NCBI GenBank assembly: GCA_017419405.1
Contig: JAFOLH010000001.1
Span: 496,001-560,000, forward strand
DNA: 64,000 nt
DNA from: Renibacterium sp.
GTDB taxonomy: Bacteria; Actinomycetota; Actinomycetes; Actinomycetales; Micrococcaceae
Direction of reading: 5' to 3'
This document shows positions 1 through 64,000 of the stretch, piece after piece. A program made the translations under genes and the position numbers. Position 1 is the stretch's first letter. Every line of letters starts with the position of its first letter. Below the pieces are notes generated by a model that was not told the origin of the DNA, ran no database searches, and saw only the letters and a list, made by a program, of their open reading frames with translations.

Positions 1-315
1 GGGCCAGAAAGCATTGAGGCTGTTGACCGTCGCGGTGATCCGGCAGTCCAAGCGGTTGTTGGCGTCCGCGCCGGTTTTGCATTCCGCGACGCCGTTGCTG
101 CCGGAGGCCACCGGGCCGATCTGGGACTGCCCGCCGTCGAGCATGCCGACCACCCCGTTGAGCAGATTGGGGTTGATTCCGAAGGCGCCGCCGATCAGCA
201 GGATCAAGGCGCCGCCGAGCCCGATGCCGACTTTGCCCCGGGTGCCCATTCCGCCGGAACCGCGCCGGTCGTCGACCTGCGACGGGTCGAGGTTTGCCCC
301 TTCGTTGAAACTCAT
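1..315 (-). CDS. YpfJ-like putative neutral zinc metallopeptidase, N-terminal part (cut by window edge)
   Basis: Read on the minus strand from the ATG at 315, the frame is open to position 1 and begins MSFNEGANLDPSQVDDRRG. A Gly-rich membrane-anchor segment (GKVGIGLGGALILLIGG) follows at about residues 25-45, then a motif ending CKTGADANNRLDCRITATVN. The arrangement of a short DxxxVDDRRG head, one transmembrane helix, and a Cys-bounded segment before the catalytic domain is that of the YpfJ/KPN_02809 family (DUF2265). Those proteins carry an HExxH zinc site further downstream. Only about 105 of the usual 290-300 residues are inside the window, so the metal site cannot be checked. It is divergent from the ligase gene at 389. 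Confidence 0.75.
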   Translation of the reverse strand, partial: MSFNEGANLDPSQVDDRRGSGGMGTRGKVGIGLGGALILLIGGAFGINPNLLNGVVGMLDGGQSQIGPVASGSNGVAECKTGADANNRLDCRITATVNSLNAFWP

Positions 316-388
316 GGAACAAGAATAACCACAGCATCCGCACAGTTAGCGGCGCACTGCTTCGGAGCGCGGCTTAGGATGGTCAGCG

Positions 389-1825
389 ATGCCATTTTTG
401 AATCGTTTGGAACACTGGGCGCAAACCGCACCGGACCGGCCGGCCGTGGTCATCGGCGAGGCTTCGCTGAGCTACGCCGAACTCGCTGGAGCGGTGCGTG
501 CGCAGCACCGGGCCGGCAGTGCGCTGACTATCCTGCAGCAGCGGAATTCGGTCGATTTCGTAGTGCGATTCGCGACTGCGGTCGCCGGCTCCGGCCGGGT
601 CGCGGTTCTGGATCCGGACTGGCCGGCGGAAATTTCCGACGCAGTACGGAGCAGGTTGGCGGAACTGCCGGTGCCGCCCGCGCCGGAACCTCCCGGTCCG
701 CTGCCGGGCGGAGCGGCACCGGCCGGGCTGCAGGACGGGCCGGGGGCCAGCGAGTTCCTGATCGGGCTGACCTCCGGAACGTCCGGTACCCCGAAGGGTT
801 TCAGCCGCAACCGCGCTTCCTGGCAGCTCTCCTTCGAGGCCAGCGTCGAATTCTTCGGGTTGTCCGAAGCCGAGCCGGTGCTGGTCCCGGGACCGCTTTC
901 GAGCAGTCTCAACCTCTACGCGCTGGCGGAATGCCTGTATGCCGGGGCGACCTTCTACGGACAGCCGGAATTCGATCTCGCCGAGGCGCTGGGACTCGTG
1001 GAACGGCAGCAGATCCAACGCCTGGTGCTGGTCCCGACGATGTTGGCGATGCTGGCACGGCGGGCCGCGGAACCGGAGCGCGCCGGAACCGTTCGCACCG
1101 TGTTGTGCGCCGGATCGGCTTTGGAACCGGCGATCGCGGACGCGGCACGCCGTTGGCTGCCCGATGCAGTCATTTTCGAATATCTGGGCGCATCGGAACT
1201 GGGTTTCATTGCGGCGGGCCGGCTGGAATCGCCCGCCGGCCGGGAGGACACCGCCGTCGGGCCGGCGTTCCCCGGGGTCGAAATTTCGATCCGGGATCGG
1301 GCCGGCGCCGAACTGCCGGCTTGGTTGCCGGGGAGCATTTTCGTGCGCAGCCGGCTGATCAGCGACGGGTATCTCTGGGGCCAGGACGGGGAGGGGTTTC
1401 AGCAGGACGGCCAGTGGAGCACGGTCGGCGACCAGGGTTTCCTGAGCGGCAACGGCGTCTTGCATTTCCTCGGCCGTCGCAGCGACATGATCAACAGCGC
1501 CGGGCACAACGTCTACCCGCATGAAATCGAGCACGCCTTGTCCGGGCTGCCGGGAGTCCAATCGGCGGTGGCCGTAGGCATTCCGGACGGCGTCCGGGGG
1601 CAACGCATCGTGGCCGGGGTCGTGCCGGCCGATCGGTTCAGTTCCTCTGCGTTGACCGGGCGGGTGCTCCGCCAGGGGATTGCCGGGGTCCTGGCCGAAT
1701 ACAAGATCCCCGGCTTGTTCTTCGAACTGCGGGAACTGCCGCTCGGATCCTCCGGAAAGCTCAACCGGGCGCAGTTCGCGGAATGGATCGCCCGGGGAGA
1801 CCAGCGTGTCCGGCGAATCGGCTGA
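389..1825 (+). CDS. AMP-forming acyl-CoA ligase (YhfT/VraA-like)
   Basis: A 478-residue class I adenylate-forming enzyme expected to activate a carboxylic acid as acyl-AMP and then acyl-CoA. The phosphate-binding loop LTSGTSGTPKGF lies at about residues 127-138. The hinge GRRSDMINSAGHNVYP is near 365-380, and the C-terminal catalytic-lysine motif LGSSGKLNR is near 452. The N-terminal domain is short for the family, which is also true of VraA/YhfT-type ligases. There is little ribosome-binding site before ATG 389, and a -10-like TAGGAT at 376-381 would allow a leaderless transcript. The gene overlaps the thiolase-like gene by 20 bases, so the two are translationally coupled. BioY lies nearby in convergent orientation. 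The same ligase-thiolase-BioY association is known from Bacillus yhfT-yhfS-yhfU. The substrate is unknown; a pimelate-related or fatty acid is an inference from that context. Confidence 0.75.
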   Translation: MPFLNRLEHWAQTAPDRPAVVIGEASLSYAELAGAVRAQHRAGSALTILQQRNSVDFVVRFATAVAGSGRVAVLDPDWPAEISDAVRSRLAELPVPPAPEPPGPLPGGAAPAGLQDGPGASEFLIGLTSGTSGTPKGFSRNRASWQLSFEASVEFFGLSEAEPVLVPGPLSSSLNLYALAECLYAGATFYGQPEFDLAEALGLVERQQIQRLVLVPTMLAMLARRAAEPERAGTVRTVLCAGSALEPAIADAARRWLPDAVIFEYLGASELGFIAAGRLESPAGREDTAVGPAFPGVEISIRDRAGAELPAWLPGSIFVRSRLISDGYLWGQDGEGFQQDGQWSTVGDQGFLSGNGVLHFLGRRSDMINSAGHNVYPHEIEHALSGLPGVQSAVAVGIPDGVRGQRIVAGVVPADRFSSSALTGRVLRQGIAGVLAEYKIPGLFFELRELPLGSSGKLNRAQFAEWIARGDQRVRRIG

Positions 1826-2954
1826 CCGGACCGCGGTCGTCGTTGCAGCCCGGCGCACCGCATTCGGCCGGGTCGGTGGCCTGCACGCGGGATTGGGCGC
1901 AGCCGAACTGCTGGCCCCGTTGCTCACCGAACTGGCCGCGGCACTGCCCGGTGCCCCGGATGACGTGCTGATCGGCAATGCCGTGGGCGGGGGCGGGAAC
2001 CTGGCCCGGCTGGCGAGCCTGCGCGCCGGACTGCCGGTCCAGGTTCCGGGCGTGACCGTCGACCGGCAATGCGGCTCCGGCCTCGAAGCGGTGATCCAGG
2101 CCTGCCGGCTAATCCAAGCCGGCGCCGGATCCGCGTATCTGGCCGGTGGCGTCGAGAGCATCAGCACGGCTCCGGCCAGGGCGAACCGGCGCGCGGACGG
2201 CAGCTTGGAATTCTTCGACCGGGCCCGGTTCGCGCCCGCCGAACTGGGTGATCCGGACATGGGCGTCGGTGCGGAGAATGTCGCTGCGGCCTTCGGCATC
2301 AGCCGGGAACGCCAGGACGCCTTCGCCTTGCGCAGCCATCAGCTCGCCGCGGCCTCGGCCGCCGGATTCCGTGCCGAGATTTCGGGTCCGGCGGCAGACG
2401 AATGCCCACGCGGCAAGATGACGGCGTCGGTGCTGGCCCGGTTTCCCGCCGCGTTCGTCCCAGGCGGCACCGTGACCGCGGGCAACTCCTGTCAGGACGC
2501 CGACGGGGCAGTGGCCTTGTTGGTGCTTTCCCGGCGTCGGGCTGAAGCGCTGGGCTACGCTGGCGGATTGGTGTTCCGCTCCGCGGCAGCCGCGGGAGTG
2601 GATCCGAATCTCCCCGGAATCGGAGCCGCGGAGGCGATCCGGAAACTGGGCGGTGTCCGGGCTGCGGGATTGATCGAAATCACCGAAGCCTTCGCCGCCC
2701 AGGTGCTCGCCTGCGCAGATCTGCTCGGTGTGCCCGAGCAGCAGCTCAACCTCAATGGCGGCGCATTGGCGCTCGGCCACCCCTATGCTGCTTCCGGTGC
2801 CCTGCAGGTGCTGCGCCTGTTCGGACAGTCAGCCGAACGCGGGCCGGGAACGGAGTCGATCGCCGCGATCAGCATTGCCGGCGGCCTCGGGCTGGCCACG
2901 CGCTGGTGCTGGGAAGCGCTGAACGCGGGGGACGCCGGTCAGCCGAGCAACTAG
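1806..2954 (+). CDS. Thiolase-family protein (YhfS/VraB-like) with altered active site
   Basis: The start is GTG 1806, with GGGGAGA just upstream and inside the end of the ligase gene; it gives 382 residues beginning VSGESADRTAVVVAARRTAFG. The nucleophile motif VDRQCGSGLEAV and the GHPYAASGA histidine motif are present. Two other thiolase signatures deviate. The NEAFAAQ loop reads TEAFAAQ, so the oxyanion-hole Asn is Thr. The C-terminal CxGGG motif reads SIAGGLG, so the acid/base Cys is Ser. A normal thiolase needs that second Cys, so activity may be changed or lost. The partner ligase is immediately upstream and overlapping. Proposed role: acyl-CoA condensation or cleavage linked to biotin or fatty acid metabolism; this is inference from gene association. 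Confidence 0.75.
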   Translation: MSGESADRTAVVVAARRTAFGRVGGLHAGLGAAELLAPLLTELAAALPGAPDDVLIGNAVGGGGNLARLASLRAGLPVQVPGVTVDRQCGSGLEAVIQACRLIQAGAGSAYLAGGVESISTAPARANRRADGSLEFFDRARFAPAELGDPDMGVGAENVAAAFGISRERQDAFALRSHQLAAASAAGFRAEISGPAADECPRGKMTASVLARFPAAFVPGGTVTAGNSCQDADGAVALLVLSRRRAEALGYAGGLVFRSAAAAGVDPNLPGIGAAEAIRKLGGVRAAGLIEITEAFAAQVLACADLLGVPEQQLNLNGGALALGHPYAASGALQVLRLFGQSAERGPGTESIAAISIAGGLGLATRWCWEALNAGDAGQPSN

Positions 2955-2982
2955 TCGCCCAATCCGCTAGTCGCCCAATCCG
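2951..2982. repeat. 16-bp perfect tandem duplication spanning stop codons
   Basis: CTAGTCGCCCAATCCG occurs twice in direct succession (2951-2966 and 2967-2982). The first copy begins inside the stop codon of the thiolase-like gene. The second contains the reverse-strand TAG that ends bioN together with its last codons (GLGD). The junction of two convergent genes has therefore been duplicated, giving each end a spare copy. Confidence 0.9.
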
Positions 2983-3608
2983 CGGGCGGCGAGCGCTTCG
3001 CCGGTGGATTGCGCCAAGCCCACCGTGGCGATCACGGTAGGCAGCACATGGGCACGGATCGAGCGATCCAGGCCACGGGCCTTGGCAGCGTCGTGGACGT
3101 CGGCATAGGAACCCAAGAGATAGGGGATGCTGCGGAACATGATGCTCACGGTGAGCGCGAACTTCTCATCGTCCACGCCGAGCGGCCGCAGTGGCCGGAC
3201 CAGCGCGGCCAAGCCGTCGAGAACTTCCTGCACCGGAGTGCTGAGGCTGAGCAGGCCGGCCGCGTAGACGCAACTCAGCAAGACCGCGACGAGGTTCACC
3301 GCGACGGGCCAGCCTTCGGTCCAGCCTTTGCTCCAGAGTTGGTATCCGGCCAAGAAAACCAACACCGGCCAAAGCAGCTTCAGCGGGCCCAGAAGGCTGC
3401 GCCAGGACAGTCCGGCCAGCGGGTAGCAGGCCACCAAGCCGGCAAGCAACAGCAACAACGGCAACCAGCCGGGCGGCCAGAGCAGCGGCAGCAGGTAACA
3501 AAGCGCGCCGACGGCGGCCATGCCCAGCAGTTTGACCAGATACGGGGTCCGGTGCAGCCAGGAGTTTCCCGCCTGGTACTGCCCGATCAGAAAACTGTGC
3601 CCGCGCAT
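2967..3608 (-). CDS. bioN: Biotin ECF transporter, T component BioN
   Basis: A 213-residue CbiQ/EcfT-type transmembrane protein with about five helices. The Ala-Arg-Gly coupling motifs used to dock on the ATPases are visible: DAAKARGLD near residue 175 and ALAARGLGD at the very C-terminus. It starts directly after the bioM stop (TGA then ATG), the third gene of a bioY-bioM-bioN transcript. With BioM it forms the energizing module for biotin uptake through BioY in the plasma membrane. It ends against the thiolase-like gene in convergent orientation, separated only by the tandem repeat. Confidence 0.85.
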   Translation of the reverse strand: MRGHSFLIGQYQAGNSWLHRTPYLVKLLGMAAVGALCYLLPLLWPPGWLPLLLLLAGLVACYPLAGLSWRSLLGPLKLLWPVLVFLAGYQLWSKGWTEGWPVAVNLVAVLLSCVYAAGLLSLSTPVQEVLDGLAALVRPLRPLGVDDEKFALTVSIMFRSIPYLLGSYADVHDAAKARGLDRSIRAHVLPTVIATVGLAQSTGEALAARGLGD

Positions 3609-4331
3609 TCAGGACTCCTGCCGCGGCCAAGTCTCGGAACCGGCCAGTTCGCGGTAGCGTTCGATGCCCGGCCCGGGGGCGCCGTCGAAGGCGATGCTTC
3701 CCCGGTCCACCCACAAAAGCCGGTCGGCACCGGCGGCGAAGTCCAAGTCATGGGTCGCGAAGACAATTTGCTGATCCAGTCCGCCGAGCAGGTGCCGAAG
3801 CCGGTGCGTGTTGGCCAGGTCCAGCAGCGTCGTCGGTTCGTCCAGGACCAGCACCTCAGGCCGCACGGCCAGGACGCTGGTCAGGGCGACCAGCTGGCGT
3901 TCGCCGCCGGAGAGCGAATAGACGCTGTTGCCGGCAAGCCCGAGCAAACCGAACCGCGCCAGCCAGGATTCGGCGGCGGCCCGTCGGGCCGTCCGGTCCG
4001 GGTATTGCCGTCGCAGCGAAAGCTCGACGTCCTCCAGAGGTGTGGGCATGACCAATTGGGAGAGCGGATCGGTGAACATGAACCCCACCGAGCGGCGAAC
4101 CGCGGGTCCGTCCTTGGCGGTGTCCAGACCGTTGACCGTGACCGAACCGGCGCTGGGCCGGACCAGGCCATTGACCAACCGGAGCAGCGTCGACTTGCCG
4201 GAGCCGTTCGCGCCGATCACCGCGATCCGGTTTTCGGTCAGGTGCAGCGAAGTCGGGGCCAGCAGCTCCAGGTCCGCCGCCGAATCAGCGGCCGGCACGC
4301 GGACGGTCGCCGCGCTGAAGTCGATCGGCAT
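3609..4331 (-). CDS. bioM: Biotin ECF transporter, ATPase BioM
   Basis: A 240-residue ABC ATPase. Walker A is GANGSGKSTLL near residue 40, the signature is SLSGGERQLVAL near 138, and Walker B is VLVLDEPTTLLD followed by the FATHDL switch His. It abuts bioY upstream and bioN downstream with no intergenic bases. In BioMNY systems this subunit hydrolyses ATP to drive biotin uptake. The single A component is typical of actinobacterial and proteobacterial BioMNY and differs from the EcfAA' pair of Firmicutes. Confidence 0.87.
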   Translation of the reverse strand: MPIDFSAATVRVPAADSAADLELLAPTSLHLTENRIAVIGANGSGKSTLLRLVNGLVRPSAGSVTVNGLDTAKDGPAVRRSVGFMFTDPLSQLVMPTPLEDVELSLRRQYPDRTARRAAAESWLARFGLLGLAGNSVYSLSGGERQLVALTSVLAVRPEVLVLDEPTTLLDLANTHRLRHLLGGLDQQIVFATHDLDFAAGADRLLWVDRGSIAFDGAPGPGIERYRELAGSETWPRQES

Positions 4332-4961
4332 TCAGCGGTTCCGCAGCAGCTGGGGGAATGCCCGGTGCAGGCTCAACGCGAGCAGCACCGCGAGCGCGAT
4401 TTTCACCAGGTCGCCCGGGATGAAGACCGCATCGGCAGTGATCGCCGCGGTCAGGCTCAGCTTGCCGTTGAGCATCATGCCGACGATGCCGAGCGCGTGG
4501 TTGAGCAGCAGGCCGGCAATACCGGCAATGCCGAGCCAGAGCGCCCGGGCCCGCAGATTCCGCCGGATCACGATTCCGGCGAGCAGCCCGACCAGCGCGG
4601 CAGCCAACGGGAAGCTCAGGATGTAGCCGGCGCTTGGGCCGGCCAGGATCGCCAGGCCGCCGCGGAATCCGGAAAAGATCGGCAGGCCGAGCAGGCCCAG
4701 CAGGGTGTAGAGGCCGACGGCGGCGAAGGCGCGGCCGGCGCCCAGGAGCAACCCGGTCAGCGTGATGATCAAGGTCTGCAGTGTCAGGGGCACGCTGAGC
4801 ACGTTTCCGATCTGCAGCGGCGGCACCACTGCGGCGACCACCAGCAGGGCGGCGAAGACCGCGATCAGCGACAGGTCCTGGGCGCCCCAGCGACGGCGGC
4901 CCGGTCGGCCGGCGGCCGCGGTACGGGCCGGAGTGCTGAGCGGGGTCGGATGCTGCGTCAA
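4332..4961 (-). CDS. bioY: Biotin transporter substrate-binding component BioY
   Basis: A 209-residue BioY-family membrane protein with about six helices. A basic, Pro-rich N-terminal tail of about 25 residues precedes the first helix (LSLIAVFAALLVVAAVVPP). The loop GLPIFSGFRGGLAILAGPSAGY at about residues 92-113 carries the conserved PxFxG..GG...GPTxGY-type motif of the biotin-binding S component. It is first in the bioYMN transcript. A perfect inverted repeat at 5043-5065, about 80 bases before the start, is the probable BioQ operator, so expression should be repressed when biotin is sufficient. No biotin biosynthesis genes are in the window. Confidence 0.9.
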   Translation of the reverse strand: MTQHPTPLSTPARTAAAGRPGRRRWGAQDLSLIAVFAALLVVAAVVPPLQIGNVLSVPLTLQTLIITLTGLLLGAGRAFAAVGLYTLLGLLGLPIFSGFRGGLAILAGPSAGYILSFPLAAALVGLLAGIVIRRNLRARALWLGIAGIAGLLLNHALGIVGMMLNGKLSLTAAITADAVFIPGDLVKIALAVLLALSLHRAFPQLLRNR

Positions 4962-5042
4962 GGGGACTCCTGGGCTGGCTGGCCGGGAATCGCTGATTCC
5001 CGGTTTGCCGGTTCGCGGCCGGCAACGGATGGTGTGGATCGA

Positions 5043-5065
5043 ATCATTGAACGTAGTTCAATGAT
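5043..5065. promoter_or_regulatory. Probable BioQ operator upstream of bioYMN
   Basis: A perfect inverted repeat with 10-base arms (ATCATTGAAC and GTTCAATGAT) around GTA. Its core TGAAC-N3-GTTCA closely resembles the BioQ recognition sequence described in corynebacteria (TGAAC-N3-GTTAC). It lies in the 5' region of bioY. The bioQ gene itself (TetR family) is not in the window. No second copy is visible in front of the ligase gene at 389. Confidence 0.7.
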
Positions 5066-5295
5066 GATACAGCGGACCTGGCCGGGTGGCCGAGCGGGCC
5101 CGATGCGATCCGTTCTCGTTAATAATGTGTAAAGCCATTGACCTGTGAGCTGGAACACGGAATCATCGTGCTTCGGAATCTTCGCCGGTTGTTCTTCTGG
5201 CGTTTGAAATCGATTCCACCATCATTTGCGACCATGTCGTGGGCTCAACCAGGCAATCGCCGTCGTCAGCCCGGGCACAACCAAGGGGAGCGTTC

Positions 5296-8190
5296 TTGAG
5301 CAAGATCTTGAAAAAGACTGCGCCGGCGAGCTTGATCGGTTTAGTCATCCTGTCCGCCAGTGTGCTGTCCGGAGCGGGCGCCGCAGTCGCCGGCCCGGGC
5401 GCGCCCACTGCGACGGCCCCGGCAGCGCGCCCGGCCCTGCCCCAGGCGCTCAGCGCAGAAGGACTGCTGTCCCGCCAATCGATAGCCACCTGGGCTCCCG
5501 GGGCCTCCGCGTCCTCGAAAACCACGGCTCCGGAGAAGACTGCGGATGCCGGTCGGCGGTTGCCACTGGACCCGAGTGATCCGGCAATCCAGGGCGAAAA
5601 GATGCCGGCCGGTCAAGGCCTCCCGGACAGTGCGCAGCAGTTCGCCGTGCCCGGTTCGGCCGGGAGTTTCAAGTTCACCCGTCCGGTCAGCGGCGGCACG
5701 AGCACCGGTGCGGTGCAGGCCGGGCTCGACGAGTTTTACGCGCAAAAGGTCTCCTGGGGTTCCTGCACCCCCTTCGATGCTTCGAACTTCCGGGGCTGGA
5801 TCGATTATTTGGCGCAACGCGACCCGTCCAAAGGATTGGCCGCCAGCTGCGCTTACGTGATCGTGCCGGTCGACTACAAAAACCCCTCCGGGCCGACCGC
5901 GGCGATCGCTGTGGCCAAGGCCTCCACCGGCCTGGGTGCGGACGGCAAGCCCAAGCACGCATTGTTCGGAAATGCGGGCGGGCCGGGGCAGCCGTCTTTG
6001 CCGTTCACCGGACAATGGGCCGGCCAGTACCGGAACTCGTTGGCCGATTACGACATCGTCGGCGTGGACACCCGGGGCGCCGGTGCTTCTTTGCCGCAGA
6101 TCCGGTGCGCCACGGACAAATTCCTGCAGGCCCAGTCCGAGGGGATGGACGGGCTGGCCAGCACTACCGAAGGACTGGCCAGACTGGACCAGATCAACCG
6201 GGCCAACACGGAGGCCTGCTACACCAACACGGGCTTGGGCTTCCTGAATCCGGACGGCACGAAGTTCAGTGCCGAAACCTACCTGCCCAAGGTGAGCGTG
6301 GACGATGAAGCCCGCGACATGGATGTGATCCGGTCGGTCCTCGGAAATGCCAAACTGAGCTATCAGGGCGGATCGGACGGAACCGGGGTCGGTTACACCT
6401 ATGCCCAGGAATTCCCGGAGAGCACCCGGGCGATGATCCTCGACTCGCCCGAGAACCCGTTCGAGAACAACCCGGCGGAAGCAGCCAAGTTCCAAGACAT
6501 CACCGGGCATCCGAAAGCCGATCCCTATGCCCAGGACCGGGGTTTCCAGGACACGTTCAACCAATTCGCGGCCAAATGCGCGCAAGACGACGGCTTCGAC
6601 TTCGGCGGCACGAAGGTGCCCTGCGCCCTGGGCACGAATTCGGACCGGGCGACCCTGATCGGGGCCTACCAGGCGATTGCGCAGAAGGCCTTCGGCGGCA
6701 CCACCTACTACAGCGACTCGCTCAACCGGCCGCTGAGCTTCAAGGACTTCACCCAAGCCACCACCGGCGCGCTCTACGGGTCGAGCAACTGGGCCCAGCT
6801 GAACGCCGGGCTGGCCGCGGCCAAGGAAGGCGGAGACGTCAAGGACCTGTTCGAGCTCAGCGACGGCTATTACAGCTGGGACGGCAAGAGCTCGTACCCG
6901 TTCTTCGTGGTGGCCACTTTCCCGACCATTGCCTGCCAGAACTTCACCGCGGACGCGACCGATATCACGGCAAAGGGCTCCTATGCGGCTGCGCCCTACA
7001 AAAACCCGGGCAACGACGCGGCCACCGGGGTGCAGCGCGACGGATTGGACAGCAGCTTCGGCTGGTGCGATTTCTACCACACGAAAAATCAGAAAGCCCT
7101 GGCCCAGTCGGTGAAGGCGTTGCCGAACATCTTGGTCGTGGCCTCCTCGCACGACCCGGCGACGCCCTATGTGGGCGGCGTGGTGATGGCCAAAGGGCTG
7201 GGCGCCAGTTTGCTGACCGTCGAGAACCCGCAGCACATTGCCCTCGGCCGGAACATCACCTGCGCCAACCAGATCGCCGAGACCTATTTGAAGGACCTCA
7301 CGGTCCGCACGGATCTGCCCGGCAAAACCGGAATCCAGGTGCTCGATCTGAGCCAGCGCCCGATCGACATGGATAAGAACGTGGTCGGCAACCAATGCCG
7401 GGTGGATACTGCGAACCGGCCGGTGCCGACGGTCGCCCCGGCGGCTGCGGTGGTCGGAGCCAAGGCGCCGGTTCAGTTGACCGCGAGCGGTTTGGTGCGC
7501 GGCGCGGCCTACCGGTTTGCACTGACTGCCGCAGACGGCTCGGAGCTGCCCGTCGAGGCCGCGGCGAAGCAGTACCCCGCGGATGCAGACGGTCGATTGC
7601 AGATTCCGGTGACCCTGCCGGCATCGCTCAACGCCGGTCAGTACGGATTGGCGTTGGTCGGAACCGAAGACGTGAATCGCAAGATTCCGGTGGCGCCGGG
7701 CGTGCTGACCGTGACCAAGGCACCGCCGGTGCTCAACGTCGTGAAGCCGAGCTTGCCGGCCGGAACTGAGCAGACCGTGACCGGAAGCGGATTCGACGCC
7801 GGTTCGGTCCTGGCGCTGCAGTTCCATTCGACTCCGGTCGACCTGGGAAATGTCACGGTCGGCGCGGACGGCACTTTCAGCAAGAGCTTCGCGATCCCCG
7901 AGGACGCCGAGCCCGGCAGCCACAAGATCGTGGCGGTGGCGGCTGACGGAACCGCGGTCGAAAGCGGGTTCCAGGTCACCGCGAAGCCGCTGCCGCCGGT
8001 GTTGCAGCCGACCGGCAGCGACGGCGGTGCACCGGCTGCCGGCGCCGGGGCGGCGGGCCCGAATCCGGACCTGGCAGTGACCGGTGCCGGCGGCACGGTT
8101 TGGGCGTTCGGCGGCATCGGCACTGCGATGCTGCTGCTCGGCGGCCTGGCCATGGTTTTGGTGCGGCGGAGCCGGGGAGCCGCGGCCTAG
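5296..8190 (+). CDS. Secreted, LAxTG-anchored alpha/beta-hydrolase (tripeptidyl aminopeptidase-like)
   Basis: The TTG at 5296 is preferred. It has AAGGGGAG five bases upstream, and the product then begins with a clean signal peptide (LSKILKKTAPASLIGLVILSAS). The protein is 964 residues. The hydrolase domain has the oxyanion-hole motif GNAGGPG near residue 228, a GGSDG nucleophile elbow near 359, the acid motif SHDPATP near 620 and His in NPQHIAL near 647, as in TAP-type S33 peptidases. Two Ig-like repeats follow (about 715-900). The C-terminus LAVTGAGG, a hydrophobic helix and RRSRGAAA form a class E sortase signal. It is therefore predicted to be displayed on the cell wall. The substrate is unknown. 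It converges on the frameshifted gene at 7976-9777. Confidence 0.8.
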   Translation: MSKILKKTAPASLIGLVILSASVLSGAGAAVAGPGAPTATAPAARPALPQALSAEGLLSRQSIATWAPGASASSKTTAPEKTADAGRRLPLDPSDPAIQGEKMPAGQGLPDSAQQFAVPGSAGSFKFTRPVSGGTSTGAVQAGLDEFYAQKVSWGSCTPFDASNFRGWIDYLAQRDPSKGLAASCAYVIVPVDYKNPSGPTAAIAVAKASTGLGADGKPKHALFGNAGGPGQPSLPFTGQWAGQYRNSLADYDIVGVDTRGAGASLPQIRCATDKFLQAQSEGMDGLASTTEGLARLDQINRANTEACYTNTGLGFLNPDGTKFSAETYLPKVSVDDEARDMDVIRSVLGNAKLSYQGGSDGTGVGYTYAQEFPESTRAMILDSPENPFENNPAEAAKFQDITGHPKADPYAQDRGFQDTFNQFAAKCAQDDGFDFGGTKVPCALGTNSDRATLIGAYQAIAQKAFGGTTYYSDSLNRPLSFKDFTQATTGALYGSSNWAQLNAGLAAAKEGGDVKDLFELSDGYYSWDGKSSYPFFVVATFPTIACQNFTADATDITAKGSYAAAPYKNPGNDAATGVQRDGLDSSFGWCDFYHTKNQKALAQSVKALPNILVVASSHDPATPYVGGVVMAKGLGASLLTVENPQHIALGRNITCANQIAETYLKDLTVRTDLPGKTGIQVLDLSQRPIDMDKNVVGNQCRVDTANRPVPTVAPAAAVVGAKAPVQLTASGLVRGAAYRFALTAADGSELPVEAAAKQYPADADGRLQIPVTLPASLNAGQYGLALVGTEDVNRKIPVAPGVLTVTKAPPVLNVVKPSLPAGTEQTVTGSGFDAGSVLALQFHSTPVDLGNVTVGADGTFSKSFAIPEDAEPGSHKIVAVAADGTAVESGFQVTAKPLPPVLQPTGSDGGAPAAGAGAAGPNPDLAVTGAGGTVWAFGGIGTAMLLLGGLAMVLVRRSRGAAA

Positions 8191-9777
8191 CCGAGCCGGA
8201 CCGGTATCCGGATGCCGCGCTGCCGAGTTTCGGCAGTGCGGCATCCGGAGGTATTGCCGAAACCGCAGGCCGGCCGTCCTCGGTTTCCCGGGCCGCATTG
8301 GCGCCGTCGAGCAGCGCCGGCGGTTCGGACTCCGCGCGGGCGGTCATGATCTGGTCGATTTGCGCACCGAATTGCCCGACCTTCTCCGTGTTCTGAATCG
8401 GCGGCTCGCCTGCCTCGGCCAGCGGTCGATCGGCGTCGATGTACCGGGAGCCGAGGTTGGAGGTGAAGGCGATGATGTAGTTCCGTTCGGTTTCGCCGGG
8501 CAGGGATTCGACGATGCCGGCATCCGAGCTATTGATCTCGGTCCAGCCGTTCTTGTGCGCGAAGGTAACCTCGGCCTGATCATTGCAAGGCTGCACGTCG
8601 GACCCGAAGTCGCCGAGGCCCGGCAACACGATGTCCCCAGTCTGCGGATCGGTCCAGAGCGACGGGGCGAGCGCCGGAATCCCCGGGGCCGGATACTCTG
8701 CGCCGCACCAATTGGTGGTCACCAGCGCGAAATTCGCACCTTGTTGGCCCAGCAGCATTTCCAGATAGCTGCGGGAGTCGCTGCTGAGGACGTCTCGGGT
8801 GACCGCCGTCCCGTCCGGTGCAGTCCAGAGCACTCCGGGGCCGCCGTTGACGATCAGCAGCAGCTTGGCCATGTCGAACGAGTTCATCTGGGTTGCGATC
8901 CAATTCCCGCCGTTGAGCGGATCGGTTCCGGTGAGCTGGAGCATGCCGAGACCCAATGCCTGGAACTCGGCATTGAGCGGATCAACTGCGTCCTCATCGT
9001 GCAGCAGCTTGATCAGGGCGCAAGTGGCGTAATTGTCCGAATAGGTGATCATCTGGCTGAAGAAATCGCCGATCGGTTGCGATGAAGCTCCGACGCAGTC
9101 GGTACTGGGTCCCTGCGGCGCATAGTCGTAGACGTCGTCGAGCGAGATAGCGCCCTGATCGACCAAGCGGAGGACCCCGAAGGCGACCAGCAGCTTCAGC
9201 AGCGACCCGGGGTAGGGGAGCATGAACTCGGTTTCCGGTTCCGCGGAGCCGGGCAGCAGTGCGGTGCCGCCCAGACCGCCGTTGTCGTCCCAGAGCGCTT
9301 CGTCCCAATTGGTCCAGGTCACGGCGGCGCCGTGGAGAAATTCTGGTCGATGGGGAGCACCAGGCCGTCCGGGTAGGCGGGGCTGGTCAGAACATTCGCG
9401 GCAGCCACCGGGGCGCCTTCGTCGTCGAGCTCGATGACCGTGGCATCGATGTTCGGCATGGCTTGGATCGGTTCGTAGGCAGATTCCGCCGGATCGGCGG
9501 CTGTGGACGACGGCCCCGGGTCCGGCACCTCGGCCTCCAGCGGAGCCTCGGTGTCCAAGACCTCGGTGAAATTCTGGGACACGATGGCGGCCTGCAGTTC
9601 CTCTGCGAGGGACGATTGCTCTGGCTCGGCCTGGGTCTGCCCCGGCTCGGGCTGGGTCGCTGGTGTGGTGGGTTCCGGAGCCGAAACCTGCGCTGCGGGC
9701 ATGGAATACAACCCCGCAACCAATAGCAGGCCCAAGAGCAAAGCTCCGGATAAAGCGAGTTTGAGCGGAGAGTTCAT
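7976..9777 (-). pseudogene. Frameshifted class A beta-lactamase-like serine hydrolase
   Basis: The N-terminal part starts at ATG 9777 with a signal/anchor (MNSPLKLALSGALLLGLLLV) and a Pro/Glu-rich linker, and stops at 9319 after NFSTAPP. The continuation is open in another frame from about 9330 down to 7976. It holds all three class A motifs: SLLK (SxxK), SDN in YSDNYATCALIKLL, and KNG in HKNGWTEI. One extra base in the run CCGCCGTG at about 9318-9323 would restore a continuous reading of TAPPVTWTNWDEAL. The frame also lacks a stop where expected: it passes through the hairpin at 8208-8248 and 215 bases into the opposite gene. The product would resemble penicillin-interacting hydrolases. A recent mutation or a sequencing error is possible. 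Confidence 0.7.
8208..8248. terminator. Bidirectional hairpin between convergent genes
   Basis: Arms of 19 bases (8208-8226 and 8230-8248) pair with one mismatch around the loop GTT. It begins 18 bases after the stop of the surface hydrolase. No long T run follows. The opposing frame of the beta-lactamase-like gene reads straight through it. Confidence 0.65.
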
Positions 9778-9947
9778 GTTGTCCAATGGCCGCGCGTTCC
9801 GGGCCGGTGCGGCCACGGCTCAAATCGTTCGGCGGTGCAGCGCCGAAGTGCTGTCCGGAGAAGCAGGTTCATTCGAACGTATCAATCTGTGCTGTGCGCG
9901 TATTGTGGCCCAGGGAAAAGGCTGTTGTGGGACGGCCGGTGGCCGCG

Positions 9948-9978
9948 TTGTGCCGGTGCTCAGTCGGCAGCGTAGACT
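9948..9978 (+). promoter_or_regulatory. Candidate promoter of the ABC-F gene
   Basis: A -10-like TAGACT (9973-9978) has a weak TTGTGC 19 bases upstream. It would give a leader of about 75 bases before GTG 10062. It is the only convincing -10 hexamer in the 284-base gap between the two divergent genes (9778-10061). Confidence 0.35.
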
Positions 9979-10061
9979 GGACAAGCTTTTGCGTGCCCGT
10001 CGTCGTGTTCCGCACCGCACACCGCGCCGCCGCCCAACTCCCCACCGCTAAGGAAATCACT

Positions 10062-11660
10062 GTGATTACCGTCCAAGACCTTGAGTTGCGCGCTGGTGCG
10101 CGCCTGTTGATGGATGAGGTGTCCTTCCGGATCGACAAGGGCGACAAAATCGGTTTGGTCGGACGCAATGGCGCCGGTAAAACCACGCTGACCCGAGTGC
10201 TGGCCGGCGAGGGCTTGCCGGCTGCCGGCAAAGTGACCCGCAGTGGCGAGATCGGCTACCTGCCCCAGGACCCGCGGACTCCGGATATGGAGCAGTTGGC
10301 CCGGGACCGGATCCTGGCCGCCCGTGATTTGGACAAGGTGGTGACCAAGCTCCGTACCGCCGAAGCCGAAATGGCCTCCGAGGACGACAAAGTCCGGGAC
10401 AAGGCGATGGCGCGCTACGATCGTCTGGAACAGGAATTCCTGGCCAACGGAGGCTACGCCGCGGAGTCCGAAGCCGCTGCGATCTCGTCCAACCTGGCGT
10501 TGCCCGAACGGATCCTGAACCAGCCGCTGCGTACCCTCTCCGGTGGCCAGCGCCGTCGGGTGGAGCTGGCCCGGATCCTCTTTTCCGGCGCCGAGACCAT
10601 GCTCCTGGACGAGCCGACCAACCACCTGGACGCGGATTCCATCACCTGGCTCCGGGATTTCCTGAAGAACCACCAAGGCGGCCTGATCGTGATCAGCCAC
10701 GACGTGGAACTGCTGGAAGCGACCGTGAACAAGGTCTTCCACCTGGATGCCAACCGGGCCACGATCGACCAGTACAACTTGGGCTGGAAAAAGTACTTGG
10801 AACAGCGCGAGACCGATGAGCGGGCCCGCAAACGGGAACGCATCAACGTGGAGAAAAAAGCCACCGTGCTGATCGATCAGGCCAACAAGATGCGGGCCAA
10901 AGCGACCAAGGCCGTTGCTGCGCAGAACATGGCCCGCCGGGCCGAACGGATGCTGGCCGGCCTGGCGGAGGAACGGACCTCCGACCGGGTCGCCGCGTTG
11001 CGCTTCCCGGATCCGGCGCCGTGCGGCAAGACCCCGCTGACCGCGGAGGGGCTGAGCAAGTCCTACGGCTCGCTGGAGATCTTCACCGACGTCGATTTGG
11101 CGATCGACCGCGGGACCAAGGTCGTGGTGTTGGGTCTGAACGGCGCAGGCAAGACCACCTTGCTGCGGATGCTCGCCGGAGTCGACAAGCCGGACACCGG
11201 AACGGTGCTGCCCGGGCACGGCCTGAAGATCGGGTATTACGCCCAGGAACACGAAACCTTGGACACCGATCGCAGCGTCTTGGAAAACATGCGTTCGGCA
11301 GCCCCCGAGCTCCGGGACGCCGAAGTGCGCGGGATCCTGGGTTCCTTCCTGTTCTCCGGCGACGACGTCGAGAAGCCGGCCGGGGTGCTCTCCGGCGGCG
11401 AGAAGACCCGTCTGGCGCTGGCGACGATCGTGGCCTCGAGCGCAAATGTGCTGCTGCTCGATGAACCCACCAACAACCTGGATCCGGCCAGCCGGCAGGA
11501 GATCCTCGGCGCGCTGCGCAATTACACCGGATCAGTGGTTTTGGTCAGTCACGACGAAGGCGCGGTCGAGGCGCTCAATCCGGACCGGGTGGTCTTGTTG
11601 CCGGACGGCGTGGAAGACCACTGGAGCGAAGACTACCTGGACTTGATCACCCTGGCCTGA
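10062..11660 (+). CDS. ABC-F family ATPase (ribosome-associated type)
   Basis: GTG 10062 is chosen because AAGGA lies just upstream and the product then begins VITVQDLELRAGARLL, the usual start of ABC-F proteins (532 residues). It has two fused nucleotide-binding domains. Walker A motifs are GRNGAGKTTLT and GLNGAGKTTLL. Signatures are LSGGQRRRVEL and LSGGEKTRLAL. Walker B motifs are LLDEPTNHLD and LLDEPTNNLD. A charged linker (about 250-320, rich in Arg, Lys and Glu) separates them. There are no membrane segments. ABC-F proteins act at the ribosomal E site as translation factors or antibiotic-protection proteins; the closest informal match is the mycobacterial Rv1473 type. I cannot assign resistance from the sequence. 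Confidence 0.85.
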   Translation: MITVQDLELRAGARLLMDEVSFRIDKGDKIGLVGRNGAGKTTLTRVLAGEGLPAAGKVTRSGEIGYLPQDPRTPDMEQLARDRILAARDLDKVVTKLRTAEAEMASEDDKVRDKAMARYDRLEQEFLANGGYAAESEAAAISSNLALPERILNQPLRTLSGGQRRRVELARILFSGAETMLLDEPTNHLDADSITWLRDFLKNHQGGLIVISHDVELLEATVNKVFHLDANRATIDQYNLGWKKYLEQRETDERARKRERINVEKKATVLIDQANKMRAKATKAVAAQNMARRAERMLAGLAEERTSDRVAALRFPDPAPCGKTPLTAEGLSKSYGSLEIFTDVDLAIDRGTKVVVLGLNGAGKTTLLRMLAGVDKPDTGTVLPGHGLKIGYYAQEHETLDTDRSVLENMRSAAPELRDAEVRGILGSFLFSGDDVEKPAGVLSGGEKTRLALATIVASSANVLLLDEPTNNLDPASRQEILGALRNYTGSVVLVSHDEGAVEALNPDRVVLLPDGVEDHWSEDYLDLITLA

Positions 11661-11670
11661 GGCCCTGGTC

Positions 11671-12165
11671 TCAGCGCACTTGCAGTGGCTGCGCGCCGGT
11701 GATCCGGAGCAATTCCGGGTACTCGATGGAAAACATCGAGAGGTGGTCGCCGGCACCGGCCCAGAGTATCGGCTGTTCGGCCAAACTGGCGTCGACGATG
11801 GTGCGGATCGGCCGCGGGTGTCCCAAGGGAGCCACCCCGCCGACGTGCTGGCCGGTGTGCTCGAAGACGAAGGCCGGGCTGGCCCGGCGGATTTTGCCGG
11901 AACCGAGCAGTGTCGCGACCAATCCGGTGTTCACCCGTGCAGCGCCGCTCGCCACAATCAGCAATGGCTCTTCGGCCAACTCGAAGATCAGGCTGTTGGC
12001 GATCGAGCCGAGATCGCAACCGAGCGCCTTGGCCGCGGCCTCGGCGGTCGGCACGCCGTCGTCGAGGGTCACGATGCGGTCTTCGGCGCCGGCAGCCAGC
12101 AGCGCCTGGCGCACCAAGCCGACCGGATCGGGCAACTCGGCGCCGGGGGCCGGCGAGTCAGCCAC
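11671..12165 (-). CDS. YbaK/ProX-domain aminoacyl-tRNA editing protein
   Basis: GTG 12165 overlaps the end of the SURF1 gene by 8 bases and gives 164 residues beginning VADSPAPGAELP. The YbaK fold is recognisable from AKALGCDLGSIANSLIF, the Lys/Arg-rich strand GSGKIRRASP and the GGVAPLGHPRPI motif (usual GxVSPxG) near residue 110. Family members hydrolyse mischarged tRNA, such as Cys-tRNA(Pro). The expected catalytic Lys of YbaK is not obvious in the DLGSIANSL segment, so substrate class is uncertain. It faces the ABC-F gene, 10 bases apart. Confidence 0.75.
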   Translation of the reverse strand: MADSPAPGAELPDPVGLVRQALLAAGAEDRIVTLDDGVPTAEAAAKALGCDLGSIANSLIFELAEEPLLIVASGAARVNTGLVATLLGSGKIRRASPAFVFEHTGQHVGGVAPLGHPRPIRTIVDASLAEQPILWAGAGDHLSMFSIEYPELLRITGAQPLQVR

Positions 12166-13117
12166 GCAGGGTGTCCTGGGTTTCCGGCCGTGCCGCTTGC
12201 GGCCGGGGCGTCGGCGATGTCCGCATCGGAGCCTGACCGCCCTCGAAGCCCTGGGCATCCAGCATCGCGTCCTCCTCCTGCTCCGCGCTGGCCTGCCTGC
12301 GATGCCGCCGGGCCGCAGCCTTGGCGGCGTTCTGGAATGCCGAGCCGCGACCCAGCTCGTCTTCCGGTTGCAGGCCGCCCTCGGCTTCCAAGCGATTGAG
12401 CTTGGCCTGTTGGAAGGCGATGTAGCCGAAGCCTATGAAGAACAGCACGCCGAAGGCGAACCATTGCATGGCGTAGGACAGGTTGGTGCCCTCATTCACG
12501 CTGGGCACCAGGAAACCCGCCGGGTTCTGCGCTGCGGCCGGAGTTTCCTGGGCCATCTGCAGGTAGGCGCCGGTGAGCACCGGATAGCTCAGTTCCTGGG
12601 CATAGGCCGGCAGGTTGATCGAGGCGATCTGCCCCTCGGGCGCGCCCCGGGCCAATTCCGGCTCGCTCGGCTTCAGCCGGCCGACGACGGTGATTTGGCC
12701 GCTCACCGGTTCCGGGATCAGATCCGGGCGGCCGGCTTCCTGGTTGCCGATCGGCAACCAGCCCCGGTCGATGATGACGGTCTCGCCGGTGACCAACCGG
12801 AACGGGATCACGACTTCGTAGCCTGGCTGGCCGTTGAGCGGCCGATTCCGGACCACTCGCTGGTCGCTCACCTGATAGCTTCCGGTGAGCTGGACCTGAG
12901 TCCATTCCTTGGCCTGGTCGAACTGGCTGAAAACCGGTTTCGCGGCTTCGAAACTGATCGGTGCCGCCGAATAGTTGTTGGTGATCCGGGTGATGTTCTG
13001 CACCACCTCGGCCCGGCGTTCCATCTGCCAGACGCCCAGACCTGCGGCGACCGTGGCGAAGAACGCAGCCAGCACGAAATAGCCCAGCCAACGCCTGCTG
13101 AAGAGGAAGCGGTACAT
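12158..13117 (-). CDS. SURF1-family cytochrome oxidase assembly protein
   Basis: The start is ATG 13117, inside TGATG shared with the upstream gene; 319 residues. The N-terminal helix is followed by FFATVAAGLGVWQMERR, the SURF1 GxWQxxR motif. The periplasmic-side domain contains VIPFRLVTGETVIIDRGWLP, matching the conserved VNRGWVP signature. A second helix (MQWFAFGVLFFIGFGYIAF) lies near residue 225, and the charged cytoplasmic tail is long. SURF1 assists haem a insertion in aa3-type cytochrome oxidase. This makes a haem-copper oxidase likely in the organism, which matters for the copper operon at 46.7-57.2 kb. Confidence 0.88.
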   Translation of the reverse strand: MYRFLFSRRWLGYFVLAAFFATVAAGLGVWQMERRAEVVQNITRITNNYSAAPISFEAAKPVFSQFDQAKEWTQVQLTGSYQVSDQRVVRNRPLNGQPGYEVVIPFRLVTGETVIIDRGWLPIGNQEAGRPDLIPEPVSGQITVVGRLKPSEPELARGAPEGQIASINLPAYAQELSYPVLTGAYLQMAQETPAAAQNPAGFLVPSVNEGTNLSYAMQWFAFGVLFFIGFGYIAFQQAKLNRLEAEGGLQPEDELGRGSAFQNAAKAAARRHRRQASAEQEEDAMLDAQGFEGGQAPMRTSPTPRPQAARPETQDTLRG

Positions 13118-13356
13118 CAGTGCCCCGCTTCGCCGTCGACGGCAACGGTGTCCCGGAAGAAGCCGCGCAGTTTCAAATAGTCCTCCAACCATTCCCGGTG
13201 TTCATCACAGGCCGACCAGATCTTGAGCCGTTCGGGTGTGTGCACTTTCGGATTGTTCCAGCGCAGATTCCAGCGGGCGCCCGAACGGCACCCTTTGCGC
13301 GAGCATTGTGCGGCGACCGGCCCGTCCGCGGCGCCGAGGCTGTCCAGGAAACTCAT
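13117..13356 (-). CDS. Small Cys-containing conserved actinobacterial protein
   Basis: A 79-residue soluble protein with CSRKGC near residue 18 and a further Cys-Asp-Glu-His (ACDEHREWLEDYL) near residue 50. Together these form a possible C-x4-C...C-x2-H metal site. It overlaps DUF3099 upstream by 4 bases and SURF1 downstream by 1 base, so it is co-translated with membrane and respiratory genes. Relatives at this position have been labelled acetone carboxylase in databases. Nothing in this short sequence supports that name. A metal-binding accessory role in oxidase assembly is possible but unproven. Confidence 0.75.
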   Translation of the reverse strand: MSFLDSLGAADGPVAAQCSRKGCRSGARWNLRWNNPKVHTPERLKIWSACDEHREWLEDYLKLRGFFRDTVAVDGEAGH

Positions 13357-13754
13357 GCGGCGCCGTCCTGCTGGGCAGGCGGCGGATCCGCTTCGGCATC
13401 AGGCACCACTTCGCCCTGCAGCAGCACCGGTTCGGGTTCCGGGGCCGGCTCGTCCGCGGCCGGCAGCTCGGCTTGCGGCGCGTGGTCCAGCAAAGCGTTC
13501 TCATCCGGGCTGACCGTGTCCCCGCCGCCATTGGCGATGATCACTGCGAACCACGGGATGAACACGGCGCCGAGGATCGGCAGCACTTTCCACCAGCCGG
13601 GAACCACGAAGAGCAATCCCAGGCAGACCATGCGGATGCCCATCGCTACGCCGTATTTGACCATCCGGGCGCGCATGTCTTCGCTGTGCGCGGTGTGCGC
13701 GCTCGTGATCTTCGCTACTTCGTCGCCTTGGCTCAAGGTCTGGTGTCTGCTCAC
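13353..13754 (-). CDS. DUF3099 membrane protein
   Basis: GTG 13754 gives 133 residues beginning VSRHQTLSQGDEVAKITSAHTAH. The S/AxxxH...DMxxRMxxY head and two closely spaced helices (MGIRMVCLGLLFVVPGWW and LPILGAVFIPWFAVIIANGG) are characteristic of DUF3099. A Glu/Pro-rich cytoplasmic tail completes it. It heads the DUF3099, small Cys protein, SURF1, YbaK transcript, with 4-, 1- and 8-base overlaps. The function is unknown. Its repeated neighbourhood with SURF1 suggests a membrane or respiratory role (inference). Confidence 0.8.
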   Translation of the reverse strand: MSRHQTLSQGDEVAKITSAHTAHSEDMRARMVKYGVAMGIRMVCLGLLFVVPGWWKVLPILGAVFIPWFAVIIANGGGDTVSPDENALLDHAPQAELPAADEPAPEPEPVLLQGEVVPDAEADPPPAQQDGAA

Positions 13755-13942
13755 TGAGGTCTGTTCTGAACGGAATCGGGATTCGTCGTCGGGCCGGGAT
13801 GCAGGCCCATCCCATTCTCCCACCGCTTGAGTCCGCGGACAAACAGGCGGCGCCCTTGGCGTGCCCGGCCTCGCCTCGGCAGTTCCCGGGCCCGGAACCG
13901 ATAGGATCTTAGGCGAGCAAGCGAATCGGACAAGAGGAACAG

Positions 13943-14674
13943 GTGCAGGAGATGGCTGACGCCGCAAACGGCCGCAGTGTGTTGATCACTGGCGGGAATC
14001 GGGGGATCGGCTTGGCGATCGCCGAGGCTTTCCTGGCCAACGGGGACAAGGTCGCGGTGACTTTCCGCAGCCAGACGGAGCTGCCGGAAGGGATCTTGGG
14101 CGTGCAGGCCGATGTCACCGACGAAGCCAGCGTCGATGCTGCCTTCAGCGCAGTCGAAGCCGCGCATGGGCCGGTGGAAATCGTGGTGGCCAACGCCGGG
14201 ATCACCAAGGACACCTTGTTGCTGCGGATGAGCGAGGACGATTTCACCTCGGTGATCGACACCAATCTCACCGGTGCTTTCCGGGTGATCAAGCGTGCAT
14301 CGCGCGGCATGATCAAGCTGCGCAAGGGACGGGTGATCTTGATTTCCTCGGTGTCCGGGCTGTACGGCGCGCCCGGCCAGATCAATTACTCGGCGTCCAA
14401 AGCGGGCATGGTTGGAATCGCGCGTTCGCTGACCCGGGAACTCGGCTCGCGCAACATCACCGCGAACGTGGTGGCGCCCGGCATGATCCGGACCGATATG
14501 ACCGACGAACTGCCCGAGCAGACCAAGCGGGACTACCTCGCTGCGATTCCGGCCGGGCGGTTCGCCGAGGCTTCGGAGGTCGCCGACGTGGTGCGCTGGC
14601 TCAGCAGCGACGAAGCCGGCTACATCTCCGGTGCGGTGATCCCGGTCGACGGCGGACTGGGCATGGGCCATTGA
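13943..14674 (+). CDS. fabG: 3-oxoacyl-ACP reductase FabG
   Basis: GTG 13943 is preferred to the ATG at 13952 because AGAGGA sits six bases upstream; 243 residues. It is a classical SDR. The cofactor motif is TGGNRGIG, then ANAGIT (NNAG variant), catalytic Ser in ISSVSGLYGAPG and YSASK with Tyr and Lys correctly spaced. The end VIPVDGGLGMGH is FabG-like. A -10-like TAGGAT lies at 13902-13907. It reduces 3-oxoacyl-ACP with NADPH in fatty acid synthesis. A second SDR follows at 14725, a layout recalling the mycobacterial mabA-inhA pair. Confidence 0.85.
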   Translation: MQEMADAANGRSVLITGGNRGIGLAIAEAFLANGDKVAVTFRSQTELPEGILGVQADVTDEASVDAAFSAVEAAHGPVEIVVANAGITKDTLLLRMSEDDFTSVIDTNLTGAFRVIKRASRGMIKLRKGRVILISSVSGLYGAPGQINYSASKAGMVGIARSLTRELGSRNITANVVAPGMIRTDMTDELPEQTKRDYLAAIPAGRFAEASEVADVVRWLSSDEAGYISGAVIPVDGGLGMGH

Positions 14675-14724
14675 GCCCGGCGGATCAAACGGATTTTGAG
14701 GAAGCATTCAGGAAAGGCAGCAAA

Positions 14725-15468
14725 ATGGCAGATTTGACCGGCAAAACGGCGCTGATCACCGGTTCTTCGCGGGGGATCGGGGCCGATGTGGCGAAGTTCT
14801 TGGCCGCCGAGGGCGCAGCCGTAGTGGTCAACTACCGGCAGAAGGCGCCGCGCGCGAACAAGGTCGTGGCGGAGATCGAAGCCGCCGGCGGCAAGGCGGT
14901 CGCGGTGGGCGCAGACCTGACTGCGGCCGAGGGGGTCAAAGCCCTGGTCGACGCCGCAGTGTCGAACTTCGGCGGCCTGGATTACTTGGTGCTCAACGCA
15001 TCCGGCGGCATGGAGACCTCGATGGGTTCCGACTACGCCTTGGCCTTGAACCGGGATGCCCAAGTGGCGATGCTCGAAGCTGCTGCGGAGGTGATGCCGG
15101 CAGGATCCCGCGTGGTTTTCATCACGAGCCACCAAGCGCACTTCATCAACGACGTCGCCACCATGGACGCCTACGAGCCGGTGGCGCGCAGCAAGCGGGC
15201 CGGTGAAGACGCGTTGCGCGCTTTGATCCCGGATCTGGACGCGAAGGGGATCAGTTTCGTCGTGGTCTCCGGTGACATGATCGAGGGAACGATTACCGCG
15301 ACCTTGCTGGACCGGGCGCAACCGGGTGCCATCGAAGCCCGCCGTGCGGACGCCGGACGGCTCTATTCGGTGGCCGAGTTCGCCGCCGAAGTGGCCAAAG
15401 CGGTGACCGCCGAGCTGCCGACCGGGCACACCGAATACGTCGGCGGCGCGGAGTCGTTCCGCAAATAG
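14725..15468 (+). CDS. SDR with Y-x6-K active site; candidate enoyl reductase (FabL-like)
   Basis: ATG 14725 follows AGGAAAGG and gives 247 residues (MADLTGKTALITGSSRGIGA). The cofactor motif TGSSRGIG is classical. The active site is not YxxxK: after SHQAHF it reads YEPVARSK, with Tyr and Lys separated by six residues. That spacing is the hallmark of enoyl-ACP reductases (FabI, InhA, FabL); B. subtilis FabL combines TGSSRG with YTTVGVSK. The gene lies 50 bases after fabG, as inhA follows mabA. The C-terminal part lacks the usual NxVxxGPxxT stretch and ends ELPTGHTEYVGGAESFRK. An enoyl reductase role is inference; it could be an oxidoreductase of another pathway. Confidence 0.7.
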   Translation: MADLTGKTALITGSSRGIGADVAKFLAAEGAAVVVNYRQKAPRANKVVAEIEAAGGKAVAVGADLTAAEGVKALVDAAVSNFGGLDYLVLNASGGMETSMGSDYALALNRDAQVAMLEAAAEVMPAGSRVVFITSHQAHFINDVATMDAYEPVARSKRAGEDALRALIPDLDAKGISFVVVSGDMIEGTITATLLDRAQPGAIEARRADAGRLYSVAEFAAEVAKAVTAELPTGHTEYVGGAESFRK

Positions 15469-15503
15469 CCGCTCCGCCAACCGCAGGTCCAGGTGCCGGA
15501 AGG

Positions 15504-16385
15504 TCAGAGGCCGGCCAGGTCCACTACCAGGTCGAGCCGCCAGATCGCGGCATCTGCGGCCTCGACCACCGCGGGCTTGGCATTGAAGGCGACGCTGAAA
15601 CCGGCTGCGGACATCATGTCCAGATCGTTGGCGCCGTCGCCGATCGCGATGCTCGCGCCGAGTGGAATGCCGACTGCAGCGCTCCATTGCCGGAGCGCCT
15701 GCGCTTTGGCCGCGCGATCGATGATTCGGCCGCGGACCCGTCCGGTCAACCGGCCGTCCTCGACTTCCAGATCGTTGGCCTTGGCGAAGTCGAGGCCCAA
15801 GCGGGCGGCGATCGGAGCCAGGATTTGGCTGAACCCGCCGGAGACCGCGGCGACCGTATGGCCGCCGGCCCGGGCCGTGCGGATCAGCCGTTCGGCGCCA
15901 GGGGAGAGCCGGATCGCGTCGTGGACCTCGCCGAATACGGTTTCCGGCAGGCCGGCCAAGGTCTGCACCCGGGCATGCAGGCTCTGTTCGAAGTCGAGTT
16001 CCCCGCGCATGGCTGCTTCGGTCACTGCCCGGACTTCCTCGGCCCGCCCGGCGTGCTCGGCCAGGAGTTCGATGACTTCCTGTTGGATCAGAGTCGAGTC
16101 GACGTCCATGACGATCAATTTCCCCGGGGCATCGCGCAACTCCGCGGGGACCAAGGCAGTGGCGACCGTCGTCCCGGCGAAGGCTCCGCGGAGCGCGTCC
16201 CGGGCCTGCCGCATCCGGTCTGCGGGCAGTTCCAAGAACACCCGACGGAACGCATAGTCCGGCGTACCGCCGTCGCTGGGCCCGGTTGCCGCGGCCGGGA
16301 GCCCGGCGATCGCTTCGTCGAATCGGCGGAGTTGCTCTGCGGTCAGTTCGGGGGCATAACAAAATGCGGCGTAGCGATCAGGCAT
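15504..16385 (-). CDS. serB: Phosphoserine phosphatase SerB
   Basis: ATG 16385 gives 293 residues. A degenerate ACT-like N-terminal domain (about 1-85) precedes the HAD domain. HAD motif I is DVDSTLIQQEVIELLA near residue 93, motif II is AVSGGF, and motif IV is GDGANDLDMM near 250. The end AIWRLDLVVDLAGL closes the fold. It releases serine from O-phosphoserine, the last step of serine synthesis. It is divergent from an ABC ATPase, as serB2 is adjacent to Rv3041c in mycobacteria. It converges with the SDR at 14725. Confidence 0.88.
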   Translation of the reverse strand: MPDRYAAFCYAPELTAEQLRRFDEAIAGLPAAATGPSDGGTPDYAFRRVFLELPADRMRQARDALRGAFAGTTVATALVPAELRDAPGKLIVMDVDSTLIQQEVIELLAEHAGRAEEVRAVTEAAMRGELDFEQSLHARVQTLAGLPETVFGEVHDAIRLSPGAERLIRTARAGGHTVAAVSGGFSQILAPIAARLGLDFAKANDLEVEDGRLTGRVRGRIIDRAAKAQALRQWSAAVGIPLGASIAIGDGANDLDMMSAAGFSVAFNAKPAVVEAADAAIWRLDLVVDLAGL

Positions 16386-16450
16386 GGCCCACAGTCTACG
16401 CACTGCCACGGTTCGCGTTGGATACATGACGTGGCCTAATGTCTTGTTCT

Positions 16451-17233
16451 ATGGGTGATGTTCTCGAATTGGCTTCCGTGCGCGTTGTGCGCGGCACAAC
16501 GACTTTGCTGGACGATGTTTCGTGGACCGTCAAGGAGGGCGAACGCTGGGTGGTGCTCGGCCCGAACGGCGCCGGAAAGACCACTCTGCTGCAGATCGCC
16601 GGGGCCCGGATGCATCCGACGTCGGGCATGGTCGGGATCTTGGACGAGATCTTGGGTGCGGTCGATGTCTTCGAACTGCGGCCCCGGATCGGACTGGCCT
16701 CGGCGGCCCTGGCGAAGCAGATCCCGGAACACGAAAAAGTGCTCAACGTGGTGGTGACCGCGGCTTACGGAGTCACCGGCCGCTGGCGGGAGAGCTACGA
16801 CCGCGACGACGAACGCCGGGCCTTCGCACTGTTGGATGCCTGGGGCATGTCCACGTTCCTGAACCGTCCGTTCTCCTCGCTGAGCGAGGGCGAACGCAAG
16901 CGCGTGCAGATCGCCCGGGCGCTGATGACCGATCCCGAATTCCTGTTGCTGGACGAACCCGCAGCCGGCCTGGACCTGGCCGGCCGGGAAGACCTGGTGC
17001 AGCGGCTGACCGCACTGGCCCAGGATCCGGCGGCACCCGCGATCGTGCTGGTCACGCATCACCTCGAAGAAGTCCCACCGGGGTTCACGCACGCAATGCT
17101 GCTGCGCGACGGCGCGGTGGTGGCACAGGGCGAGATCGCCGAGGTGCTGACCGAGGAGCACCTTTCCACGACCTTCGGCATCGCGCTGGAGATCACCGAA
17201 CACAACGGGCGCTTCAGCGCCATGGCACGCTAG
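16451..17233 (+). CDS. Stand-alone ABC transporter ATP-binding protein (Rv3041c-like)
   Basis: 260 residues from ATG 16451; an in-frame ATG at 16439 would add four. No ribosome-binding site precedes either, and a TAATGT at 16438-16443 could be a -10 box of a leaderless message. Walker A GPNGAGKTTLL is near residue 38, signature SLSEGERKRVQIARAL near 143, Walker B LLLDEPAAGLDLAGRE near 163, and the switch His is in VTHHLEE. No permease or binding protein is adjacent; the next gene is a TSUP transporter, which does not use ATPases. The partner and substrate are unknown. Confidence 0.82.
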   Translation: MGDVLELASVRVVRGTTTLLDDVSWTVKEGERWVVLGPNGAGKTTLLQIAGARMHPTSGMVGILDEILGAVDVFELRPRIGLASAALAKQIPEHEKVLNVVVTAAYGVTGRWRESYDRDDERRAFALLDAWGMSTFLNRPFSSLSEGERKRVQIARALMTDPEFLLLDEPAAGLDLAGREDLVQRLTALAQDPAAPAIVLVTHHLEEVPPGFTHAMLLRDGAVVAQGEIAEVLTEEHLSTTFGIALEITEHNGRFSAMAR

Positions 17234-17240
17234 GACCGAA

Positions 17241-18032
17241 ATGCTCGATCTGACCTGGTGGAGCGGTGTGCTCATCGCGATCGCCGGCCTCTGGGCCGGC
17301 ACGGTCAACACCGTGGTCGGTTCCGGGACCCTGGTGACCTTCCCGGTGCTGGTCGCCCTGGGCACGATTCCGGTGACCGCTTCGATTTCCAACGCGATGG
17401 GTCTGGTGGCGGGCAACGCCTCCGGAGCCTGGGGTTACCGCAAGGAACTCAAAGGCCTCGGCGGCCAGGTGCTGAGACTGCTCCCGGCTTCGGTTCTGGG
17501 CGGCGTCGTCGGCGCTTGGCTGCTGCTGCATCTGCCAGCCACGGTGTTCGGCATTGTGGCGCCGATTTTGATCGTGGTCGCGTTGGTCATGGTGATTTTC
17601 CAGCCGAAACTGCAGCGTTGGGTGGCCGGGCGGCGCCGGGACGGCGGAACCGGCCCCAGCCATTCGGTGCTGCTGACCGTGCTGATTTTCCTGACCGGTG
17701 TCTACGGCGGCTATTTCGTCGCGGCCCAGGGAATTCTGCTGGTCGGGATTTTCGGCATTCTGCTCAGCGGAACCATGCAGGCGGCCAATGCGATGAAAAA
17801 CGTCTTGGTGCTCGCGGTCAACGTGGTGGCGGCGTTGTCCTATCTGCTCTTCGCCTTCGACCGGATCGATTGGCCGGTGGTTGCGGTGATCGCGGTGTCG
17901 TCGTTGATCGGCGGCTACATCGGATCGAAGATCGGCCGCCGGCTCAAGCCGGTGGTGCTGCGCAGCTTCATTGTGCTGCTGGGCTTGGTGGCCTTGTACT
18001 TCATGCTCGGCAAACTGTTCGGCTGGGCGTGA
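17241..18032 (+). CDS. TSUP (TauE/SafE) family membrane transporter
   Basis: 263 residues with about eight helices in two related halves. The first half has WAGTVNTVVGSGTLVTFPVLVALG (about 13-36), the usual GxxNTxxGxGxxxxxP motif. The second half has GVYGGYFVAAQGILLVGIFGI (about 153-173). The start is 7 bases after the ABC ATPase stop, and the end overlaps the RNA methylase by GTGA. The family exports or takes up sulfur-containing or other organic anions. The substrate cannot be told from this sequence. Confidence 0.85.
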   Translation: MLDLTWWSGVLIAIAGLWAGTVNTVVGSGTLVTFPVLVALGTIPVTASISNAMGLVAGNASGAWGYRKELKGLGGQVLRLLPASVLGGVVGAWLLLHLPATVFGIVAPILIVVALVMVIFQPKLQRWVAGRRRDGGTGPSHSVLLTVLIFLTGVYGGYFVAAQGILLVGIFGILLSGTMQAANAMKNVLVLAVNVVAALSYLLFAFDRIDWPVVAVIAVSSLIGGYIGSKIGRRLKPVVLRSFIVLLGLVALYFMLGKLFGWA

Positions 18033-18865
18033 TCATCCGGCTGGACTCGGCGGACGACGCGCGGGTCAAGGATTACGGCAAGCTCACCGACACCCAATTG
18101 CGGCGCAGCGTCGAGGCCGCGCAGGGGCTGTACATCGCGGAAAGCTCCAAGGTGCTCCGGCGGGCGCTGGCTGCCGGCCACCGGCCCAGATCCTTCTTCA
18201 TGGCGGAAAAATGGCTGGACAGCCTGGCCGATGTCTTCGCCGCCCACCCGGAGACGCCGGTGTATTGCGGCTCGGATGCGGTGCTCGAGGAAATCACCGG
18301 CTTCCACCTGCACCGGGGCGCGCTGGCCGCCATGGACCGGCCCGATCCGGTGGATTTCCGCAGCTTGCTGCCCGGTGCCCGGCGGCTCGCGGTCTTGGAA
18401 GACATCGTAGACCACACCAACCTGGGCGCGATTTTCCGCTCCGCGGCGGCGTTGGAGATCGATGCGGTGCTGATCAGCCCGCGCTGTGCCGACCCGTTGT
18501 ACCGGCGCAGCATCCGGGTCAGCATGGGCACTGTGTTCCAGGTTCCCTGGGCCAGGCTGCCGCAGTGGCCGGATGACCTCGCGGTGCTCCAGGAGGCCGG
18601 GTTCCGCACGGTGGCCTTGGCCTTGGCCGACGAGGCACTCAGCCTGGACCAGCTGGCGGCGGACCCGCCGGAGCGGCTCGCCTTGATCCTGGGCACCGAG
18701 GGGGAGGGGCTCAGTGCGGCGACTCTGGCTGCAGCCGATGCTTCGGTGATGATCCCGATGAGCGGCGGAGTCGACTCGCTCAATGTCGCGGCAGCGTCCG
18801 CGGTGGCATTCTGGGCGGTGCGCGCAAACCACTCAGTCGCTGCACAGCGGTCCGCGATAGTCTGA
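18029..18865 (+). CDS. SpoU-family (SPOUT) RNA 2'-O-methyltransferase
   Basis: GTG 18029 overlaps the TSUP stop by 4 bases; 278 residues. An N-terminal substrate-binding domain (about 1-100) includes RVKDYGKLTDTQLRR. The SPOUT domain shows motif 1 DIVDHTNLGAIFRSAAAL near residue 130, motif 2 LILGTEGEGLS near 225 and motif 3 IPMSGGVDSLNVAAASA near 250. These form the knotted SAM site that methylates a ribose in tRNA or rRNA. The exact nucleotide is not deducible. Four bases separate it from the peroxiredoxin gene. Confidence 0.87.
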   Translation: MIIRLDSADDARVKDYGKLTDTQLRRSVEAAQGLYIAESSKVLRRALAAGHRPRSFFMAEKWLDSLADVFAAHPETPVYCGSDAVLEEITGFHLHRGALAAMDRPDPVDFRSLLPGARRLAVLEDIVDHTNLGAIFRSAAALEIDAVLISPRCADPLYRRSIRVSMGTVFQVPWARLPQWPDDLAVLQEAGFRTVALALADEALSLDQLAADPPERLALILGTEGEGLSAATLAAADASVMIPMSGGVDSLNVAAASAVAFWAVRANHSVAAQRSAIV

Positions 18866-18869
18866 GGCC

Positions 18870-19331
18870 ATGCGCAAAGGTGACGTAGTCGAAGATTTCG
18901 AGTTGCCCGACCAAACGGGCACGCCACGCCGGCTGAGCACGCTGCTCGAGAACGGGCCGGTGGTGCTGTTTTTCTACCCGCTCGCGATGAGCGGCGGCTG
19001 CACCAAAGAAGTCTGCCATTTCCGCGATGTGGACGCCGAATTCAAAGCGCTCGGCGCACAACAAGTGGGGATCAGCCGGGACAGCGTGGAACGGCAGGCC
19101 GAATTCGCCAAACGCACCGGGATCGACTACCCGCTGCTGTCCGATCTCGACGGCGAGGTCGCCGAGGCCTTCGGCGTGAAGCGCCGGCTGCTGGCCAAAG
19201 CCCTGCCGGTCAAACGGGCGACCTTCGTGATCGACACCGATTTCCGGATCGTGGAGTCCGTGTCCAGCGAAACTGACATGGACGGGCACGCGGACCAGGC
19301 GCTGGCCGCGCTCAAGGCCCGGCAAAGCTGA
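18870..19331 (+). CDS. bcp: Bcp/PrxQ-type thioredoxin-dependent peroxiredoxin
   Basis: 153 residues. The peroxidatic Cys is in GGCTKEVCHF near residue 45, with a resolving Cys five residues later, the pattern of atypical two-Cys BCP enzymes. The supporting Arg and the hydrophobic end (FVIDTDFRIVESV) are typical. It reduces hydroperoxides using thioredoxin. It is the last gene of a run with the methylase and TSUP gene. Confidence 0.87.
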   Translation: MRKGDVVEDFELPDQTGTPRRLSTLLENGPVVLFFYPLAMSGGCTKEVCHFRDVDAEFKALGAQQVGISRDSVERQAEFAKRTGIDYPLLSDLDGEVAEAFGVKRRLLAKALPVKRATFVIDTDFRIVESVSSETDMDGHADQALAALKARQS

Positions 19332-19491
19332 TCCGCGGGCGGATTCCGCTTTCCGGCCGGCCCAGGGTAAGATTGAGTGTTGCGCTGTGCGTCCTCGATG
19401 ATTCAACGAACTCCGAGGCGTGGCGGCCACTCATATCCGTGAAGTACCGGGGCTGGCAAAATCCAGGCCCACCCGAGAAAAAGGCACAAAC

Positions 19492-19749
19492 GTGAAAAGC
19501 GATATCCACCCGAAATACGAAGCAGTCGTCTTCAACGACCTGGCTTCCGGCACCAAATTCCTGACCCGGTCCACCGTTTCTTCGGACAAGACCATCGAAT
19601 GGGAAGACGGCAAGACCTACCCGGTCATCGACGTCGAAATCTCCTCCGAGAGCCACCCGTTCTACACCGGCAAGCAGCGCATCATGGACAGCGCCGGCCG
19701 GGTGGAGCGCTTCAACGCACGCTTCAAGGGCTTCGGCGGCAAGAAGTAA
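19492..19749 (+). CDS. rpmE2: 50S ribosomal protein L31 type B
   Basis: GTG 19492 follows AAAAAGGCAC and gives 85 residues starting [16 protein letters not shown]. It has HPFYTGKQR and ends [12 protein letters not shown], typical of type B L31. It contains no cysteines, so it is the zinc-independent paralogue that replaces zinc-binding L31 in poor-zinc conditions. A -10-like TAAGAT at 19368-19373 would give a leader near 115 bases. I did not see a clear Zur box. A strong terminator follows at 19769. Confidence 0.93.
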
Positions 19750-19768
19750 GCCACGCCGAATCCGCACG

Positions 19769-19813
19769 AAGCGGGCCGGAACACCCAAAGGTGTTCCGGC
19801 CCGCTTTTTGTTT
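19769..19813 (+). terminator. rpmE2: Rho-independent terminator of rpmE2
   Basis: Perfect 17-base arms (19769-19785 and 19790-19806) around the loop CAAA, followed by a T-rich run (CTTTTTGTTT). It begins 20 bases after the rpmE2 stop. The hydrolase on the other strand ends just beyond it. Confidence 0.93.
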
Positions 19814-19832
19814 GCCTCGAAGCTGCTCCGAT

Positions 19833-20510
19833 TCAGGCCGCTGCGGCCAGAATCACCTTCACCACTTCCTCCGGGTGCGACAGCATCACCGAGTGGCTCG
19901 CCCCATCCACCACCGTGGTCTGCGCGCCCATCCGCTCGGCGCAGCCGGCTTCGAGTTTCGGATTGATGATCTGATCGTTGCCGGCCACGACGTACCAGGT
20001 GGGCACGTCTTTCCAAGCGGGCGCACCGCTGGGCCAGCCGAACCGGGCAGCGTCGCTGGGGCCCTGCGTGGCGGCATTGATCCGGGCCTGTTCCTCGGGC
20101 AGGTCCGGCGCGAAATACTTCACGTAATCGTCCTGGCTCAGCGTGACCCGGCCTTGCGGATCCAGGATGAACGCCTCGCCGGAGGGCAGCCCGCCGTACT
20201 GCTCGGTGAGACCACCGGCGGTCTCGCCTTCGTCCGGGCCGAACGCCGCGACGTAGACCAGCGACTTCACGTTCGGCGCGCCCTTGGCCGCGTTGCTGAT
20301 CACGACGCCGCCGAAGGAGTGTCCGACGACGACAGTCTCGCCGTCGAGCGTGTCCAGCAGTTCCCGGACCTTCTGCACGTCATCCGGGATCGAGCTCAAC
20401 GGCTGCTGGGCGGCAACCACATGGTGTCCAGCGGCCTGCAGTGCCGGAATGACCGCCGACCACGAGGATCCGTCCGCGATCGCGCCGTGGACTAAAAGGA
20501 TATTTGCCAT
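19833..20510 (-). CDS. Alpha/beta-fold hydrolase (small esterase type)
   Basis: 225 residues without a signal peptide. The start NILLVHGAIADGSSW is the HG oxyanion strand, VVVGHSFGGVV near residue 63 is the nucleophile elbow, and a C-terminal GASHSVMLSHPEEV near residue 207 supplies His. This short all-cytoplasmic form resembles plant salicylate esterases and their bacterial counterparts. The upstream sequence has GGAGAACAAC before ATG 20510. It is a single gene with no informative neighbours, so the substrate is unknown. Confidence 0.8.
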   Translation of the reverse strand: MANILLVHGAIADGSSWSAVIPALQAAGHHVVAAQQPLSSIPDDVQKVRELLDTLDGETVVVGHSFGGVVISNAAKGAPNVKSLVYVAAFGPDEGETAGGLTEQYGGLPSGEAFILDPQGRVTLSQDDYVKYFAPDLPEEQARINAATQGPSDAARFGWPSGAPAWKDVPTWYVVAGNDQIINPKLEAGCAERMGAQTTVVDGASHSVMLSHPEEVVKVILAAAA

Positions 20511-20633
20511 TGTTGTTCTCCTCGGTTGGGTTGAAACACAACGGACGAGGCTCCTACGACCTCCCCCATACGGTTCAAGCTACGGGGGAGCCCTAAACTG
20601 GTCAAGGGATTTGCTCTGCGGGAAAGGTGTCAA

Positions 20634-21701
20634 TTGGCTGAGAAAAACGTCTTCCACGGCGAATACAAAGTGCCCGGGGGCAAACTGGTGGTGGCCGATC
20701 TGGAGGTCGCCGACGGGGTGCTGCAGCGCGTGTCGATCAACGGCGATTTCTTCCTGGAACCGGACGAGGCGTTGACCGAGATCAATGCCGCTTTGACCGG
20801 CCTTCCGGTGGCGACGCCCGCGCGGGAGTTGGCTGCCGCCATCGTACGCGGAGTACGTCCGGAGGCGGTGCTCTTCGGCTTTTCCGCCGAGGCCGTGGCG
20901 ATCGCCGTGCGCCGGGCGCTGAAGTTGGCGACGAGCTGGACCGACCACGAGTTCGAAATCATTCCGCCGACACCGCTCGACACCTACCAGCACGTCGCGA
21001 TGGACGAGGTGCTGACCCGCCAAGTCGGTGCCGGAACGCGCAAACCGACGCTGCGGTTCTGGGAATGGGAAGCACCCTCGGTGGTGATCGGCAGCTTCCA
21101 ATCGGTGCGCAACGAGGTCGACGCCGCCGGCGTGGCACGCTACGGGGTCACCGTGGTGCGGCGGATCAGCGGCGGCGGCGCGATGTTCATGGAACCCGGC
21201 AACGCGATCACCTACTCGTTGTACGTGCCGCAGAGCCTGGTCGACGGTTTGAGCTTTGCCGACTCCTATCCGTTCTTGGACGCCTGGGTGATGGCGAGTC
21301 TGCAGAAGCTCGGCATTTCGGCGCACTACGTCCCGTTGAACGACATCGCCACCGAGCAGGGCAAGATCGGTGGCGCGGCGCAGAAGCGGCTCAGCAACGG
21401 AGGGCTGCTGCACCACGTGACCATGTCCTACGACATCGATGCGGACAAGATGACGCAGGTGCTGCGGATCGGCCGGGAGAAACTCTCGGACAAAGGCATC
21501 GGTTCGGCGAAGAAGCGGGTCGACCCGTTGCGCCGGCAGACCGGCTTGGCCCGCGAAGCGATCATCGAGACCATGATGGAGACCTTCGAGGAACTCCATT
21601 CCGCAGAACGGGTCCCGCTCAGCGAAGCCGATCTGGCCGCCGCCGACGATTTGGTGACCGCGAAATTCCACACCGACGGCTGGACCAACCGGGTTCCCTG
21701 A
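20634..21701 (+). CDS. lplA: Lipoate-protein ligase A with N-terminal accessory domain
   Basis: TTG 20634 after GGGAAAGG gives 355 residues. About 90 residues at the N-terminus (FHGEYKVPGGKLVVADLEV) resemble the lipoate ligase accessory domain that usually sits at the C-terminus or in a separate LplB subunit. The ligase domain follows, with RRISGGGAMFMEPGN near residue 180 for the lipoyl-AMP site and the catalytic Lys in QGKIGGAAQKR near 243. It attaches lipoate or octanoate to E2 and GcvH proteins. It is a single gene; a perfect 24-base inverted repeat follows its stop. Confidence 0.82.
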   Translation: MAEKNVFHGEYKVPGGKLVVADLEVADGVLQRVSINGDFFLEPDEALTEINAALTGLPVATPARELAAAIVRGVRPEAVLFGFSAEAVAIAVRRALKLATSWTDHEFEIIPPTPLDTYQHVAMDEVLTRQVGAGTRKPTLRFWEWEAPSVVIGSFQSVRNEVDAAGVARYGVTVVRRISGGGAMFMEPGNAITYSLYVPQSLVDGLSFADSYPFLDAWVMASLQKLGISAHYVPLNDIATEQGKIGGAAQKRLSNGGLLHHVTMSYDIDADKMTQVLRIGREKLSDKGIGSAKKRVDPLRRQTGLAREAIIETMMETFEELHSAERVPLSEADLAAADDLVTAKFHTDGWTNRVP

Positions 21702-21756
21702 ACCGGATAGCGGGCTGGTCTAGCTGGCCAGCCCGGTCGGTTCGCTGGAACCGCCC

Positions 21757-21815
21757 ACTTGGGCGCAGTTGAGCCGGGTTGCGGCTGGCTGAACCCGGCT
21801 CAACTGCGCCCAAGT
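21757..21815. repeat. Perfect 24-base inverted repeat between convergent genes
   Basis: Arms at 21757-21780 and 21792-21815 are exact reverse complements with an 11-base spacer. It lies between the lipoate ligase (plus) and RidA (minus). No T tract follows on either side, so it is either a factor-assisted bidirectional terminator or a repetitive extragenic palindrome. A 12-base piece of one arm (AACCCGGCTCAA) recurs at 44506-44517 after kynureninase. Confidence 0.85.
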
Positions 21816-21845
21816 CAGTTGACCGCGAGGGCTGGCCGCAGAACA

Positions 21846-22238
21846 TTACCGGCCTACCGCGACCGCTTCGATCTCCACCAGCTGGCCCGGGTAGCCGAGG
21901 ACCGCCACGCCGAGCAAGGTGCTCGGCGCATCGTGGGCGCCCATCGCGGCACGCACCGCGCGCCATGCGGACACCAGATCGTCCCGGTCGCTGCTGGCCA
22001 CGTAGACCGTGGTCTTGAGGATCGAGGACAATCCGGAGCCGGCATCCTGCAGCGCCACCTCGAGGTTCCGCAGGCAGAGTGCGGCCTGTTCAGCGAAGTC
22101 GAGAGCGGGCACTTCGCCGGCCTCGTCCAAGGGGCAGGCCCCGGCAGTGAAGACCAATCTCGGGGCCTCCGTCGATGCGGCGTAGGCGTACTGGGCGACG
22201 TCGGACAGGCTGGGGCTACGGTGCAGGACGGGATCCAC
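21846..22238 (-). CDS. RidA (YjgF/UK114) family protein
   Basis: 130 residues. The family fold is evident from VFTAGACPLDE near residue 29, the CLRNLEVALQDAGSGLSSILKTTVYVA helix-strand segment, and the end VEIEAVAVGR. RidA proteins hydrolyse reactive enamine and imine intermediates. The usual substrate-binding Arg (R105 in RidA) is not at the expected place in LLGVAVLGYPGQLVEIEA, so this may be a non-RidA subgroup member with another role. Confidence 0.82.
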   Translation of the reverse strand: MDPVLHRSPSLSDVAQYAYAASTEAPRLVFTAGACPLDEAGEVPALDFAEQAALCLRNLEVALQDAGSGLSSILKTTVYVASSDRDDLVSAWRAVRAAMGAHDAPSTLLGVAVLGYPGQLVEIEAVAVGR

Positions 22239-22284
22239 GCGGATCAGAATACCAGCGCACCGGAGGTCCGTGCACGGTCGGGAA

Positions 22285-24894
22285 TCAGGCCAGCTGCGCC
22301 CGCAACGACCGTTGCAGTTGGTCCAGGCACTCGATCACGATCCGGCGCAGTGCCTGGGGTGCTTCGGCCCGGTCCGCCAGCCAGTCGGTGGCCCGGCGCA
22401 CCACGTCGTGCTGCTCCAACGCCAAGCCGGGTTCGGCGTCCTGCTCCGGAAACAGCCCGCGGACGATGCGGCTGGAGATTTCGATGCTGCGGCTGGACCA
22501 GATTCCGTCGAGTACTTCGAAATAGCCGGCCCGGTAGGGTTCCAGAAGCGAGCCCGGGCCAGCCCGGAAGCCCTCGATGCTGGCACTGATTTCCGCATTC
22601 GAGAGCGAGTCGGATTCCACGACCTCGGACCAGACCGCAGCCTTCACCGGAGCCTCCGGACGGGCCGCGGCAGCACAACGGTAGCCGATCGCCGCGGTCG
22701 AACTCTTGTCGGTTGCCAGTTCGGCGGCCAGCTCCGGCAACGCGGCCGAACCATTGGCGGAAAGCGCCTGCAGGAGCCGCCAGCGGAGGTCGGAGTCCAC
22801 TGCCAGCCCGTCTGGGCCCTGGCCGGCCAGGGTGTCGCGGAGCAGTTGGTTCGCCGACGTCGAATCCCGGGCGAGCAGCGCCAGGCTGCGCATCCAAGCC
22901 AATTGGACTCCCGAGCCCGGAATCGCGGTGCGGGCCTGTGCCATGGAGGTCTGCAGCAAAGCTTCGAGCAGTTCCGGCCGCTGGTCGGCCGGGCTCAACC
23001 GTTGGACCGCGATCCGGGCATTGTCCAGGAGCGTGGCGAGGACCCCGTCCTTGGTGATCACGGAAGCGAAACGCCGGACCGCAACGACGAAGTCCGCGGC
23101 AGGCAGCACCGCATCCCGGGTCATATTCCACAGGGCGGACCAGCAGAGCGTGCTGGCCAAAGGATCGTCGAGCCGGTCCAGCGAACCCAGTACCGTGCGC
23201 AAGGATTCCGGGTCCAGCCGCACCTTGGCGTAGCTGAGGTCATCGTCGTTGAGCAGCAAAAGCTCCGCCTGCCGCTCGCCGGTCAATTCCGGGACCTCGG
23301 TCCATTCGCCGCTGACCTCGACCGGAACCGAGCGGGTCCGCAGCAAGGTGCCATCAGCGGTGCTGGAGTACAGGCCGATCCGCAAGGTGTGCGGCCGGTG
23401 CGCCGGCAGACCGGTGACCGGGTCCTGGGCCTGCTGCTGGATCCGGACCCGGCGATAGCGGCCGTCGGCGGACTCGATTTCCGCGCTGAGCGTGGAAATG
23501 CCCGCGGTCTGCAGCCAAGCTGCGGCCCAGGCGTCCATGTCCCGTCCCGCAGCCGCGGCGTCGTTCCGGGTGGCGCCGGCCAAAGCGGTCAGGAAGTCCT
23601 GCAGTGTGGTGTTTCCAAACGCATGGTCTTGGAAGTACTTCCGGGCCGCGCTGAAAAAGGCCTCCGGCCCGACGAAGGCCACCAGCTGTTTGAGCACGGA
23701 TGCGCCTTTGGCATAGGTGATGCCGTCGAAATTCTGCTTTGCGGCTTCCAGATCGACGATGTCGGCCACGATCGGATGGGTGCTGGGCAATTGGTCCTGG
23801 ACATAGGCCCAGCCTTTGCGCCGATTCGCGAAGTTGACCCAGGATTGGGCGCCCCAATCGGTGGTCTCGGCCACCGCAAGCGTGCCCATGTAGTCGGCGA
23901 AGGACTCCTTGAGCCACAAATCGTCCCACCAGCGCATGGTGACCAGATCGCCGAACCACATGTGGGCCATTTCGTGCAGCAGCGTGTTCGCCCGTTGTTC
24001 GTATTGCATCTCAGTGGCCCGCGAGGTGAAGACATAGCCGTCGCTGAAGGTGACCAGACCGGGATTCTCCATCGCGCCCAAGTTGTATTCCGGAACGAAA
24101 GCCTGGTCGTATTTCCCGAACGGGTAAGCGAAGTCGAAGAGCCCGTGGAAATAGTCCAAACCCCGTTTGGTGAGCTCGAAGACCTGCTCGGCGTCGAAGC
24201 TGGCCGCCATCGAGGCACGGCAGTACGCGGCCAGTGGGACTTCGACCACGCCGGACCAGTGCGACTCGAACCTGGCATACTCGCCGGCCAGGATGCAGGT
24301 GATGTAGCTCGAGATCGGTTCGGTGGCGGCAAACACCCAGCGGCTCAAGTCCGGTGCGCTGGCCAGCGGGCTGACGGCTTCCGCAGCACCGTTCGAGGCG
24401 ACCTGCCAGTGCGAAGGCGCGATTACTTCGATCCGGTAGCGCCCCTTCAAATCCGGTTGTTCGAAGTTCGCGAAGACCCGGCGTGCGTCGGCCGGCTCGT
24501 ACTGGGTGTAAAGGTAGATCTTTCCGTCTTCCGGATCCAGATAGCGGTGCAGTCCTTCACCGCTCCGGGAGTATTGCGCGGTAGCGGTGACCAGGACCTG
24601 GTTTTCGGCTTGCAGGTCCGGAAGCGCGATCCGGGCGCCCTGGTAATCGATCGGCAGTTCGCGCCCGTTGAGGTTGACCCGCTGCACCGAGCTGCCCACG
24701 AAGTCCAAGAAGCTGCTTTCGCCCGGGACCGCGCTGAAGGTGATGATGCTCTGCGTGGTGAAGCCGTCTGCTTCAGCGGAGACCGCGCTGCGCAGGTCGA
24801 CCGTGACGTGGTAGTCGTGCACCGAGATGATCCGGGCGCGTTCGGCGGCTTCGGCGCGGCTCAGGTTAAGGGCTTGGGAGTTGAAAACAGGCAC
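22285..24894 (-). CDS. pepN: Aminopeptidase N (M1 family)
   Basis: 869 residues, the normal length for actinobacterial PepN. The exopeptidase signature GAMEN is near residue 275. The zinc site HEMAHMWFGD is near 310, with the third ligand Glu 18 residues later in WLKESFADY. A catalytic Tyr region lies near 390 and the ERAP1-like C-terminal helical domain occupies about 520-869. No signal peptide, so cytoplasmic. It removes N-terminal residues from peptides. Upstream, YeiH is on the same strand, 55 bases away. Confidence 0.93.
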   Translation of the reverse strand: MPVFNSQALNLSRAEAAERARIISVHDYHVTVDLRSAVSAEADGFTTQSIITFSAVPGESSFLDFVGSSVQRVNLNGRELPIDYQGARIALPDLQAENQVLVTATAQYSRSGEGLHRYLDPEDGKIYLYTQYEPADARRVFANFEQPDLKGRYRIEVIAPSHWQVASNGAAEAVSPLASAPDLSRWVFAATEPISSYITCILAGEYARFESHWSGVVEVPLAAYCRASMAASFDAEQVFELTKRGLDYFHGLFDFAYPFGKYDQAFVPEYNLGAMENPGLVTFSDGYVFTSRATEMQYEQRANTLLHEMAHMWFGDLVTMRWWDDLWLKESFADYMGTLAVAETTDWGAQSWVNFANRRKGWAYVQDQLPSTHPIVADIVDLEAAKQNFDGITYAKGASVLKQLVAFVGPEAFFSAARKYFQDHAFGNTTLQDFLTALAGATRNDAAAAGRDMDAWAAAWLQTAGISTLSAEIESADGRYRRVRIQQQAQDPVTGLPAHRPHTLRIGLYSSTADGTLLRTRSVPVEVSGEWTEVPELTGERQAELLLLNDDDLSYAKVRLDPESLRTVLGSLDRLDDPLASTLCWSALWNMTRDAVLPAADFVVAVRRFASVITKDGVLATLLDNARIAVQRLSPADQRPELLEALLQTSMAQARTAIPGSGVQLAWMRSLALLARDSTSANQLLRDTLAGQGPDGLAVDSDLRWRLLQALSANGSAALPELAAELATDKSSTAAIGYRCAAAARPEAPVKAAVWSEVVESDSLSNAEISASIEGFRAGPGSLLEPYRAGYFEVLDGIWSSRSIEISSRIVRGLFPEQDAEPGLALEQHDVVRRATDWLADRAEAPQALRRIVIECLDQLQRSLRAQLA

Positions 24895-24948
24895 CAGGAC
24901 ATCTAATCATGAGCCGGGCGCAATCGGTGCCGGGCGCAGGCCATCCGG

Positions 24949-25971
24949 CTAGTGCGAAATCAGCTGTACCGCGAGCAGGCCGAGCACCGCGACGAGCAAC
25001 CAGGAGAGCAGCGCCATGGCGACCGCGCGGAGTCCGGAACCGAGCAACTCGCGAACCCGGATCGCCGATCCGAGGCCGAACAGGGCCGCGCCCAGCGCGA
25101 TGTCCTGCAGCACCGAACCGGCGTCGCGCACTCCTTCGGGCAACCAGCCGGTGCTGCTCAAAGCGATCATCGCCAAAAAGCCGAGCACGAACAACGGCAC
25201 GATCGGAGGCAGGGCGCCGATCGCACCGGCGGGCCGTTTGCGCCGTTCCAACAGCGAAGCCGCGGCGACCATCGGCGCCAACAGGATCACCCGGGTCAGT
25301 TTGATCAGGATCGCCGCAGCCAAGGCGCCGGCGCCGGCGGTCTGCGCGGTCGCCACGACTTGGCCGACGTCGTGCACCGAAGCACCCACCCATTGCCCGA
25401 AATGCAGGGGAGTCAGGCCCAAGGGCACCATCAGCAGCGGCAGCACACCGATCGCCAAAGTTCCGCACAGCGTGACCAGGGCTACCGGGAGGACAGTATC
25501 GCGTTGTTTCGTGCCACGCACCGCGGCCATCGCACCGATCGCCGAGGCCCCGCAGATGGAGAAGCCGGTGGCGATCAACAAGGGGGCGTCGCCGGGCAGC
25601 CGGAAGATTTTGCCCAGCCCCCAGATCCCGGCGAAACTGAGCAGGACCACGCCGGCCACTATGGCCAGGGTCTGCCAACCCAGACCGAGCAGGTCGCTGA
25701 GCACCAGTTTGAGTCCGAGCAGGACGATCCCGACCCGCATCAGGTGTTTGCCGGCGGCATTCAGCCCGGGCCGGAGAACTCCGAAGACCGGTCGCGAAAT
25801 CCCCGGCAGATTCGCGGCCAGGATGCCCAACACCACTGCGATCGTCATGGCCGGAAGCACCGGCACCAGGGAATGCAGGGCGAGTGCTGCAGCTACCGCG
25901 ACCAGGCTGGCGAACAGTCCGGGGACCAGCGGGCGGGCGGCGGCCATGGCGGCGGAAGCTGAACGGGGCAC
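24949..25971 (-). CDS. YeiH/UPF0324 family membrane protein (putative sulfate exporter family)
   Basis: 340 residues with about ten helices. Conserved family segments are LGLKLVLSDLLGLG near residue 85, the paired helix break TGFSICGASAIGAMAAV near 135 and GASVHDVGQVVATAQ near 195. The family is named after putative sulfate or related anion export but is poorly characterised. It is divergent from the ATP-grasp gene, with 220 bases between starts. Confidence 0.85.
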   Translation of the reverse strand: MPRSASAAMAAARPLVPGLFASLVAVAAALALHSLVPVLPAMTIAVVLGILAANLPGISRPVFGVLRPGLNAAGKHLMRVGIVLLGLKLVLSDLLGLGWQTLAIVAGVVLLSFAGIWGLGKIFRLPGDAPLLIATGFSICGASAIGAMAAVRGTKQRDTVLPVALVTLCGTLAIGVLPLLMVPLGLTPLHFGQWVGASVHDVGQVVATAQTAGAGALAAAILIKLTRVILLAPMVAAASLLERRKRPAGAIGALPPIVPLFVLGFLAMIALSSTGWLPEGVRDAGSVLQDIALGAALFGLGSAIRVRELLGSGLRAVAMALLSWLLVAVLGLLAVQLISH

Positions 25972-26195
25972 TGTTCCACTCTAGTCACCCGGGACAGCGC
26001 GCCGGCCCGTTCGCGGTCACGCCGTGTTTCGGGAAACCGGCGCGTCGAGTAGCATGTGTCACTCCGGCGGAGGCGATGGCGGGTCATCGCGGAGGTGACC
26101 CAGCGACGTTGCGATGTCGGGGCGAATTGATCGGGGAGGCCGGAATGGAAAGTGTCGATGCGGAGCTGGCCGGCAAAAGGTGGCAAGGTAATCCC

Positions 26196-27749
26196 ATGTC
26201 AGCTGAGTTGTTCCAGGATTATGACGCAGGGATCGCGCGCAGCGGAGCCTACGACGAAATGTTCACTGCGCAACTGCAGCCGCGGGAATCCTACCGGCAG
26301 ATCGGTGCGGCCCTCGACGAGCTGACGCTCTCCGACGTCAGTGCCCGGGCCGATTCGATGGCCCGGACCTTCTTGGACCGCGGGGTGACCTTCGACTACG
26401 CCGGGGAGGAACGTCCGTTCCCGCTGGACATCGTGCCCCGGGTGATCGCTGCCGATGAATGGGCCGTCCTGGAACGCGGAGTAGCGCAACGGGTGCGCAC
26501 TCTGGAGGCCTTCCTGAACGACGTCTACGACAAGATGAACGTGGTCAACGACGGGATCGTGCCGCGGTCTCTGATCACCTCGAGTGCGCATTTCCACCGG
26601 CAGGTCTCGGGATTCACGCCGTCCGGCGGCGTCCGGGTGCACGTCTCCGGAATCGATGTGATCCGGGATCAGGCCGGCGTCTTCCGGGTGCTGGAAGACA
26701 ACGTCCGGGTGCCGAGCGGGGTTTCCTACGTGTTGGAGAACCGGCGGGCGATGGCCAAGGGTCTGCCTGAGGCCTTCGGCCAACAGCGGATCCGCCCGGT
26801 GGAGGAATACCCCCGGCGGCTGCTTTCCGCGCTGCGCAAAACCGCCCCGCAGGGCGTGGATGATCCGACCGTGGTGGTGCTGACCCCCGGAGTGTTCAAT
26901 TCCGCTTATTTCGAACACACCTTGTTGGCCGGACTGATGGGGGTGGAACTGGTCGAGGGCCGGGACTTGATCTGCCGCGGCAACCGGGTCTACATGCGGA
27001 CCACCGCGGGGGACCAGCGCGTCGATGTGATCTACAAACGGATCGACGACGAATTCCTGGACCCGCTGCAGTTCCGCTCCGATTCGATGCTCGGTTGCCC
27101 GGGGCTGGTCAATGCCGCCCGCGCCGGCGGGGTGACGATTGCGAACGCGGTGGGCAACGGCGTGGCGGATGACAAGCTGGTGTATTCCTACCTGCCGGAT
27201 CTGATCCGTTACTATCTGGGCGAAGAACCGGTCTTGGCCAATGTGGACACGTTCCGGCTCGAGGAGCCGGAAGCCCGGGAACAGGTGCTGGACCGGCTCG
27301 AAGAACTGGTGGTCAAGCCGGTGGACGGATCAGGTGGCAAGGGCCTGGTGATCGGCCCGGATGCGTCGAAGGCGGAGCTGGACGCCTTGCGGGCCCGGGT
27401 GCTGGCCGATCCACGCGGCTGGATTGCACAGCCGGTGCTGCAGCTGTCCACGGTGCCGACCCTGTCCGGCGACCGCTTCGGCCCCCGGCACGTCGATTTG
27501 CGTCCGTTCGCGGTGAACGACGGCGACGACGTCTGGGTGCTGCCGGGCGGATTGACCCGGGTGGCCTTGAAGGAAGGCTCCCTGATCGTCAACTCCTCGC
27601 AAGGCGGCGGCTCGAAGGACACTTGGGTACTGTCGGACTCGCCGGTGTTGCCCTTCGAACGGGTCGAGCGGCCATCGGTGACGATCCGGGAGCAGGTTTC
27701 GGTCTGGCCGATCGAATCGAACTGGCAGGATCGGCAGTCGGACCAATGA
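26196..27749 (+). CDS. Circularly permuted type 2 ATP-grasp protein (DUF404/DUF407)
   Basis: ATG 26196 (AAGGT upstream) gives 517 residues beginning MSAELFQDYDAG, where family similarity starts. An in-frame ATG at 26145 has a stronger GGGGAGG and would add 17 residues. Recognisable segments are FHRQVSGFTPSGGVRVHVSGID, VLEDNVRVPSGVSYVLENR near residue 170, VIYKRIDDEFLDP near 285, VKPVDGSGGKG near 375 and RHVDLRPFAV near 430. These proteins belong to the CP-ATP-grasp superfamily of predicted peptide or amide ligases. It is first in a three-gene set with alpha-E and transglutaminase-like proteins, a conserved bacterial cluster without a proven function. Confidence 0.87.
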   Translation: MSAELFQDYDAGIARSGAYDEMFTAQLQPRESYRQIGAALDELTLSDVSARADSMARTFLDRGVTFDYAGEERPFPLDIVPRVIAADEWAVLERGVAQRVRTLEAFLNDVYDKMNVVNDGIVPRSLITSSAHFHRQVSGFTPSGGVRVHVSGIDVIRDQAGVFRVLEDNVRVPSGVSYVLENRRAMAKGLPEAFGQQRIRPVEEYPRRLLSALRKTAPQGVDDPTVVVLTPGVFNSAYFEHTLLAGLMGVELVEGRDLICRGNRVYMRTTAGDQRVDVIYKRIDDEFLDPLQFRSDSMLGCPGLVNAARAGGVTIANAVGNGVADDKLVYSYLPDLIRYYLGEEPVLANVDTFRLEEPEAREQVLDRLEELVVKPVDGSGGKGLVIGPDASKAELDALRARVLADPRGWIAQPVLQLSTVPTLSGDRFGPRHVDLRPFAVNDGDDVWVLPGGLTRVALKEGSLIVNSSQGGGSKDTWVLSDSPVLPFERVERPSVTIREQVSVWPIESNWQDRQSDQ

Positions 27750-27782
27750 GGCTCCATCGATCGCACTACGGAAGGGGAATCC

Positions 27783-28709
27783 ATGCTCAGCCGGATTGCT
27801 GAATCATTGTTCTGGATCGGCCGGTACGTCGAGCGGGCCGACGGAACTGCCCGGATCCTCGACGTGCACTTGGAACGGCTCAACCATTTGCCGCTCGACG
27901 AGCAGCAAAGCGTGGCCCAGGAACTGCTCTCGGTCATGGGCGTGCGGGCATCCGGCGAGGATTTCGGTCTGAACGAACTGCTGCACGCGCTCGCCTATGA
28001 CCGGCAGAGTGCGACCTCGATTTCCGGATCGCTGGGCGCGGCCCGGGAGAATGCGCGGCGGGCCCGGGAAACGGTATCGTCGAGCCTCTGGGAAAGCCTC
28101 AACACGACGTATTACGGGCTCAATCAGCACCGCAAAGACGTGGTCGGCACTTATCGGTTCTGCAACTGGGTCCTGGAACGCACCGCGATGGTGCGCGGCC
28201 TGGCGGACACCACGGTCAGCCACGACGAGTCCTGGCAGTTCTTGGTTCTGGGGCGTTCCCTGGAGCGGGCGGATATGACTGCCCGGATGCTTTCCACCCG
28301 GGACGTGCTGTCGGCCGGGATGTCCTGGGTGAACATGTTGCGCTGCGCCGGAGCTTACGAGTCCTTCCTGCGCACCCGCAAGGCGGCGTTCAGCGACGAG
28401 CACGCCGCGGAATTCCTGTTGTTGGACCGGCTGTTCCCACGTTCCATCGTGTACGCCCTGCGCGATGCGGACGAATGTCTGACCACGCTCGACCCTTCGG
28501 CGCAACGCGTGGGTTTCATCAACGACGCCCGCCGGATCGTCGGCCAGGCTCGGACCTTCCTGGAGTTCCACCGGACCGACGATCTGATGAGCGAATTGCC
28601 CGAACACATGGAGCGGGTGCAGAAAGCGGTATCCCAAGCTTCGGATGCGATATCCCGGAAGTATTTCAATCAGGCGGCAGAGCTCGCCTGGGTGGGGGAG
28701 GTTTCATGA
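27783..28709 (+). CDS. Alpha-E domain protein (DUF403)
   Basis: 308 residues, predicted all-helical. The start MLSRIAESLFWIGRYVERADGTARILDVHL is the family signature, repeated in weaker form at FLVLGRSLERADMTARML near residue 155. It starts 33 bases after the ATP-grasp stop (GGAAGGGG ribosome-binding site) and overlaps the transglutaminase gene by ATGA. It always travels with those two genes; it is assumed to be a partner or scaffold of the ligase, not an enzyme with a known reaction. Confidence 0.9.
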   Translation: MLSRIAESLFWIGRYVERADGTARILDVHLERLNHLPLDEQQSVAQELLSVMGVRASGEDFGLNELLHALAYDRQSATSISGSLGAARENARRARETVSSSLWESLNTTYYGLNQHRKDVVGTYRFCNWVLERTAMVRGLADTTVSHDESWQFLVLGRSLERADMTARMLSTRDVLSAGMSWVNMLRCAGAYESFLRTRKAAFSDEHAAEFLLLDRLFPRSIVYALRDADECLTTLDPSAQRVGFINDARRIVGQARTFLEFHRTDDLMSELPEHMERVQKAVSQASDAISRKYFNQAAELAWVGEVS

Positions 28710-29557
28710 GCCGGTTGCGGATCGAGCACACCACACGCTACGAGTACCACAAGCGGGTGACGCTCTCCTACAACGAAGCGAGGATGACTCCGGTGACCGA
28801 TCCGCAGCAGGTGGTTTTGGAATCGGTGCTCAAAATCTCGCCGAGCTTCGCCGCGGTCAGCTCCTACCGCGACTACTGGGGCAGCCGGGTCACCGCTTTC
28901 GACATGCAGGCCCCGCACGAGCGGCTGGAGGTCACTGCGGCGAGTACCGTGGAGGTCTACCGGGCCGAGCGGGTGGCCAACGACGACGACGTGTTGAGCT
29001 GGGCGGAACTGCGCTCGCCGAAAACCGCCGAAGCGTTCAGCGACTGGCTGCCGCAGACGCCGCTGAGCACGCCGGGCAGCGACGTCGAGTCGTTGGTGCG
29101 CGAAGCAACCGCGGGACTGGACCCGAACCGTGCCGCGATGACCGTGTTCGAGTGGATGCGCAGCGAAATGGAATACGTCAAGGGGATCACCGGAGTGCAC
29201 ACCAGCGCCGCGGAAGCCTGGCTGGAACGCAAAGGAGTCTGCCAGGACCTGGCGCACGTGGGCATCGGAGCACTGCGTTCGCTCGGCATCCCGACGCGTT
29301 ATGTTTCGGGTTACATCCATCCCAAGGCGGACGCCGACATGGGCCAGATGGTCGCCGGCCAATCGCATGCCTGGCTGGAATGGTGGGACGGCGAATGGCG
29401 TTCCTGGGACCCGACCAACCACAAGCCGGCGGGCGATCTGCACGCTTCGGTGGCACGCGGCCGGGACTACCGGGACGTGCCGCCGCTGAAGGGAATTCTC
29501 TCCGGCGGCGGCGGATCGGTGCTGGATGTGCGGGTGGAGATCACCCAGCTGGTCTAG
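28706..29557 (+). CDS. Transglutaminase-like cysteine protease family protein
   Basis: ATG 28706 overlaps the alpha-E stop (ATGA) and follows GGGGGAGG; 283 residues. The N-terminal beta region (RIEHTTRYEYHKRVTLSYNEARM) is typical. The catalytic triad is complete: Cys in RKGVCQDLAHV near residue 175, His in GQSHAWLEWW near 218 and Asp in WDPTNH near 233. No signal peptide, so cytoplasmic. In this cluster it may cleave or transfer peptide bonds made by the ATP-grasp partner (prediction only). It converges with the LAATG surface protein, stops overlapping by 4 bases. Confidence 0.9.
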   Translation: MSRLRIEHTTRYEYHKRVTLSYNEARMTPVTDPQQVVLESVLKISPSFAAVSSYRDYWGSRVTAFDMQAPHERLEVTAASTVEVYRAERVANDDDVLSWAELRSPKTAEAFSDWLPQTPLSTPGSDVESLVREATAGLDPNRAAMTVFEWMRSEMEYVKGITGVHTSAAEAWLERKGVCQDLAHVGIGALRSLGIPTRYVSGYIHPKADADMGQMVAGQSHAWLEWWDGEWRSWDPTNHKPAGDLHASVARGRDYRDVPPLKGILSGGGGSVLDVRVEITQLV

Positions 29558-30747
29558 CGCTTCCGAGTCCGGGCCAGCGGCCGGTTGCGAACCGAGAACA
29601 CCGCTGCTGTGCCGAGCAGCACGAGCAATCCCGCGGCGGCCGGCAACGAATCGTTCGCCCCGGTCGCGGCAAGGCGGTCGGTGCCGGCCACGGGCTGCAG
29701 CTCTGCGGCCGCCCCGGCGGCCGGCTGCGCTGCCGGAGCGATCCGGTTGACAGCCGGAACCGCCTGGCCGGAATCGGCCGGCTGCCCGGGTTGACCGAGG
29801 TTCCCGGTGGTCTCCGGATCCGCGGTCACGGTGAGCGAGGCTTGCGCGTAGACCGCTCCGGAACGGAAGATGATGCCGGCTTCTCCGGGCACCAGGGTGT
29901 CTTTCAAGAGATAGCTGATTCGTCCCTGGTCGTCCGCCTGCACGGTGCTGATCATGGTTCCGGAATGATCGTAGAGGATCTCCACCGGCAGGTTCGCCGG
30001 GAAGCCCCGGCCGGAGATCTGGGTACCGGTGTCGGCCAGGGCCGACGTCGAAATGGTGCTCGGTTCGAAGGCCACCTGGGGCGCTGCGGGCACCTCGCCG
30101 GTCACGGTGAGCGTGGCGGTGGCGGTCTTGCCGGCCTCATCGGTGAAGGTCAGCGTGCGCTGGCCGGCAGCGACGCCGGCGAAGCGGAGCTGCTGGCTGA
30201 AGCCGCCCTGGCCGTCGGTCAGGAAGCCGCCGCCGTCCCGGCCCTCAAGTTTGGGCTCCACGATGCGGTAGTTGCTGAAGGCGCTTCCTTCAGCGCGCAC
30301 GCCGACGGCAGCCAGATCGGCGGAGCTGATGCTCGACGGCGTCAACACCACGGTCGGCACCGGATCCGGCGTCACGGTGAAACTGGCCGATGTGCTGATC
30401 GAGCCTGCGGCGAAGCTCAGCGTGTGCATGCCGGGCGCTACATTTTCGCGCGCATAGCCGAAGTCGAGCTTGCCCTGCCCATCGGTGACGGCCACGATGT
30501 CGGCCACGGCCACCCCGTCGAAGGCCGGGGTCAAGACCAGATTCGGCGCATAGTTCTCGCCGACCACATGGACGCCGTTGAAGCTCAACTGGTGCACGGT
30601 CAACGATGCCGGTACGGCCAGTGCGGTGGGCTGGCCGGCGGCCACGGCAGGGGGAGTGGAAAACCAGGCCATGGCCAAGACGAGCATTGCCGCCAGCAAG
30701 GCCGGCAGGTAGGCTTTGCGCGATGGCTGGGATACGGATTTCGTCAA
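29554..30747 (-). CDS. LAATG-anchored surface protein with Ig-like repeats
   Basis: TTG 30747, five bases after AAGGA, is favoured over GTG 30750; 397 residues. A signal peptide (KAYLPALLAAMLVLAMAWFSTPPAVAA) leads into three repeated beta-rich modules of about 95 residues, each with a motif like PSSISSADLAAVGVRAEG or PSTISTSALADTGTQISG. A Pro/Ala/Gln linker follows, then the sorting signal LAATGANDS, a hydrophobic stretch and RNRPLARTRKR. No enzymatic motif is present; it looks like an adhesin or structural wall protein. The same module type occurs in the tail of the hydrolase at 5296. Confidence 0.78.
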   Translation of the reverse strand: MTKSVSQPSRKAYLPALLAAMLVLAMAWFSTPPAVAAGQPTALAVPASLTVHQLSFNGVHVVGENYAPNLVLTPAFDGVAVADIVAVTDGQGKLDFGYARENVAPGMHTLSFAAGSISTSASFTVTPDPVPTVVLTPSSISSADLAAVGVRAEGSAFSNYRIVEPKLEGRDGGGFLTDGQGGFSQQLRFAGVAAGQRTLTFTDEAGKTATATLTVTGEVPAAPQVAFEPSTISTSALADTGTQISGRGFPANLPVEILYDHSGTMISTVQADDQGRISYLLKDTLVPGEAGIIFRSGAVYAQASLTVTADPETTGNLGQPGQPADSGQAVPAVNRIAPAAQPAAGAAAELQPVAGTDRLAATGANDSLPAAAGLLVLLGTAAVFSVRNRPLARTRKR

Positions 30748-30887
30748 CACGATCCTTCTTCCGAGAATTGGAACAATCGAATGATTAAACAAATCTCAGA
30801 AAGCGTAACCTATGAATCAGCTGAGCGCAGCCGGGTAGCCGGATTTTTTTCGACGGCTCGGCGGCCGCTGCCAGGATGTCCGGCGGT

Positions 30888-32390
30888 TCACCAGGGACTG
30901 GGCTTGAAATCCTTCAGGAAGCTGCCGTGCAGATCGGTACCGGCTTCGCCCATCACGATCGGGTCGTAGACCCGCGCTGCGCCGTCGACCAGATCCAGCG
31001 GGGCGTGGAATCCCTCTTCGGCAAGCCGGACCTTGGTGTAATGCGGCCGTTCGTCGGTGATCCACCCGGTGTCCACTGCGGACATCAGGATCCCGTCGGT
31101 ATCTAGCATCTCCTGCGAACTGGTCCGGGTCATCATGTTCAAAGCGGCCTTGGCCATATTCGTGTGCGGATGGCCGGGACCCTTGTACGCCCGGGAGAAC
31201 TGGCCTTCCATCGCGGAGACGTTCACGATGTACTTCCGACGCGCAGTGGAGCGGCGCATCGCCGGGCGGAGCCGAGAAACCAGGAGGAAAGGCGCGGTGA
31301 CGTTGCACAGTTGCACCTCCAGCATCTCCAACGGATCCACCTGGTCGACCACCTGGGTCCAGGAGTTGATCGTGGCCAGGTCCGGAACCAGGCCGCCGGC
31401 ATCGATCGCGGTGCCGGCTTCGATCCGGTCCAAGGTGGCCGAGCCGGTGGACAAAGCCAATGAGGTGATCGCATCGGCGGCGAGCACCGGATGTTCGTTG
31501 ACCGAGCTGGCCAGAGCGAGCGGATGCTTGTCATGGGCGTGGCCGAACGTGAGGATCCGGGGCATCTTTCCGGCCAGGTCGTCGGGCAACGGTTCGTTTT
31601 CCGCCTCGACCAGCGGCTGGTAGGCACCGGGGCTGCGCCGCACGGTCTGCGCGGCGTTGTTGATGATGATGTCGAGCGGGCCGGCTTCGTTGAGCGAATC
31701 GGTCAACGCCATCACCTGCGCCGGATCACGCAGGTCGATGCCGACGATCTCCAGCCGGTGCAGCCAATCCGCGGAATCCTCCATTGCGGCGAAGCGCCGC
31801 GCCGCGTCCTGCGGGAACCTGGTGGTGATCGTGGTGTGCGCGCCGTCGCGCAGCAGCCGCAACGCGATGTACATGCCGATTTTGGCCCGGCCGCCGGTGA
31901 GCAGGGCGCGCCGTCCGGTCAGATCGGTCCGGGCATCGCGCTTGGCGTGGTTGAAGGCCGCGCATTCCGGACAGAGCTGGTGGTAGAAATAGTCCACCTG
32001 GGTGTACGGCTGCTTGCAGATGTAGCACGGGCGCGGCCGGATCAAGGTGCCGGCGATCTCCCCGGTCGCCGAGGATTGCAGCTTGTTGCCCCGGGTCTCA
32101 TCGTCGATCCGGTCCGGTGCCGCTGTCGCGGTCAAGGCGATCACGGCTTGGTCTGCGGCGTTGACCGCATCCCGTTTGCTGGTGCGCCGGTAGCGCTTGA
32201 CCGCTTTGAACATCTTGCCGGTTGCCCGGCGTACCGCGACGTATCGCGGGTCTTCCTCATCCAGGAGATGCACCGCGCCGAGCACGCGCACCGCGGCTTC
32301 GATCTGTTCTGCGGTCAACTGTTCTGCGGCCAACTCGGCCGCAGCGGTTGCTTCGGCGTCGGAAACCGGGTCTTGCTCAGGATTGCTCAC
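30888..32390 (-). CDS. SDR-family protein fused to an N-terminal zinc ribbon
   Basis: 500 residues. The first 100 are helical and charged. A zinc ribbon follows, CYICKQPYTQVDYFYHQLCPEC near residues 122-143, then an SDR domain with TGGRAKIGMYIA near 167 and NNAAQT near 245. The catalytic region is VSAMEGQF then HTNMAK: the position of the catalytic Tyr, four before the Lys, is Thr. Insertions between 260 and 340 (DDLAGKMPRILTFGHAHDK) make it longer than ordinary SDRs. I recognise the architecture as a widespread but uncharacterised family. It is a single gene and the function is unknown. Confidence 0.8.
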   Translation of the reverse strand: MSNPEQDPVSDAEATAAAELAAEQLTAEQIEAAVRVLGAVHLLDEEDPRYVAVRRATGKMFKAVKRYRRTSKRDAVNAADQAVIALTATAAPDRIDDETRGNKLQSSATGEIAGTLIRPRPCYICKQPYTQVDYFYHQLCPECAAFNHAKRDARTDLTGRRALLTGGRAKIGMYIALRLLRDGAHTTITTRFPQDAARRFAAMEDSADWLHRLEIVGIDLRDPAQVMALTDSLNEAGPLDIIINNAAQTVRRSPGAYQPLVEAENEPLPDDLAGKMPRILTFGHAHDKHPLALASSVNEHPVLAADAITSLALSTGSATLDRIEAGTAIDAGGLVPDLATINSWTQVVDQVDPLEMLEVQLCNVTAPFLLVSRLRPAMRRSTARRKYIVNVSAMEGQFSRAYKGPGHPHTNMAKAALNMMTRTSSQEMLDTDGILMSAVDTGWITDERPHYTKVRLAEEGFHAPLDLVDGAARVYDPIVMGEAGTDLHGSFLKDFKPSPW

Positions 32391-32444
32391 CCAGCGATTT
32401 TACCGGGTTTTCCGGCGGCTCCGGTGCGGCGCCGGAGTTGCCGC

Positions 32445-33683
32445 TCAGGCCGGGATCTCCTGCCCCTTGGCCAGCACCGTGATTCCGGAGGGGGTGACCG
32501 TGAAGCCGCGCGCGGCGTCGAGTGCGGGGTCCACGCCGATGCTGGCTCCGGCCGGGACCCGGACGTTCTTGTCCAGGATCGCCCGATGCACCACCGCGCC
32601 CGGTCCGATCGAGACTTTGTCCATCAGCACCGAGTCAGTGACCGTGGCGCCGTCGGCGACGTAGACGTCGTGGCCGAGCACGCTGCCGGAGACCCGCCCC
32701 CCGGAAATCACCACGCCATTGGCCACGATCGAGTCTTCCGCGGTTCCGGCAGCGGTGTTGCTGCGGACCAGCTTTGCCGGCGGCGAGATCGATTGGCGGG
32801 TGTAGATCGGCCATTCGAGGTTGTACAAGTTGAACACCGGCAGCGGTGAAATCAGGTCCATCTGGGCTTCGTAGTACGAATCGATGGTCCCGACGTCGCG
32901 CCAGTAATACCGGTCGCGGCTGGTCGCACCGGGGATGTCATTGTGGTTGAAGTCGTAGACTCCGGCCTCGCCGCGGGCCACCAGGTACGGGATGATGTCG
33001 CCGCCCATATCGTGTTTGGTGTCGAGCTGTTCGGCATCGTGCCGCAGCGCTTCGAGCAAGGCATCGGTGTCGAAGACGTAATTGCCCATCGACGCCAGGA
33101 ACTGGCCGGGATCTTCGGCCAAGCCCGGAGTCTGCGCCGGTTTCTCCACGAAGGCGGCGATTTTCCCCGGGTCTGCCGGATCGGTTTCGATCACCCCGAA
33201 CGACGGTGCCAGTTCCAGTGGCTGCCGGACGCCGGCCACGGTCACCGAGTTTCCGGAGGCCAGGTGAGCTTCGACCATATCGGCGAAATCCATCCGGTAC
33301 ACATGGTCCGCGCCGACCACCACGACGATGTCCGGTTGGGCGTCATGGATCAGGTTGAGCGACTGGTAGATCGCATTGGCGCTGCCCAGGAACCAGCTTT
33401 TGCCGACCCGTTGCTGCGCCGGCACCGAGGCGATGTAATTGCCCAGCTGGGTGGACATCCGCCAGGTTTCCGAGATGTGCCGGTCGAGCGAATGCGATTT
33501 GTACTGGGTCAGCACCACGATCTGCCGATAGCCCGAGTTGACCAGATTGGACAGCGCGAAGTCGATCAGCCGGTAACCCCCGGCGAAGGGCACCGCGGGT
33601 TTCGCCCGATCCGCCGTCAACGGCATCAGCCGGTTTCCCTCGCCGCCAGCCAGCACGATAGCCAGAACTTTCGTTATCGCCAT
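32445..33683 (-). CDS. glgC: Glucose-1-phosphate adenylyltransferase GlgC
   Basis: 412 residues, normal length. The nucleotide-binding start [26 protein letters not shown] is complete. KPAQTPG near residue 150 and [17 protein letters not shown] near 270 mark the sugar-phosphate site, and a left-handed beta-helix ([20 protein letters not shown]) ends it. It makes ADP-glucose for glycogen. It is divergent from glgA across 110 bases, a common actinobacterial arrangement. Confidence 0.94.
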
Positions 33684-33793
33684 GACAGATCCCCTTCGCC
33701 GTCGATATGGAGTTAATTCGGCTGGCCGCGGTGCGAGCCGGTTCCACGCCGAACACCTTCACACTAGAACACCCGGAGCCCATGCACTACCGT

Positions 33794-34999
33794 ATGAGCG
33801 TGCGCATCGATATTGTGACCAAAGAATTCCCGCCCGAGATATACGGCGGAGCCGGTGTGCACGTCGCCGAGCTGTCCCGGGTGCTCGCCGGCTCCGTGGA
33901 GTTGCAGGTGCACGCCTTCGGCGCGCCACGGGACGTCGAGTTCCACGGTGCTTCGGTGCACTCGTATCCGGTGCCGGAGGAATTGGCGGAGGCCAACCCG
34001 GCAGTCCAGACCCTGGGTGTGGATTTGGCGATGCTCTCCGGAATCGCCGGTGCGGATCTGGTGCACTCGCACACCTGGTATGCCAATCTGGCCGGGCATC
34101 TCGCGGCCATGCTGCACGGCATCCCGCATGTGCTCAGCGCGCATTCGCTGGAGCCGTTGCGGCCGTGGAAGGCAGAACAGCTCGGCGGGGGATATGCGGT
34201 GTCCAGCTGGGTGGAGCGGACGGCCTACGAGTCCGCGGCCGCGATCATCGCGGTGTCCGCCGGGATGCGCCGGGACATCCTCGAATGCTACCCGGGGGTC
34301 GACCCGGGCCGGGTCAAAGTGGTGCACAACGGCATCGACGTGGCGCGTTGGCAGCCTGCGGAAAACCCCGAAGCGGTCCGTGCCTTGGGCATCGATCCGG
34401 ATCGGCCCAGCGTGGTCTGGGTGGGCCGGGTGACCCGGCAGAAGGGAGTGCCGTACCTGCTCCGGGCTGCGGCTTTGCTGCCGGAACGGGTCCAGGTGGT
34501 GCTTTGCGCCGGAGCTGCCGATACCCCGGAACTCGCTGCGGAGGTGGCCGCCCTGATTGCCGAGCTCAAGTCGGCCAGGGGCGCAGACGGCGTGGTGCTG
34601 ATCGAACGGATGCTGCCTCGGGACGAATTGATCCAGGTGCTCTCCAGCGCCACGGTTTTCGCCTGCCCGTCGATTTACGAGCCCCTGGGCATCGTCAATT
34701 TGGAGGCGATGGCCTGTGGCGCGGCGGTGGTGGCCAGTGCCGTCGGCGGAATCCCGGAAGTGGTCGACGACGGTGTCACCGGCGTCCTGGTGCCGCTGGA
34801 ACAAGCGGCCGACGGCAGCGGCAAACCGCAGGACGCCGAGCAGTTCGTCCGCGATTTCGCCGCTGCGCTGACCTCGGTGCTGGAGGATCCGCAACGCGCC
34901 GAGGCGATGGGCCAGGCCGGGATCCGCCGGGTGCAAGAACACTTCTCCTGGGATTCGATCGCGGAACAGACGCTCGAGGTCTATCGCTCAGTTCTCTGA
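33794..34999 (+). CDS. glgA: Glycogen synthase / ADP-glucose:maltose-1-phosphate glycosyltransferase GlgA
   Basis: ATG 33794 gives 401 residues (MSVRIDIVTKEFPPEIYGGAGVHV); ATG 33782 is an alternative four codons upstream with a close GGAG. GT-B fold of family GT4. KEFPPEIYGGAG is the donor loop, HNGIDVARW near residue 178 and ACPSIYEPLGIVNLEAMACG near 290 hold the phosphate and ribose contacts. Actinobacterial enzymes of this type (GlgM-like) can make maltose-1-phosphate as well as extend glucan. It is divergent from glgC. The stop codon lies inside a 17-base tandem repeat. Confidence 0.88.
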   Translation: MSVRIDIVTKEFPPEIYGGAGVHVAELSRVLAGSVELQVHAFGAPRDVEFHGASVHSYPVPEELAEANPAVQTLGVDLAMLSGIAGADLVHSHTWYANLAGHLAAMLHGIPHVLSAHSLEPLRPWKAEQLGGGYAVSSWVERTAYESAAAIIAVSAGMRRDILECYPGVDPGRVKVVHNGIDVARWQPAENPEAVRALGIDPDRPSVVWVGRVTRQKGVPYLLRAAALLPERVQVVLCAGAADTPELAAEVAALIAELKSARGADGVVLIERMLPRDELIQVLSSATVFACPSIYEPLGIVNLEAMACGAAVVASAVGGIPEVVDDGVTGVLVPLEQAADGSGKPQDAEQFVRDFAAALTSVLEDPQRAEAMGQAGIRRVQEHFSWDSIAEQTLEVYRSVL

Positions 35000-35041
35000 T
35001 CGAACCAGTTCTCTGATTGAACCAGTGCTCTGCTCGAACCG
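34991..35041. repeat. Three tandem 17-base repeats beginning in the glgA stop
   Basis: Units at 34991-35007, 35008-35024 and 35025-35041 read GTTCTCTGATCGAACCA, GTTCTCTGATTGAACCA and GTGCTCTGCTCGAACCG. The first contains the TGA of glgA; the second differs at one position, the third at four. The array fills the gap up to the gadB end at 35065. Confidence 0.85.
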
Positions 35042-35064
35042 GTACGCTGACCGGCCGGGCGCGC

Positions 35065-36453
35065 TCAGTGGTGGTAACCGGGCGTCGGCTGCGGGTCGGG
35101 GAGCGGTGCGGAGAGTGATTCCAGGTATGCGACCTGCTCGCGGAAGTCTTCCAGGAAGTCCATCGCGAGGTCTTTGCTGAATCCGCTGCGCACCACGATC
35201 CGCTGCACGGTGATCTCGGTGAGATCCGCGGGCATGGGGTAGGTGGGAACCTGCCAGCCGGACATCCTGAGCCGGTCCGAGAGCTGGTGCAAATCCCAGT
35301 GCCGCTCATGGCCCGGCCGCAACCGCCAGGCGAAGACCGGGATGTCCGAGCCGTCATTCCAGAGTTCGAAGGGCTCGAGCTTGCCGATTTCCCGGGAGAG
35401 GAACAAGGCGATGTCCCGGGACGCGCCTTGCACCGCGCGGAATCCGTCGAAGCCGAGCCGGAGGAATTGGTAGTACTGCAGCAATACCTGGGCTCCCGGC
35501 CGGGAGAAATTGAGCGCGAAGGTGGGCATGTCGCCGCCCAGATAGCTGACCCGGAAAATCAAGTCCTCCGGCAAAAGCTCCGCCGAACGCCAGACCACCC
35601 AGCCCACGCCCGGGTAGACCAGGCCGTATTTGTGCCCGGAGGTGTTGATCGAAGCGACCCGGGGCACCCGGAAATCCCATTCGAGTTCGGGTTGCAGGAA
35701 GGGGGCGACCATCGCGCCGGAGGCTCCGTCCACATGGATCGAGAGATCCAGCCCGGTGTTCTCCTGGATCTTGTCTAGGGCCTGCGAAATCTGCAAGACG
35801 GGTTCGTACATGCCGGTGTAGGTGACGCCCATGATCGCCACCACGCCGATCGTGTTCTCGTCTACGTAGTCGGCCAGATCGTGTCCGTCGAGCACCCGGT
35901 GGTCTTCCGAGATCGGCACGTAACGGGCTTCCACGTCCCAGTAATTGCAAAACTTCTCCCAGCAGACCTGCACTGCCGAGCTGAGCACCAGGTTCGGTTT
36001 GTCGGTCGGCAATCCCTGCCGGCGCCGGGTGTGCTGCCAACGCCGTTTGAGCGCCAGACCACCGAGCATGCAGGCCTCCGAAGAGCCGATCGTCGAGGTG
36101 CCGATCGAGCGGGCCGGGTCCGGGGCATGCCACAGGTCGGCCAAGATCCGCCAGCAACGGTTTTCGATCGCCGCGGTGTGCGGGTACTCGTCCTTGTCGA
36201 TCATGTTCTTGTCCGCTGATTCGAGATAGAGCCGATTCGCTTCCGGATCCATCCAGGTGCCGACGAACGTCGCCAGGTTCAACCGGGAGTTGCCGTCCAG
36301 CATCGCCTGGTCGTGCACGATCTGGTAGGCGGTCTCCGGCAACGACTCTTCCTTGCGCAGAGTGAACCTGGGGAACTCGGTCCGTTCGCCGGGCCGGGTG
36401 AAGATCGGATTCAGCGCGAGTCCTTCATGGTCCCGGGGGTCTTGGTTGTGCAT
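35065..36453 (-). CDS. gadB: Glutamate decarboxylase
   Basis: ATG 36453, eight bases after AAAGGAAA, gives 462 residues. PLP-dependent fold II. The Lys Schiff-base motif NTSGHKYGLVYPGVGW is near residue 270. HVDGASGAMVAPF carries the PLP-contacting Asp. TSTIGSSEACMLGGLALKRRW and the N-terminal FVGTWMDPEA match the GadA/GadB type. The C-terminus ends GYHH; in E. coli GadB a C-terminal His closes the active site at neutral pH. It converts glutamate to GABA and consumes a proton. No GadC-like antiporter is in the window. Confidence 0.92.
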   Translation of the reverse strand: MHNQDPRDHEGLALNPIFTRPGERTEFPRFTLRKEESLPETAYQIVHDQAMLDGNSRLNLATFVGTWMDPEANRLYLESADKNMIDKDEYPHTAAIENRCWRILADLWHAPDPARSIGTSTIGSSEACMLGGLALKRRWQHTRRRQGLPTDKPNLVLSSAVQVCWEKFCNYWDVEARYVPISEDHRVLDGHDLADYVDENTIGVVAIMGVTYTGMYEPVLQISQALDKIQENTGLDLSIHVDGASGAMVAPFLQPELEWDFRVPRVASINTSGHKYGLVYPGVGWVVWRSAELLPEDLIFRVSYLGGDMPTFALNFSRPGAQVLLQYYQFLRLGFDGFRAVQGASRDIALFLSREIGKLEPFELWNDGSDIPVFAWRLRPGHERHWDLHQLSDRLRMSGWQVPTYPMPADLTEITVQRIVVRSGFSKDLAMDFLEDFREQVAYLESLSAPLPDPQPTPGYHH

Positions 36454-36600
36454 GGGCGGTTTCCTTTCCACGACGGTGCTGCATCCGGGCAGCCATTGGC
36501 GGTCGATGCCAGCCTATGGCCTGGGGCTGTCGATTTGCCAAGAATCTGCCGCCGCGCTCCGTCCCCGGTCCGACCGGTCCGGCACCTGGAGGGGGCAAGG

Positions 36601-36646
36601 TGCAGCGCTGCCCCGCTTCCGGAGTCGGAAACGGGGCAGCGCTGCA
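36601..36646 (-). terminator. Long hairpin after the acyl-CoA oxidase gene
   Basis: 15-base perfect arms (36601-36615 and 36632-36646) enclose one mismatch and a further 5-bp stem (TTCCG/CGGAA) with loop GAGT. It starts 12 bases after the stop at 36658. There is no clear T run. Confidence 0.7.
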
Positions 36647-36657
36647 GTTGACCGGGG

Positions 36658-38745
36658 TTATTTCTTGTTCTTGGCCGCTTGCTTCTGCTTCAGCAACAGG
36701 ATTTTTTCGTCGATCGGCGCGGAGCCGCTGGCGCGCTGGGCCCGGAAATAGTCAGCCGCTTCTTCCTGCCGGATTTGTTCCGCGCCGGAAGCAATCGGCG
36801 CCCGCAAATGCTCCTGGGTGTATCCGAAGGCGTCCACCAGATCCACCGCGTGCGGCCGGATTTTGGCCAACAACCGGTTGATGTAGTCGCCCACGGTGCG
36901 GCCGCGCTGCATCGAGATCCGGCCGTTCATCAAGTACCAGGACAGGTGCTTTTCGATCAGACCGAGACCGAAAAGGTCGCGCAGCCAGGTCAGCACCTCT
37001 TTGGTTTTCGGGTCTTCGATCGACTTCAAGCCCTCGGTGAAGGCTTCCCATTGCAGCAACTCGGCATGCGCCCGGGCCGCTTCCACCAACTCGTGCTGGT
37101 GCTGGTTGAAGATTTCCGCGCCTTTGCTGCGCGGAAGTTTCGCCGCTTCCTGGAGTGCTCCGCCGACGTCGGCGACCATGCCTTGGACGCGTTCGCTCAG
37201 CAACGCCCGCTGGGTTTCCTCGTCGCGCAGCGCCATGGCCGAGCGCTGCACCGAACCGGTGTCCGCGACGAACTGGGCGACTTGCCGCAGCCCGGTCTTG
37301 TTGATCGCCAAATCCGCGGCCTGGTTGAAGGCGTAGCGCGCCATCACGCCGAAGTCGACGTTCTTGAATTCCTTGGCGTAATCGGTGAGCAGGCGCTTGG
37401 CGACGAGCTGCAGCAAGATCGTATTGTCGCCTTCGAAGGTCACGTAGATGTCCAAATCCGCACGCAACGAGGTGAACCGGTTTTCCACCAGGAACCCGGC
37501 TCCGCCGCAGGCCTCCCGGCATTCCTGGAGCGTGTCCAGCGCGTGCCAGGTGGAGAGCGACTTGAACCCCGCGGCAAGCGTCTCCAGGTCTTCGCGGTCC
37601 TCATCGGTGTCGTGTGCTCCGGAGAAGACGCCGTCGAACTTCTGCAGCAGCTGCTCGTGCGCGAAGCTCGCCGCATAGGTGGTGGCCAGCAGCGGCAGCA
37701 AGCGGCGTTGATGGCGCTGGTAGTCCAGCAGCACGTCTTCTTCGATGTCCGAACTGGCGTTGAACTGGCGCCGCTGCGCGGCATAGGTGATGGCGATTTG
37801 CAGCGCGACCTTGGAAGCGGCCACCGCGGCGCCGTCGAGCGAGACCCGGCCCTGCACCAAGGTGCCGATCATGGTGAAGAAGCGCCGTCCCGGGCTGGCG
37901 ATCGAGGATGTGTACTCGCCGTTCTCATCCACGTTGCCGTAGCGGTTGAGCAGATTGGTCCGTGGCACGCGGACGTGGTCGAAGTGCAGCCGGCCGTTGT
38001 CGATGCCGTTGAGGCCGCCTTTGATTCCATCGTCCTCACCGCCGACTCCGGGCATGAACTGGTGGGTCACCGGGTCGCGCAACTGGACGTAGAAGGCATG
38101 GACGCCGTGGCTGACGCCTTTGGTGATCAACTGGGCGAAGACCACCGCGGCCAGGCCGTCGATGGCGGCGTTGCCGATGTAGTCCTTCCAGGCCGCCCGG
38201 AACGGCGTGTTGATCACGAACTCATCGGTGGCCTCGTCGTAGGTGGCGGTGGTGGCGATGGACGCCACATCCGAGCCGTGCCCGGTCTCGGTCATCGCGA
38301 AGCAGCCGGGGACTTCCAAGCTCATGATTCCCGGCAGCCATTTGTCCTGGTGCTCGGTGCTGCCCAGGTGCATCACCGCGGAACCGAAAAGCCCCCATTG
38401 TACGCCGGCTTTGATCTGCACCGAAGGATCGGCGGTGACCATTTCTTCGAAGCCGGCCACATTGCCGCCGTGGTCCTCGTCGCCGCCGAGCCGCTTCGGG
38501 AAGGCCCGGTGCACGGCTTTGAAGTCGACCAGCAATTTGAGCTGGTTGAACGCGCGTTCGCGCTGTTCGGTATGGGTCAGGCCCTCCACCTTGTGCGCCC
38601 GGGTGTCTGCGGCCAACTCCCGGGCGAGTTTGCGGATGTCCGCCCATTTACCGAGCAGCAGCTCGCCGAGCTCGGCCGTGTCGATGCGTCCGTCCGGGTC
38701 CCCGTTGGAACCGGTGAGGGCTTCGCGAGAGGTAGTTTCGGTCAT
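36658..38745 (-). CDS. Acyl-CoA oxidase/dehydrogenase family enzyme
   Basis: ATG 38745 after GAGGAA gives 695 residues, the size of acyl-CoA oxidases, much longer than the 390 of ordinary dehydrogenases. The flavin-domain segment CFAMTETGHGSDV is near residue 160. The catalytic-base region VTFEGDNTILLQLVAKRLL is near 430, the oxidase pattern with Glu in FEGDN. A C-terminal ACOX-like helical domain runs from about 500. It oxidises acyl-CoA to enoyl-CoA in step one of beta-oxidation; FAD is expected. It is downstream of the TetR gene with a 4-base overlap, so the repressor and enzyme are co-expressed. Confidence 0.88.
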   Translation of the reverse strand: MTETTSREALTGSNGDPDGRIDTAELGELLLGKWADIRKLARELAADTRAHKVEGLTHTEQRERAFNQLKLLVDFKAVHRAFPKRLGGDEDHGGNVAGFEEMVTADPSVQIKAGVQWGLFGSAVMHLGSTEHQDKWLPGIMSLEVPGCFAMTETGHGSDVASIATTATYDEATDEFVINTPFRAAWKDYIGNAAIDGLAAVVFAQLITKGVSHGVHAFYVQLRDPVTHQFMPGVGGEDDGIKGGLNGIDNGRLHFDHVRVPRTNLLNRYGNVDENGEYTSSIASPGRRFFTMIGTLVQGRVSLDGAAVAASKVALQIAITYAAQRRQFNASSDIEEDVLLDYQRHQRRLLPLLATTYAASFAHEQLLQKFDGVFSGAHDTDEDREDLETLAAGFKSLSTWHALDTLQECREACGGAGFLVENRFTSLRADLDIYVTFEGDNTILLQLVAKRLLTDYAKEFKNVDFGVMARYAFNQAADLAINKTGLRQVAQFVADTGSVQRSAMALRDEETQRALLSERVQGMVADVGGALQEAAKLPRSKGAEIFNQHQHELVEAARAHAELLQWEAFTEGLKSIEDPKTKEVLTWLRDLFGLGLIEKHLSWYLMNGRISMQRGRTVGDYINRLLAKIRPHAVDLVDAFGYTQEHLRAPIASGAEQIRQEEAADYFRAQRASGSAPIDEKILLLKQKQAAKNKK

Positions 38746-39413
38746 CGTGTTCCTCTTTTTTCGGGTGCGGTTAGTTCTGAACTTATTCCGTTGAAAAGCC
38801 ATCTGGTGATGTTCTGCGCCATGGTTTCGGCATCGGGACGGGTGCTCGGATCGCTGGTGAGCCACAGCTCGCCCGCAGTGCGGACCATGCCGATGGCCGC
38901 GGTCGGCCAATAGAGCGCCAATGCAGTGTCCGCGCGGCCCAGGTGTTCGCCCAGGGGACTGGACACCATGGAGATGATCGCGTCGAAAAAATTGCCCAGC
39001 GCGCCGGTGGCGTGGGTGATGTCCTGGGTGAACATCGATTCCCCGGTGAGGCTCTGCGTCGCGAACACGTAGACGTTCGGCGACGTCTGCGCCATGGTCA
39101 GGTACGCCGAGACCATGCTGTTCAAACCCTGCTCCGGGGTTTTCGCGGTCTGCCCCGCGGCCAGGACCTTTTCCTGCATCCGCCGGATCACCATCTCGCC
39201 GAGCGCCTGCTGCAAACCGGCCTTGTCGCCGAAATAGCGGTAGAACACCGATTTGGATGTTCCGGCGGCGGCGGCGACATCGTCCATCGAGGCGTCCGGG
39301 CCGAGTTTGTGAATCGCCAGCCGGGCAGCCTTGATCAGCTCACGGCGTCGTTGTTCACGATGCGTGGCCCAACGGGCAGACCGCCCATCGACGGCTTCGG
39401 CGCCGCCGTCCAT
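38742..39413 (-). CDS. TetR-family repressor of the beta-oxidation locus
   Basis: ATG 39413 with GCAGGGAT upstream gives 223 residues; ATG 39422 and GTG 39440 are alternatives. The helix-turn-helix DASMDDVAAAAGTSKSVFYRYFGDKAGL is near residue 40. The C-terminal domain is typical of lipid- or CoA-responsive TetR proteins. It stops inside the start of the oxidase gene (ATGA). It is divergent from the fadA-fabG4-htdX genes. The inverted repeat at 39437-39469 lies between, and it is likely to bind there and repress both directions until acyl-CoA is present (inference). Confidence 0.86.
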   Translation of the reverse strand: MDGGAEAVDGRSARWATHREQRRRELIKAARLAIHKLGPDASMDDVAAAAGTSKSVFYRYFGDKAGLQQALGEMVIRRMQEKVLAAGQTAKTPEQGLNSMVSAYLTMAQTSPNVYVFATQSLTGESMFTQDITHATGALGNFFDAIISMVSSPLGEHLGRADTALALYWPTAAIGMVRTAGELWLTSDPSTRPDAETMAQNITRWLFNGISSELTAPEKRGTR

Positions 39414-39436
39414 GTGCACCATCCCTGCGGTATTCA

Positions 39437-39469
39437 CGATACCCAGCGTATCAGGTACGCTAGGTATCG
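39437..39469. promoter_or_regulatory. Palindromic operator between the TetR gene and fadA
   Basis: Arms CGATACCCAGCGTA (39437-39450) and TACGCTAGGTATCG (39456-39469) are complementary at 13 of 14 positions around TCAGG. It is centred 79 bases before the thiolase start and about 40 before the repressor start, so it can cover both promoters. It is the best operator candidate for the adjacent TetR protein. Confidence 0.75.
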
Positions 39470-39531
39470 GTAACCTCTTGCGGGAAGACACCCGCACCGA
39501 ATGGAAATCCGCTGGGAAACAGGAGCAACGC

Positions 39532-40983
39532 ATGGCCGCCACATCGAGCAACACCCCGCGCAACCGCAGCACCGCGACGTCCACCGCTGCCAATGCCGCA
39601 GCAAAAGCTGCCGCGCCGAAGGCAGCGGTTCAGCCCAAGGCGGCGGAACAGTCTTTGGCCGCCAAACACCACACCGCACGCGACGCCGTCGTGATCGGTG
39701 GCAACCGGATTCCGTTTGCCCGGACCGGTGGCGCTTACACCTATGTCTCGAACCAGGACATGCTGACCGCGGCCCTGGACGGCCTGGTGGCGCGTTTCGG
39801 CCTGCAGGACGAGCGGATCGGCGAAGTCGCGGCCGGTGCAGTGCTCAAGCACGCACGCGATTTCAATCTCGCCCGTGAAGCGGTCCTGGGTTCGGCGCTT
39901 TCCCCGGAGACTCCGGCCTACGATTTGCAGCAGGCCTGTGCCACCGGCCTGGAGGCCGTGCTGGGCCTGGCGAACAAAATCAAGCTCGGCCAAATCGACT
40001 CGGCGATCGCCGGTGGCGTGGATTCCGCCTCGGATGCGCCGATCGCGGTCAGCGAGGGCCTGCGCCGGATCCTGCTGGACCTCAACCGGGCCAAGACCAC
40101 CGGCCAGAAGCTCAAGCTGCTCAGCAAGATCCGGGTCAAAGACCTCACGCCGAATGCGCCGAATACCGGCGAGCCGCGGACCGGCTTGTCGATGGGCGAG
40201 CACCAGGCGATCACCACCGCGCAGTGGAAGATCTCCCGGCAGGCGCAGGACGAACTCGCCCTGGCCAGCCACCAGAACCTCGCGGCAGCCTATGACCGCG
40301 GCTTCTTCGACGATCTGATGACTTCCTACAAAGGCCTGGCCAAAGACTCGAACCTGCGCGGTGACACCTCGCTGGAGAAACTCGGCAAGCTTTCGCCGGT
40401 GTTCGGCAAGCGGTTGAGCACCCCGGCGACCATGACCGCCGGCAACTCGACCCCGCTCACCGACGGTGCTTCCACGGTGCTGCTCGGCAGCGAAGAGTGG
40501 GCGAAGCGCAAGGACCTGCCGATGCTGGCCCGGGTGATCGACGGCGAAGCCGCCGCGGTCGACTTCGTGCACGGCAGGGACGGCCTGCTGATGGCGCCGG
40601 CGTTCGCGGTGCCGCGCCTGCTGGCCCGCAACGGGCTGACGCTGGCCGACTTCGATTTCTACGAGATCCACGAAGCCTTCGCCGGAACCGTGCTGAGCAC
40701 CTTGGCCGCTTGGGAGGATCCGGAGTTCGGCCGGGAGCGCTTGGGCTTGGACGGCGCGTTCGGCTCGATCGACCGCAGCAAGCTCAATGTCAATGGATCC
40801 TCGTTGGCGGCCGGGCACCCCTTCGCCGCCACCGGTGGCCGGATCGTCGCCTCGCTGTCGAAACTGCTGCATGAAACCGGACTGGTGGACGGGCGCCCGG
40901 CGCGCGGTCTGGTTTCGGTCTGCGCGGCCGGCGGCCTGGGCGTCGTGGCGATCCTCGAAGCCTATGTCCCGGAGGCGAAGTAA
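39532..40983 (+). CDS. Acetyl-CoA C-acyltransferase (FadI/FadA2-like thiolase)
   Basis: ATG 39532, nine bases after AGGAG, gives 483 residues. An Ala/Lys-rich N-terminal extension of about 50 residues precedes the thiolase fold. The nucleophile is in QQACATGLEAV near residue 139. Signature EIHEAFAG near 380 is the His form of the FadI class. AAGHPFAATGG is near 425 and the second Cys is in VCAAGGLG near 465. All catalytic residues are intact, in contrast to the thiolase-like protein at 1806. It cleaves 3-ketoacyl-CoA, or condenses two units. fabG4 follows after two bases. Confidence 0.9.
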   Translation: MAATSSNTPRNRSTATSTAANAAAKAAAPKAAVQPKAAEQSLAAKHHTARDAVVIGGNRIPFARTGGAYTYVSNQDMLTAALDGLVARFGLQDERIGEVAAGAVLKHARDFNLAREAVLGSALSPETPAYDLQQACATGLEAVLGLANKIKLGQIDSAIAGGVDSASDAPIAVSEGLRRILLDLNRAKTTGQKLKLLSKIRVKDLTPNAPNTGEPRTGLSMGEHQAITTAQWKISRQAQDELALASHQNLAAAYDRGFFDDLMTSYKGLAKDSNLRGDTSLEKLGKLSPVFGKRLSTPATMTAGNSTPLTDGASTVLLGSEEWAKRKDLPMLARVIDGEAAAVDFVHGRDGLLMAPAFAVPRLLARNGLTLADFDFYEIHEAFAGTVLSTLAAWEDPEFGRERLGLDGAFGSIDRSKLNVNGSSLAAGHPFAATGGRIVASLSKLLHETGLVDGRPARGLVSVCAAGGLGVVAILEAYVPEAK

Positions 40984-40985
40984 CC

Positions 40986-42338
40986 GTGGCTCGAATCAAG
41001 GCCGATAAGTACACCGAGTTCGTCTCCGCCGGCTTCGGCAAGGATCTGGCCAAGCGTTTGGGCTTGCCGCAGCCGGCGATCCTGCGCCGCTTCGACCCGG
41101 CGGCTCCGTTGCTCACCGGGCCGGTGCTCGTGGTCGGCAAGGGTTCCGGCGCGGACGCGCTGGCCCAAGCGCTGTTGGATTGGCAGCTCGACGTGCGGCG
41201 TACCGCGACACCGAAACAGAAGCTCGGCGGCATCATCCTGGTGCTCGATGAGATCAGCGATCCCACGGAGCTCTCCGAGCCGGTGCGCACGGTCGGCGCC
41301 TCGCTGCGCGATTTGGCCGCCAATGCCCGGGTACTGACGATTTCACGGCCCTCCTCGGCCGCGCAGGATCCGGCTCTGGCCGCGGCCCGGCACGGTGTGG
41401 ACGGTTTCCTGCGTTCGCTCGCAAAAGAGTTGCGGGCCGGCGGAACCGCCAACGGCGTCCTGCTCGAAGACGGGGTCCCGACGACGGCACCGAGCGCCTT
41501 GGGCGCACTGCGGTTCTTCCTGTCCGGGCGTTCGGCCTTCGTCGACGGCCAGTTCGTCACGGTTTCCTCGGAGAAAGGCGAGCTGCCCGCGGACTGGGCC
41601 CGGCCGCTGGCCGGGAAAGTCGCAGTGGTCACCGGGGCCGCTCGCGGCATCGGTGCGGCGATCGCCCGGACCCTGGCCCGCGACGGAGCCGAGGTCATCG
41701 TGGTCGATGTGCCAGCAGCGGGCGATCATCTGGCCGCAGTGGCCAATCAGGTCCGCGGAACCGCAGTGCAACTGGACATCACCCGGGACGACGCCGCGGA
41801 ACGGCTGCTCGCGCACGCCGCAGAACGCTACGGCCGCTTGGACATCGTGGTGCACAACGCCGGGATCACCAGGGACCGGCTGCTGGCGAACATGGATCCG
41901 GGCCGTTGGGAATCGGTCATCGCGGTGAACATCGCCTCGCAGCTGCGGATGAACCGGGCACTGTTGGCCTCGGACTTGTTCCAGAACCGTCCGCACATCG
42001 TTTCGGTGGCATCGACCAGCGGCATCGCCGGCAATCGCGGACAGACCAATTACGCGGCGTCGAAAGCCGGTGTGATCGGCATGGTGCGGGCAACCGCTCC
42101 GTTGCTCGACGGCGTCGACGGCACGATCAATGCGGTGGCTCCGGGCTTCATCGTCACGGAAATGACCGCGAAGATCCCGTTCGCCACCCGGGAGGTCGCC
42201 CGCCGGCTCAATTCCCTGTTGCAGGGCGGTTTGCCGGAGGACGTGGCGGAGACCATCGCCTTCTTCGCGAGCGAATCGGCCGGCGGCATCAGCGGCAATG
42301 TGCTCCGGGTCTGCGGCCAGAACATGGTGGGCCAGTGA
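40986..42338 (+). CDS. fabG4: High-molecular-weight 3-oxoacyl reductase FabG4
   Basis: 450 residues from GTG 40986, almost the length of mycobacterial FabG4. The first 200 residues are a degenerate Rossmann (flavodoxin-like) domain (GPVLVVGKGSGADALAQALLDW). The second domain is a full SDR: TGAARGIGAAIA near residue 217, HNAGITRD near 290, catalytic Ser in VASTSGIAG and YAASK near 355. It interconverts 3-oxoacyl- and 3-hydroxyacyl-CoA or -ACP. It is downstream of the FadA2-like thiolase and overlaps the HtdX-like gene by GTGA, the same order as mycobacterial fadA2-fabG4-htdX. Confidence 0.9.
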   Translation: MARIKADKYTEFVSAGFGKDLAKRLGLPQPAILRRFDPAAPLLTGPVLVVGKGSGADALAQALLDWQLDVRRTATPKQKLGGIILVLDEISDPTELSEPVRTVGASLRDLAANARVLTISRPSSAAQDPALAAARHGVDGFLRSLAKELRAGGTANGVLLEDGVPTTAPSALGALRFFLSGRSAFVDGQFVTVSSEKGELPADWARPLAGKVAVVTGAARGIGAAIARTLARDGAEVIVVDVPAAGDHLAAVANQVRGTAVQLDITRDDAAERLLAHAAERYGRLDIVVHNAGITRDRLLANMDPGRWESVIAVNIASQLRMNRALLASDLFQNRPHIVSVASTSGIAGNRGQTNYAASKAGVIGMVRATAPLLDGVDGTINAVAPGFIVTEMTAKIPFATREVARRLNSLLQGGLPEDVAETIAFFASESAGGISGNVLRVCGQNMVGQ

Positions 42339-43228
42339 CGGCCGCGGTCGTGGAGCTGCCGGGCTCGCCCTCTTTGGGCGGACTCTACGCAGCGGCGCTC
42401 AAGCAGCAAGCTCTCGGCGGATTGGGTCTGGCGAAGCGTTCCCGGAGCTTCCCGGAGACCGAGTACCGGGTTTCCGGGGTGCGCCCGGACGCGACGAAGT
42501 TGGCGGAATTCAACCGGTTGATGCGCGGTGCGGGTCGGGACAGTGTGCCTGCCGGTTTCGTGCACATCATGAGTTTCCCGATCGCGGTGGCGCTCATGGC
42601 GGCGCCCGGTTTCCCGGTCCCGTTGCTCGGGCTGGTGCACCTGACCAACAAGGTGCAGCAGCACCGCCGGATCGATCCGGCTGAATTGCTCGATTTCCGG
42701 GTCAAAGTACAGCATCCGGCCGGACACCGGGCCGGAACCCAATTCGAAATCTCGGCCCAGGCCAGGGCCGCCGGCAGCGATGAGCTTCTGTGGCAGGGGG
42801 AATCGACCTATCTGGCCAGGGGAGTCGACCTCGGTTTGCCGGCGGCAGCGGATCAGCGCGAGCCGTTCACCGCGCCGGATGCGAATGCCTTCTGGCCGCT
42901 GGCCGCGGATCTGGGCCGGCGCTACGGTGCCGTTTCCGGGGACATCAATCCGATCCACACGAGCAAGATCGGCGCCAAAGCCCTGGGCTTGAAGACCACC
43001 ATCGTGCACGGCATGTACCTGGCCTCCCGGGCACTGACCTCGGCGCTGCCAGCCGGCGTCGAGGCGTTCCGGTGGGACGTCGAGTTCGCCACGCCGACTT
43101 TCATCCCGGGCGCGGTGGCGCTGCGGTTCGAGGTGGCGTCCGGGCGGCATTGGGAGCGCACCGAGTACCTGGGCTGGAATCCGCGCAACGGCAAGATCAA
43201 CTTCAGCGGTTCGATCGCGGCGTTGTGA
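42335..43228 (+). CDS. MaoC-like (R)-specific enoyl hydratase (HtdX-like)
   Basis: GTG 42335 overlaps fabG4; 297 residues in two hot-dog domains. The C-terminal one has the hydratase-2 motif YGAVSGDINPIHTS near residue 206, with catalytic Asp and His, followed by IVHGMYLASRA. The N-terminal half is divergent and lacks the motif, as in other double-hot-dog hydratases. It hydrates trans-2-enoyl-CoA to (R)-3-hydroxyacyl-CoA. With the oxidase, FabG4 and thiolase it completes a beta-oxidation cycle running through (R)-hydroxy intermediates. Confidence 0.88.
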   Translation: MTAAVVELPGSPSLGGLYAAALKQQALGGLGLAKRSRSFPETEYRVSGVRPDATKLAEFNRLMRGAGRDSVPAGFVHIMSFPIAVALMAAPGFPVPLLGLVHLTNKVQQHRRIDPAELLDFRVKVQHPAGHRAGTQFEISAQARAAGSDELLWQGESTYLARGVDLGLPAAADQREPFTAPDANAFWPLAADLGRRYGAVSGDINPIHTSKIGAKALGLKTTIVHGMYLASRALTSALPAGVEAFRWDVEFATPTFIPGAVALRFEVASGRHWERTEYLGWNPRNGKINFSGSIAAL

Positions 43229-43272
43229 CCCGGCCCTGACCTCCGGATGGCTGCACCGCATATGCTGGGCAG

Positions 43273-44505
43273 ATGAGTGCCGATCTTAGCTTCGAAGCCG
43301 CCGAACAATTCGATCTGAACGATCCGTTGCAATCGCACCGGGACGCGTTCATCGGGAGCGATGATCCGGGACTGGTCGCGTACCTGGACGGCAACTCGTT
43401 GGGCCGGCCGCTGCGGGCCAGCGCGGAGCGGGTCGGCAGTTTCATCGCGGAGCAATGGGGCGGCCGGCTGATCCGCGGCTGGGACGAAGCCTGGTTGGGT
43501 TTGCCGGCCGCGATCGGCGACGATTTGGGCCGGATCATGCTCGGCGCCGCAGCCGGGCAGTGCACGATCGGCGACTCGACCACGGTCCTGTTGTACAAGC
43601 TGTGCCGGGCGGCGGTCGCTGCCCGGCCGGGGCGGACCGAGATCGTGGTCGACACCGACAACTTCCCGACCGACCGCTACATCGTGCAGGGGATTGCCGC
43701 CGAATGCGGATTGACCCTGCGTTGGATCCGACCCGCGTACGACGGCGGGGTAACCGCTGAAGACTTGGCTGCAGTGGTCGGCGAACAGACCGCCTTGGTG
43801 CTGCTCAGCCAGATCGCCTACCGGTCGGGGTATCTCGCGGACATGGCCGGGTTGACCTCGATCGCGCATGCGCATGGCGCGCTGATCCTGTGGGATCTGT
43901 GCCACTCCGCGGGCGTGCTGCCGGTGGAATTGGATGCCAGCGGAGCGGATCTGGCGGTGGGCTGCAGCTACAAATACCTCAATGGCGGGCCCGGTGCGCC
44001 GGCCTTCTGCTACGTCCGGTCCGAGCATCTGGAAACCCTGAAACAACCGATCCAGGGTTGGCTCGGCAGCGTGGACCCGTTCCAGATGGGGCCGGATTAC
44101 CGCCCGGCTGCCGGGATCCGCGGATTCACCTCGGGCACCCCGCCGATTTTGGGCATGACCGCGCTGCGGGACATGGTCGAGCTGATCGATACGGTGGGCA
44201 TCGACGCGGTCCGGGCGAAATCGGTCGCGCTGACCGACTACGCGGTGGCCTTGTACGACGGCGTGCTCGCTCCGCTGGGCGTCGAGCTGGCGTCGCCGCG
44301 GGATCCGGCCCGGCGCGGTGGCCACGTGACGATCGACCACCCGGCGTTCCGCGAAGTCACGGCACAGCTGTGGGAACAAGGCATCATCCCGGACTTCCGC
44401 AATCCGAACGGCATCCGACTCGGATTGTCGCCGCTGTCCACGAGCTTCGCCGAACTCTGGCTCGGCGTGGATGCGATCCGCGCTGCGCTTCACGCGGATC
44501 AATAA
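43273..44505 (+). CDS. kynU: Kynureninase
   Basis: 410 residues, ordinary length. The N-terminal AYLDGNSLGRPLR, VDTDNFPTDRY near residue 132, LWDLCHSAGVLPVEL near 208 (PLP Asp) and the Schiff-base Lys in GCSYKYLNGGPGAPAF near 233 are all diagnostic. The end EQGIIPDFRNPNGIRLGLSPL is also kynureninase-like. It splits kynurenine to anthranilate and alanine. Kynurenine formamidase and tryptophan dioxygenase are not in the window. It is a lone gene after the beta-oxidation locus. Confidence 0.93.
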   Translation: MSADLSFEAAEQFDLNDPLQSHRDAFIGSDDPGLVAYLDGNSLGRPLRASAERVGSFIAEQWGGRLIRGWDEAWLGLPAAIGDDLGRIMLGAAAGQCTIGDSTTVLLYKLCRAAVAARPGRTEIVVDTDNFPTDRYIVQGIAAECGLTLRWIRPAYDGGVTAEDLAAVVGEQTALVLLSQIAYRSGYLADMAGLTSIAHAHGALILWDLCHSAGVLPVELDASGADLAVGCSYKYLNGGPGAPAFCYVRSEHLETLKQPIQGWLGSVDPFQMGPDYRPAAGIRGFTSGTPPILGMTALRDMVELIDTVGIDAVRAKSVALTDYAVALYDGVLAPLGVELASPRDPARRGGHVTIDHPAFREVTAQLWEQGIIPDFRNPNGIRLGLSPLSTSFAELWLGVDAIRAALHADQ

Positions 44506-44791
44506 CCCGGCTCAAATCAATATCAGTGTCGGCAAAAGGTCAATGCCATGGAGCTAAGCCAAACAAACAGTGATCGGGCGAATTCGAAGTGAAGTGCTTG
44601 GCCGCGGCGGTGACCCGGGAACTAAACCAGATCAAAGCCGCGGGTGCAGCGATCGAAGACTTTAGTCATGCGTGACGTTCGGCGGCGAATTGACCGTTCC
44701 CAGTAAAGTAGACCGAATCAATTTCTTAATTCATCACTGGGACAAGCGGAGCCAAAATTCCGTTGATATCATGAGCTGAGAGGTGATTTCA
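44506..44791. other. 286-base noncoding gap with a possible gene remnant
   Basis: Base composition drops here relative to kynU. A short frame at 44589-44675 (plus) would encode VKCLAAAVTRELNQIKAAG and nine more residues ending FSHA, then stops. It looks like the tail of a lost gene, but I cannot name the family. Just after kynU, AACCCGGCTCAA repeats 12 bases of the inverted repeat at 21757-21815. I see no tRNA or transposon ends. Confidence 0.3.
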
Positions 44792-45160
44792 ATGGTGCCG
44801 GTGCTTGTGCTGAATGGGCTCATCGTCGCAATTGTTGTGGTGTTGCTGATTCGAAGTTACCGACTTCCAGCAGATGAGCGTGGGGGCCGTCGGAGCGTCG
44901 CCTTGTGGTGGTGGCTCGGACTGTCTTTGCTCGGCGGCGTGTGGAACGTGCTTGTTACTGTTCTTCGCTATCGCCCCAGGGCACCGGATGAACCTATCAA
45001 TCTACCGGGTCGTGTTTCTGACCTCGGGCCCACGCCTGGTGAGTATTTGGCGGTCTTCTATCCCGGGAACCAGATGTTGCCATGGATCCTGGCCGTGGCC
45101 CTTATCGGCCTCCTTGTCGCTTGTGGCGTCAGGCTGGTACGGATGTCGCGAAAAAGATAA
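44792..45160 (+). CDS. Small two-helix membrane protein of unknown function
   Basis: ATG 44792, about seven bases after GAGAGGTGAT, gives 122 residues. A first helix (VPVLVLNGLIVAIVVVLLI), a basic loop, a second hydrophobic stretch (WWWLGLSLLGGVWNVLVTVL), a loop of about 35 residues and a third helix (MLPWILAVALIGLLVACGVRLV) end in RMSRKR. I recognise no family. Codon use is more relaxed than in the neighbours (GTTGTGGTG, CTTGTC), in keeping with the lower-GC patch it shares with the protease. Confidence 0.6.
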   Translation: MVPVLVLNGLIVAIVVVLLIRSYRLPADERGGRRSVALWWWLGLSLLGGVWNVLVTVLRYRPRAPDEPINLPGRVSDLGPTPGEYLAVFYPGNQMLPWILAVALIGLLVACGVRLVRMSRKR

Positions 45161-45259
45161 ACCGAAACGGTAGCTTGATTGCCGCCGAAGTGCTCGGCTC
45201 CACGCGGTCAAATCGTCGGTTTCGCGCGGAGATTGTCTCTTGTGCATTCATCCGACGCC

Positions 45260-45288
45260 TTGTACGATTTTCCTTTATCCAGTAACAA
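45260..45288 (+). promoter_or_regulatory. Candidate promoter of the secreted protease
   Basis: TTGTAC (45260-45265), a 17-base spacer and TAACAA (45283-45288), within an A/T-rich stretch (45161-45339) before the protease. The stretch is 179 bases long and holds no gene I can see. Confidence 0.4.
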
Positions 45289-45339
45289 AATGGTTTATTT
45301 AGGCAATGAATTTATCAATTACGTTGGGGGACGTTGAGC

Positions 45340-46698
45340 ATGAAATTCAAGAAAACGCTGATGGGGGCTGCGATCCTCAGTGCCATCGGCTTCATCGGCA
45401 GCAGTAGCCTGACCCAAGCCACTGCCGGAGACATCCAGGCGCCGACGCCTGGAGTCGTGGACGGCATCGACTACACGAATCAGTTCACCATTGGCGAATT
45501 CACCAAGTGGATCTATGCACAGGGCGATGTCGAAAAGATCGGCTATGCCGGCCAAGTCAATATCAACCAAGAAAAACGAACTGAGATCTACTGGAAGGGC
45601 AACAGCCCTTTGATCGAACGGATCAGGGCAGAAGGCCAACGCAGGGGAATCGGGGTCGATTTCAAACCGGCAGTGTTCAGTACCGATGAGCAGATCCGCA
45701 TTGGCAGCGCGATCATGGACCCGGACCAGGTAGGCAAGTTCGCTGCGCAAGGTATTGCCGTGGATAGTGTCATCGGGTTCGCCGGTGTCGATGGCCGGGT
45801 CAAGGTCGTCGGCAACAGCAATGACCAGACGAAGGTTCTCGGGCTGGACCCGACAAAAGCGAAGTCGATCATGAAAACTCTGGTCCGCGCGATCGTCGCG
45901 CCGGTCATCGCCGGTTCAGATGTCCTGGGACTGGCCAACGCTGCTGCCCTTGCCGATCGGGAGATCGATGTCCTCTTCGATGAGCCCGGCTATGGCCCCT
46001 CGGTCAACTACGCGGGGACCCGGGTCGCCAACACGGTGCCGACCTATGCAGGGGCGTTGATCACTGCGGGTAGCGGTTACTGTAGTAGCGGTTTTGCGCT
46101 GCGGGACCGCTCGACCCGTGAGGTCAATCGTTTCACCACGGCTCGGCACTGTCGCGGCACGTATTGGCGTAGTTGGGAAGGCAATAATCAGTTGGGGCGT
46201 TCGATTTCAAATTCGAGCGATGGGGCTGCCCTGCTGATCCAAGGCACCTCGGCTTCGCGGGTCTTCGACGGATCCTGGAGCAACAACAATGGCTACAACA
46301 AGCAGGTCTGGACCGATATCGCGGTCAGGCTCGGTGATTCGGTGTGCACCAGCGGGGCAAACTCCGGTGTGCATTGCAACTTGACCATTGACAACATGAA
46401 CCGGGTGTACGACGACGGTTTTGGCCGATTCAGTACGATCAGCGCCTATAACGCGGGCGGAGGAATAGCCGGTGCCCCTGGTGACAGTGGCGGGCCGGTG
46501 GTCATGCCTTATCAAGGCGAAACCTGGACCGCGGCCGTCGGAATGATTCAAGGCGGAACCCAAGACCGGCAGTGCCGGGCCGGGATCGAGGTGCGGTTAG
46601 ACGGCGGTCCGAATTGGTGCGGCAATAGGGTTTACTTCACGTCCATTCAAACCATCGCCAGTACCTCGACCCATGAGGTGGCGAAAGCGGCAAACTAG
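45340..46698 (+). CDS. Secreted trypsin-like serine protease (S1 family, streptogrisin-like)
   Basis: ATG 45340, nine bases after GGGGG, gives 452 residues; TTG 45334 is two codons upstream. A signal peptide (KKTLMGAAILSAIGFIGSSSLTQATA) is followed by a pro-region of about 210 residues. In the protease domain, TARHCRGTYW near residue 268 supplies His, SSDGAALLIQG near 293 Asp, and GAPGDSGGPVVMP near 380 Ser. Paired Cys residues suggest disulfides, typical of exported S1 proteases. GC content is lower than in surrounding genes and codons are more varied, which suggests acquisition. It converges with the isonitrile synthase, 49 bases apart. Confidence 0.85.
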   Translation: MKFKKTLMGAAILSAIGFIGSSSLTQATAGDIQAPTPGVVDGIDYTNQFTIGEFTKWIYAQGDVEKIGYAGQVNINQEKRTEIYWKGNSPLIERIRAEGQRRGIGVDFKPAVFSTDEQIRIGSAIMDPDQVGKFAAQGIAVDSVIGFAGVDGRVKVVGNSNDQTKVLGLDPTKAKSIMKTLVRAIVAPVIAGSDVLGLANAAALADREIDVLFDEPGYGPSVNYAGTRVANTVPTYAGALITAGSGYCSSGFALRDRSTREVNRFTTARHCRGTYWRSWEGNNQLGRSISNSSDGAALLIQGTSASRVFDGSWSNNNGYNKQVWTDIAVRLGDSVCTSGANSGVHCNLTIDNMNRVYDDGFGRFSTISAYNAGGGIAGAPGDSGGPVVMPYQGETWTAAVGMIQGGTQDRQCRAGIEVRLDGGPNWCGNRVYFTSIQTIASTSTHEVAKAAN

Positions 46699-46747
46699 GA
46701 GTTGGGCTGGTCGAGCCATTACCGGGTTTGCCAATCGCCGGGCTTCG

Positions 46748-47680
46748 CTAACGGGGCTCGCCGAGTTCGAAGTGGTCGGCCCGTCCGTTCCGCAAACGCA
46801 ACCGAGCGTTCGCCGGAACCTCGTCCCGCCGGATCAGCTTGAGGCTGCCGTCGGCCAGCTTGAGCGGTGCCGAGTGCCAGGGCGTGGTCCACGGGGAATC
46901 CGACTCCAGCAAGCGGAGGCCGAACTTCTCCGAATCCCCGGGCTGCGGGTGGATCGAAAGCCGTACCGCGTCCGGGAATTGCTCCGCCACGATGCCGCCC
47001 CAGGCGATGCTGCGCTGCAGTACTTGGTAGGCCCGACGCCGGCAGTCGCGTTGCAGGGCCGAGCGGGTCCCTTGGTGGCCGACTGAATCTTCGACCAGGA
47101 ATCTGATGATGCCCCGGTACAGCGAGGCCAAAGCCGGGTCCGCGCGTACCTGCTGCCGGAGTTCTTCCAGGCTGGGGCCGTAGTGCTCGATGATCGACTG
47201 CCGCCGGCTATGGTCCATCCGCCCGGGGTAGCGGTCGCGCAGCGAAAAGAATTCCAGGTGCTGCAAACCTTCGGCGCGCGCCGTTTGCCGCAAGTCCTCG
47301 AAATAGGCGTCGATGGCCTCCTGGTCCACACCGATGGCATCGGCGAAAATATGCCCGTCGCTGCAGATCGCCAAACGGACGCCCGCGGGGTGCTCGGCTT
47401 CCATCCGGGCGCACAGAGCATCGAGGAACTGCAGCGAGGCGCGTTCCCCGGCGTCCGGCAGAGCGCCCAAGACTTTGGCCGGGTTGGGGGATTTGCAGGG
47501 GAATCCGGGCAGGGCGAAGCGCAGCCGGTGCTCCGTGCCGGCTACCCGTTCGAGCGCTTCGAGGATCTGTGGAAAATCCTCCGGCCGGCCGGACCGGTTT
47601 GCCTCCGTGGCACGGCGGAACGGCAACAGCAGGTCCAGGATCCGGTGTGCCGGGGAGCGCACGGTTGCTGCTGCGCTCAT
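46748..47680 (-). CDS. Isonitrile (isocyanide) synthase, PvcA/IsnA/DIT1 family
   Basis: ATG 47680 overlaps the P450 stop (ATGA); 310 residues. Diagnostic segments are LPGFPCKSPNPAKVLGALPD near 60-78, RLAICSDGHIFADAIGVDQ near 107-125 and RLSIHPQPGDSEKFGLRLL near 238-256, followed by WTTPWHSAPL. All align by eye with PvcA, IsnA and yeast Dit1. Family members replace the amino group of L-Tyr or L-Trp by an isonitrile using a carbon from ribulose-5-phosphate. The partner here is a P450, as with DIT1/DIT2 and fungal xanthocillin genes, not the Fe/2-oxoglutarate oxygenase PvcB/IsnB. It is last in an eight-gene copper operon; the isonitrile is a plausible copper ligand. Whether Tyr or Trp is used is not visible. 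Confidence 0.9.
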   Translation of the reverse strand: MSAAATVRSPAHRILDLLLPFRRATEANRSGRPEDFPQILEALERVAGTEHRLRFALPGFPCKSPNPAKVLGALPDAGERASLQFLDALCARMEAEHPAGVRLAICSDGHIFADAIGVDQEAIDAYFEDLRQTARAEGLQHLEFFSLRDRYPGRMDHSRRQSIIEHYGPSLEELRQQVRADPALASLYRGIIRFLVEDSVGHQGTRSALQRDCRRRAYQVLQRSIAWGGIVAEQFPDAVRLSIHPQPGDSEKFGLRLLESDSPWTTPWHSAPLKLADGSLKLIRRDEVPANARLRLRNGRADHFELGEPR

Positions 47681-48987
47681 CGGAGCCGTTCCCGGTAGCT
47701 CACCGGAAGATTTTTCAGCCCCCGGGTCAGCACCGCGGCAATCCAGGACGGCGGCTCCGCGGCAGGCACCAAGGCGAGGCCGTCGAGCCGGTCGAAAAGC
47801 CTGCCCAGGCCCAAGGCCAATTGGCTCTGGGCCAAGGCCGCGCCAGGGCAATAGTGCGGGCCGGCACTGAAGCCGAAGTGACTGCTGCGCCGTTGCCGGC
47901 TGGATTTGAGCTGCGCGACGGATTCGGACCGCCCGCCGAAATCCAGCCAGTCGCCGCCGGGCAAGTCCCGATTGGCCGCATTCAGCGCGACGATCACCGA
48001 ATCACCCGCGGGGATCCGGGTTCCCCGAAAATCCGTGTCGACCGTGAAGAAGCGCCAGGTGGCCAGGGCGAAAGCTCCGTCGTAACGGATCAATTCATCG
48101 ATCCACAGCGACCGCGACTCCGGCCGGGAGACGAAATCGTCCCGGGCTTCCGGGTGCTGCAACAAGGCCAGCATCGAGGTCGACAGCTGGTGGGTCACCG
48201 GTTCCTGACCGGCCACCAAAAGCTGGAAGACCAACGAGGAAAGCTGGTCTGCGCTCAAGCTCCCGGCAGCCTGTGCCCGGACCAACCGGGCCAGCAGCCC
48301 GGAGCGCTCCGGCCGGGCGGCGTCAGCGACCACTTCGGCGATGTACGCCTCGAGCTCCCGCAAGAGCCGTTCGTACTCGGGACGCCAGGGGTCGTCCGGT
48401 CCGACCGGCTGCACCACCTTGCCCCAAGCGGGGTCGAAGCCGTCGGCGAGCCGGGGCGGCAAACCGATCGCGAGCGAAAGCACCCGGAAAGGCAGCAGAG
48501 CCATGTATTCCGGAACCAAATCCAGGCCTCCGGAATCGGGGAAGCCATCGATGAGCTGATCGGCGAGATCCGCTATCCGGCCTTCCAATTCCGTTGCTGC
48601 GCGCGCGGAGAACGCGGGTAGGATCAGTTTCCGCATCCGGGCATGCACTTCGCCGTCCTGGTGCAGCAGATGCGACTGCAAACGGGTGTGCTGCGGTTCC
48701 GGCATGATCGAGGCTTTGGCCCGCCATCGCGGATTGCCGACGTCGTGGTTTTTCCGGATGTCCGGATGCTGCAGGAGTTCGGCGGCGGCGTCCGCCCCGG
48801 TGACCAGCCAGGCGTTGACCCCGCTGGGGAAGCGTACCCGGTGCACCGGCCCGTTCCTGGTGAGGTGCCGGAACACCGGGTAGGGATCCTGGACGTAGGC
48901 TGCGCCGAACAGCTGCACCGCGCCTTCGGCATCCCGTTCGAACGGCTCAGCGCGATCGGTCCCGAGCCCGGTCACCGGGCAGCTCAT
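47677..48987 (-). CDS. Cytochrome P450 paired with the isonitrile synthase
   Basis: ATG 48987 overlaps the copper ATPase stop (ATGA); 436 residues, soluble class I type. The haem motif FSAGPHYCPGAALAQ puts the thiolate Cys near residue 378. ELIR is the K-helix ExxR. In the I-helix LLVAGQEPVTHQL near residue 257 the usual acid-alcohol Thr (AGxET) is replaced by Pro. Redox partners are not encoded nearby. It sits between the copper ATPase and the isonitrile synthase with 4-base overlaps on both sides. It probably decorates or couples the aryl isonitrile, forming an alkene, a hydroxylated product or a dimer (inference). Confidence 0.88.
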   Translation of the reverse strand: MSCPVTGLGTDRAEPFERDAEGAVQLFGAAYVQDPYPVFRHLTRNGPVHRVRFPSGVNAWLVTGADAAAELLQHPDIRKNHDVGNPRWRAKASIMPEPQHTRLQSHLLHQDGEVHARMRKLILPAFSARAATELEGRIADLADQLIDGFPDSGGLDLVPEYMALLPFRVLSLAIGLPPRLADGFDPAWGKVVQPVGPDDPWRPEYERLLRELEAYIAEVVADAARPERSGLLARLVRAQAAGSLSADQLSSLVFQLLVAGQEPVTHQLSTSMLALLQHPEARDDFVSRPESRSLWIDELIRYDGAFALATWRFFTVDTDFRGTRIPAGDSVIVALNAANRDLPGGDWLDFGGRSESVAQLKSSRQRRSSHFGFSAGPHYCPGAALAQSQLALGLGRLFDRLDGLALVPAAEPPSWIAAVLTRGLKNLPVSYRERLR

Positions 48988-51311
48988 CGGGACTCCTCGG
49001 CGTCGGCGGAGGCGGGGTCGCCGACTGCCGCCGGGGAGTCGGAGCTCGCCGTGAAGTTGCGCAGCCGCAGGCTGTTGGTCACCACGAAGAGGCTGGACAA
49101 GGACATCGCGGCACCGGCGATGAGCGGATTGAGCAGGCCGAAGGCGGCCAGCGGGATCGCCGCCACGTTGTACACGAAGGCCCACACCAGGTTTCCGCGG
49201 ATGGTGCGCAGGGTGCGTCTGGACAGCACGATCGCATCGGCGACCACGCGCAGGTCCGGACGGATCAAAATGATGTCGGCAGACTTCATCGCGACGTCGG
49301 TGCCGCTCACCATGGCCATGCCCAAATTGGCGGTGGCCAACGCCGCCGCGTCATTGATCCCGTCGCCGACCATCGCAATCCGGCGCCCGGCTGCTTGCAG
49401 ATCCGCCAGAACCTTGGCCTTTTCCGTCGGCAGTACCCCGCCGATCGCCTGTTTCATGCCCAACTGGGCGGCGACGTCGTCTGCGGCGCGCTGCCGGTCC
49501 CCGCTGAGCAGCACCGTGTGCAGGCCCAGTCCGTGCAGCATTCCGACGGCTTCGCCGGCGCCTTTGCGCAGCGAATCCTGCAGCGCGTAGACCGCACGGG
49601 CCACCCCGTCCACGGCCAGGAAGATCAAGGTTCCGGTGGCGTCGTCCAAAGCGGACGGCGGGCGTGGCACGCCACGTTCGGCCAGCAGCGCAGCACTTCC
49701 GACCAGCACTTCTGCGCCCTGGACCACGGCCCGGACGCCTCGGCCAGGCAGCGCGCCGAACTCTTCGGCGAGCGGGGCGCGCAAGCCGTTCTGCTCGGCG
49801 AAGCCGATGATCGCCCGGGCTGTGGGGTGTTCCGAGCCGGCCTCCGCAGCGGCGGCCAGCGCGGTGAGCTGTTCCGGGGTCTGCGGGCCGGCCGGGTCCG
49901 CGCCGGCCGCGACGTCGAACACCGCCATCCGGTGCACGCTCATTTCGCCGGTGGTCAGGGTCCCGGTTTTGTCCAGCACCACGGTGTCGATGCGGCCCGA
50001 AGATTCCAGCGCCTGTTGGCTTTTGATCAGGATGCCCAGCTGGCTGCCGCGGCCCACGCCGACCATCAGGGCCATCGGGGTAGCGAGCCCCAACGCGCAG
50101 GGGCAGGCAATGATCAACACCGAGATCGCGGCGCCGAAGGCCTTCTCCGCGGAGTTTCCGCTCAGCATCCAGGCAGCGAAAACCAGAACCGTGAGTACCA
50201 GGATCACCGGAACGAAAACCCCGACGATCCGCTCCACGAGGGCTTGGATATTGGCCTTGCGAGTCTGGGCGTGTTCTGCGAGCGCGGCCAGTTGGGCCAG
50301 CTGCGTGCTTTCGCCGACCTTGAGCGCACGGACCAGCAGCCGTCCATCGAGGACCACGGTCCCGCCGATCAGCCCGTCGCCGGGCGCTACCGGTTTGGGC
50401 TCCGGTTCGCCGGTCATCGGCGAGGTGTCCACGCCGGCCTGGCCGGAGAGCACTTCGCCGTCGCAGGCGACCCGCTCACCGGGCCGGACCACGAACTGTT
50501 CGCCCACCCGGAGCTGCGAGATCGGAATCAGGGATTCCTGGCCGTCCCGCAGCACCCGGACCTCGCCGACCGCGAGCTTCGCCAGGGCACCGAGCACCCC
50601 GGAAGCCTTGTGCCGCGACTTGGCTTCGAAATAGCGCCCAGCCAGCAGGAAGGTGGTGACGCCGGCAGCCACTTCGAGGTAGATCGAGTCTGCTCCCGGC
50701 GGGGTCTGGCCGAAGCCGACCCAATAGCCCGGAGTGGTTTTGTCCGAGAAGATGATCGCGAAAACCGACCAGAAATACGAGGCCAGCACGCCGAGCGAAA
50801 CCAAGGTGTCCATGCTGAAGCTGCCGTGCCGGAGATTTTTCGCCGCGGCCCGATGGAACGGCCAGGCGCACCAGAAGACCACCGGAGTGGCGATCAGCAC
50901 GCACAGCCAGTCCCAGAACGGAAAGCGCAGTTCCGGCACCAGAGCGAGCACGATCGCGAGGTTGCCCAACGGCAGGGTCAGGACCGCGGCCACAATCAGC
51001 CGGCGCAGCAACATCGCGCTGCGTTCCGGGGCGCTGGTCTCCGGCATCGAAGAAGCGCTCCGGACCACTGCGGTGGCTCCGTAGCCGGCGGCCTCCACGG
51101 CGGCCACGGCCTCCGCGGTCCGTTCCGCGGGCAAGCCACGCAGCACCGCCCGTTCGGTGGCGAAGTTGACCGTTGCCGCCACGCCGTCGAGCTTGCCGAG
51201 TTTCTTCTGGATCCGCACCGCGCAGGCCGAACAGGTCATTCCGGTCAACTGCAGTTCGATCGGCGGGTGTTCCGCCGCCGCGGTCCCGGGTTCGTCCAGC
51301 CGAGTGTCCAT
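48984..51311 (-). CDS. Copper-translocating P1B-type ATPase (CopA/CtpB-like)
   Basis: ATG 51311 lies in TGATG shared with the CtaG stop; GTG 51314 is one codon earlier. 775 residues. An N-terminal metal-binding domain has GMTCSAC near residue 27. The ion-pore motif is ACPCALG near 402, the phosphorylation site DKTGT near 445, then HP in GSEHPTAR and GDGIND near 640. The last helices carry YN (FVYNVAAIPLA) and MSLSS (AAMSLSSLFVV), the P1B-1 Cu(I) signature. It moves Cu(I) out of the cytosol, either for detoxification or to load exported cuproenzymes. Placement with CtaG/CopD resembles mycobacterial ctpB beside Rv0102. Confidence 0.92.
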   Translation of the reverse strand: MDTRLDEPGTAAAEHPPIELQLTGMTCSACAVRIQKKLGKLDGVAATVNFATERAVLRGLPAERTAEAVAAVEAAGYGATAVVRSASSMPETSAPERSAMLLRRLIVAAVLTLPLGNLAIVLALVPELRFPFWDWLCVLIATPVVFWCAWPFHRAAAKNLRHGSFSMDTLVSLGVLASYFWSVFAIIFSDKTTPGYWVGFGQTPPGADSIYLEVAAGVTTFLLAGRYFEAKSRHKASGVLGALAKLAVGEVRVLRDGQESLIPISQLRVGEQFVVRPGERVACDGEVLSGQAGVDTSPMTGEPEPKPVAPGDGLIGGTVVLDGRLLVRALKVGESTQLAQLAALAEHAQTRKANIQALVERIVGVFVPVILVLTVLVFAAWMLSGNSAEKAFGAAISVLIIACPCALGLATPMALMVGVGRGSQLGILIKSQQALESSGRIDTVVLDKTGTLTTGEMSVHRMAVFDVAAGADPAGPQTPEQLTALAAAAEAGSEHPTARAIIGFAEQNGLRAPLAEEFGALPGRGVRAVVQGAEVLVGSAALLAERGVPRPPSALDDATGTLIFLAVDGVARAVYALQDSLRKGAGEAVGMLHGLGLHTVLLSGDRQRAADDVAAQLGMKQAIGGVLPTEKAKVLADLQAAGRRIAMVGDGINDAAALATANLGMAMVSGTDVAMKSADIILIRPDLRVVADAIVLSRRTLRTIRGNLVWAFVYNVAAIPLAAFGLLNPLIAGAAMSLSSLFVVTNSLRLRNFTASSDSPAAVGDPASADAEESR

Positions 51312-53362
51312 CACTGCTCTCCTTGCCGGGCGGCGTCGCGATTCGACTGCTCGGGTTGCGGCCGGTTGCGGTCGGAAAGCGCCGCCAGCATGTCGTTGTA
51401 GTTGTCCAGGCTGTCGTCCAATCCCTGATCACCCCGCCGGTCCTTGCGTTTGGCCTCGCGTTGATCGGATCTGGACCATTGGGTGAGCAAGGCGATCACG
51501 ACCACGATCAGCGGCAATTCGCCGGCTGCCCAGGCCACTCCGCCGCCCAGGTATTGGTCGGCCTTGAAATCGGTGTTCCAATCCGGTTGCAGGGAACGGT
51601 AGAAGTTTTCCCCGATGATCGTGGTCGAAGACATCACCGCGACCGCGAAGAAGGCGTGGAACGGCATTGCGGCGAGGGTGAAACCCAGTTTGCCGATGTA
51701 GGGCATCGGGCGGGGCGCGCGGTCGATGCCGATCACGATCCAGTAGAAGAGGTAGCCGGAAATGATGAAATGCAGGTTCATCGCCTGGTGCGCCCAGTGA
51801 TAGCGCATGCCGAGTTCGAACAGCGGCGAGAAATACAGCGCGTAGTAGGAGCCGACGAAGATCGCGAAGACCAGGAGCGGATTGGTCAGGAAGAGCGAGA
51901 TCTTCGAATGCATCAGGGCATTGATCCATTCCCGCGGACCGCTGGGCGCACCGGGCTTGGCCGGGCGCAAGGCGCGCAGTGCCAAGGTGACCGGACCGCC
52001 GAGCACCAGGAGCACCGGGGCCAGCATGTTCAGCCCCATATGCCCCATCATGTGCAGACCGAAAGATCCAGGCGAGCGTTCCGCCCAGACCGATGAGGTG
52101 AAATAGTAGACCGCGAGCCAACCGAGCAGCCAGCTGATGGTCCGGCCCTTGCTCCAGACATCGCCGCGATTGCGCAGGGTGCGCACGCCCAGCAAGTAGA
52201 GCAGCACCGCGATGATCGCAATGCTGCTGAACAACACGTTGGCGCGGCCGGGCAACAACCAGCCGATGAAGCTGCGCGCTCCATCGATGGAAAAGCCGAG
52301 GAAGTTCTCCTGGGTGCTCTGCACCAGCAGGTAGCGCGGCGGGATCGTCCGTTGCAGGGCGAGCAACGCGCCGAGGAAGACTGCGCCCAAGCCCAGCAGT
52401 GCGGTCAGCCGCCAGCGATAGCAGGCCGGGACCTTGGCCTGCTCGGCCATGGCCCGGTTGAACTGCCGGGCATTGGACCAGGCCAGCAACGCCGAGCCGG
52501 CGGCGGCGAGCAGCGCGACCAGGAAAATCGTTCCGTAGCTGGAATCGGTGGGGGCATTTCCGGCCAGGCCTTGGTAGGCCACGGCAGCGTAGCCCACGAG
52601 CGCGACGCCGGCGCAGATCCAGGACATGACGTGGAACCGCCGGAACCCCTGTGCGCTGAGCTTTCCACCAGCGGCCAAGAACCAGTACACACCGAGCAGG
52701 CTGCTGAGCCAGAGCAGCGCGGCTGGTACGGCGAAGCCCGCCGCATCGGAGGCGAAATCATGGTCGGCACCGACCGAAACCTGGCCGACCAGCACAGTGA
52801 GCAAGACCGCCGAGCAGAGCAGCACGAGCGAGACGAACCGGCTGACCCAGGTCTGCCACAACAACAGGGCCGGGACGATCACCGCTGCGCACAGTGCGGC
52901 GAACACCCAAGCCTGGGCTGCCTGGGTGGTGTCCAGGAAGACCATGAAACTGCTGGAGACCACCCAGTTGAGCGGGACTCCGTTGTTGTCCGCGGCGATG
53001 AAACCGATGAGCAGTAGACTGCTCAAGCCCCAGACCACGGCGAAGCCGGCGGCACGCCGGGCCGCCGCCCGGCCGGAATCCCCAGCGGCATAGGCCGGAC
53101 CGCCGAAGAAGCAGAGCAGTCCCAGCTGGGCGAGCGTGGCCACCGCGCCGAGCCACGCGACGGTCCGCAACACCGAGGTTGCCACGGCGGTGAATACGCC
53201 TGGATAGCCGCGGTTCAACGAAGCGTAGAACTCCTCGCCCTGCAACAGCGGAAGGAGCAAGGCGAGCAGGATCAGTGCGCCGGCGACGCCGGCCGGCAAT
53301 GCCGGATGCGGCCGGATTTTGGGCCGCGGCAAGCCGGTGCGGTCGTTCGGGAGCGCGTTCAT
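51311..53362 (-). CDS. CopD-CtaG fusion membrane protein
   Basis: 683 residues, about 14-16 helices. The N-terminal half (about 1-380) is CopD-like, with helices around RTVAWLGAVATLAQLGLLCFF. The C-terminal half is a caa3_CtaG domain: GLHMMGHMGLNMLAPVLLVLGGP near residue 430, YFSPLFELGMRYHWAHQAMNLHFIISGYLFYW near 510 and AMPFHAFFAVAVMSS near 560. Met- and His-rich faces there suit Cu handling. A long acidic/basic tail ends it. CtaG-type proteins assist copper supply to cytochrome c oxidase. The start overlaps the ABC ATPase by 4 bases. The same fusion (Rv0102) neighbours the isonitrile peptide genes of M. tuberculosis. Confidence 0.88.
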   Translation of the reverse strand: MNALPNDRTGLPRPKIRPHPALPAGVAGALILLALLLPLLQGEEFYASLNRGYPGVFTAVATSVLRTVAWLGAVATLAQLGLLCFFGGPAYAAGDSGRAAARRAAGFAVVWGLSSLLLIGFIAADNNGVPLNWVVSSSFMVFLDTTQAAQAWVFAALCAAVIVPALLLWQTWVSRFVSLVLLCSAVLLTVLVGQVSVGADHDFASDAAGFAVPAALLWLSSLLGVYWFLAAGGKLSAQGFRRFHVMSWICAGVALVGYAAVAYQGLAGNAPTDSSYGTIFLVALLAAAGSALLAWSNARQFNRAMAEQAKVPACYRWRLTALLGLGAVFLGALLALQRTIPPRYLLVQSTQENFLGFSIDGARSFIGWLLPGRANVLFSSIAIIAVLLYLLGVRTLRNRGDVWSKGRTISWLLGWLAVYYFTSSVWAERSPGSFGLHMMGHMGLNMLAPVLLVLGGPVTLALRALRPAKPGAPSGPREWINALMHSKISLFLTNPLLVFAIFVGSYYALYFSPLFELGMRYHWAHQAMNLHFIISGYLFYWIVIGIDRAPRPMPYIGKLGFTLAAMPFHAFFAVAVMSSTTIIGENFYRSLQPDWNTDFKADQYLGGGVAWAAGELPLIVVVIALLTQWSRSDQREAKRKDRRGDQGLDDSLDNYNDMLAALSDRNRPQPEQSNRDAARQGEQ

Positions 53363-54189
53363 GCACAGGCCTCAGTGATCTGGGCGGCGGGGTTGATGCG
53401 GGCTGCCGGGCCGAGCGGTGCGCACTGGATGCCGGCTTTGCCGGTGAGCCGGTTCCGGGTCAGCTCGGCTGCGACGCCGAAGACCAAGCGCATGTTCTCC
53501 GGGTTGAGCACCGTTTCCGGCGGGCCGGCGTCGTAGATCTTTCCCTGGTGCATCAGCAGCAGATGATCGGCGTGCGCCAGCGCCTGATCCAAATTGTGCA
53601 GGGCCAGCAAGACGGAGCGGCCGGTCGCTCCGGAGACGAAGCCGTCCAGCAAAGCCAGCAAGTCCAATTGCGCGGCGATGTCGAGGTGGTTGGTGGGCTC
53701 GTCGAGGATCAGCAGCGGTGCATTCTGGCACAGCGCCCGGGCCAACAGCACCCGTTGCCGCTCGCCACCGGACAGCGAAGCGAAATCCCGTCCCGCCAAT
53801 CCGGTGCAGCCGGCGTCCTGGAAGGCCTGGTCGATCAGCGCCCGGTCGGCCGCGTCGAGGCCGCTCAGGGCGCGGGCGAAGGGCGTCCGGCCCATGCTGA
53901 CCACTTCGTAAGCGGTGAAGCCCAGGCCTTGGCTCTGCTGCTGCGGCAAGACAGCGCGGCTTCTCGCGGCCGCGCGTGCGCTCGACTGCCAGATGTCGCT
54001 GCCATCGATTAGCACCGAACCGTGGTTCGGCTTGAGCGCCCGGTAGGCGGCCCGGAGCAGGCTGCTTTTGCCCGAGCCATTGGGTCCGACCACCGCGGTG
54101 ATCGACCCGGGTTGCAGCGTGAGCGTGGCATCGTCGAGGATCGCCCGATGGCCGATGCGGACCGTCACGTTGTTCAATTGGAGACTCAT
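53359..54189 (-). CDS. FecE-like ABC importer ATPase
   Basis: 276 residues. Walker A GPNGSGKSSLL near residue 36, Q-loop PQQQSQGLGFTAYEVVSMGR near 82-100, signature SLSGGERQRVLLARAL near 138 and Walker B LILDEPTNHLDIAAQLDL near 157. These features, with the C-terminal GPPETVLNPENMRLVFG, are those of siderophore/B12-type importers (FecE, BtuD, FhuC). It overlaps the permease by ATGA upstream and the CopD-CtaG gene downstream. With the permease and lipoprotein it forms a complete type II importer. Confidence 0.9.
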   Translation of the reverse strand: MSLQLNNVTVRIGHRAILDDATLTLQPGSITAVVGPNGSGKSSLLRAAYRALKPNHGSVLIDGSDIWQSSARAAARSRAVLPQQQSQGLGFTAYEVVSMGRTPFARALSGLDAADRALIDQAFQDAGCTGLAGRDFASLSGGERQRVLLARALCQNAPLLILDEPTNHLDIAAQLDLLALLDGFVSGATGRSVLLALHNLDQALAHADHLLLMHQGKIYDAGPPETVLNPENMRLVFGVAAELTRNRLTGKAGIQCAPLGPAARINPAAQITEACA

Positions 54190-55286
54190 ACTGCGCGTTC
54201 CTCTTTGCGGGTGCGGAGCAGCCAGAGGAAGAATGGTGTTCCCAAGGCTGCGGTGAAAATGGTCAGCGGATATTCGTTCGGCGGATCGATCAACCTGGAA
54301 GCCAAATCGATGAGCACCAGGAAAATAGCTCCGCCGGCCAAACTCAGCGGCAAGAGCTTCCGGTAGTCGGAGAATCCGAGCATCCGGAGTCCGTGCGGGA
54401 TGATCAAGCCGACGAAGCCGACCGCGCCGGCCACGGTGACCGCCACGGCGGTCAGCAAGGCGCTGGCGACGAGCAATTGCCAGCGCAGCGAGTTGACGTT
54501 GATTCCGAGGGCGACGGCGTCGTCGTCGCCCAGGGCCAGGGCGTTGAGTTGCCGGGACCGGGCCACCAGGAACAGTGCGGTGATTCCGGTGACCACGGCC
54601 AGTACCGGCAGCTGCGACCAGGTGGCGCCCGCGGTGCTGCCGAGCATCCAGAACAAAATGCCCCGGACCTGGGCCGGGTCCACATGCAGTTGGATCAGCG
54701 TGGTTCCGGCCATCGCGGCCTGGCCGAGCGCGACGCCGGCCAGTACGATCCGGTATCCGGAGAGTTTTCCGGAGCGTTGCGCCAAGAACACGAGCAGGAG
54801 CAAGGTCAGCAGGGCGCCCACGAAAGCCGCGGCGCTCACCCCGAGCCCGGCCAATGCCGTGCTGCCCAGTGCCATGACCGAGATCGCCCCCAATGACGAT
54901 CCCGACGAGACACCGATCACGAACGGATCGGCCAATGGATTGCCCACCACGCCTTGCAGGACTGCGCCGGCCATCGCCAAGGCCGCTCCGACCAAGGCGG
55001 TGAGCAGGACCCGGGGGAGCCGCAACTGCCAGATGATCTGCTGGTTCAGCAGCATGCCCGGATCGGCAGCCGCCGCGCCCTGCCCGCTCAGGTTGCGGCC
55101 GATCACCGCGAAAATCTCCCCGGGCGGGACGGCGACCTGGCCCAATGCGGTGGCCAGCATGATGCTGCCCGCCAGGCCGATCAGCAGCAAAGCCGCAGCC
55201 AGCCCCGCTTTGCCCACCGGACGGTGGGCGAAGCGGACGGCCGCAGACGTTGCGCCGACGGCTTCCGGCGGTCTAGTTGAACGCAT
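54186..55286 (-). CDS. FecCD-family ABC importer permease
   Basis: 366 residues with about ten helices. Family motifs RLPRVLLTALVGAALAMAGAVLQGVVGNPLADPFVIGVSSG near 95-135 and AGAVGFVGLIIPHGLRMLGF near 290 are intact; the latter includes the coupling helix to the ATPase. A single gene probably acts as a homodimer. The start overlaps the binding lipoprotein by 14 bases. The substrate would be a metal chelate or corrinoid. In this operon a copper-isonitrile complex is the attractive candidate (inference). Confidence 0.9.
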   Translation of the reverse strand: MRSTRPPEAVGATSAAVRFAHRPVGKAGLAAALLLIGLAGSIMLATALGQVAVPPGEIFAVIGRNLSGQGAAAADPGMLLNQQIIWQLRLPRVLLTALVGAALAMAGAVLQGVVGNPLADPFVIGVSSGSSLGAISVMALGSTALAGLGVSAAAFVGALLTLLLLVFLAQRSGKLSGYRIVLAGVALGQAAMAGTTLIQLHVDPAQVRGILFWMLGSTAGATWSQLPVLAVVTGITALFLVARSRQLNALALGDDDAVALGINVNSLRWQLLVASALLTAVAVTVAGAVGFVGLIIPHGLRMLGFSDYRKLLPLSLAGGAIFLVLIDLASRLIDPPNEYPLTIFTAALGTPFFLWLLRTRKEERAV

Positions 55287-56385
55287 CTGGGTGTGCGACC
55301 TTGGCGATCTTTTCGATGGCGATGGCGTTCTGCGGTCCCAGGTATGCGCTATCCGCCAACGTCACATAGCGGTTGTTTTTGGCAGCCGACCACTGCGGAT
55401 AGGCGGCGAAGATCTTCGCCGCCTCGGCGGCGAGGTCCTCGCCGGCGCTGAATCCGCCGAGGACCAGCACCTCGACGTTGGCCGCAGCCAGCTGCTCGGC
55501 ACTCAGGCTCCGGGTGAAGGTCCGGTCCTTCCCGGAGAACGCGTTGCTGGTTCCGGCGGCCTCCAACAACGAGTCATAACTGCTTCCGGTCAGGACCGCC
55601 GGCAATCCGCTGGAGTTCATCATGGACATCCCGGGGACCGCGATCAGCACTTGCGGTTTGTCGTTGTTCCCGGGCTTGGTGGCAGCTTCCTTCTGCACTG
55701 CCGCCTGGACCTTTTGCACGCGTTGATCGATCTGGTCCGAGAGCTCGAGAGCCTTCGCCTCGACGTCGAAGACATGGCCGAGCAAAGCGTAGTAGGTCTT
55801 GGCCGAAGTCCAGGACGCTTGGGCCAGATCCTGCTTTTCCGCGTCCGTGGCATCGGTTTTGCCGAGTGCGCACTGCGCGGGATTGACCAGGGTTTTGGCT
55901 CCGATCGCGGCCAACTGTTCCCGTGTCGCCATGCCCTTGCCGGCATCGAAAGCGGCCGACGAGTTGGCCAGCACCAGATCGGGCTTGAGGCTGAGCAGGG
56001 TCTCGGCGGGGATGTCCTTGCCGGTCGGCGTGTTTCCGTTGGCCGAAGGCAAGGCATTGATCTTCTCCGCCATGCCCGGCTCGTCGTAGACCCCGTACCG
56101 TTGCGCATTGGCGATCACGGTTTTGTCCAGGCCCAACGCGATGACGCTCTGCACCTCTGCGATGGATTGCCCGTTCAGGATCACCACTCGGCTCGGCGCC
56201 TGGTCGAAGGTTTGGCTCAGACCGCAATTTTCTACGGTATAGGGATAACTGGTGGCCTTTGCCGACTCAGTCGGCGGAGCCGGGGAATTGCCGGGCGAAT
56301 AGCCGGCGGTGCTGCCGCAGGCGGCAACGGCCAGCAAGGTTGCGATGGCGCCGACGGCGATTGCCGAACGGGAAAGGGGATGCAT
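55273..56385 (-). CDS. FecB/BtuF-type substrate-binding lipoprotein
   Basis: ATG 56385 after GGAGAA gives 370 residues. The signal peptide ends in the lipobox LLAVAACGS near residue 22. The domain has two lobes joined by a long helix (AQASWTSAKTYYALLGHVFDVEAKALELSDQIDQ), the clamp form. VILNGQSIAEVQSVIALGLDKTVIA is near 70, KPDLVLANSS near 135 and VEVLVLGGFSAGEDLAAEA near 315. A loop PGMSMMNSSGLP near 250 carries three Met residues, possibly relevant to copper. It is the external receptor of the importer encoded by the next two genes. Confidence 0.88.
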   Translation of the reverse strand: MHPLSRSAIAVGAIATLLAVAACGSTAGYSPGNSPAPPTESAKATSYPYTVENCGLSQTFDQAPSRVVILNGQSIAEVQSVIALGLDKTVIANAQRYGVYDEPGMAEKINALPSANGNTPTGKDIPAETLLSLKPDLVLANSSAAFDAGKGMATREQLAAIGAKTLVNPAQCALGKTDATDAEKQDLAQASWTSAKTYYALLGHVFDVEAKALELSDQIDQRVQKVQAAVQKEAATKPGNNDKPQVLIAVPGMSMMNSSGLPAVLTGSSYDSLLEAAGTSNAFSGKDRTFTRSLSAEQLAAANVEVLVLGGFSAGEDLAAEAAKIFAAYPQWSAAKNNRYVTLADSAYLGPQNAIAIEKIAKVAHPDAFN

Positions 56386-56562
56386 GGGTTCTCCGAAAGA
56401 AGCTGAGCAGAATGGCTGGCAACCGATGCCGGGGTGCTGCAGAACGCAGGCCCGGCCGGTTGGTCGGAAACTCGGAACCCGCCGCAGGGCGGGATCCGCA
56501 GACTGCCGTGGCAGGAACTGCACGGCTGATCGACCGGTGGCTGGAAGGCGCCGAACCGGTGG
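56386..56562 (-). other. Leader region before the binding lipoprotein with one hairpin
   Basis: This 177-base gap is the only sizeable one inside the operon. A 10-bp stem with one mismatch (56474-56483 with 56488-56497, loop GCAG) is present. I looked for a cobalamin riboswitch because of the importer type and did not find its conserved core. An internal promoter or an attenuator remains possible. Confidence 0.4.
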
Positions 56563-57171
56563 CTAGTGCGTGGTGAGCAGCCGAGGAGGTCCGCGGTATT
56601 GCAGCCGCAGGAAAACGTCACGTGAGTTGAATGCAGCCAGCCGGGTGCGGGCCGCGACCCGCGGATGGACTTCCTGAGCCGGCAGCAGCGCGGCGAGCAG
56701 CCGGAACAATGGGCGCAGCAGCAGTGCCAGGATTCCGACGAACCGCCGGGCGACCCGCTCGCCTCGATGGAAGGCGGCGATGGTCAGCAGCGCGGCGCCC
56801 AGGTGCGCGGCGAGCATAGTGAGATCCATCCCCGCCACCGCCGGTTCGGCGACCCCGGCCGGAACCCCGAAGAACGCATGGTGATGACCCGCGGGCACGG
56901 CGCTGGACGGGCCGAAACCAGCGTCGCCGAGCAGCGCGAAAAGCCCGTGGAAAATCACTTGGGAAAGCAGGACCGCGACGGTCAGTCTGGGCAAGCTGAG
57001 CGTCTTCCCGGCCAGCGCGGTGCAGACGAGGGCGGACAGCACGAGGGCGAGCAAAAAGGCGATGCCGAGTGGGAAGGCGCCTCCGCCGATGGTGTGCGAA
57101 CAAGCAGCGACGGTGGTGGCGAACAGGGCTGCGGTCCAGCCGCGGACGAATCGCGCACTGTGTGCGTTCAT
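56563..57171 (-). CDS. Small His-containing membrane protein, first gene of the copper operon
   Basis: 202 residues from ATG 57171, nine bases after GGAGGAGG. About four to five helices: FVRGWTAALFATTVAACSHTIGGG, AFLLALVLSALVCTALAG, LTVAVLLSQVIFHGLFALLGD and DLTMLAAHLGAALLTIAAF. The loop after helix three contains GHHHAFFG, and helices hold further His and Met residues, suiting transient copper binding. Its C-terminal tail is basic. Family unknown to me by name. I associate similar actinobacterial proteins with copper loci, at low confidence. A -10 box and a 12-base palindrome lie directly upstream. Confidence 0.7.
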   Translation of the reverse strand: MNAHSARFVRGWTAALFATTVAACSHTIGGGAFPLGIAFLLALVLSALVCTALAGKTLSLPRLTVAVLLSQVIFHGLFALLGDAGFGPSSAVPAGHHHAFFGVPAGVAEPAVAGMDLTMLAAHLGAALLTIAAFHRGERVARRFVGILALLLRPLFRLLAALLPAQEVHPRVAARTRLAAFNSRDVFLRLQYRGPPRLLTTH

Positions 57172-57203
57172 CTGGCCGGCCTCCTCCGCGATTCGATGCC
57201 ACG

Positions 57204-57221
57204 CGTTCCGGAACGATTCTA
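57204..57221 (-). promoter_or_regulatory. Candidate promoter/operator of the copper-isonitrile operon
   Basis: On the minus strand a -10-like TAGAAT (57221-57216) runs straight into the perfect palindrome CGTTCCGGAACG (57215-57204), which would cover the transcription start. The ATG of the first gene is 33 bases further on. No good -35 is visible, which suits a regulated promoter. The rest of the 57172-57360 gap shows nothing else. The regulator is not in the window. Confidence 0.45.
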
Positions 57222-57360
57222 CACGGCGTCGAAATCGAGCCGGTCCGTGAAATCCAGTCTATCCGTGCTGCCGGCGATGTCCGGCAAGGGCTACGTCACG
57301 GATGGCCGTACCGGGACTCATTTGACCGAAATCCAGCGTCGCTGCGCACCGGGGCCGGAC

Positions 57361-58305
57361 TCAGCCGGCCACGGTGCGGAAACCCAGGTTCCCGCTGGCC
57401 GAATCGGGCGTATTCGAGCTGCGCGCGGCCACCCGGTAGCGGTTGCAATAGGAGGCATGGCAGAGATAGCTGCCGCCCCGCATCACCCGGGCGATTCCGC
57501 TTTCCGGACCGGCCGGATTGCGGTCCGGACTTTGCGCGTAATAATCCGCCGAGTACCAGTCGGCGCACCATTCCCAGACATTTCCGGCCATGTTCCGAAG
57601 CCCGAGGCCGTTGGCCGGGAAACTGTGCGCCGGTGCGGTCCCCAGGTAGCCGTCCTCGAACGTATTGCCGGAAGGAAAAGTCCCTTGCCAAATATTGCTG
57701 TGCTGCTCGCCGCCGGGGCAGAGTTCGTCCCCCCAGGGGTAGCGCGCCCCGGCGAGGCCGCCGCGGGCGGCGAATTCCCACTCGGCTTCGGTGGGCAAGC
57801 GGCGGCCGGCCCATCGGCAGTAGGCCATCGCGTCATGCCAGCTGACCTGGACCACTGGGTGGTCCGGAATGCTTCGCCAGTCCGAGCGGCTGCCGGCCGG
57901 ATGGCGCCAGTCGGCGCCGCGTACGGTCAGCCACCAGGGGGCGCCGCCGACGGCGTGGAGCAGTTCTTCCGGGCTGCCGTCGAAGAGCAGATGGAACACC
58001 GCCGAGTAGCCGAAGCGTTCCGATTCGGTCCGGTACCCGGTTGCGCCGGCGAAGGCGGCGAATTGCGAGTTCGTCACGGCGTGCAGATCGATCGCGAACG
58101 GATCCAGACTGACCTGGTGCACCGGCAGCTCGCCGTCCGCCGGGTAGCCTTCGGCGAAGGCGTCGCCCATGGCGAAACTGCCGCCGGGCACCTCCGCCGC
58201 CGGATGCCCGGCCAGGTCTGGCGCAGCGGCCGTCATCCCGTCCGGTTCCGGGACAACCCGAGGGTCGAGGGGGCGGTTCGGGGATTCCGGGGTGCAGCAG
58301 CCCAT
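57361..58305 (-). CDS. Formylglycine-generating enzyme (FGE/SUMF1 family)
   Basis: 314 residues from ATG 58305 (AAAGG upstream). The fold is shown by GGSFAMGDAFAEGYPADGE near residue 42, HPVVQVSWHDAMAYCRWAGRRLPTEAEWEFAARGG near 150-183 and NMAGNVWEWCADWY near 235. The active-site pair is in RGGSYLCHASYCNRYR, Cys near residues 282 and 287, which bind Cu(I) in aerobic actinobacterial and human enzymes. It oxidises the Cys of CxPxR motifs in sulfatases to formylglycine using O2. The divergent sulfatase is the evident client. A start MGCC is common in actinobacterial FGEs. It lies 189 bases upstream of the copper operon on the same strand. Confidence 0.93.
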   Translation of the reverse strand: MGCCTPESPNRPLDPRVVPEPDGMTAAAPDLAGHPAAEVPGGSFAMGDAFAEGYPADGELPVHQVSLDPFAIDLHAVTNSQFAAFAGATGYRTESERFGYSAVFHLLFDGSPEELLHAVGGAPWWLTVRGADWRHPAGSRSDWRSIPDHPVVQVSWHDAMAYCRWAGRRLPTEAEWEFAARGGLAGARYPWGDELCPGGEQHSNIWQGTFPSGNTFEDGYLGTAPAHSFPANGLGLRNMAGNVWEWCADWYSADYYAQSPDRNPAGPESGIARVMRGGSYLCHASYCNRYRVAARSSNTPDSASGNLGFRTVAG

Positions 58306-58328
58306 GATGCCTTTCGAGGGACGAGTGT

Positions 58329-58343
58329 TGTCATAATATGACA
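58329..58343. promoter_or_regulatory. 15-base palindrome between FGE and sulfatase genes
   Basis: TGTCATA-A-TATGACA is a perfect inverted repeat in the 128-base divergent gap. Size and sequence resemble GntR/FadR-type operators, but no regulator gene is adjacent. It could co-regulate the two genes. Confidence 0.5.
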
Positions 58344-58433
58344 GAGTCTGATTGAGATGTTCGATTTTGCATCATGAAATGTCGCGAGGCGGTGGCCGGA
58401 CGGCGATCCACGGAAAGTCTGGGAGCGCAATCG

Positions 58434-59912
58434 ATGAATGGACGCAAATCTCCGAATGTACTCCTGATCTGTGTGGACCAATGGCGCGGTGACTGCCTGT
58501 CCAGCCAAGGGCATCCGGTGGTGAAAACGCCGTACCTGGATTTGTTGGCCCGGGACGGGGTGAACTTCGATGCCGCCTATTCGGCGACGCCCACTTGCGT
58601 GCCGGCCCGGGTGGCCCTGATGACCGGGCAGTCGCAAGAACGGCACGGCCGGGTGGGCTACCAGGACCTGGTGCCGTTCCAGGAAGCGCACCCGGTTCCG
58701 ACGCTTGCCGGATCGTTCCGCGATGCCGGGTATCAAACCCAATGCGTGGGCAAAATGCACGTCTACCCGGAGCGCGCCAGATTGGGTTTCGACGACATCC
58801 GGTTGCACGACGGGTTCCTGCACGCTGCGCGACGCCGTGCCGAACGGGATCTGGCATCGATCGACGACTATTTGCCCTGGCTGCGGAAACAGCCCGGGAT
58901 GACGGCGACCGAGGACTACACCGACAATGGGCTCAACTGCAACAGCTACACCGCCCGGCCCTGGGACAAGCCGGAGCCGACGCATCCGAGCAACTGGGTG
59001 GTCACCGAGGCGATCGACTGGCTCCACCGGCGCGACACCACGGCGCCGTTCTTCCTGTATCTGTCCTTCCATCGCCCGCATCCGCCGTTCGATCCGCCGC
59101 AATGGGCGTTCGAGCAGTATCTCGACGCGCCCGTGGCGGATCTGCCGATGGGGGACTGGCTCGATGACTATGCCGAGTTCCGGGCCGACGGCGACGCCGA
59201 TGCGGTAGTCGGTGCCGCAGACCCGGAGAGCCACCGCCGCGCGGTCGCCGGCTACTACGGGCATATGAGCCATATCGACGGCCAGATCGAACGGTTCCTC
59301 GCCGCGCTGGAGAATTTCCAACTGCGCGAAGAGACGATCGTGGTCTTCACCTCGGATCACGGCGACATGATGGGCGACCACGGGATGTACCGCAAAGGCC
59401 AGCCCTATCAGGGCTCGGCGCGGATCCCGCTGATCATCTCGGTGCCAGGCGCGACTACTGGGCTGCGCCGGCACGTCGCAGACGTCGTGGAACTGCGGGA
59501 CCTGATGCCGACGCTGCTGGACGCGGCCGGAATCCCGGTACCGGATTCGGTGGACGGAAAATCCCTGTTGCCGATCGTCCTGGACCCCGTTGCGGGACCG
59601 GTGCGCGAGTATCTGCACGGTGAGCACGTCCTGCTCGGCCAGTCATTGCAATGGCTCACCGATGGGCGACGCAAGTTCGTCTGGCTCTCCGGCAGTGGCC
59701 GCGAGCAGTTCTTCGATCTGGAGCAGGACCCGCAGGAGCTGCGCAATCTGGCCGCGGATCCCGACCGTGCGGAAGAAGTCGGCCAGTGGCGGGATCGGCT
59801 GATCGAGGCACTCGAGGGCCGGGAAGAGGGATTCGTCGCGGACGGCGGATTGCTGGCCGGCCGGCCGGTTCACCCGACCGCGGCACGGATCCGGGGGCTT
59901 GCCCGAAGCTGA
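58434..59912 (+). CDS. Cys-type sulfatase (type I, FGly-dependent)
   Basis: ATG 58434, nine bases after GGGAG, gives 492 residues. The N-terminal metal motif NVLLICVDQWRGD supplies Asp ligands. The modification site TPTCVPARVALMTG has Cys at residue 55 in the CxPxR context that FGE converts to formylglycine. KMHV near 105, HRPHPPFDP near 220 and FTSDHGDMMGDHGMYRKG near 305-322 complete the site. No signal peptide, so it acts in the cytoplasm on an imported sulfate ester, or is exported folded. The substrate is unknown; an aryl or alkyl sulfate is likely. It ends at a strong terminator. Confidence 0.92.
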   Translation: MNGRKSPNVLLICVDQWRGDCLSSQGHPVVKTPYLDLLARDGVNFDAAYSATPTCVPARVALMTGQSQERHGRVGYQDLVPFQEAHPVPTLAGSFRDAGYQTQCVGKMHVYPERARLGFDDIRLHDGFLHAARRRAERDLASIDDYLPWLRKQPGMTATEDYTDNGLNCNSYTARPWDKPEPTHPSNWVVTEAIDWLHRRDTTAPFFLYLSFHRPHPPFDPPQWAFEQYLDAPVADLPMGDWLDDYAEFRADGDADAVVGAADPESHRRAVAGYYGHMSHIDGQIERFLAALENFQLREETIVVFTSDHGDMMGDHGMYRKGQPYQGSARIPLIISVPGATTGLRRHVADVVELRDLMPTLLDAAGIPVPDSVDGKSLLPIVLDPVAGPVREYLHGEHVLLGQSLQWLTDGRRKFVWLSGSGREQFFDLEQDPQELRNLAADPDRAEEVGQWRDRLIEALEGREEGFVADGGLLAGRPVHPTAARIRGLARS

Positions 59913-59930
59913 ATGCGGTGCCTGAGGAAC

Positions 59931-59968
59931 AAAAGGGCTCCCGGATCATCTGATCCGGGAGCCCTTTT
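59931..59968. terminator. Strong bidirectional terminator after the sulfatase
   Basis: 18-base perfect arms (59931-59948 and 59951-59968) with a TC loop, including AAAA at one foot and TTTT at the other, so it works in both directions: for the sulfatase and for the tRNA-Leu on the minus strand. Confidence 0.92.
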
Positions 59969-59974
59969 CGATCG

Positions 59975-60057
59975 TGCGCGGAGGGGGACTTGAACCCCCA
60001 CCCCGTTTCCAGGACTAGCACCTCAAGCTAGCGCGTCTGCCATTCCGCCACCCGCGC
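59975..60057 (-). tRNA. tRNA-Leu(GAG)
   Basis: Read on the minus strand: acceptor GCGCGGG pairs with TCCGCGC (last pair G-U), discriminator A, no encoded CCA. The D arm contains TGGCGGAATGGCAGACGCG. The anticodon stem CTAGC/GCTAG encloses TTGAGGT with anticodon GAG (60022-60024). A long variable arm, typical of class II tRNA-Leu, and a GGTTCAAGTCC T arm follow. Confidence 0.95.
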
Positions 60058-60226
60058 AGGTTGACTTTTCCAAGCCTCTTTCCGGCTCGAAAACCGGTCT
60101 GAAACTCACAAAAGCAGCGAGAAAAACCATAACACGACTCAGGGCGAAACTCGGAATCGAAGGCCGGCCTGGCCGGCGGTAGGCTGGGAACACACCCAAT
60201 GGCGTACAGCGATCGGAGAGTCAGGC

Positions 60227-61543
60227 GTGGCAGAGCTCAGCAGCAACCAGATTGCCTCGGAGGAAGTCATCCGGATTTGCCGGGATTTGATCCGGATCGA
60301 CACCTCGAATTACGGTGACGGCACCGGCCCGGGCGAGCGCCAGGCCGCGGAGTACACGGCCGGTCTGATCGAAGAGGTCGGCTTGGCGAGCACGGTATTC
60401 GACTCCGCACCCGGACGGACTTCGGTGCTGACCCGGATGCAGGGCAAAGATTCGACCAAGGGCGCGTTGGTGGTCCACGGGCACCTGGACGTGGTTCCGG
60501 CGCAGAAGGAGGATTGGTCGGTCGATCCTTTCGGCGCCGAAGAGAAAGACGGTTTGATCTGGGGCCGCGGCGCGGTGGACATGAAGGACATGGATGCCAT
60601 GATCCTGACCGTGATGCGCTCCATGGCCCGGGAGGGCAGGGTTCCGGAACGCGACCTGATCTTCGCGTTCTTCGCGGACGAGGAAGCCGGCGGCACTTAT
60701 GGATCGCATTGGGCGGTGCAGAATCGCCCGGAGCTGTTCGAAGGCGCAACCGAAGCCATTTCCGAAGTCGGCGGGTACTCCACCGAAATCGGCGGGCGGC
60801 GCACCTATCTGCTGCAAACCGCGGAAAAGGGCCTTTCCTGGTTGCGCCTGGTTGCGCATGGCCGGGCCGGGCACGGTTCGCAGATCAATACCGACAACGC
60901 GGTGACCAGGCTGGCTGCCGCGGTGACCCGGATCGGCCAGTACGAGTGGCCGATCGAGCTGACCAAGACCACGCAACAGTTCCTGGACGGGGTCACCGAG
61001 CTGACCGGGGTCGAATTCGATCCGGACAATCCGGAGCTGATCCTGAAAGAGTTGGGCACGGTCGCCCGCTTCGTGGGCGCGACGCTGCAGAACACCACCA
61101 ATCCGACCGTGCTGCGCAGCGGATACAAGCACAACGTGATTCCGGGCAGCGCGGAAGCGCTGATCGACGCCCGGACGCTCCCGGGACAGCAGGAACAGGT
61201 GCTCGAGATCGTCCGCGAGCTGGCCGGCGACGGGGTCGACGTGAGCTACTCGCACCGGGACGTCGATCTGGAAGTGCCGTTCTCCGGCAACCTGGTGGAT
61301 TCGATGATCGACGCGTTGCACGCGGAGGATCCCGGTGCCAAGGTGCTGCCGTATACGTTGTCCGGCGGAACCGACAATAAGGCGCTGAGCCGTCTGGGCA
61401 TCACCGGCTACGGCTTCGCCCCGTTGCAGCTGCCGAACGATTTGGACTTCGCCGGGATGTTCCACGGCGTCGACGAGCGGGTCCCTGCCGCCTCGCTGCA
61501 CTTCGGCGTCCGGGTGCTGGACCGGCTGCTGAGCAGCTACTGA
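60227..61543 (+). CDS. M20/M25/M40 family metallopeptidase
   Basis: GTG 60227 with GGAGAG upstream; 438 residues. Zinc ligands are visible in VVHGHLDVVPAQ near residue 85 (His, Asp), GRGAVDMKDMDAM near 118 (bridging Asp) and FFADEEAGG near 148 (catalytic Glu pair). The dimerisation domain with GRAGHGSQINTDNAV lies near 212. Family enzymes remove amino acids from dipeptides or N-acyl amino acids; the M20 class without a signal peptide is cytoplasmic. It overlaps the acyl-CoA dehydrogenase by one base (TGATG). Confidence 0.88.
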   Translation: MAELSSNQIASEEVIRICRDLIRIDTSNYGDGTGPGERQAAEYTAGLIEEVGLASTVFDSAPGRTSVLTRMQGKDSTKGALVVHGHLDVVPAQKEDWSVDPFGAEEKDGLIWGRGAVDMKDMDAMILTVMRSMAREGRVPERDLIFAFFADEEAGGTYGSHWAVQNRPELFEGATEAISEVGGYSTEIGGRRTYLLQTAEKGLSWLRLVAHGRAGHGSQINTDNAVTRLAAAVTRIGQYEWPIELTKTTQQFLDGVTELTGVEFDPDNPELILKELGTVARFVGATLQNTTNPTVLRSGYKHNVIPGSAEALIDARTLPGQQEQVLEIVRELAGDGVDVSYSHRDVDLEVPFSGNLVDSMIDALHAEDPGAKVLPYTLSGGTDNKALSRLGITGYGFAPLQLPNDLDFAGMFHGVDERVPAASLHFGVRVLDRLLSSY

Positions 61544-62709
61544 TGGACCGCGCACAGTTGCTTGCCGAGCTGCTCGACGAGGAGCTGCTGCAGCGTTTCC
61601 GGTTCCGTGCGGCCGAGGCCGACCGGGAGAACCGCTTCTTCGACGAGGATCTCGCCGAACTGGCCGAGCTCGGCTATTTGGCGGCCTTCGCCCAACCGGG
61701 TGCTTCATTGCAGGCGGTGGCGCGGGCGCAGCGCCGGCTCGCCACTGCGGCGCCGGCCACCGCCTTGGCAGTCAACATGCACTTGGTCTGGACCGGAGTG
61801 GCGAAGCTGCTCAAGGACCGCGGGGACGATTCCCTGCAGTTCGTGCTCGACGAGGCATCAGCCGGCGAAATCTTCGCCTTCGGGAACTCGGAAGCTGGAA
61901 ACGACTCAGTGCTCTTCGACTCGACCACGGTCGCCGAACCGACCGGCCGCGGCGGCTACCGGTTCACCGGCAAAAAGATCTTCACCTCGCTCTCCCCGGC
62001 CTGGACCCGATTGGGCGTTTTCGGCAAGGATTCCTCGGGTGCGGAGCCGGTGCTGGTGCACGGATTCATCGATCGCGGCCAGCCCGGATACTCGATTGCG
62101 GACGATTGGGACACGCTCGGCATGCGGGCCAGCCAGTCGAACAGCACCGTGCTCGACGGCGTCGAGATACCGGCCGCACGGATCTTCCGGGAACTCCCGG
62201 TCGGCCCCAACGCCGATCCGTTGATTTTCGCGATCTTCGCCAACTTCGAGATTCTGCTCGCCGCGGTGTATGCCGGGATCGGCGAGCGGGCGGTGACCTT
62301 GGCAGCCGAGGCTGCCAAACGCCGTCGTTCTTTGAAAAACGACGCACCCGCCGCCAGCGACCCGCTGATCCGGGCCAGAGTGGCGAAGGCCGCGATGCTC
62401 ATGGATGGCATTTACCCGCAGATCGACGTGCTGGCTTCGGAGGTTGACGGGCAAGCAGACCACGGTACGCAATGGTTCGCGAAGCTGGTGGGTTTGAAAA
62501 TCCGGAGCACCGCCGCGGCGCGCGAGGTCGTCGATTTGGCGATCCAGGTCAATGGCGGGGCAAGCTACTTCACCGGGAACGAATTGGGCCGGCTCTACCG
62601 GGACGTGCTCGCCGGGCAATTCCACCCGTCGAGCGAAGACTCGGCCCTGGGCACCATCGCCACCGCGTGGTTGGGGCCGGTCCCGAACCCGGCGGGGGAG
62701 TCGGACTAG
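61543..62709 (+). CDS. Acyl-CoA dehydrogenase
   Basis: 388 residues. ATG 61543 overlaps the peptidase stop. The usual three domains are present: an N-terminal helix bundle, a central beta region with FAFGNSEAGNDSVL near 105 and GYRFTGKKIFTSLSPAW near 140, and a C-terminal helix bundle with QVNGGASYFTGNELGRLYRDVLAG near 340. The expected catalytic Glu is not obvious in that last segment, as in some non-canonical members (IBD-like or desulfurisation types). FAD-dependent; the substrate is unknown. It ends in a 4-base overlap with the convergent DUF5703 gene. Confidence 0.82.
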   Translation: MDRAQLLAELLDEELLQRFRFRAAEADRENRFFDEDLAELAELGYLAAFAQPGASLQAVARAQRRLATAAPATALAVNMHLVWTGVAKLLKDRGDDSLQFVLDEASAGEIFAFGNSEAGNDSVLFDSTTVAEPTGRGGYRFTGKKIFTSLSPAWTRLGVFGKDSSGAEPVLVHGFIDRGQPGYSIADDWDTLGMRASQSNSTVLDGVEIPAARIFRELPVGPNADPLIFAIFANFEILLAAVYAGIGERAVTLAAEAAKRRRSLKNDAPAASDPLIRARVAKAAMLMDGIYPQIDVLASEVDGQADHGTQWFAKLVGLKIRSTAAAREVVDLAIQVNGGASYFTGNELGRLYRDVLAGQFHPSSEDSALGTIATAWLGPVPNPAGESD

Positions 62710-62963
62710 ACCGTCCGCTCGACCCGCAGGACTTTGCGCCGCAGCCAGAATTGCCGGCCGCCACCGATGTACAACCGGCTGCGTTGCAATTCCCATTTGC
62801 CGTATTCGGCGTGCTCAACCAGGCGTTGCCGGGCTTCGTGCAACGACTCGCGCGGGCTGACCGTGAGCACCAGATACTCATACTGCCGGGCGTAATCCCG
62901 TTCCCGTCGGACTGAGGCATCCTGGCCGCCAGATGGAGTCCGCCGGCCAAATTCTTCTCTCAT
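62706..62963 (-). CDS. DUF5703 family small protein
   Basis: 85 residues, basic. YEYLVLTVSPRESLHEARQRL, EHAEYGKWELQRSRLYIGG and FWLRRKVLRV match the conserved actinobacterial DUF5703 pattern (YExxxL...EHAExGxWELxRxRLY...WLRRK). The function is unknown. It is divergent from the acidic protein by 40 bases. Confidence 0.78.
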   Translation of the reverse strand: MREEFGRRTPSGGQDASVRRERDYARQYEYLVLTVSPRESLHEARQRLVEHAEYGKWELQRSRLYIGGGRQFWLRRKVLRVERTV

Positions 62964-63003
62964 GACTCCCCATTTTCATCCCATTAGGGCTAACGTCGTC
63001 TTT

Positions 63004-63267
63004 ATGAGCATAGATCCGCGTGTCGCATTGCAGTCCCTGATCTCAGCGCTCGAGGAGCATTTGGCTGCTTCAGTGGCTCGTCGGGGTGACGATGATCCTG
63101 CCGTAGAGGCAGCTTATCTCGCCATCGCCGACGCCTTCGAGGTCTATGAAGAAGTACTTTACGATTCGTACGGCGAAGTCACGCCTCTGGTCATCTACGA
63201 GGACGATTCCGACGGTGACGACGAGTTGGACGACGAGGACGAAGACCTCGAACCGATCGAGAACTAA
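63004..63267 (+). CDS. Small acidic conserved actinobacterial protein
   Basis: ATG 63004 gives 87 residues; an in-frame ATG at 62962 would add 14. No ribosome-binding site is evident, so the transcript may be leaderless. The first 55 residues are helical (VALQSLISALEEHLAASVARRG then AIADAFEVYEEVLYDSYG). The tail from residue 62 is almost all Asp/Glu (DDSDGDDELDDEDEDLE). The function is unknown. The stop overlaps the aldo/keto reductase stop by three bases. Confidence 0.75.
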   Translation: MSIDPRVALQSLISALEEHLAASVARRGDDDPAVEAAYLAIADAFEVYEEVLYDSYGEVTPLVIYEDDSDGDDELDDEDEDLEPIEN

Positions 63268-64000
63268 CCGGAAACCTCGTCGAGCACTGCCGAAATCTGT
63301 TCCGGCAACGGTTCCAGGCTGGCCGACAAGATCGACTGCAGTTGCGCCGGGGTCCGGGGACCGATCACTGCGCTGGCCATCGCCGGTCGATCCAGCAACC
63401 AGCTGAGCGCGACGTCCAGAGGGGCCCGGTCCAGGCCTTTCGCCGCGGTGACCAATGCCTCGGCCACCCGGCTGCCGGGGCCGCTCAGATAGGGCTCGAC
63501 GTAGCTGGCTTGTTCGCCGGCGCCCCGGGAATCCGCCGGGATCTGGCCGCGGTACTTTCCGGTGAGCACGCCGCGGCCCAATGGGCCCCAGGCCATCAGG
63601 CCGATGCCGGCGTCCTCGGCGGCCGGCACCACTTCCGCCTCGGCTGCTCGGTTGAGCAGCGAATACTCGACCTGTTCGGCGACCAAGGTGCTGCCGGAAC
63701 TCAGCGCCGCCTTGGCCAATTGCCAGCCGGCGTAATTCGAGATCCCGGCATAACGTACCCGGCCCGATTGCACCGCGTGGTCCAGCGCGCTCATGGTCTC
63801 CGCCAAGGGCACGTGCGGATCCCAGGTGTGGGCCAGCCAGAGATCGAGGTAATCGGTGCCCAGACGGGCCAGCGAAGCGTCGAGTCCGGCGAGCAGGCCG
63901 CGTCGGGAGCAATCGACCATCCGTTTTCCGTCGCGGCGTTCGATGCCGGCTTTGGAGACCAGGACCAGATCCGCCCGGGGTGCCACGTCGCCGAGCAACT
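63264..64000 (-). CDS. Aldo/keto reductase, C-terminal part (cut by window edge)
   Basis: About 246 residues are visible, and the frame runs off at 64000. LVLVSKAG holds the active-site Lys strand; LDLWLAHTWDPHVPL the substrate-side His; YAGISNYAGWQLAKA, GIGLMAWGPLGRGVLTGKYRG and VIGPRTPAQLQ the NADPH-binding elements of the AKR barrel. The catalytic Tyr lies outside the window. It is probably of the AKR11/13-like group. The substrate is unknown. Confidence 0.85.
   Translation of the reverse strand, partial: LLGDVAPRADLVLVSKAGIERRDGKRMVDCSRRGLLAGLDASLARLGTDYLDLWLAHTWDPHVPLAETMSALDHAVQSGRVRYAGISNYAGWQLAKAALSSGSTLVAEQVEYSLLNRAAEAEVVPAAEDAGIGLMAWGPLGRGVLTGKYRGQIPADSRGAGEQASYVEPYLSGPGSRVAEALVTAAKGLDRAPLDVALSWLLDRPAMASAVIGPRTPAQLQSILSASLEPLPEQISAVLDEVSG

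What the first reader, a model, noticed from the sequence alone, without database searches (positions are those of the whole stretch)
46748..57171. Eight-gene operon joining isonitrile synthesis, metal-chelate import and copper handling: probable chalkophore system
In the sequence: genes at 56563, 55273, 54186, 53359, 51311, 48984, 47677 and 46748 are all on the minus strand; six of seven junctions overlap by 1-14 bases, most as ATGA. They encode a His-containing membrane protein, FecB/FecC/FecE-type importer, CopD-CtaG fusion, P1B-1 copper ATPase, P450 and PvcA-family isonitrile synthase. Established: isonitriles bind Cu(I); diisonitrile chalkophores are known in Streptomyces and M. tuberculosis, and fungal xanthocillin affects copper supply. 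Inference: this operon makes an aryl isonitrile, takes its copper complex back through the importer, and sends copper to oxidase or exported enzymes. I know of no described bacterial system with this gene set.
Basis: partly seen in the sequence, partly recalled or inferred. Interest (0 to 1): 0.93.

Follow-up and report, generated by a model that had tools for sequence, protein, structure and literature searches.

The report
One-operon isonitrile copper-scavenging system
Eight neighbouring bacterial genes, found in the same order in two related species, are predicted to make an isonitrile molecule that would fetch scarce copper, bring it back into the cell and pass it to respiration, and they carry a DNA site like one that likely switches on a copper-free backup respiratory enzyme.

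Summary
The eight minus-strand genes are real; six of seven junctions overlap (five by 4 bases). The order H-FecB-FecC-FecE-CtaG-P1B ATPase-P450-PvcA recurs at 46-81% identity per gene in Acaricomes phytoseiuli and in a genome that is very probably Renibacterium salmoninarum. In the genus, PvcA and this FecB co-occur (4 of 4 with, 0 of 3 without). In 79 loci outside the family, mostly Streptomyces and Kitasatospora, FecC lies near PvcA in 70 and a Cu-ATPase in 38, far above the background of 15 genomes. The chalkophore reading is well supported, but hazimycins are already published as actinobacterial chalkophores (title seen only). New here: one compact make-import-deliver operon, no amidating enzyme found, and predicted control: an inverted repeat over the operon's -10 is one mismatch from three perfect copies between a BlaI/CopY-type repressor gene and cytochrome bd genes in the same genome. 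One relative has importer, CtaG and ATPase but no synthase, as a copper-chelate pirate would. Product, copper binding and regulation are untested; the operon has no exporter gene.

The parts
46748..47680 (-). PvcA/DIT1-family isonitrile synthase (310 aa)
   Evidence: PF05141 233 bits; profile of 24 relatives matches PvcA 3e59 and isonitrile synthases 9dhm/9dh4
47677..48987 (-). cytochrome P450 (436 aa), predicted coupling partner
   Evidence: PF00067; haem motif FSAGPHYCPG; a P450 at least 48% identical near pvcA in 78 of 80 loci; in the other two (L011, L025) the contig begins within 365 bases upstream of pvcA
48984..51314 (-). P1B-1 type Cu(I) ATPase (776 aa)
   Evidence: TIGR01511 478 bits; CSAC, CPC, DKTGT, YN, MSLSS; best solved relative copper efflux ATPase 3rfu
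51311..53362 (-). CtaG-type membrane protein (683 aa), predicted copper delivery to cytochrome aa3
   Evidence: PF09678 272 bits, residues 388-632; a separate copy in the same genome (C14) is 34% identical
53359..54189 (-). FecE-type ABC ATPase (276 aa)
   Evidence: PF00005
54186..55286 (-). FecC-type permease (366 aa)
   Evidence: PF01032 285 bits
55273..56385 (-). FecB-type lipoprotein binding protein (370 aa from the likely ATG; 416 aa from GTG 56523)
   Evidence: PF01497; lipobox; 65-67% identical over nearly full length in two relatives
56563..57171 (-). H: small membrane protein (202 aa) of an unnamed family with conserved His
   Evidence: invariant Q71, H75, H123, G137, E138, RGPP in 19 chosen sequences; Met/His-rich loop in 14 of 16 members from outside the family; five long helices predicted, mean pLDDT 75
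57216..57233 (-). predicted operator TTCGACGCCGTGTAGAAT overlapping a -10-like TAGAAT, 44 bases before the H start codon
   Evidence: one mismatch from TTCTAC-N5-GTAGAA, the sequence found between blaI and cydA; none in 100 shuffles of the window; like sites at the operon start in L005 and L006
53214..53230 (+). second one-mismatch operator-like site inside the CtaG gene
   Evidence: role unknown, may be chance

Best explanation
These eight same-strand genes likely form one copper-starvation operon predicted to make a tyrosine-type isonitrile chalkophore, which would carry copper back in through FecB/FecC/FecE, and predicted to hand that copper through the P1B ATPase and CtaG to cytochrome aa3. 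Predicted steps: (1) under copper shortage a BlaI/CopY-type repressor, tied to a membrane peptidase, would release the operon and the copper-free cytochrome bd genes together. (2) PvcA would turn tyrosine into an isonitrile; the P450 would couple two units into a diisonitrile, as proposed for fungal xanthocillin and recalled for hazimycins. (3) The product would leave by an unknown exporter and bind Cu(I). (4) FecB would catch the complex and FecC/FecE import it. (5) Freed copper would be pumped by the ATPase to the outer face of the membrane, where CtaG, with H as a likely copper-holding partner, would load the oxidase. Shown: gene content, order, conservation, linkage, operator-like sequences. 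Inferred: every chemical, transport and regulatory step.
For: Order kept in Acaricomes and the probable R. salmoninarum genome at 46-81% identity per gene. PvcA and this FecB co-occur: 4 of 4 with, 0 of 3 without, in the genus. Other families: of 80 loci (79 outside the family) FecE hits in 73, FecC in 71, Cu-ATPase in 39; L086 (Amycolatopsis) has FecB/C/E, P450, PvcA, a 56%-identical ATPase and a 40%-identical CtaG. Background in 15 genomes that I chose, about 136 Mb: 148 FecCD matches predict 0.3 loci with one, 14 of 15 seen; 43 Cu-ATPases over cut-off predict 0.1, seen in 7 of 15 within 10 kb and 10 of 15 within 12 kb, the latter distance set after looking. Clustered loci also hold PCu(A)C genes (15 of 82) and H relatives (47 of 82), whose loop is Met/His-rich in 14 of 16 aligned. 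pvcA under constraint: dN/dS 0.13 between two strains. Operator shared with blaI-cydAB. Mtb chalkophores supply copper to bcc:aa3 while cytochrome bd compensates (PMC12140626 passages).
Against: No exporter and no regulator gene in the operon. The importer's best NCBIfam hits are F420-0, cobalamin and siderophore transporters, all below cut-off. CtaG is near PvcA in only 2 of 80 loci, and in the two phylum-sample loci with P450 and importer neither CtaG nor a Cu-ATPase is within 10 kb, so delivery to the oxidase is a local feature. Three other CtaG-ATPase loci (L108, L109, L132) have no operator within one mismatch. In Mtb ctpB was not differentially expressed in the sigC mutant in low copper, and its role in export is left open; cydB there is under SenX3/RegX3. 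How Cu(I) would leave a tight isonitrile complex is unknown. No expression or metabolite data.
Confidence: 0.75

Rival explanations
1. The isonitrile is an antibiotic or copper-enzyme poison for competitors, and the ATPase, CtaG and H protect the producer's own oxidase; import is incidental.
For: Products of a PvcA-like (isnAB) rhabduscin cluster inhibit phenoloxidase (PMC6386379, title and abstract start in a listing). A copper-free oxidase would help a producer of an oxidase poison, and its genes share the operator type.
Against: An uptake system with a lipoprotein binding protein is in the same overlapping gene run, and FecC is near the pair in 71 of 80 relatives. G080 has importer, CtaG and ATPase without PvcA, which fits uptake better than self-protection.
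Confidence: 0.13
2. The importer carries another ligand (iron siderophore, haem or a cobalamin-like molecule) and is joined to isonitrile genes by chance or for general metal stress.
For: FecC resembles F420-0 and BtuC permeases and FecB resembles EitA, all below cut-off; FecB's solved relatives include haem binders, weakly.
Against: FecB is absent from the three genus members without PvcA; in G080 the importer sits next to CtaG and a Cu-ATPase and its FecB promoter has a similar repeat (three mismatches from the cyd sites). No cobalamin riboswitch was found in 44.5-60.3 kb.
Confidence: 0.08
3. The operon is for copper detoxification: the isonitrile sequesters excess copper and the ATPase exports it.
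For: P1B-1 ATPases commonly export copper (established knowledge).
Against: An importer in the same gene run is hard to reconcile; the shared operator lies before cytochrome bd genes, expected when the copper oxidase fails rather than when copper is in excess. In Mtb the nrp cluster was needed for low, not high, copper (PMC9600254 passages).
Confidence: 0.04

Closest known systems
Hazimycin-type diisonitrile chalkophores (Matsuda et al. 2024, J Antibiot; only the title seen, in the reference list of PMC11085572; cluster content recalled)
   Same: PvcA-family synthase with an orthologous P450; Streptomyces/Kitasatospora loci that I take to be of this type also have FecC/FecE and often a Cu-ATPase near
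   Different: AsnB-type amidotransferase, present in 24 of 82 clustered loci, is not in the operon and gave no match in the genome; here all parts are one overlapping gene run with CtaG; no ECF sigma or PCu(A)C gene in it, and no PCu(A)C match in the genome
Diisonitrile lipopeptide (nrp) chalkophores of mycobacteria and SF2768 of Streptomyces thioluteus
   Same: isonitrile chemistry and copper-starvation role; ctpB, a P1B copper ATPase gene, lies near ppe1-nrp and both rise on sigC induction (PMC7924339 passages); supplies bcc:aa3 with cytochrome bd as backup (PMC12140626 passages)
   Different: isonitrile made with ScoD/ScoE-type enzymes (PMC5974471 passages) and an NRPS, not by PvcA; no FecBCE importer in the passages read
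Fungal xanthocillin (xan) and crm isocyanide systems
   Same: isocyanide synthase family with a P450 (XanG, proposed for dimerisation), copper-responsive (PMC5974471 passages)
   Different: ICS-dioxygenase or ICS-NRPS proteins of fungi; no ABC importer of this type described in the passages read
Actinobacterial CopD-CtaG fusion CtiP and SigC copper-deprivation response of Corynebacterium glutamicum (recalled; paper not held)
   Same: CtaG-type protein for cytochrome aa3 copper supply
   Different: recalled as not in an isonitrile operon; CopD half not confirmed here

Membership tests
PvcA/DIT1 isonitrile synthase family (PF05141) | profile match over the curated cut-off and near full-length match to solved synthases | tested here: met
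   233 bits against 26.4; 3e59, 9dhm, 9dh4 matched over about 300 positions
PvcA/DIT1 isonitrile synthase family (PF05141) | L-tyrosine isonitrile synthase equivalog NF045653 | tested here: not met
   226.7 bits against a cut-off of 600; so the substrate (Tyr or Trp) is not settled
Hazimycin-type chalkophore cluster | PvcA plus orthologous P450 | tested here: met
   P450 48-54% identical to partners outside the family; Micrococcaceae sequences monophyletic in both trees, midpoint-rooted
Hazimycin-type chalkophore cluster | AsnB-type amidation enzyme (recalled as part of the cluster) | tested here: not met
   absent from the operon; no match in the own genome with the L058 protein (the tool warns that an empty answer without a positive control shows nothing)
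Hazimycin-type chalkophore cluster | diisonitrile product that binds copper | not testable with these tools
   needs chemistry
nrp/ScoE-type diisonitrile lipopeptide cluster | NRPS with ScoD/ScoE-type enzymes in the cluster | tested here: not met
   none of the eight proteins matches such families
P1B-1 Cu(I) ATPase | TIGR01511 over cut-off, CPC, YN and MxxSS motifs | tested here: met
   478 against 397 bits; motifs
CopD-CtaG fusion (CtiP-like) | C-terminal Caa3_CtaG domain | tested here: met
   PF09678 residues 388-632
CopD-CtaG fusion (CtiP-like) | N-terminal CopD domain | tested here: not met
   no CopD match at E<=10
BlaI/CopY regulon | operator like the repressor's own upstream sites | tested here: met
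   one mismatch from TTCTAC-N5-GTAGAA at the promoter; perfect copies between blaI and cydA
BlaI/CopY regulon | repressor binding and copper or respiration response | not testable with these tools
   needs experiment

The most novel reading that the evidence does not exclude
One BlaI/CopY-type repressor throws a respiratory switch: when copper runs out and the haem-copper oxidase fails, it opens both the copper-free cytochrome bd genes and a self-contained operon that makes, re-imports and delivers a PvcA-type isonitrile chalkophore; relatives such as G080 keep only the import-and-delivery half and pirate the chalkophores of others.
Probability: 0.45. Interest if true: 0.85.

Novelty: new variant of a known kind. 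Interest (0 to 1): 0.72.

Why it matters
If true, bacteria reached isonitrile copper scavenging by two different chemistries (PvcA/P450 here, NRPS/ScoE in mycobacteria) and coupled both to the same target, the actinobacterial cytochrome aa3 with cytochrome bd as backup. It offers an importer, a candidate regulator with its operator, and candidate delivery proteins, so the open question of how a copper-isonitrile complex is taken up and unloaded becomes testable. Open reading frames for all eight genes in the probable genome of R. salmoninarum, a fish pathogen, hint that copper hunger may matter there too.

Tried and rejected
Rfam search for a riboswitch or other RNA in 44.5-60.3 kb: only a tRNA reached its gathering score. 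The single-sequence scan of genome contigs found no relative; the alignment scan did. Fold search of H: 12 matches, none with E<=0.001, so no known fold is claimed. A phylum sample gave PvcA in 4 of 396 genomes: own; two genomes of one other family, with P450 and FecB/C/E near but no CtaG or Cu-ATPase within 10 kb; and G482, whose 43%-identical PvcA has none of the other seven genes on its 13-kb contig. The diverged pvcA of strain G003 was checked: identity falls from about 98% to about 80% near 47.83 kb, inside the P450 3' end, and stays low through pvcA; the frame is open, so it is read as an allele swap. A shared 9-mer search among promoters gave nothing; the inverted repeat was seen by eye and then tested with the pattern taken from blaI promoters. 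The third protein search, second structure job and viral scans were not used.

Count notes: the 80 loci are the best 80 of 342, mostly Streptomyces and Kitasatospora, and include Acaricomes. The 82 loci are these plus L005 and L006, so Acaricomes counts twice (L005 = L010); the ORF finder is rough, and only one member per cluster was scanned with Pfam. Some Cu-ATPase and FecE hits are weak or cut by the locus edge. The operator count left out L131 (the blaI-cyd locus) and L007.
Full report
Observation. The eight minus-strand ORFs are present at the given coordinates; five junctions overlap by 4 bases, one by 14, and the H-FecB junction is a gap. Families: PvcA/DIT1, P450, P1B Cu-ATPase, Caa3_CtaG, ABC ATPase, FecCD permease, Peripla_BP_2; the first gene, H, has none.

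Conservation in the genus. PF05141 is found in 4 of 7 genomes of the genus and in none of the others of 295 family genomes, a sample drawn from a larger group. In L005 (Acaricomes phytoseiuli, the same place as the named record L010) and L006 (G004, contig of 3,155,250 bases, very probably Renibacterium salmoninarum: protein P0003 of that name has a longest contig of 3,155,228 bases and is 65% identical to the window protein) all eight genes follow in the same order; L007 (same species) shows seven before the fetched stretch ends. In L006 the FecC/FecE, FecE/CtaG, ATPase/P450 and P450/PvcA frames can overlap by 4 bases as here. The three genus members without PvcA have no FecB match; their CtaG matches are distant (listed best ones 32-36% identical). 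292 of 295 family genomes have some CtaG match; besides the four with PvcA only G196, G225, G106, G080 and a second G003 copy score over 400 bits, so the operon's CtaG is a dedicated paralogue.

Parts without the pair. The four other family genomes with a close CtaG were read: G196, G225 and G106 have CtaG next to a P1B ATPase (57-58% identical), without the importer or PvcA within the 20 kb. G080 has CtaG and ATPase, and FecB, FecC and FecE on the other strand, with a BlaI/CopY-type repressor (PF03965) and a membrane peptidase between them, and no PvcA match. CtaG-ATPase thus looks like a copper module to which importer and synthase are joined here. G080 may import copper chelates that it does not make.

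Wider linkage. The alignment scan of genome contigs gave 342 relatives; the best 80, Acaricomes included, were kept. By tblastn with the window proteins, a P450 hit is near 79 of 80 (78 at 48% identity or more; the contigs of the other two begin within 365 bases upstream of pvcA), FecE 73, FecC 71, Cu-ATPase 39, FecB 15, CtaG 2, H 1. Rough ORF clustering of 82 loci adds FecB-like proteins in 65, an ECF sigma factor in 54 (its second-best NCBIfam hit is SigC, below cut-off), H relatives in 47, AsnB in 24, an MFS transporter in 20 and PCu(A)C in 15 (one member of each of these, FecB apart, scanned with Pfam, where the H relative had no match). Control: in 15 of these genomes, which I picked, there are 148 FecCD matches and 43 Cu-ATPases over cut-off in about 136 Mb. 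By chance 0.3 FecCD-bearing loci would be expected and 14 of 15 were seen; for the ATPase 0.1 would be expected and 7 of 15 were seen within 10 kb, 10 of 15 within 12 kb. In a phylum sample 4 of 396 genomes have PvcA; besides the own genome, two of one other family have P450 and FecB/C/E near but neither CtaG nor a Cu-ATPase within 10 kb, and the fourth (43% identical PvcA) has none of the other genes. PvcA and P450 trees both keep the four Micrococcaceae sequences together (support 0.92 and 1.0).

H. The window H matches a profile of the clustered relatives (29.7 bits, E 6e-10 in a small set). In 19 chosen sequences a Gln, two His, GE and RGPP are invariant and a third His nearly so. The loop before the fourth helix is 16-38% Met plus His in 14 of 16 members from outside the family, 10-11% in the two others, and 8-11% in the three Micrococcaceae. 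A profile search found 1616 relatives at E<=0.001 among 7997 scored; the 120 listed carry no Pfam domain. AlphaFold gives five long helices at mean pLDDT 75 and no convincing PDB match. A copper-holding membrane protein is the inference.

Control of expression. Upstream of H lies TTCGACGCCGTGTAGAAT (57233-57216), with like sequences at the operon start in L006 and L005 and at the CtaG and, less exactly, FecB promoters of G080. In the own genome a BlaI/CopY-type gene and a peptidase gene face cydA-cydB-cydDC across three perfect TTCTAC-N5-GTAGAA sites (Pfam of BlaI, CydA, CydB and peptidase; the cydDC name rests on place and sequence only). A blaI | one to three perfect sites | cydA layout is in 8 of 8 genomes searched, the seven of the genus and G080. 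At one mismatch, 6 hits occur in 241,482 positions of the window and nine loci: the operon starts in window, L005 and L006, the CtaG start in G080, a place 28-44 bases inside the called CtaG frame of G196 (its true start may lie further on), and one inside the window CtaG gene. None is in L108, L109, L129, L130 or L132, although L108, L109 and L132 also hold CtaG and ATPase. Shuffles of the window give none. The loci were chosen for copper and oxidase genes, so this is not a genome-wide test. The genome has one COX1 match and no PCu(A)C match.

Known work. In M. tuberculosis ctpB lies near the ppe1-nrp operon and both rise on sigC induction, though ctpB did not differ in low copper (PMC7924339 passages); chalkophores keep bcc:aa3 working and cytochrome bd compensates (PMC12140626 passages); a copper-starved sigC mutant raises cytochrome bd genes, rv1305 and atpE are predicted BlaI targets, and cydB is listed under SenX3/RegX3 (PMC7924339 passages). 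Fungal xanthocillin uses an isocyanide synthase and perhaps a P450 to dimerise (PMC5974471 passages). Hazimycins are published as actinobacterial chalkophores (title in the reference list of PMC11085572; paper not held); that their cluster has PvcA, P450 and AsnB is my recollection and fits part of the Streptomyces loci. That makes the window operon a new variant of a known kind, not a new kind.

Verdict. Chalkophore function is the best reading (0.75). Shown: genes, order, linkage, operator-like sites. Not shown: product, copper binding, uptake, export route, regulation.

Noticed in passing
window 46761-47840 against L007: Two strains of the same species are about 98% identical through most of the P450, then about 80% from inside its 3' end through pvcA: an apparent pvcA allele swap with both frames open.
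   Followed up: partly
L106 (G080) 6573-15254: Importer, CtaG and Cu-ATPase with a BlaI/CopY repressor and peptidase, but no PvcA match in the genome: possible chalkophore pirate.
   Followed up: partly
L132 (G003) 6900-12941: A further CtaG plus P1B ATPase cluster with a BlaI-type repressor, a peptidase and a small heavy-metal-binding-like protein in the same species; the ATPase was not scanned with Pfam.
   Followed up: partly
L131 7855-14353: blaI and peptidase genes face cydA-cydB-cydDC across three tandem perfect inverted repeats, a likely autoregulated respiratory switch.
   Followed up: yes
L129 10174-10190: A two-mismatch operator-like site lies just before the COX2 gene (10216) of the own genome; may be chance.
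   Followed up: no
window 53214-53230: Operator-like site inside the CtaG coding sequence.
   Followed up: no
window 57361-59912: A formylglycine-generating enzyme gene next to a divergent sulfatase gene, just upstream of the operon.
   Followed up: no
window 45334-46698: ORF with a GDSGGPV serine-protease-like motif (recalled motif) but no Pfam match, converging on pvcA.
   Followed up: no
L120 (G004): The blaI-like match in the probable R. salmoninarum genome crosses a stop codon; described only.
   Followed up: no
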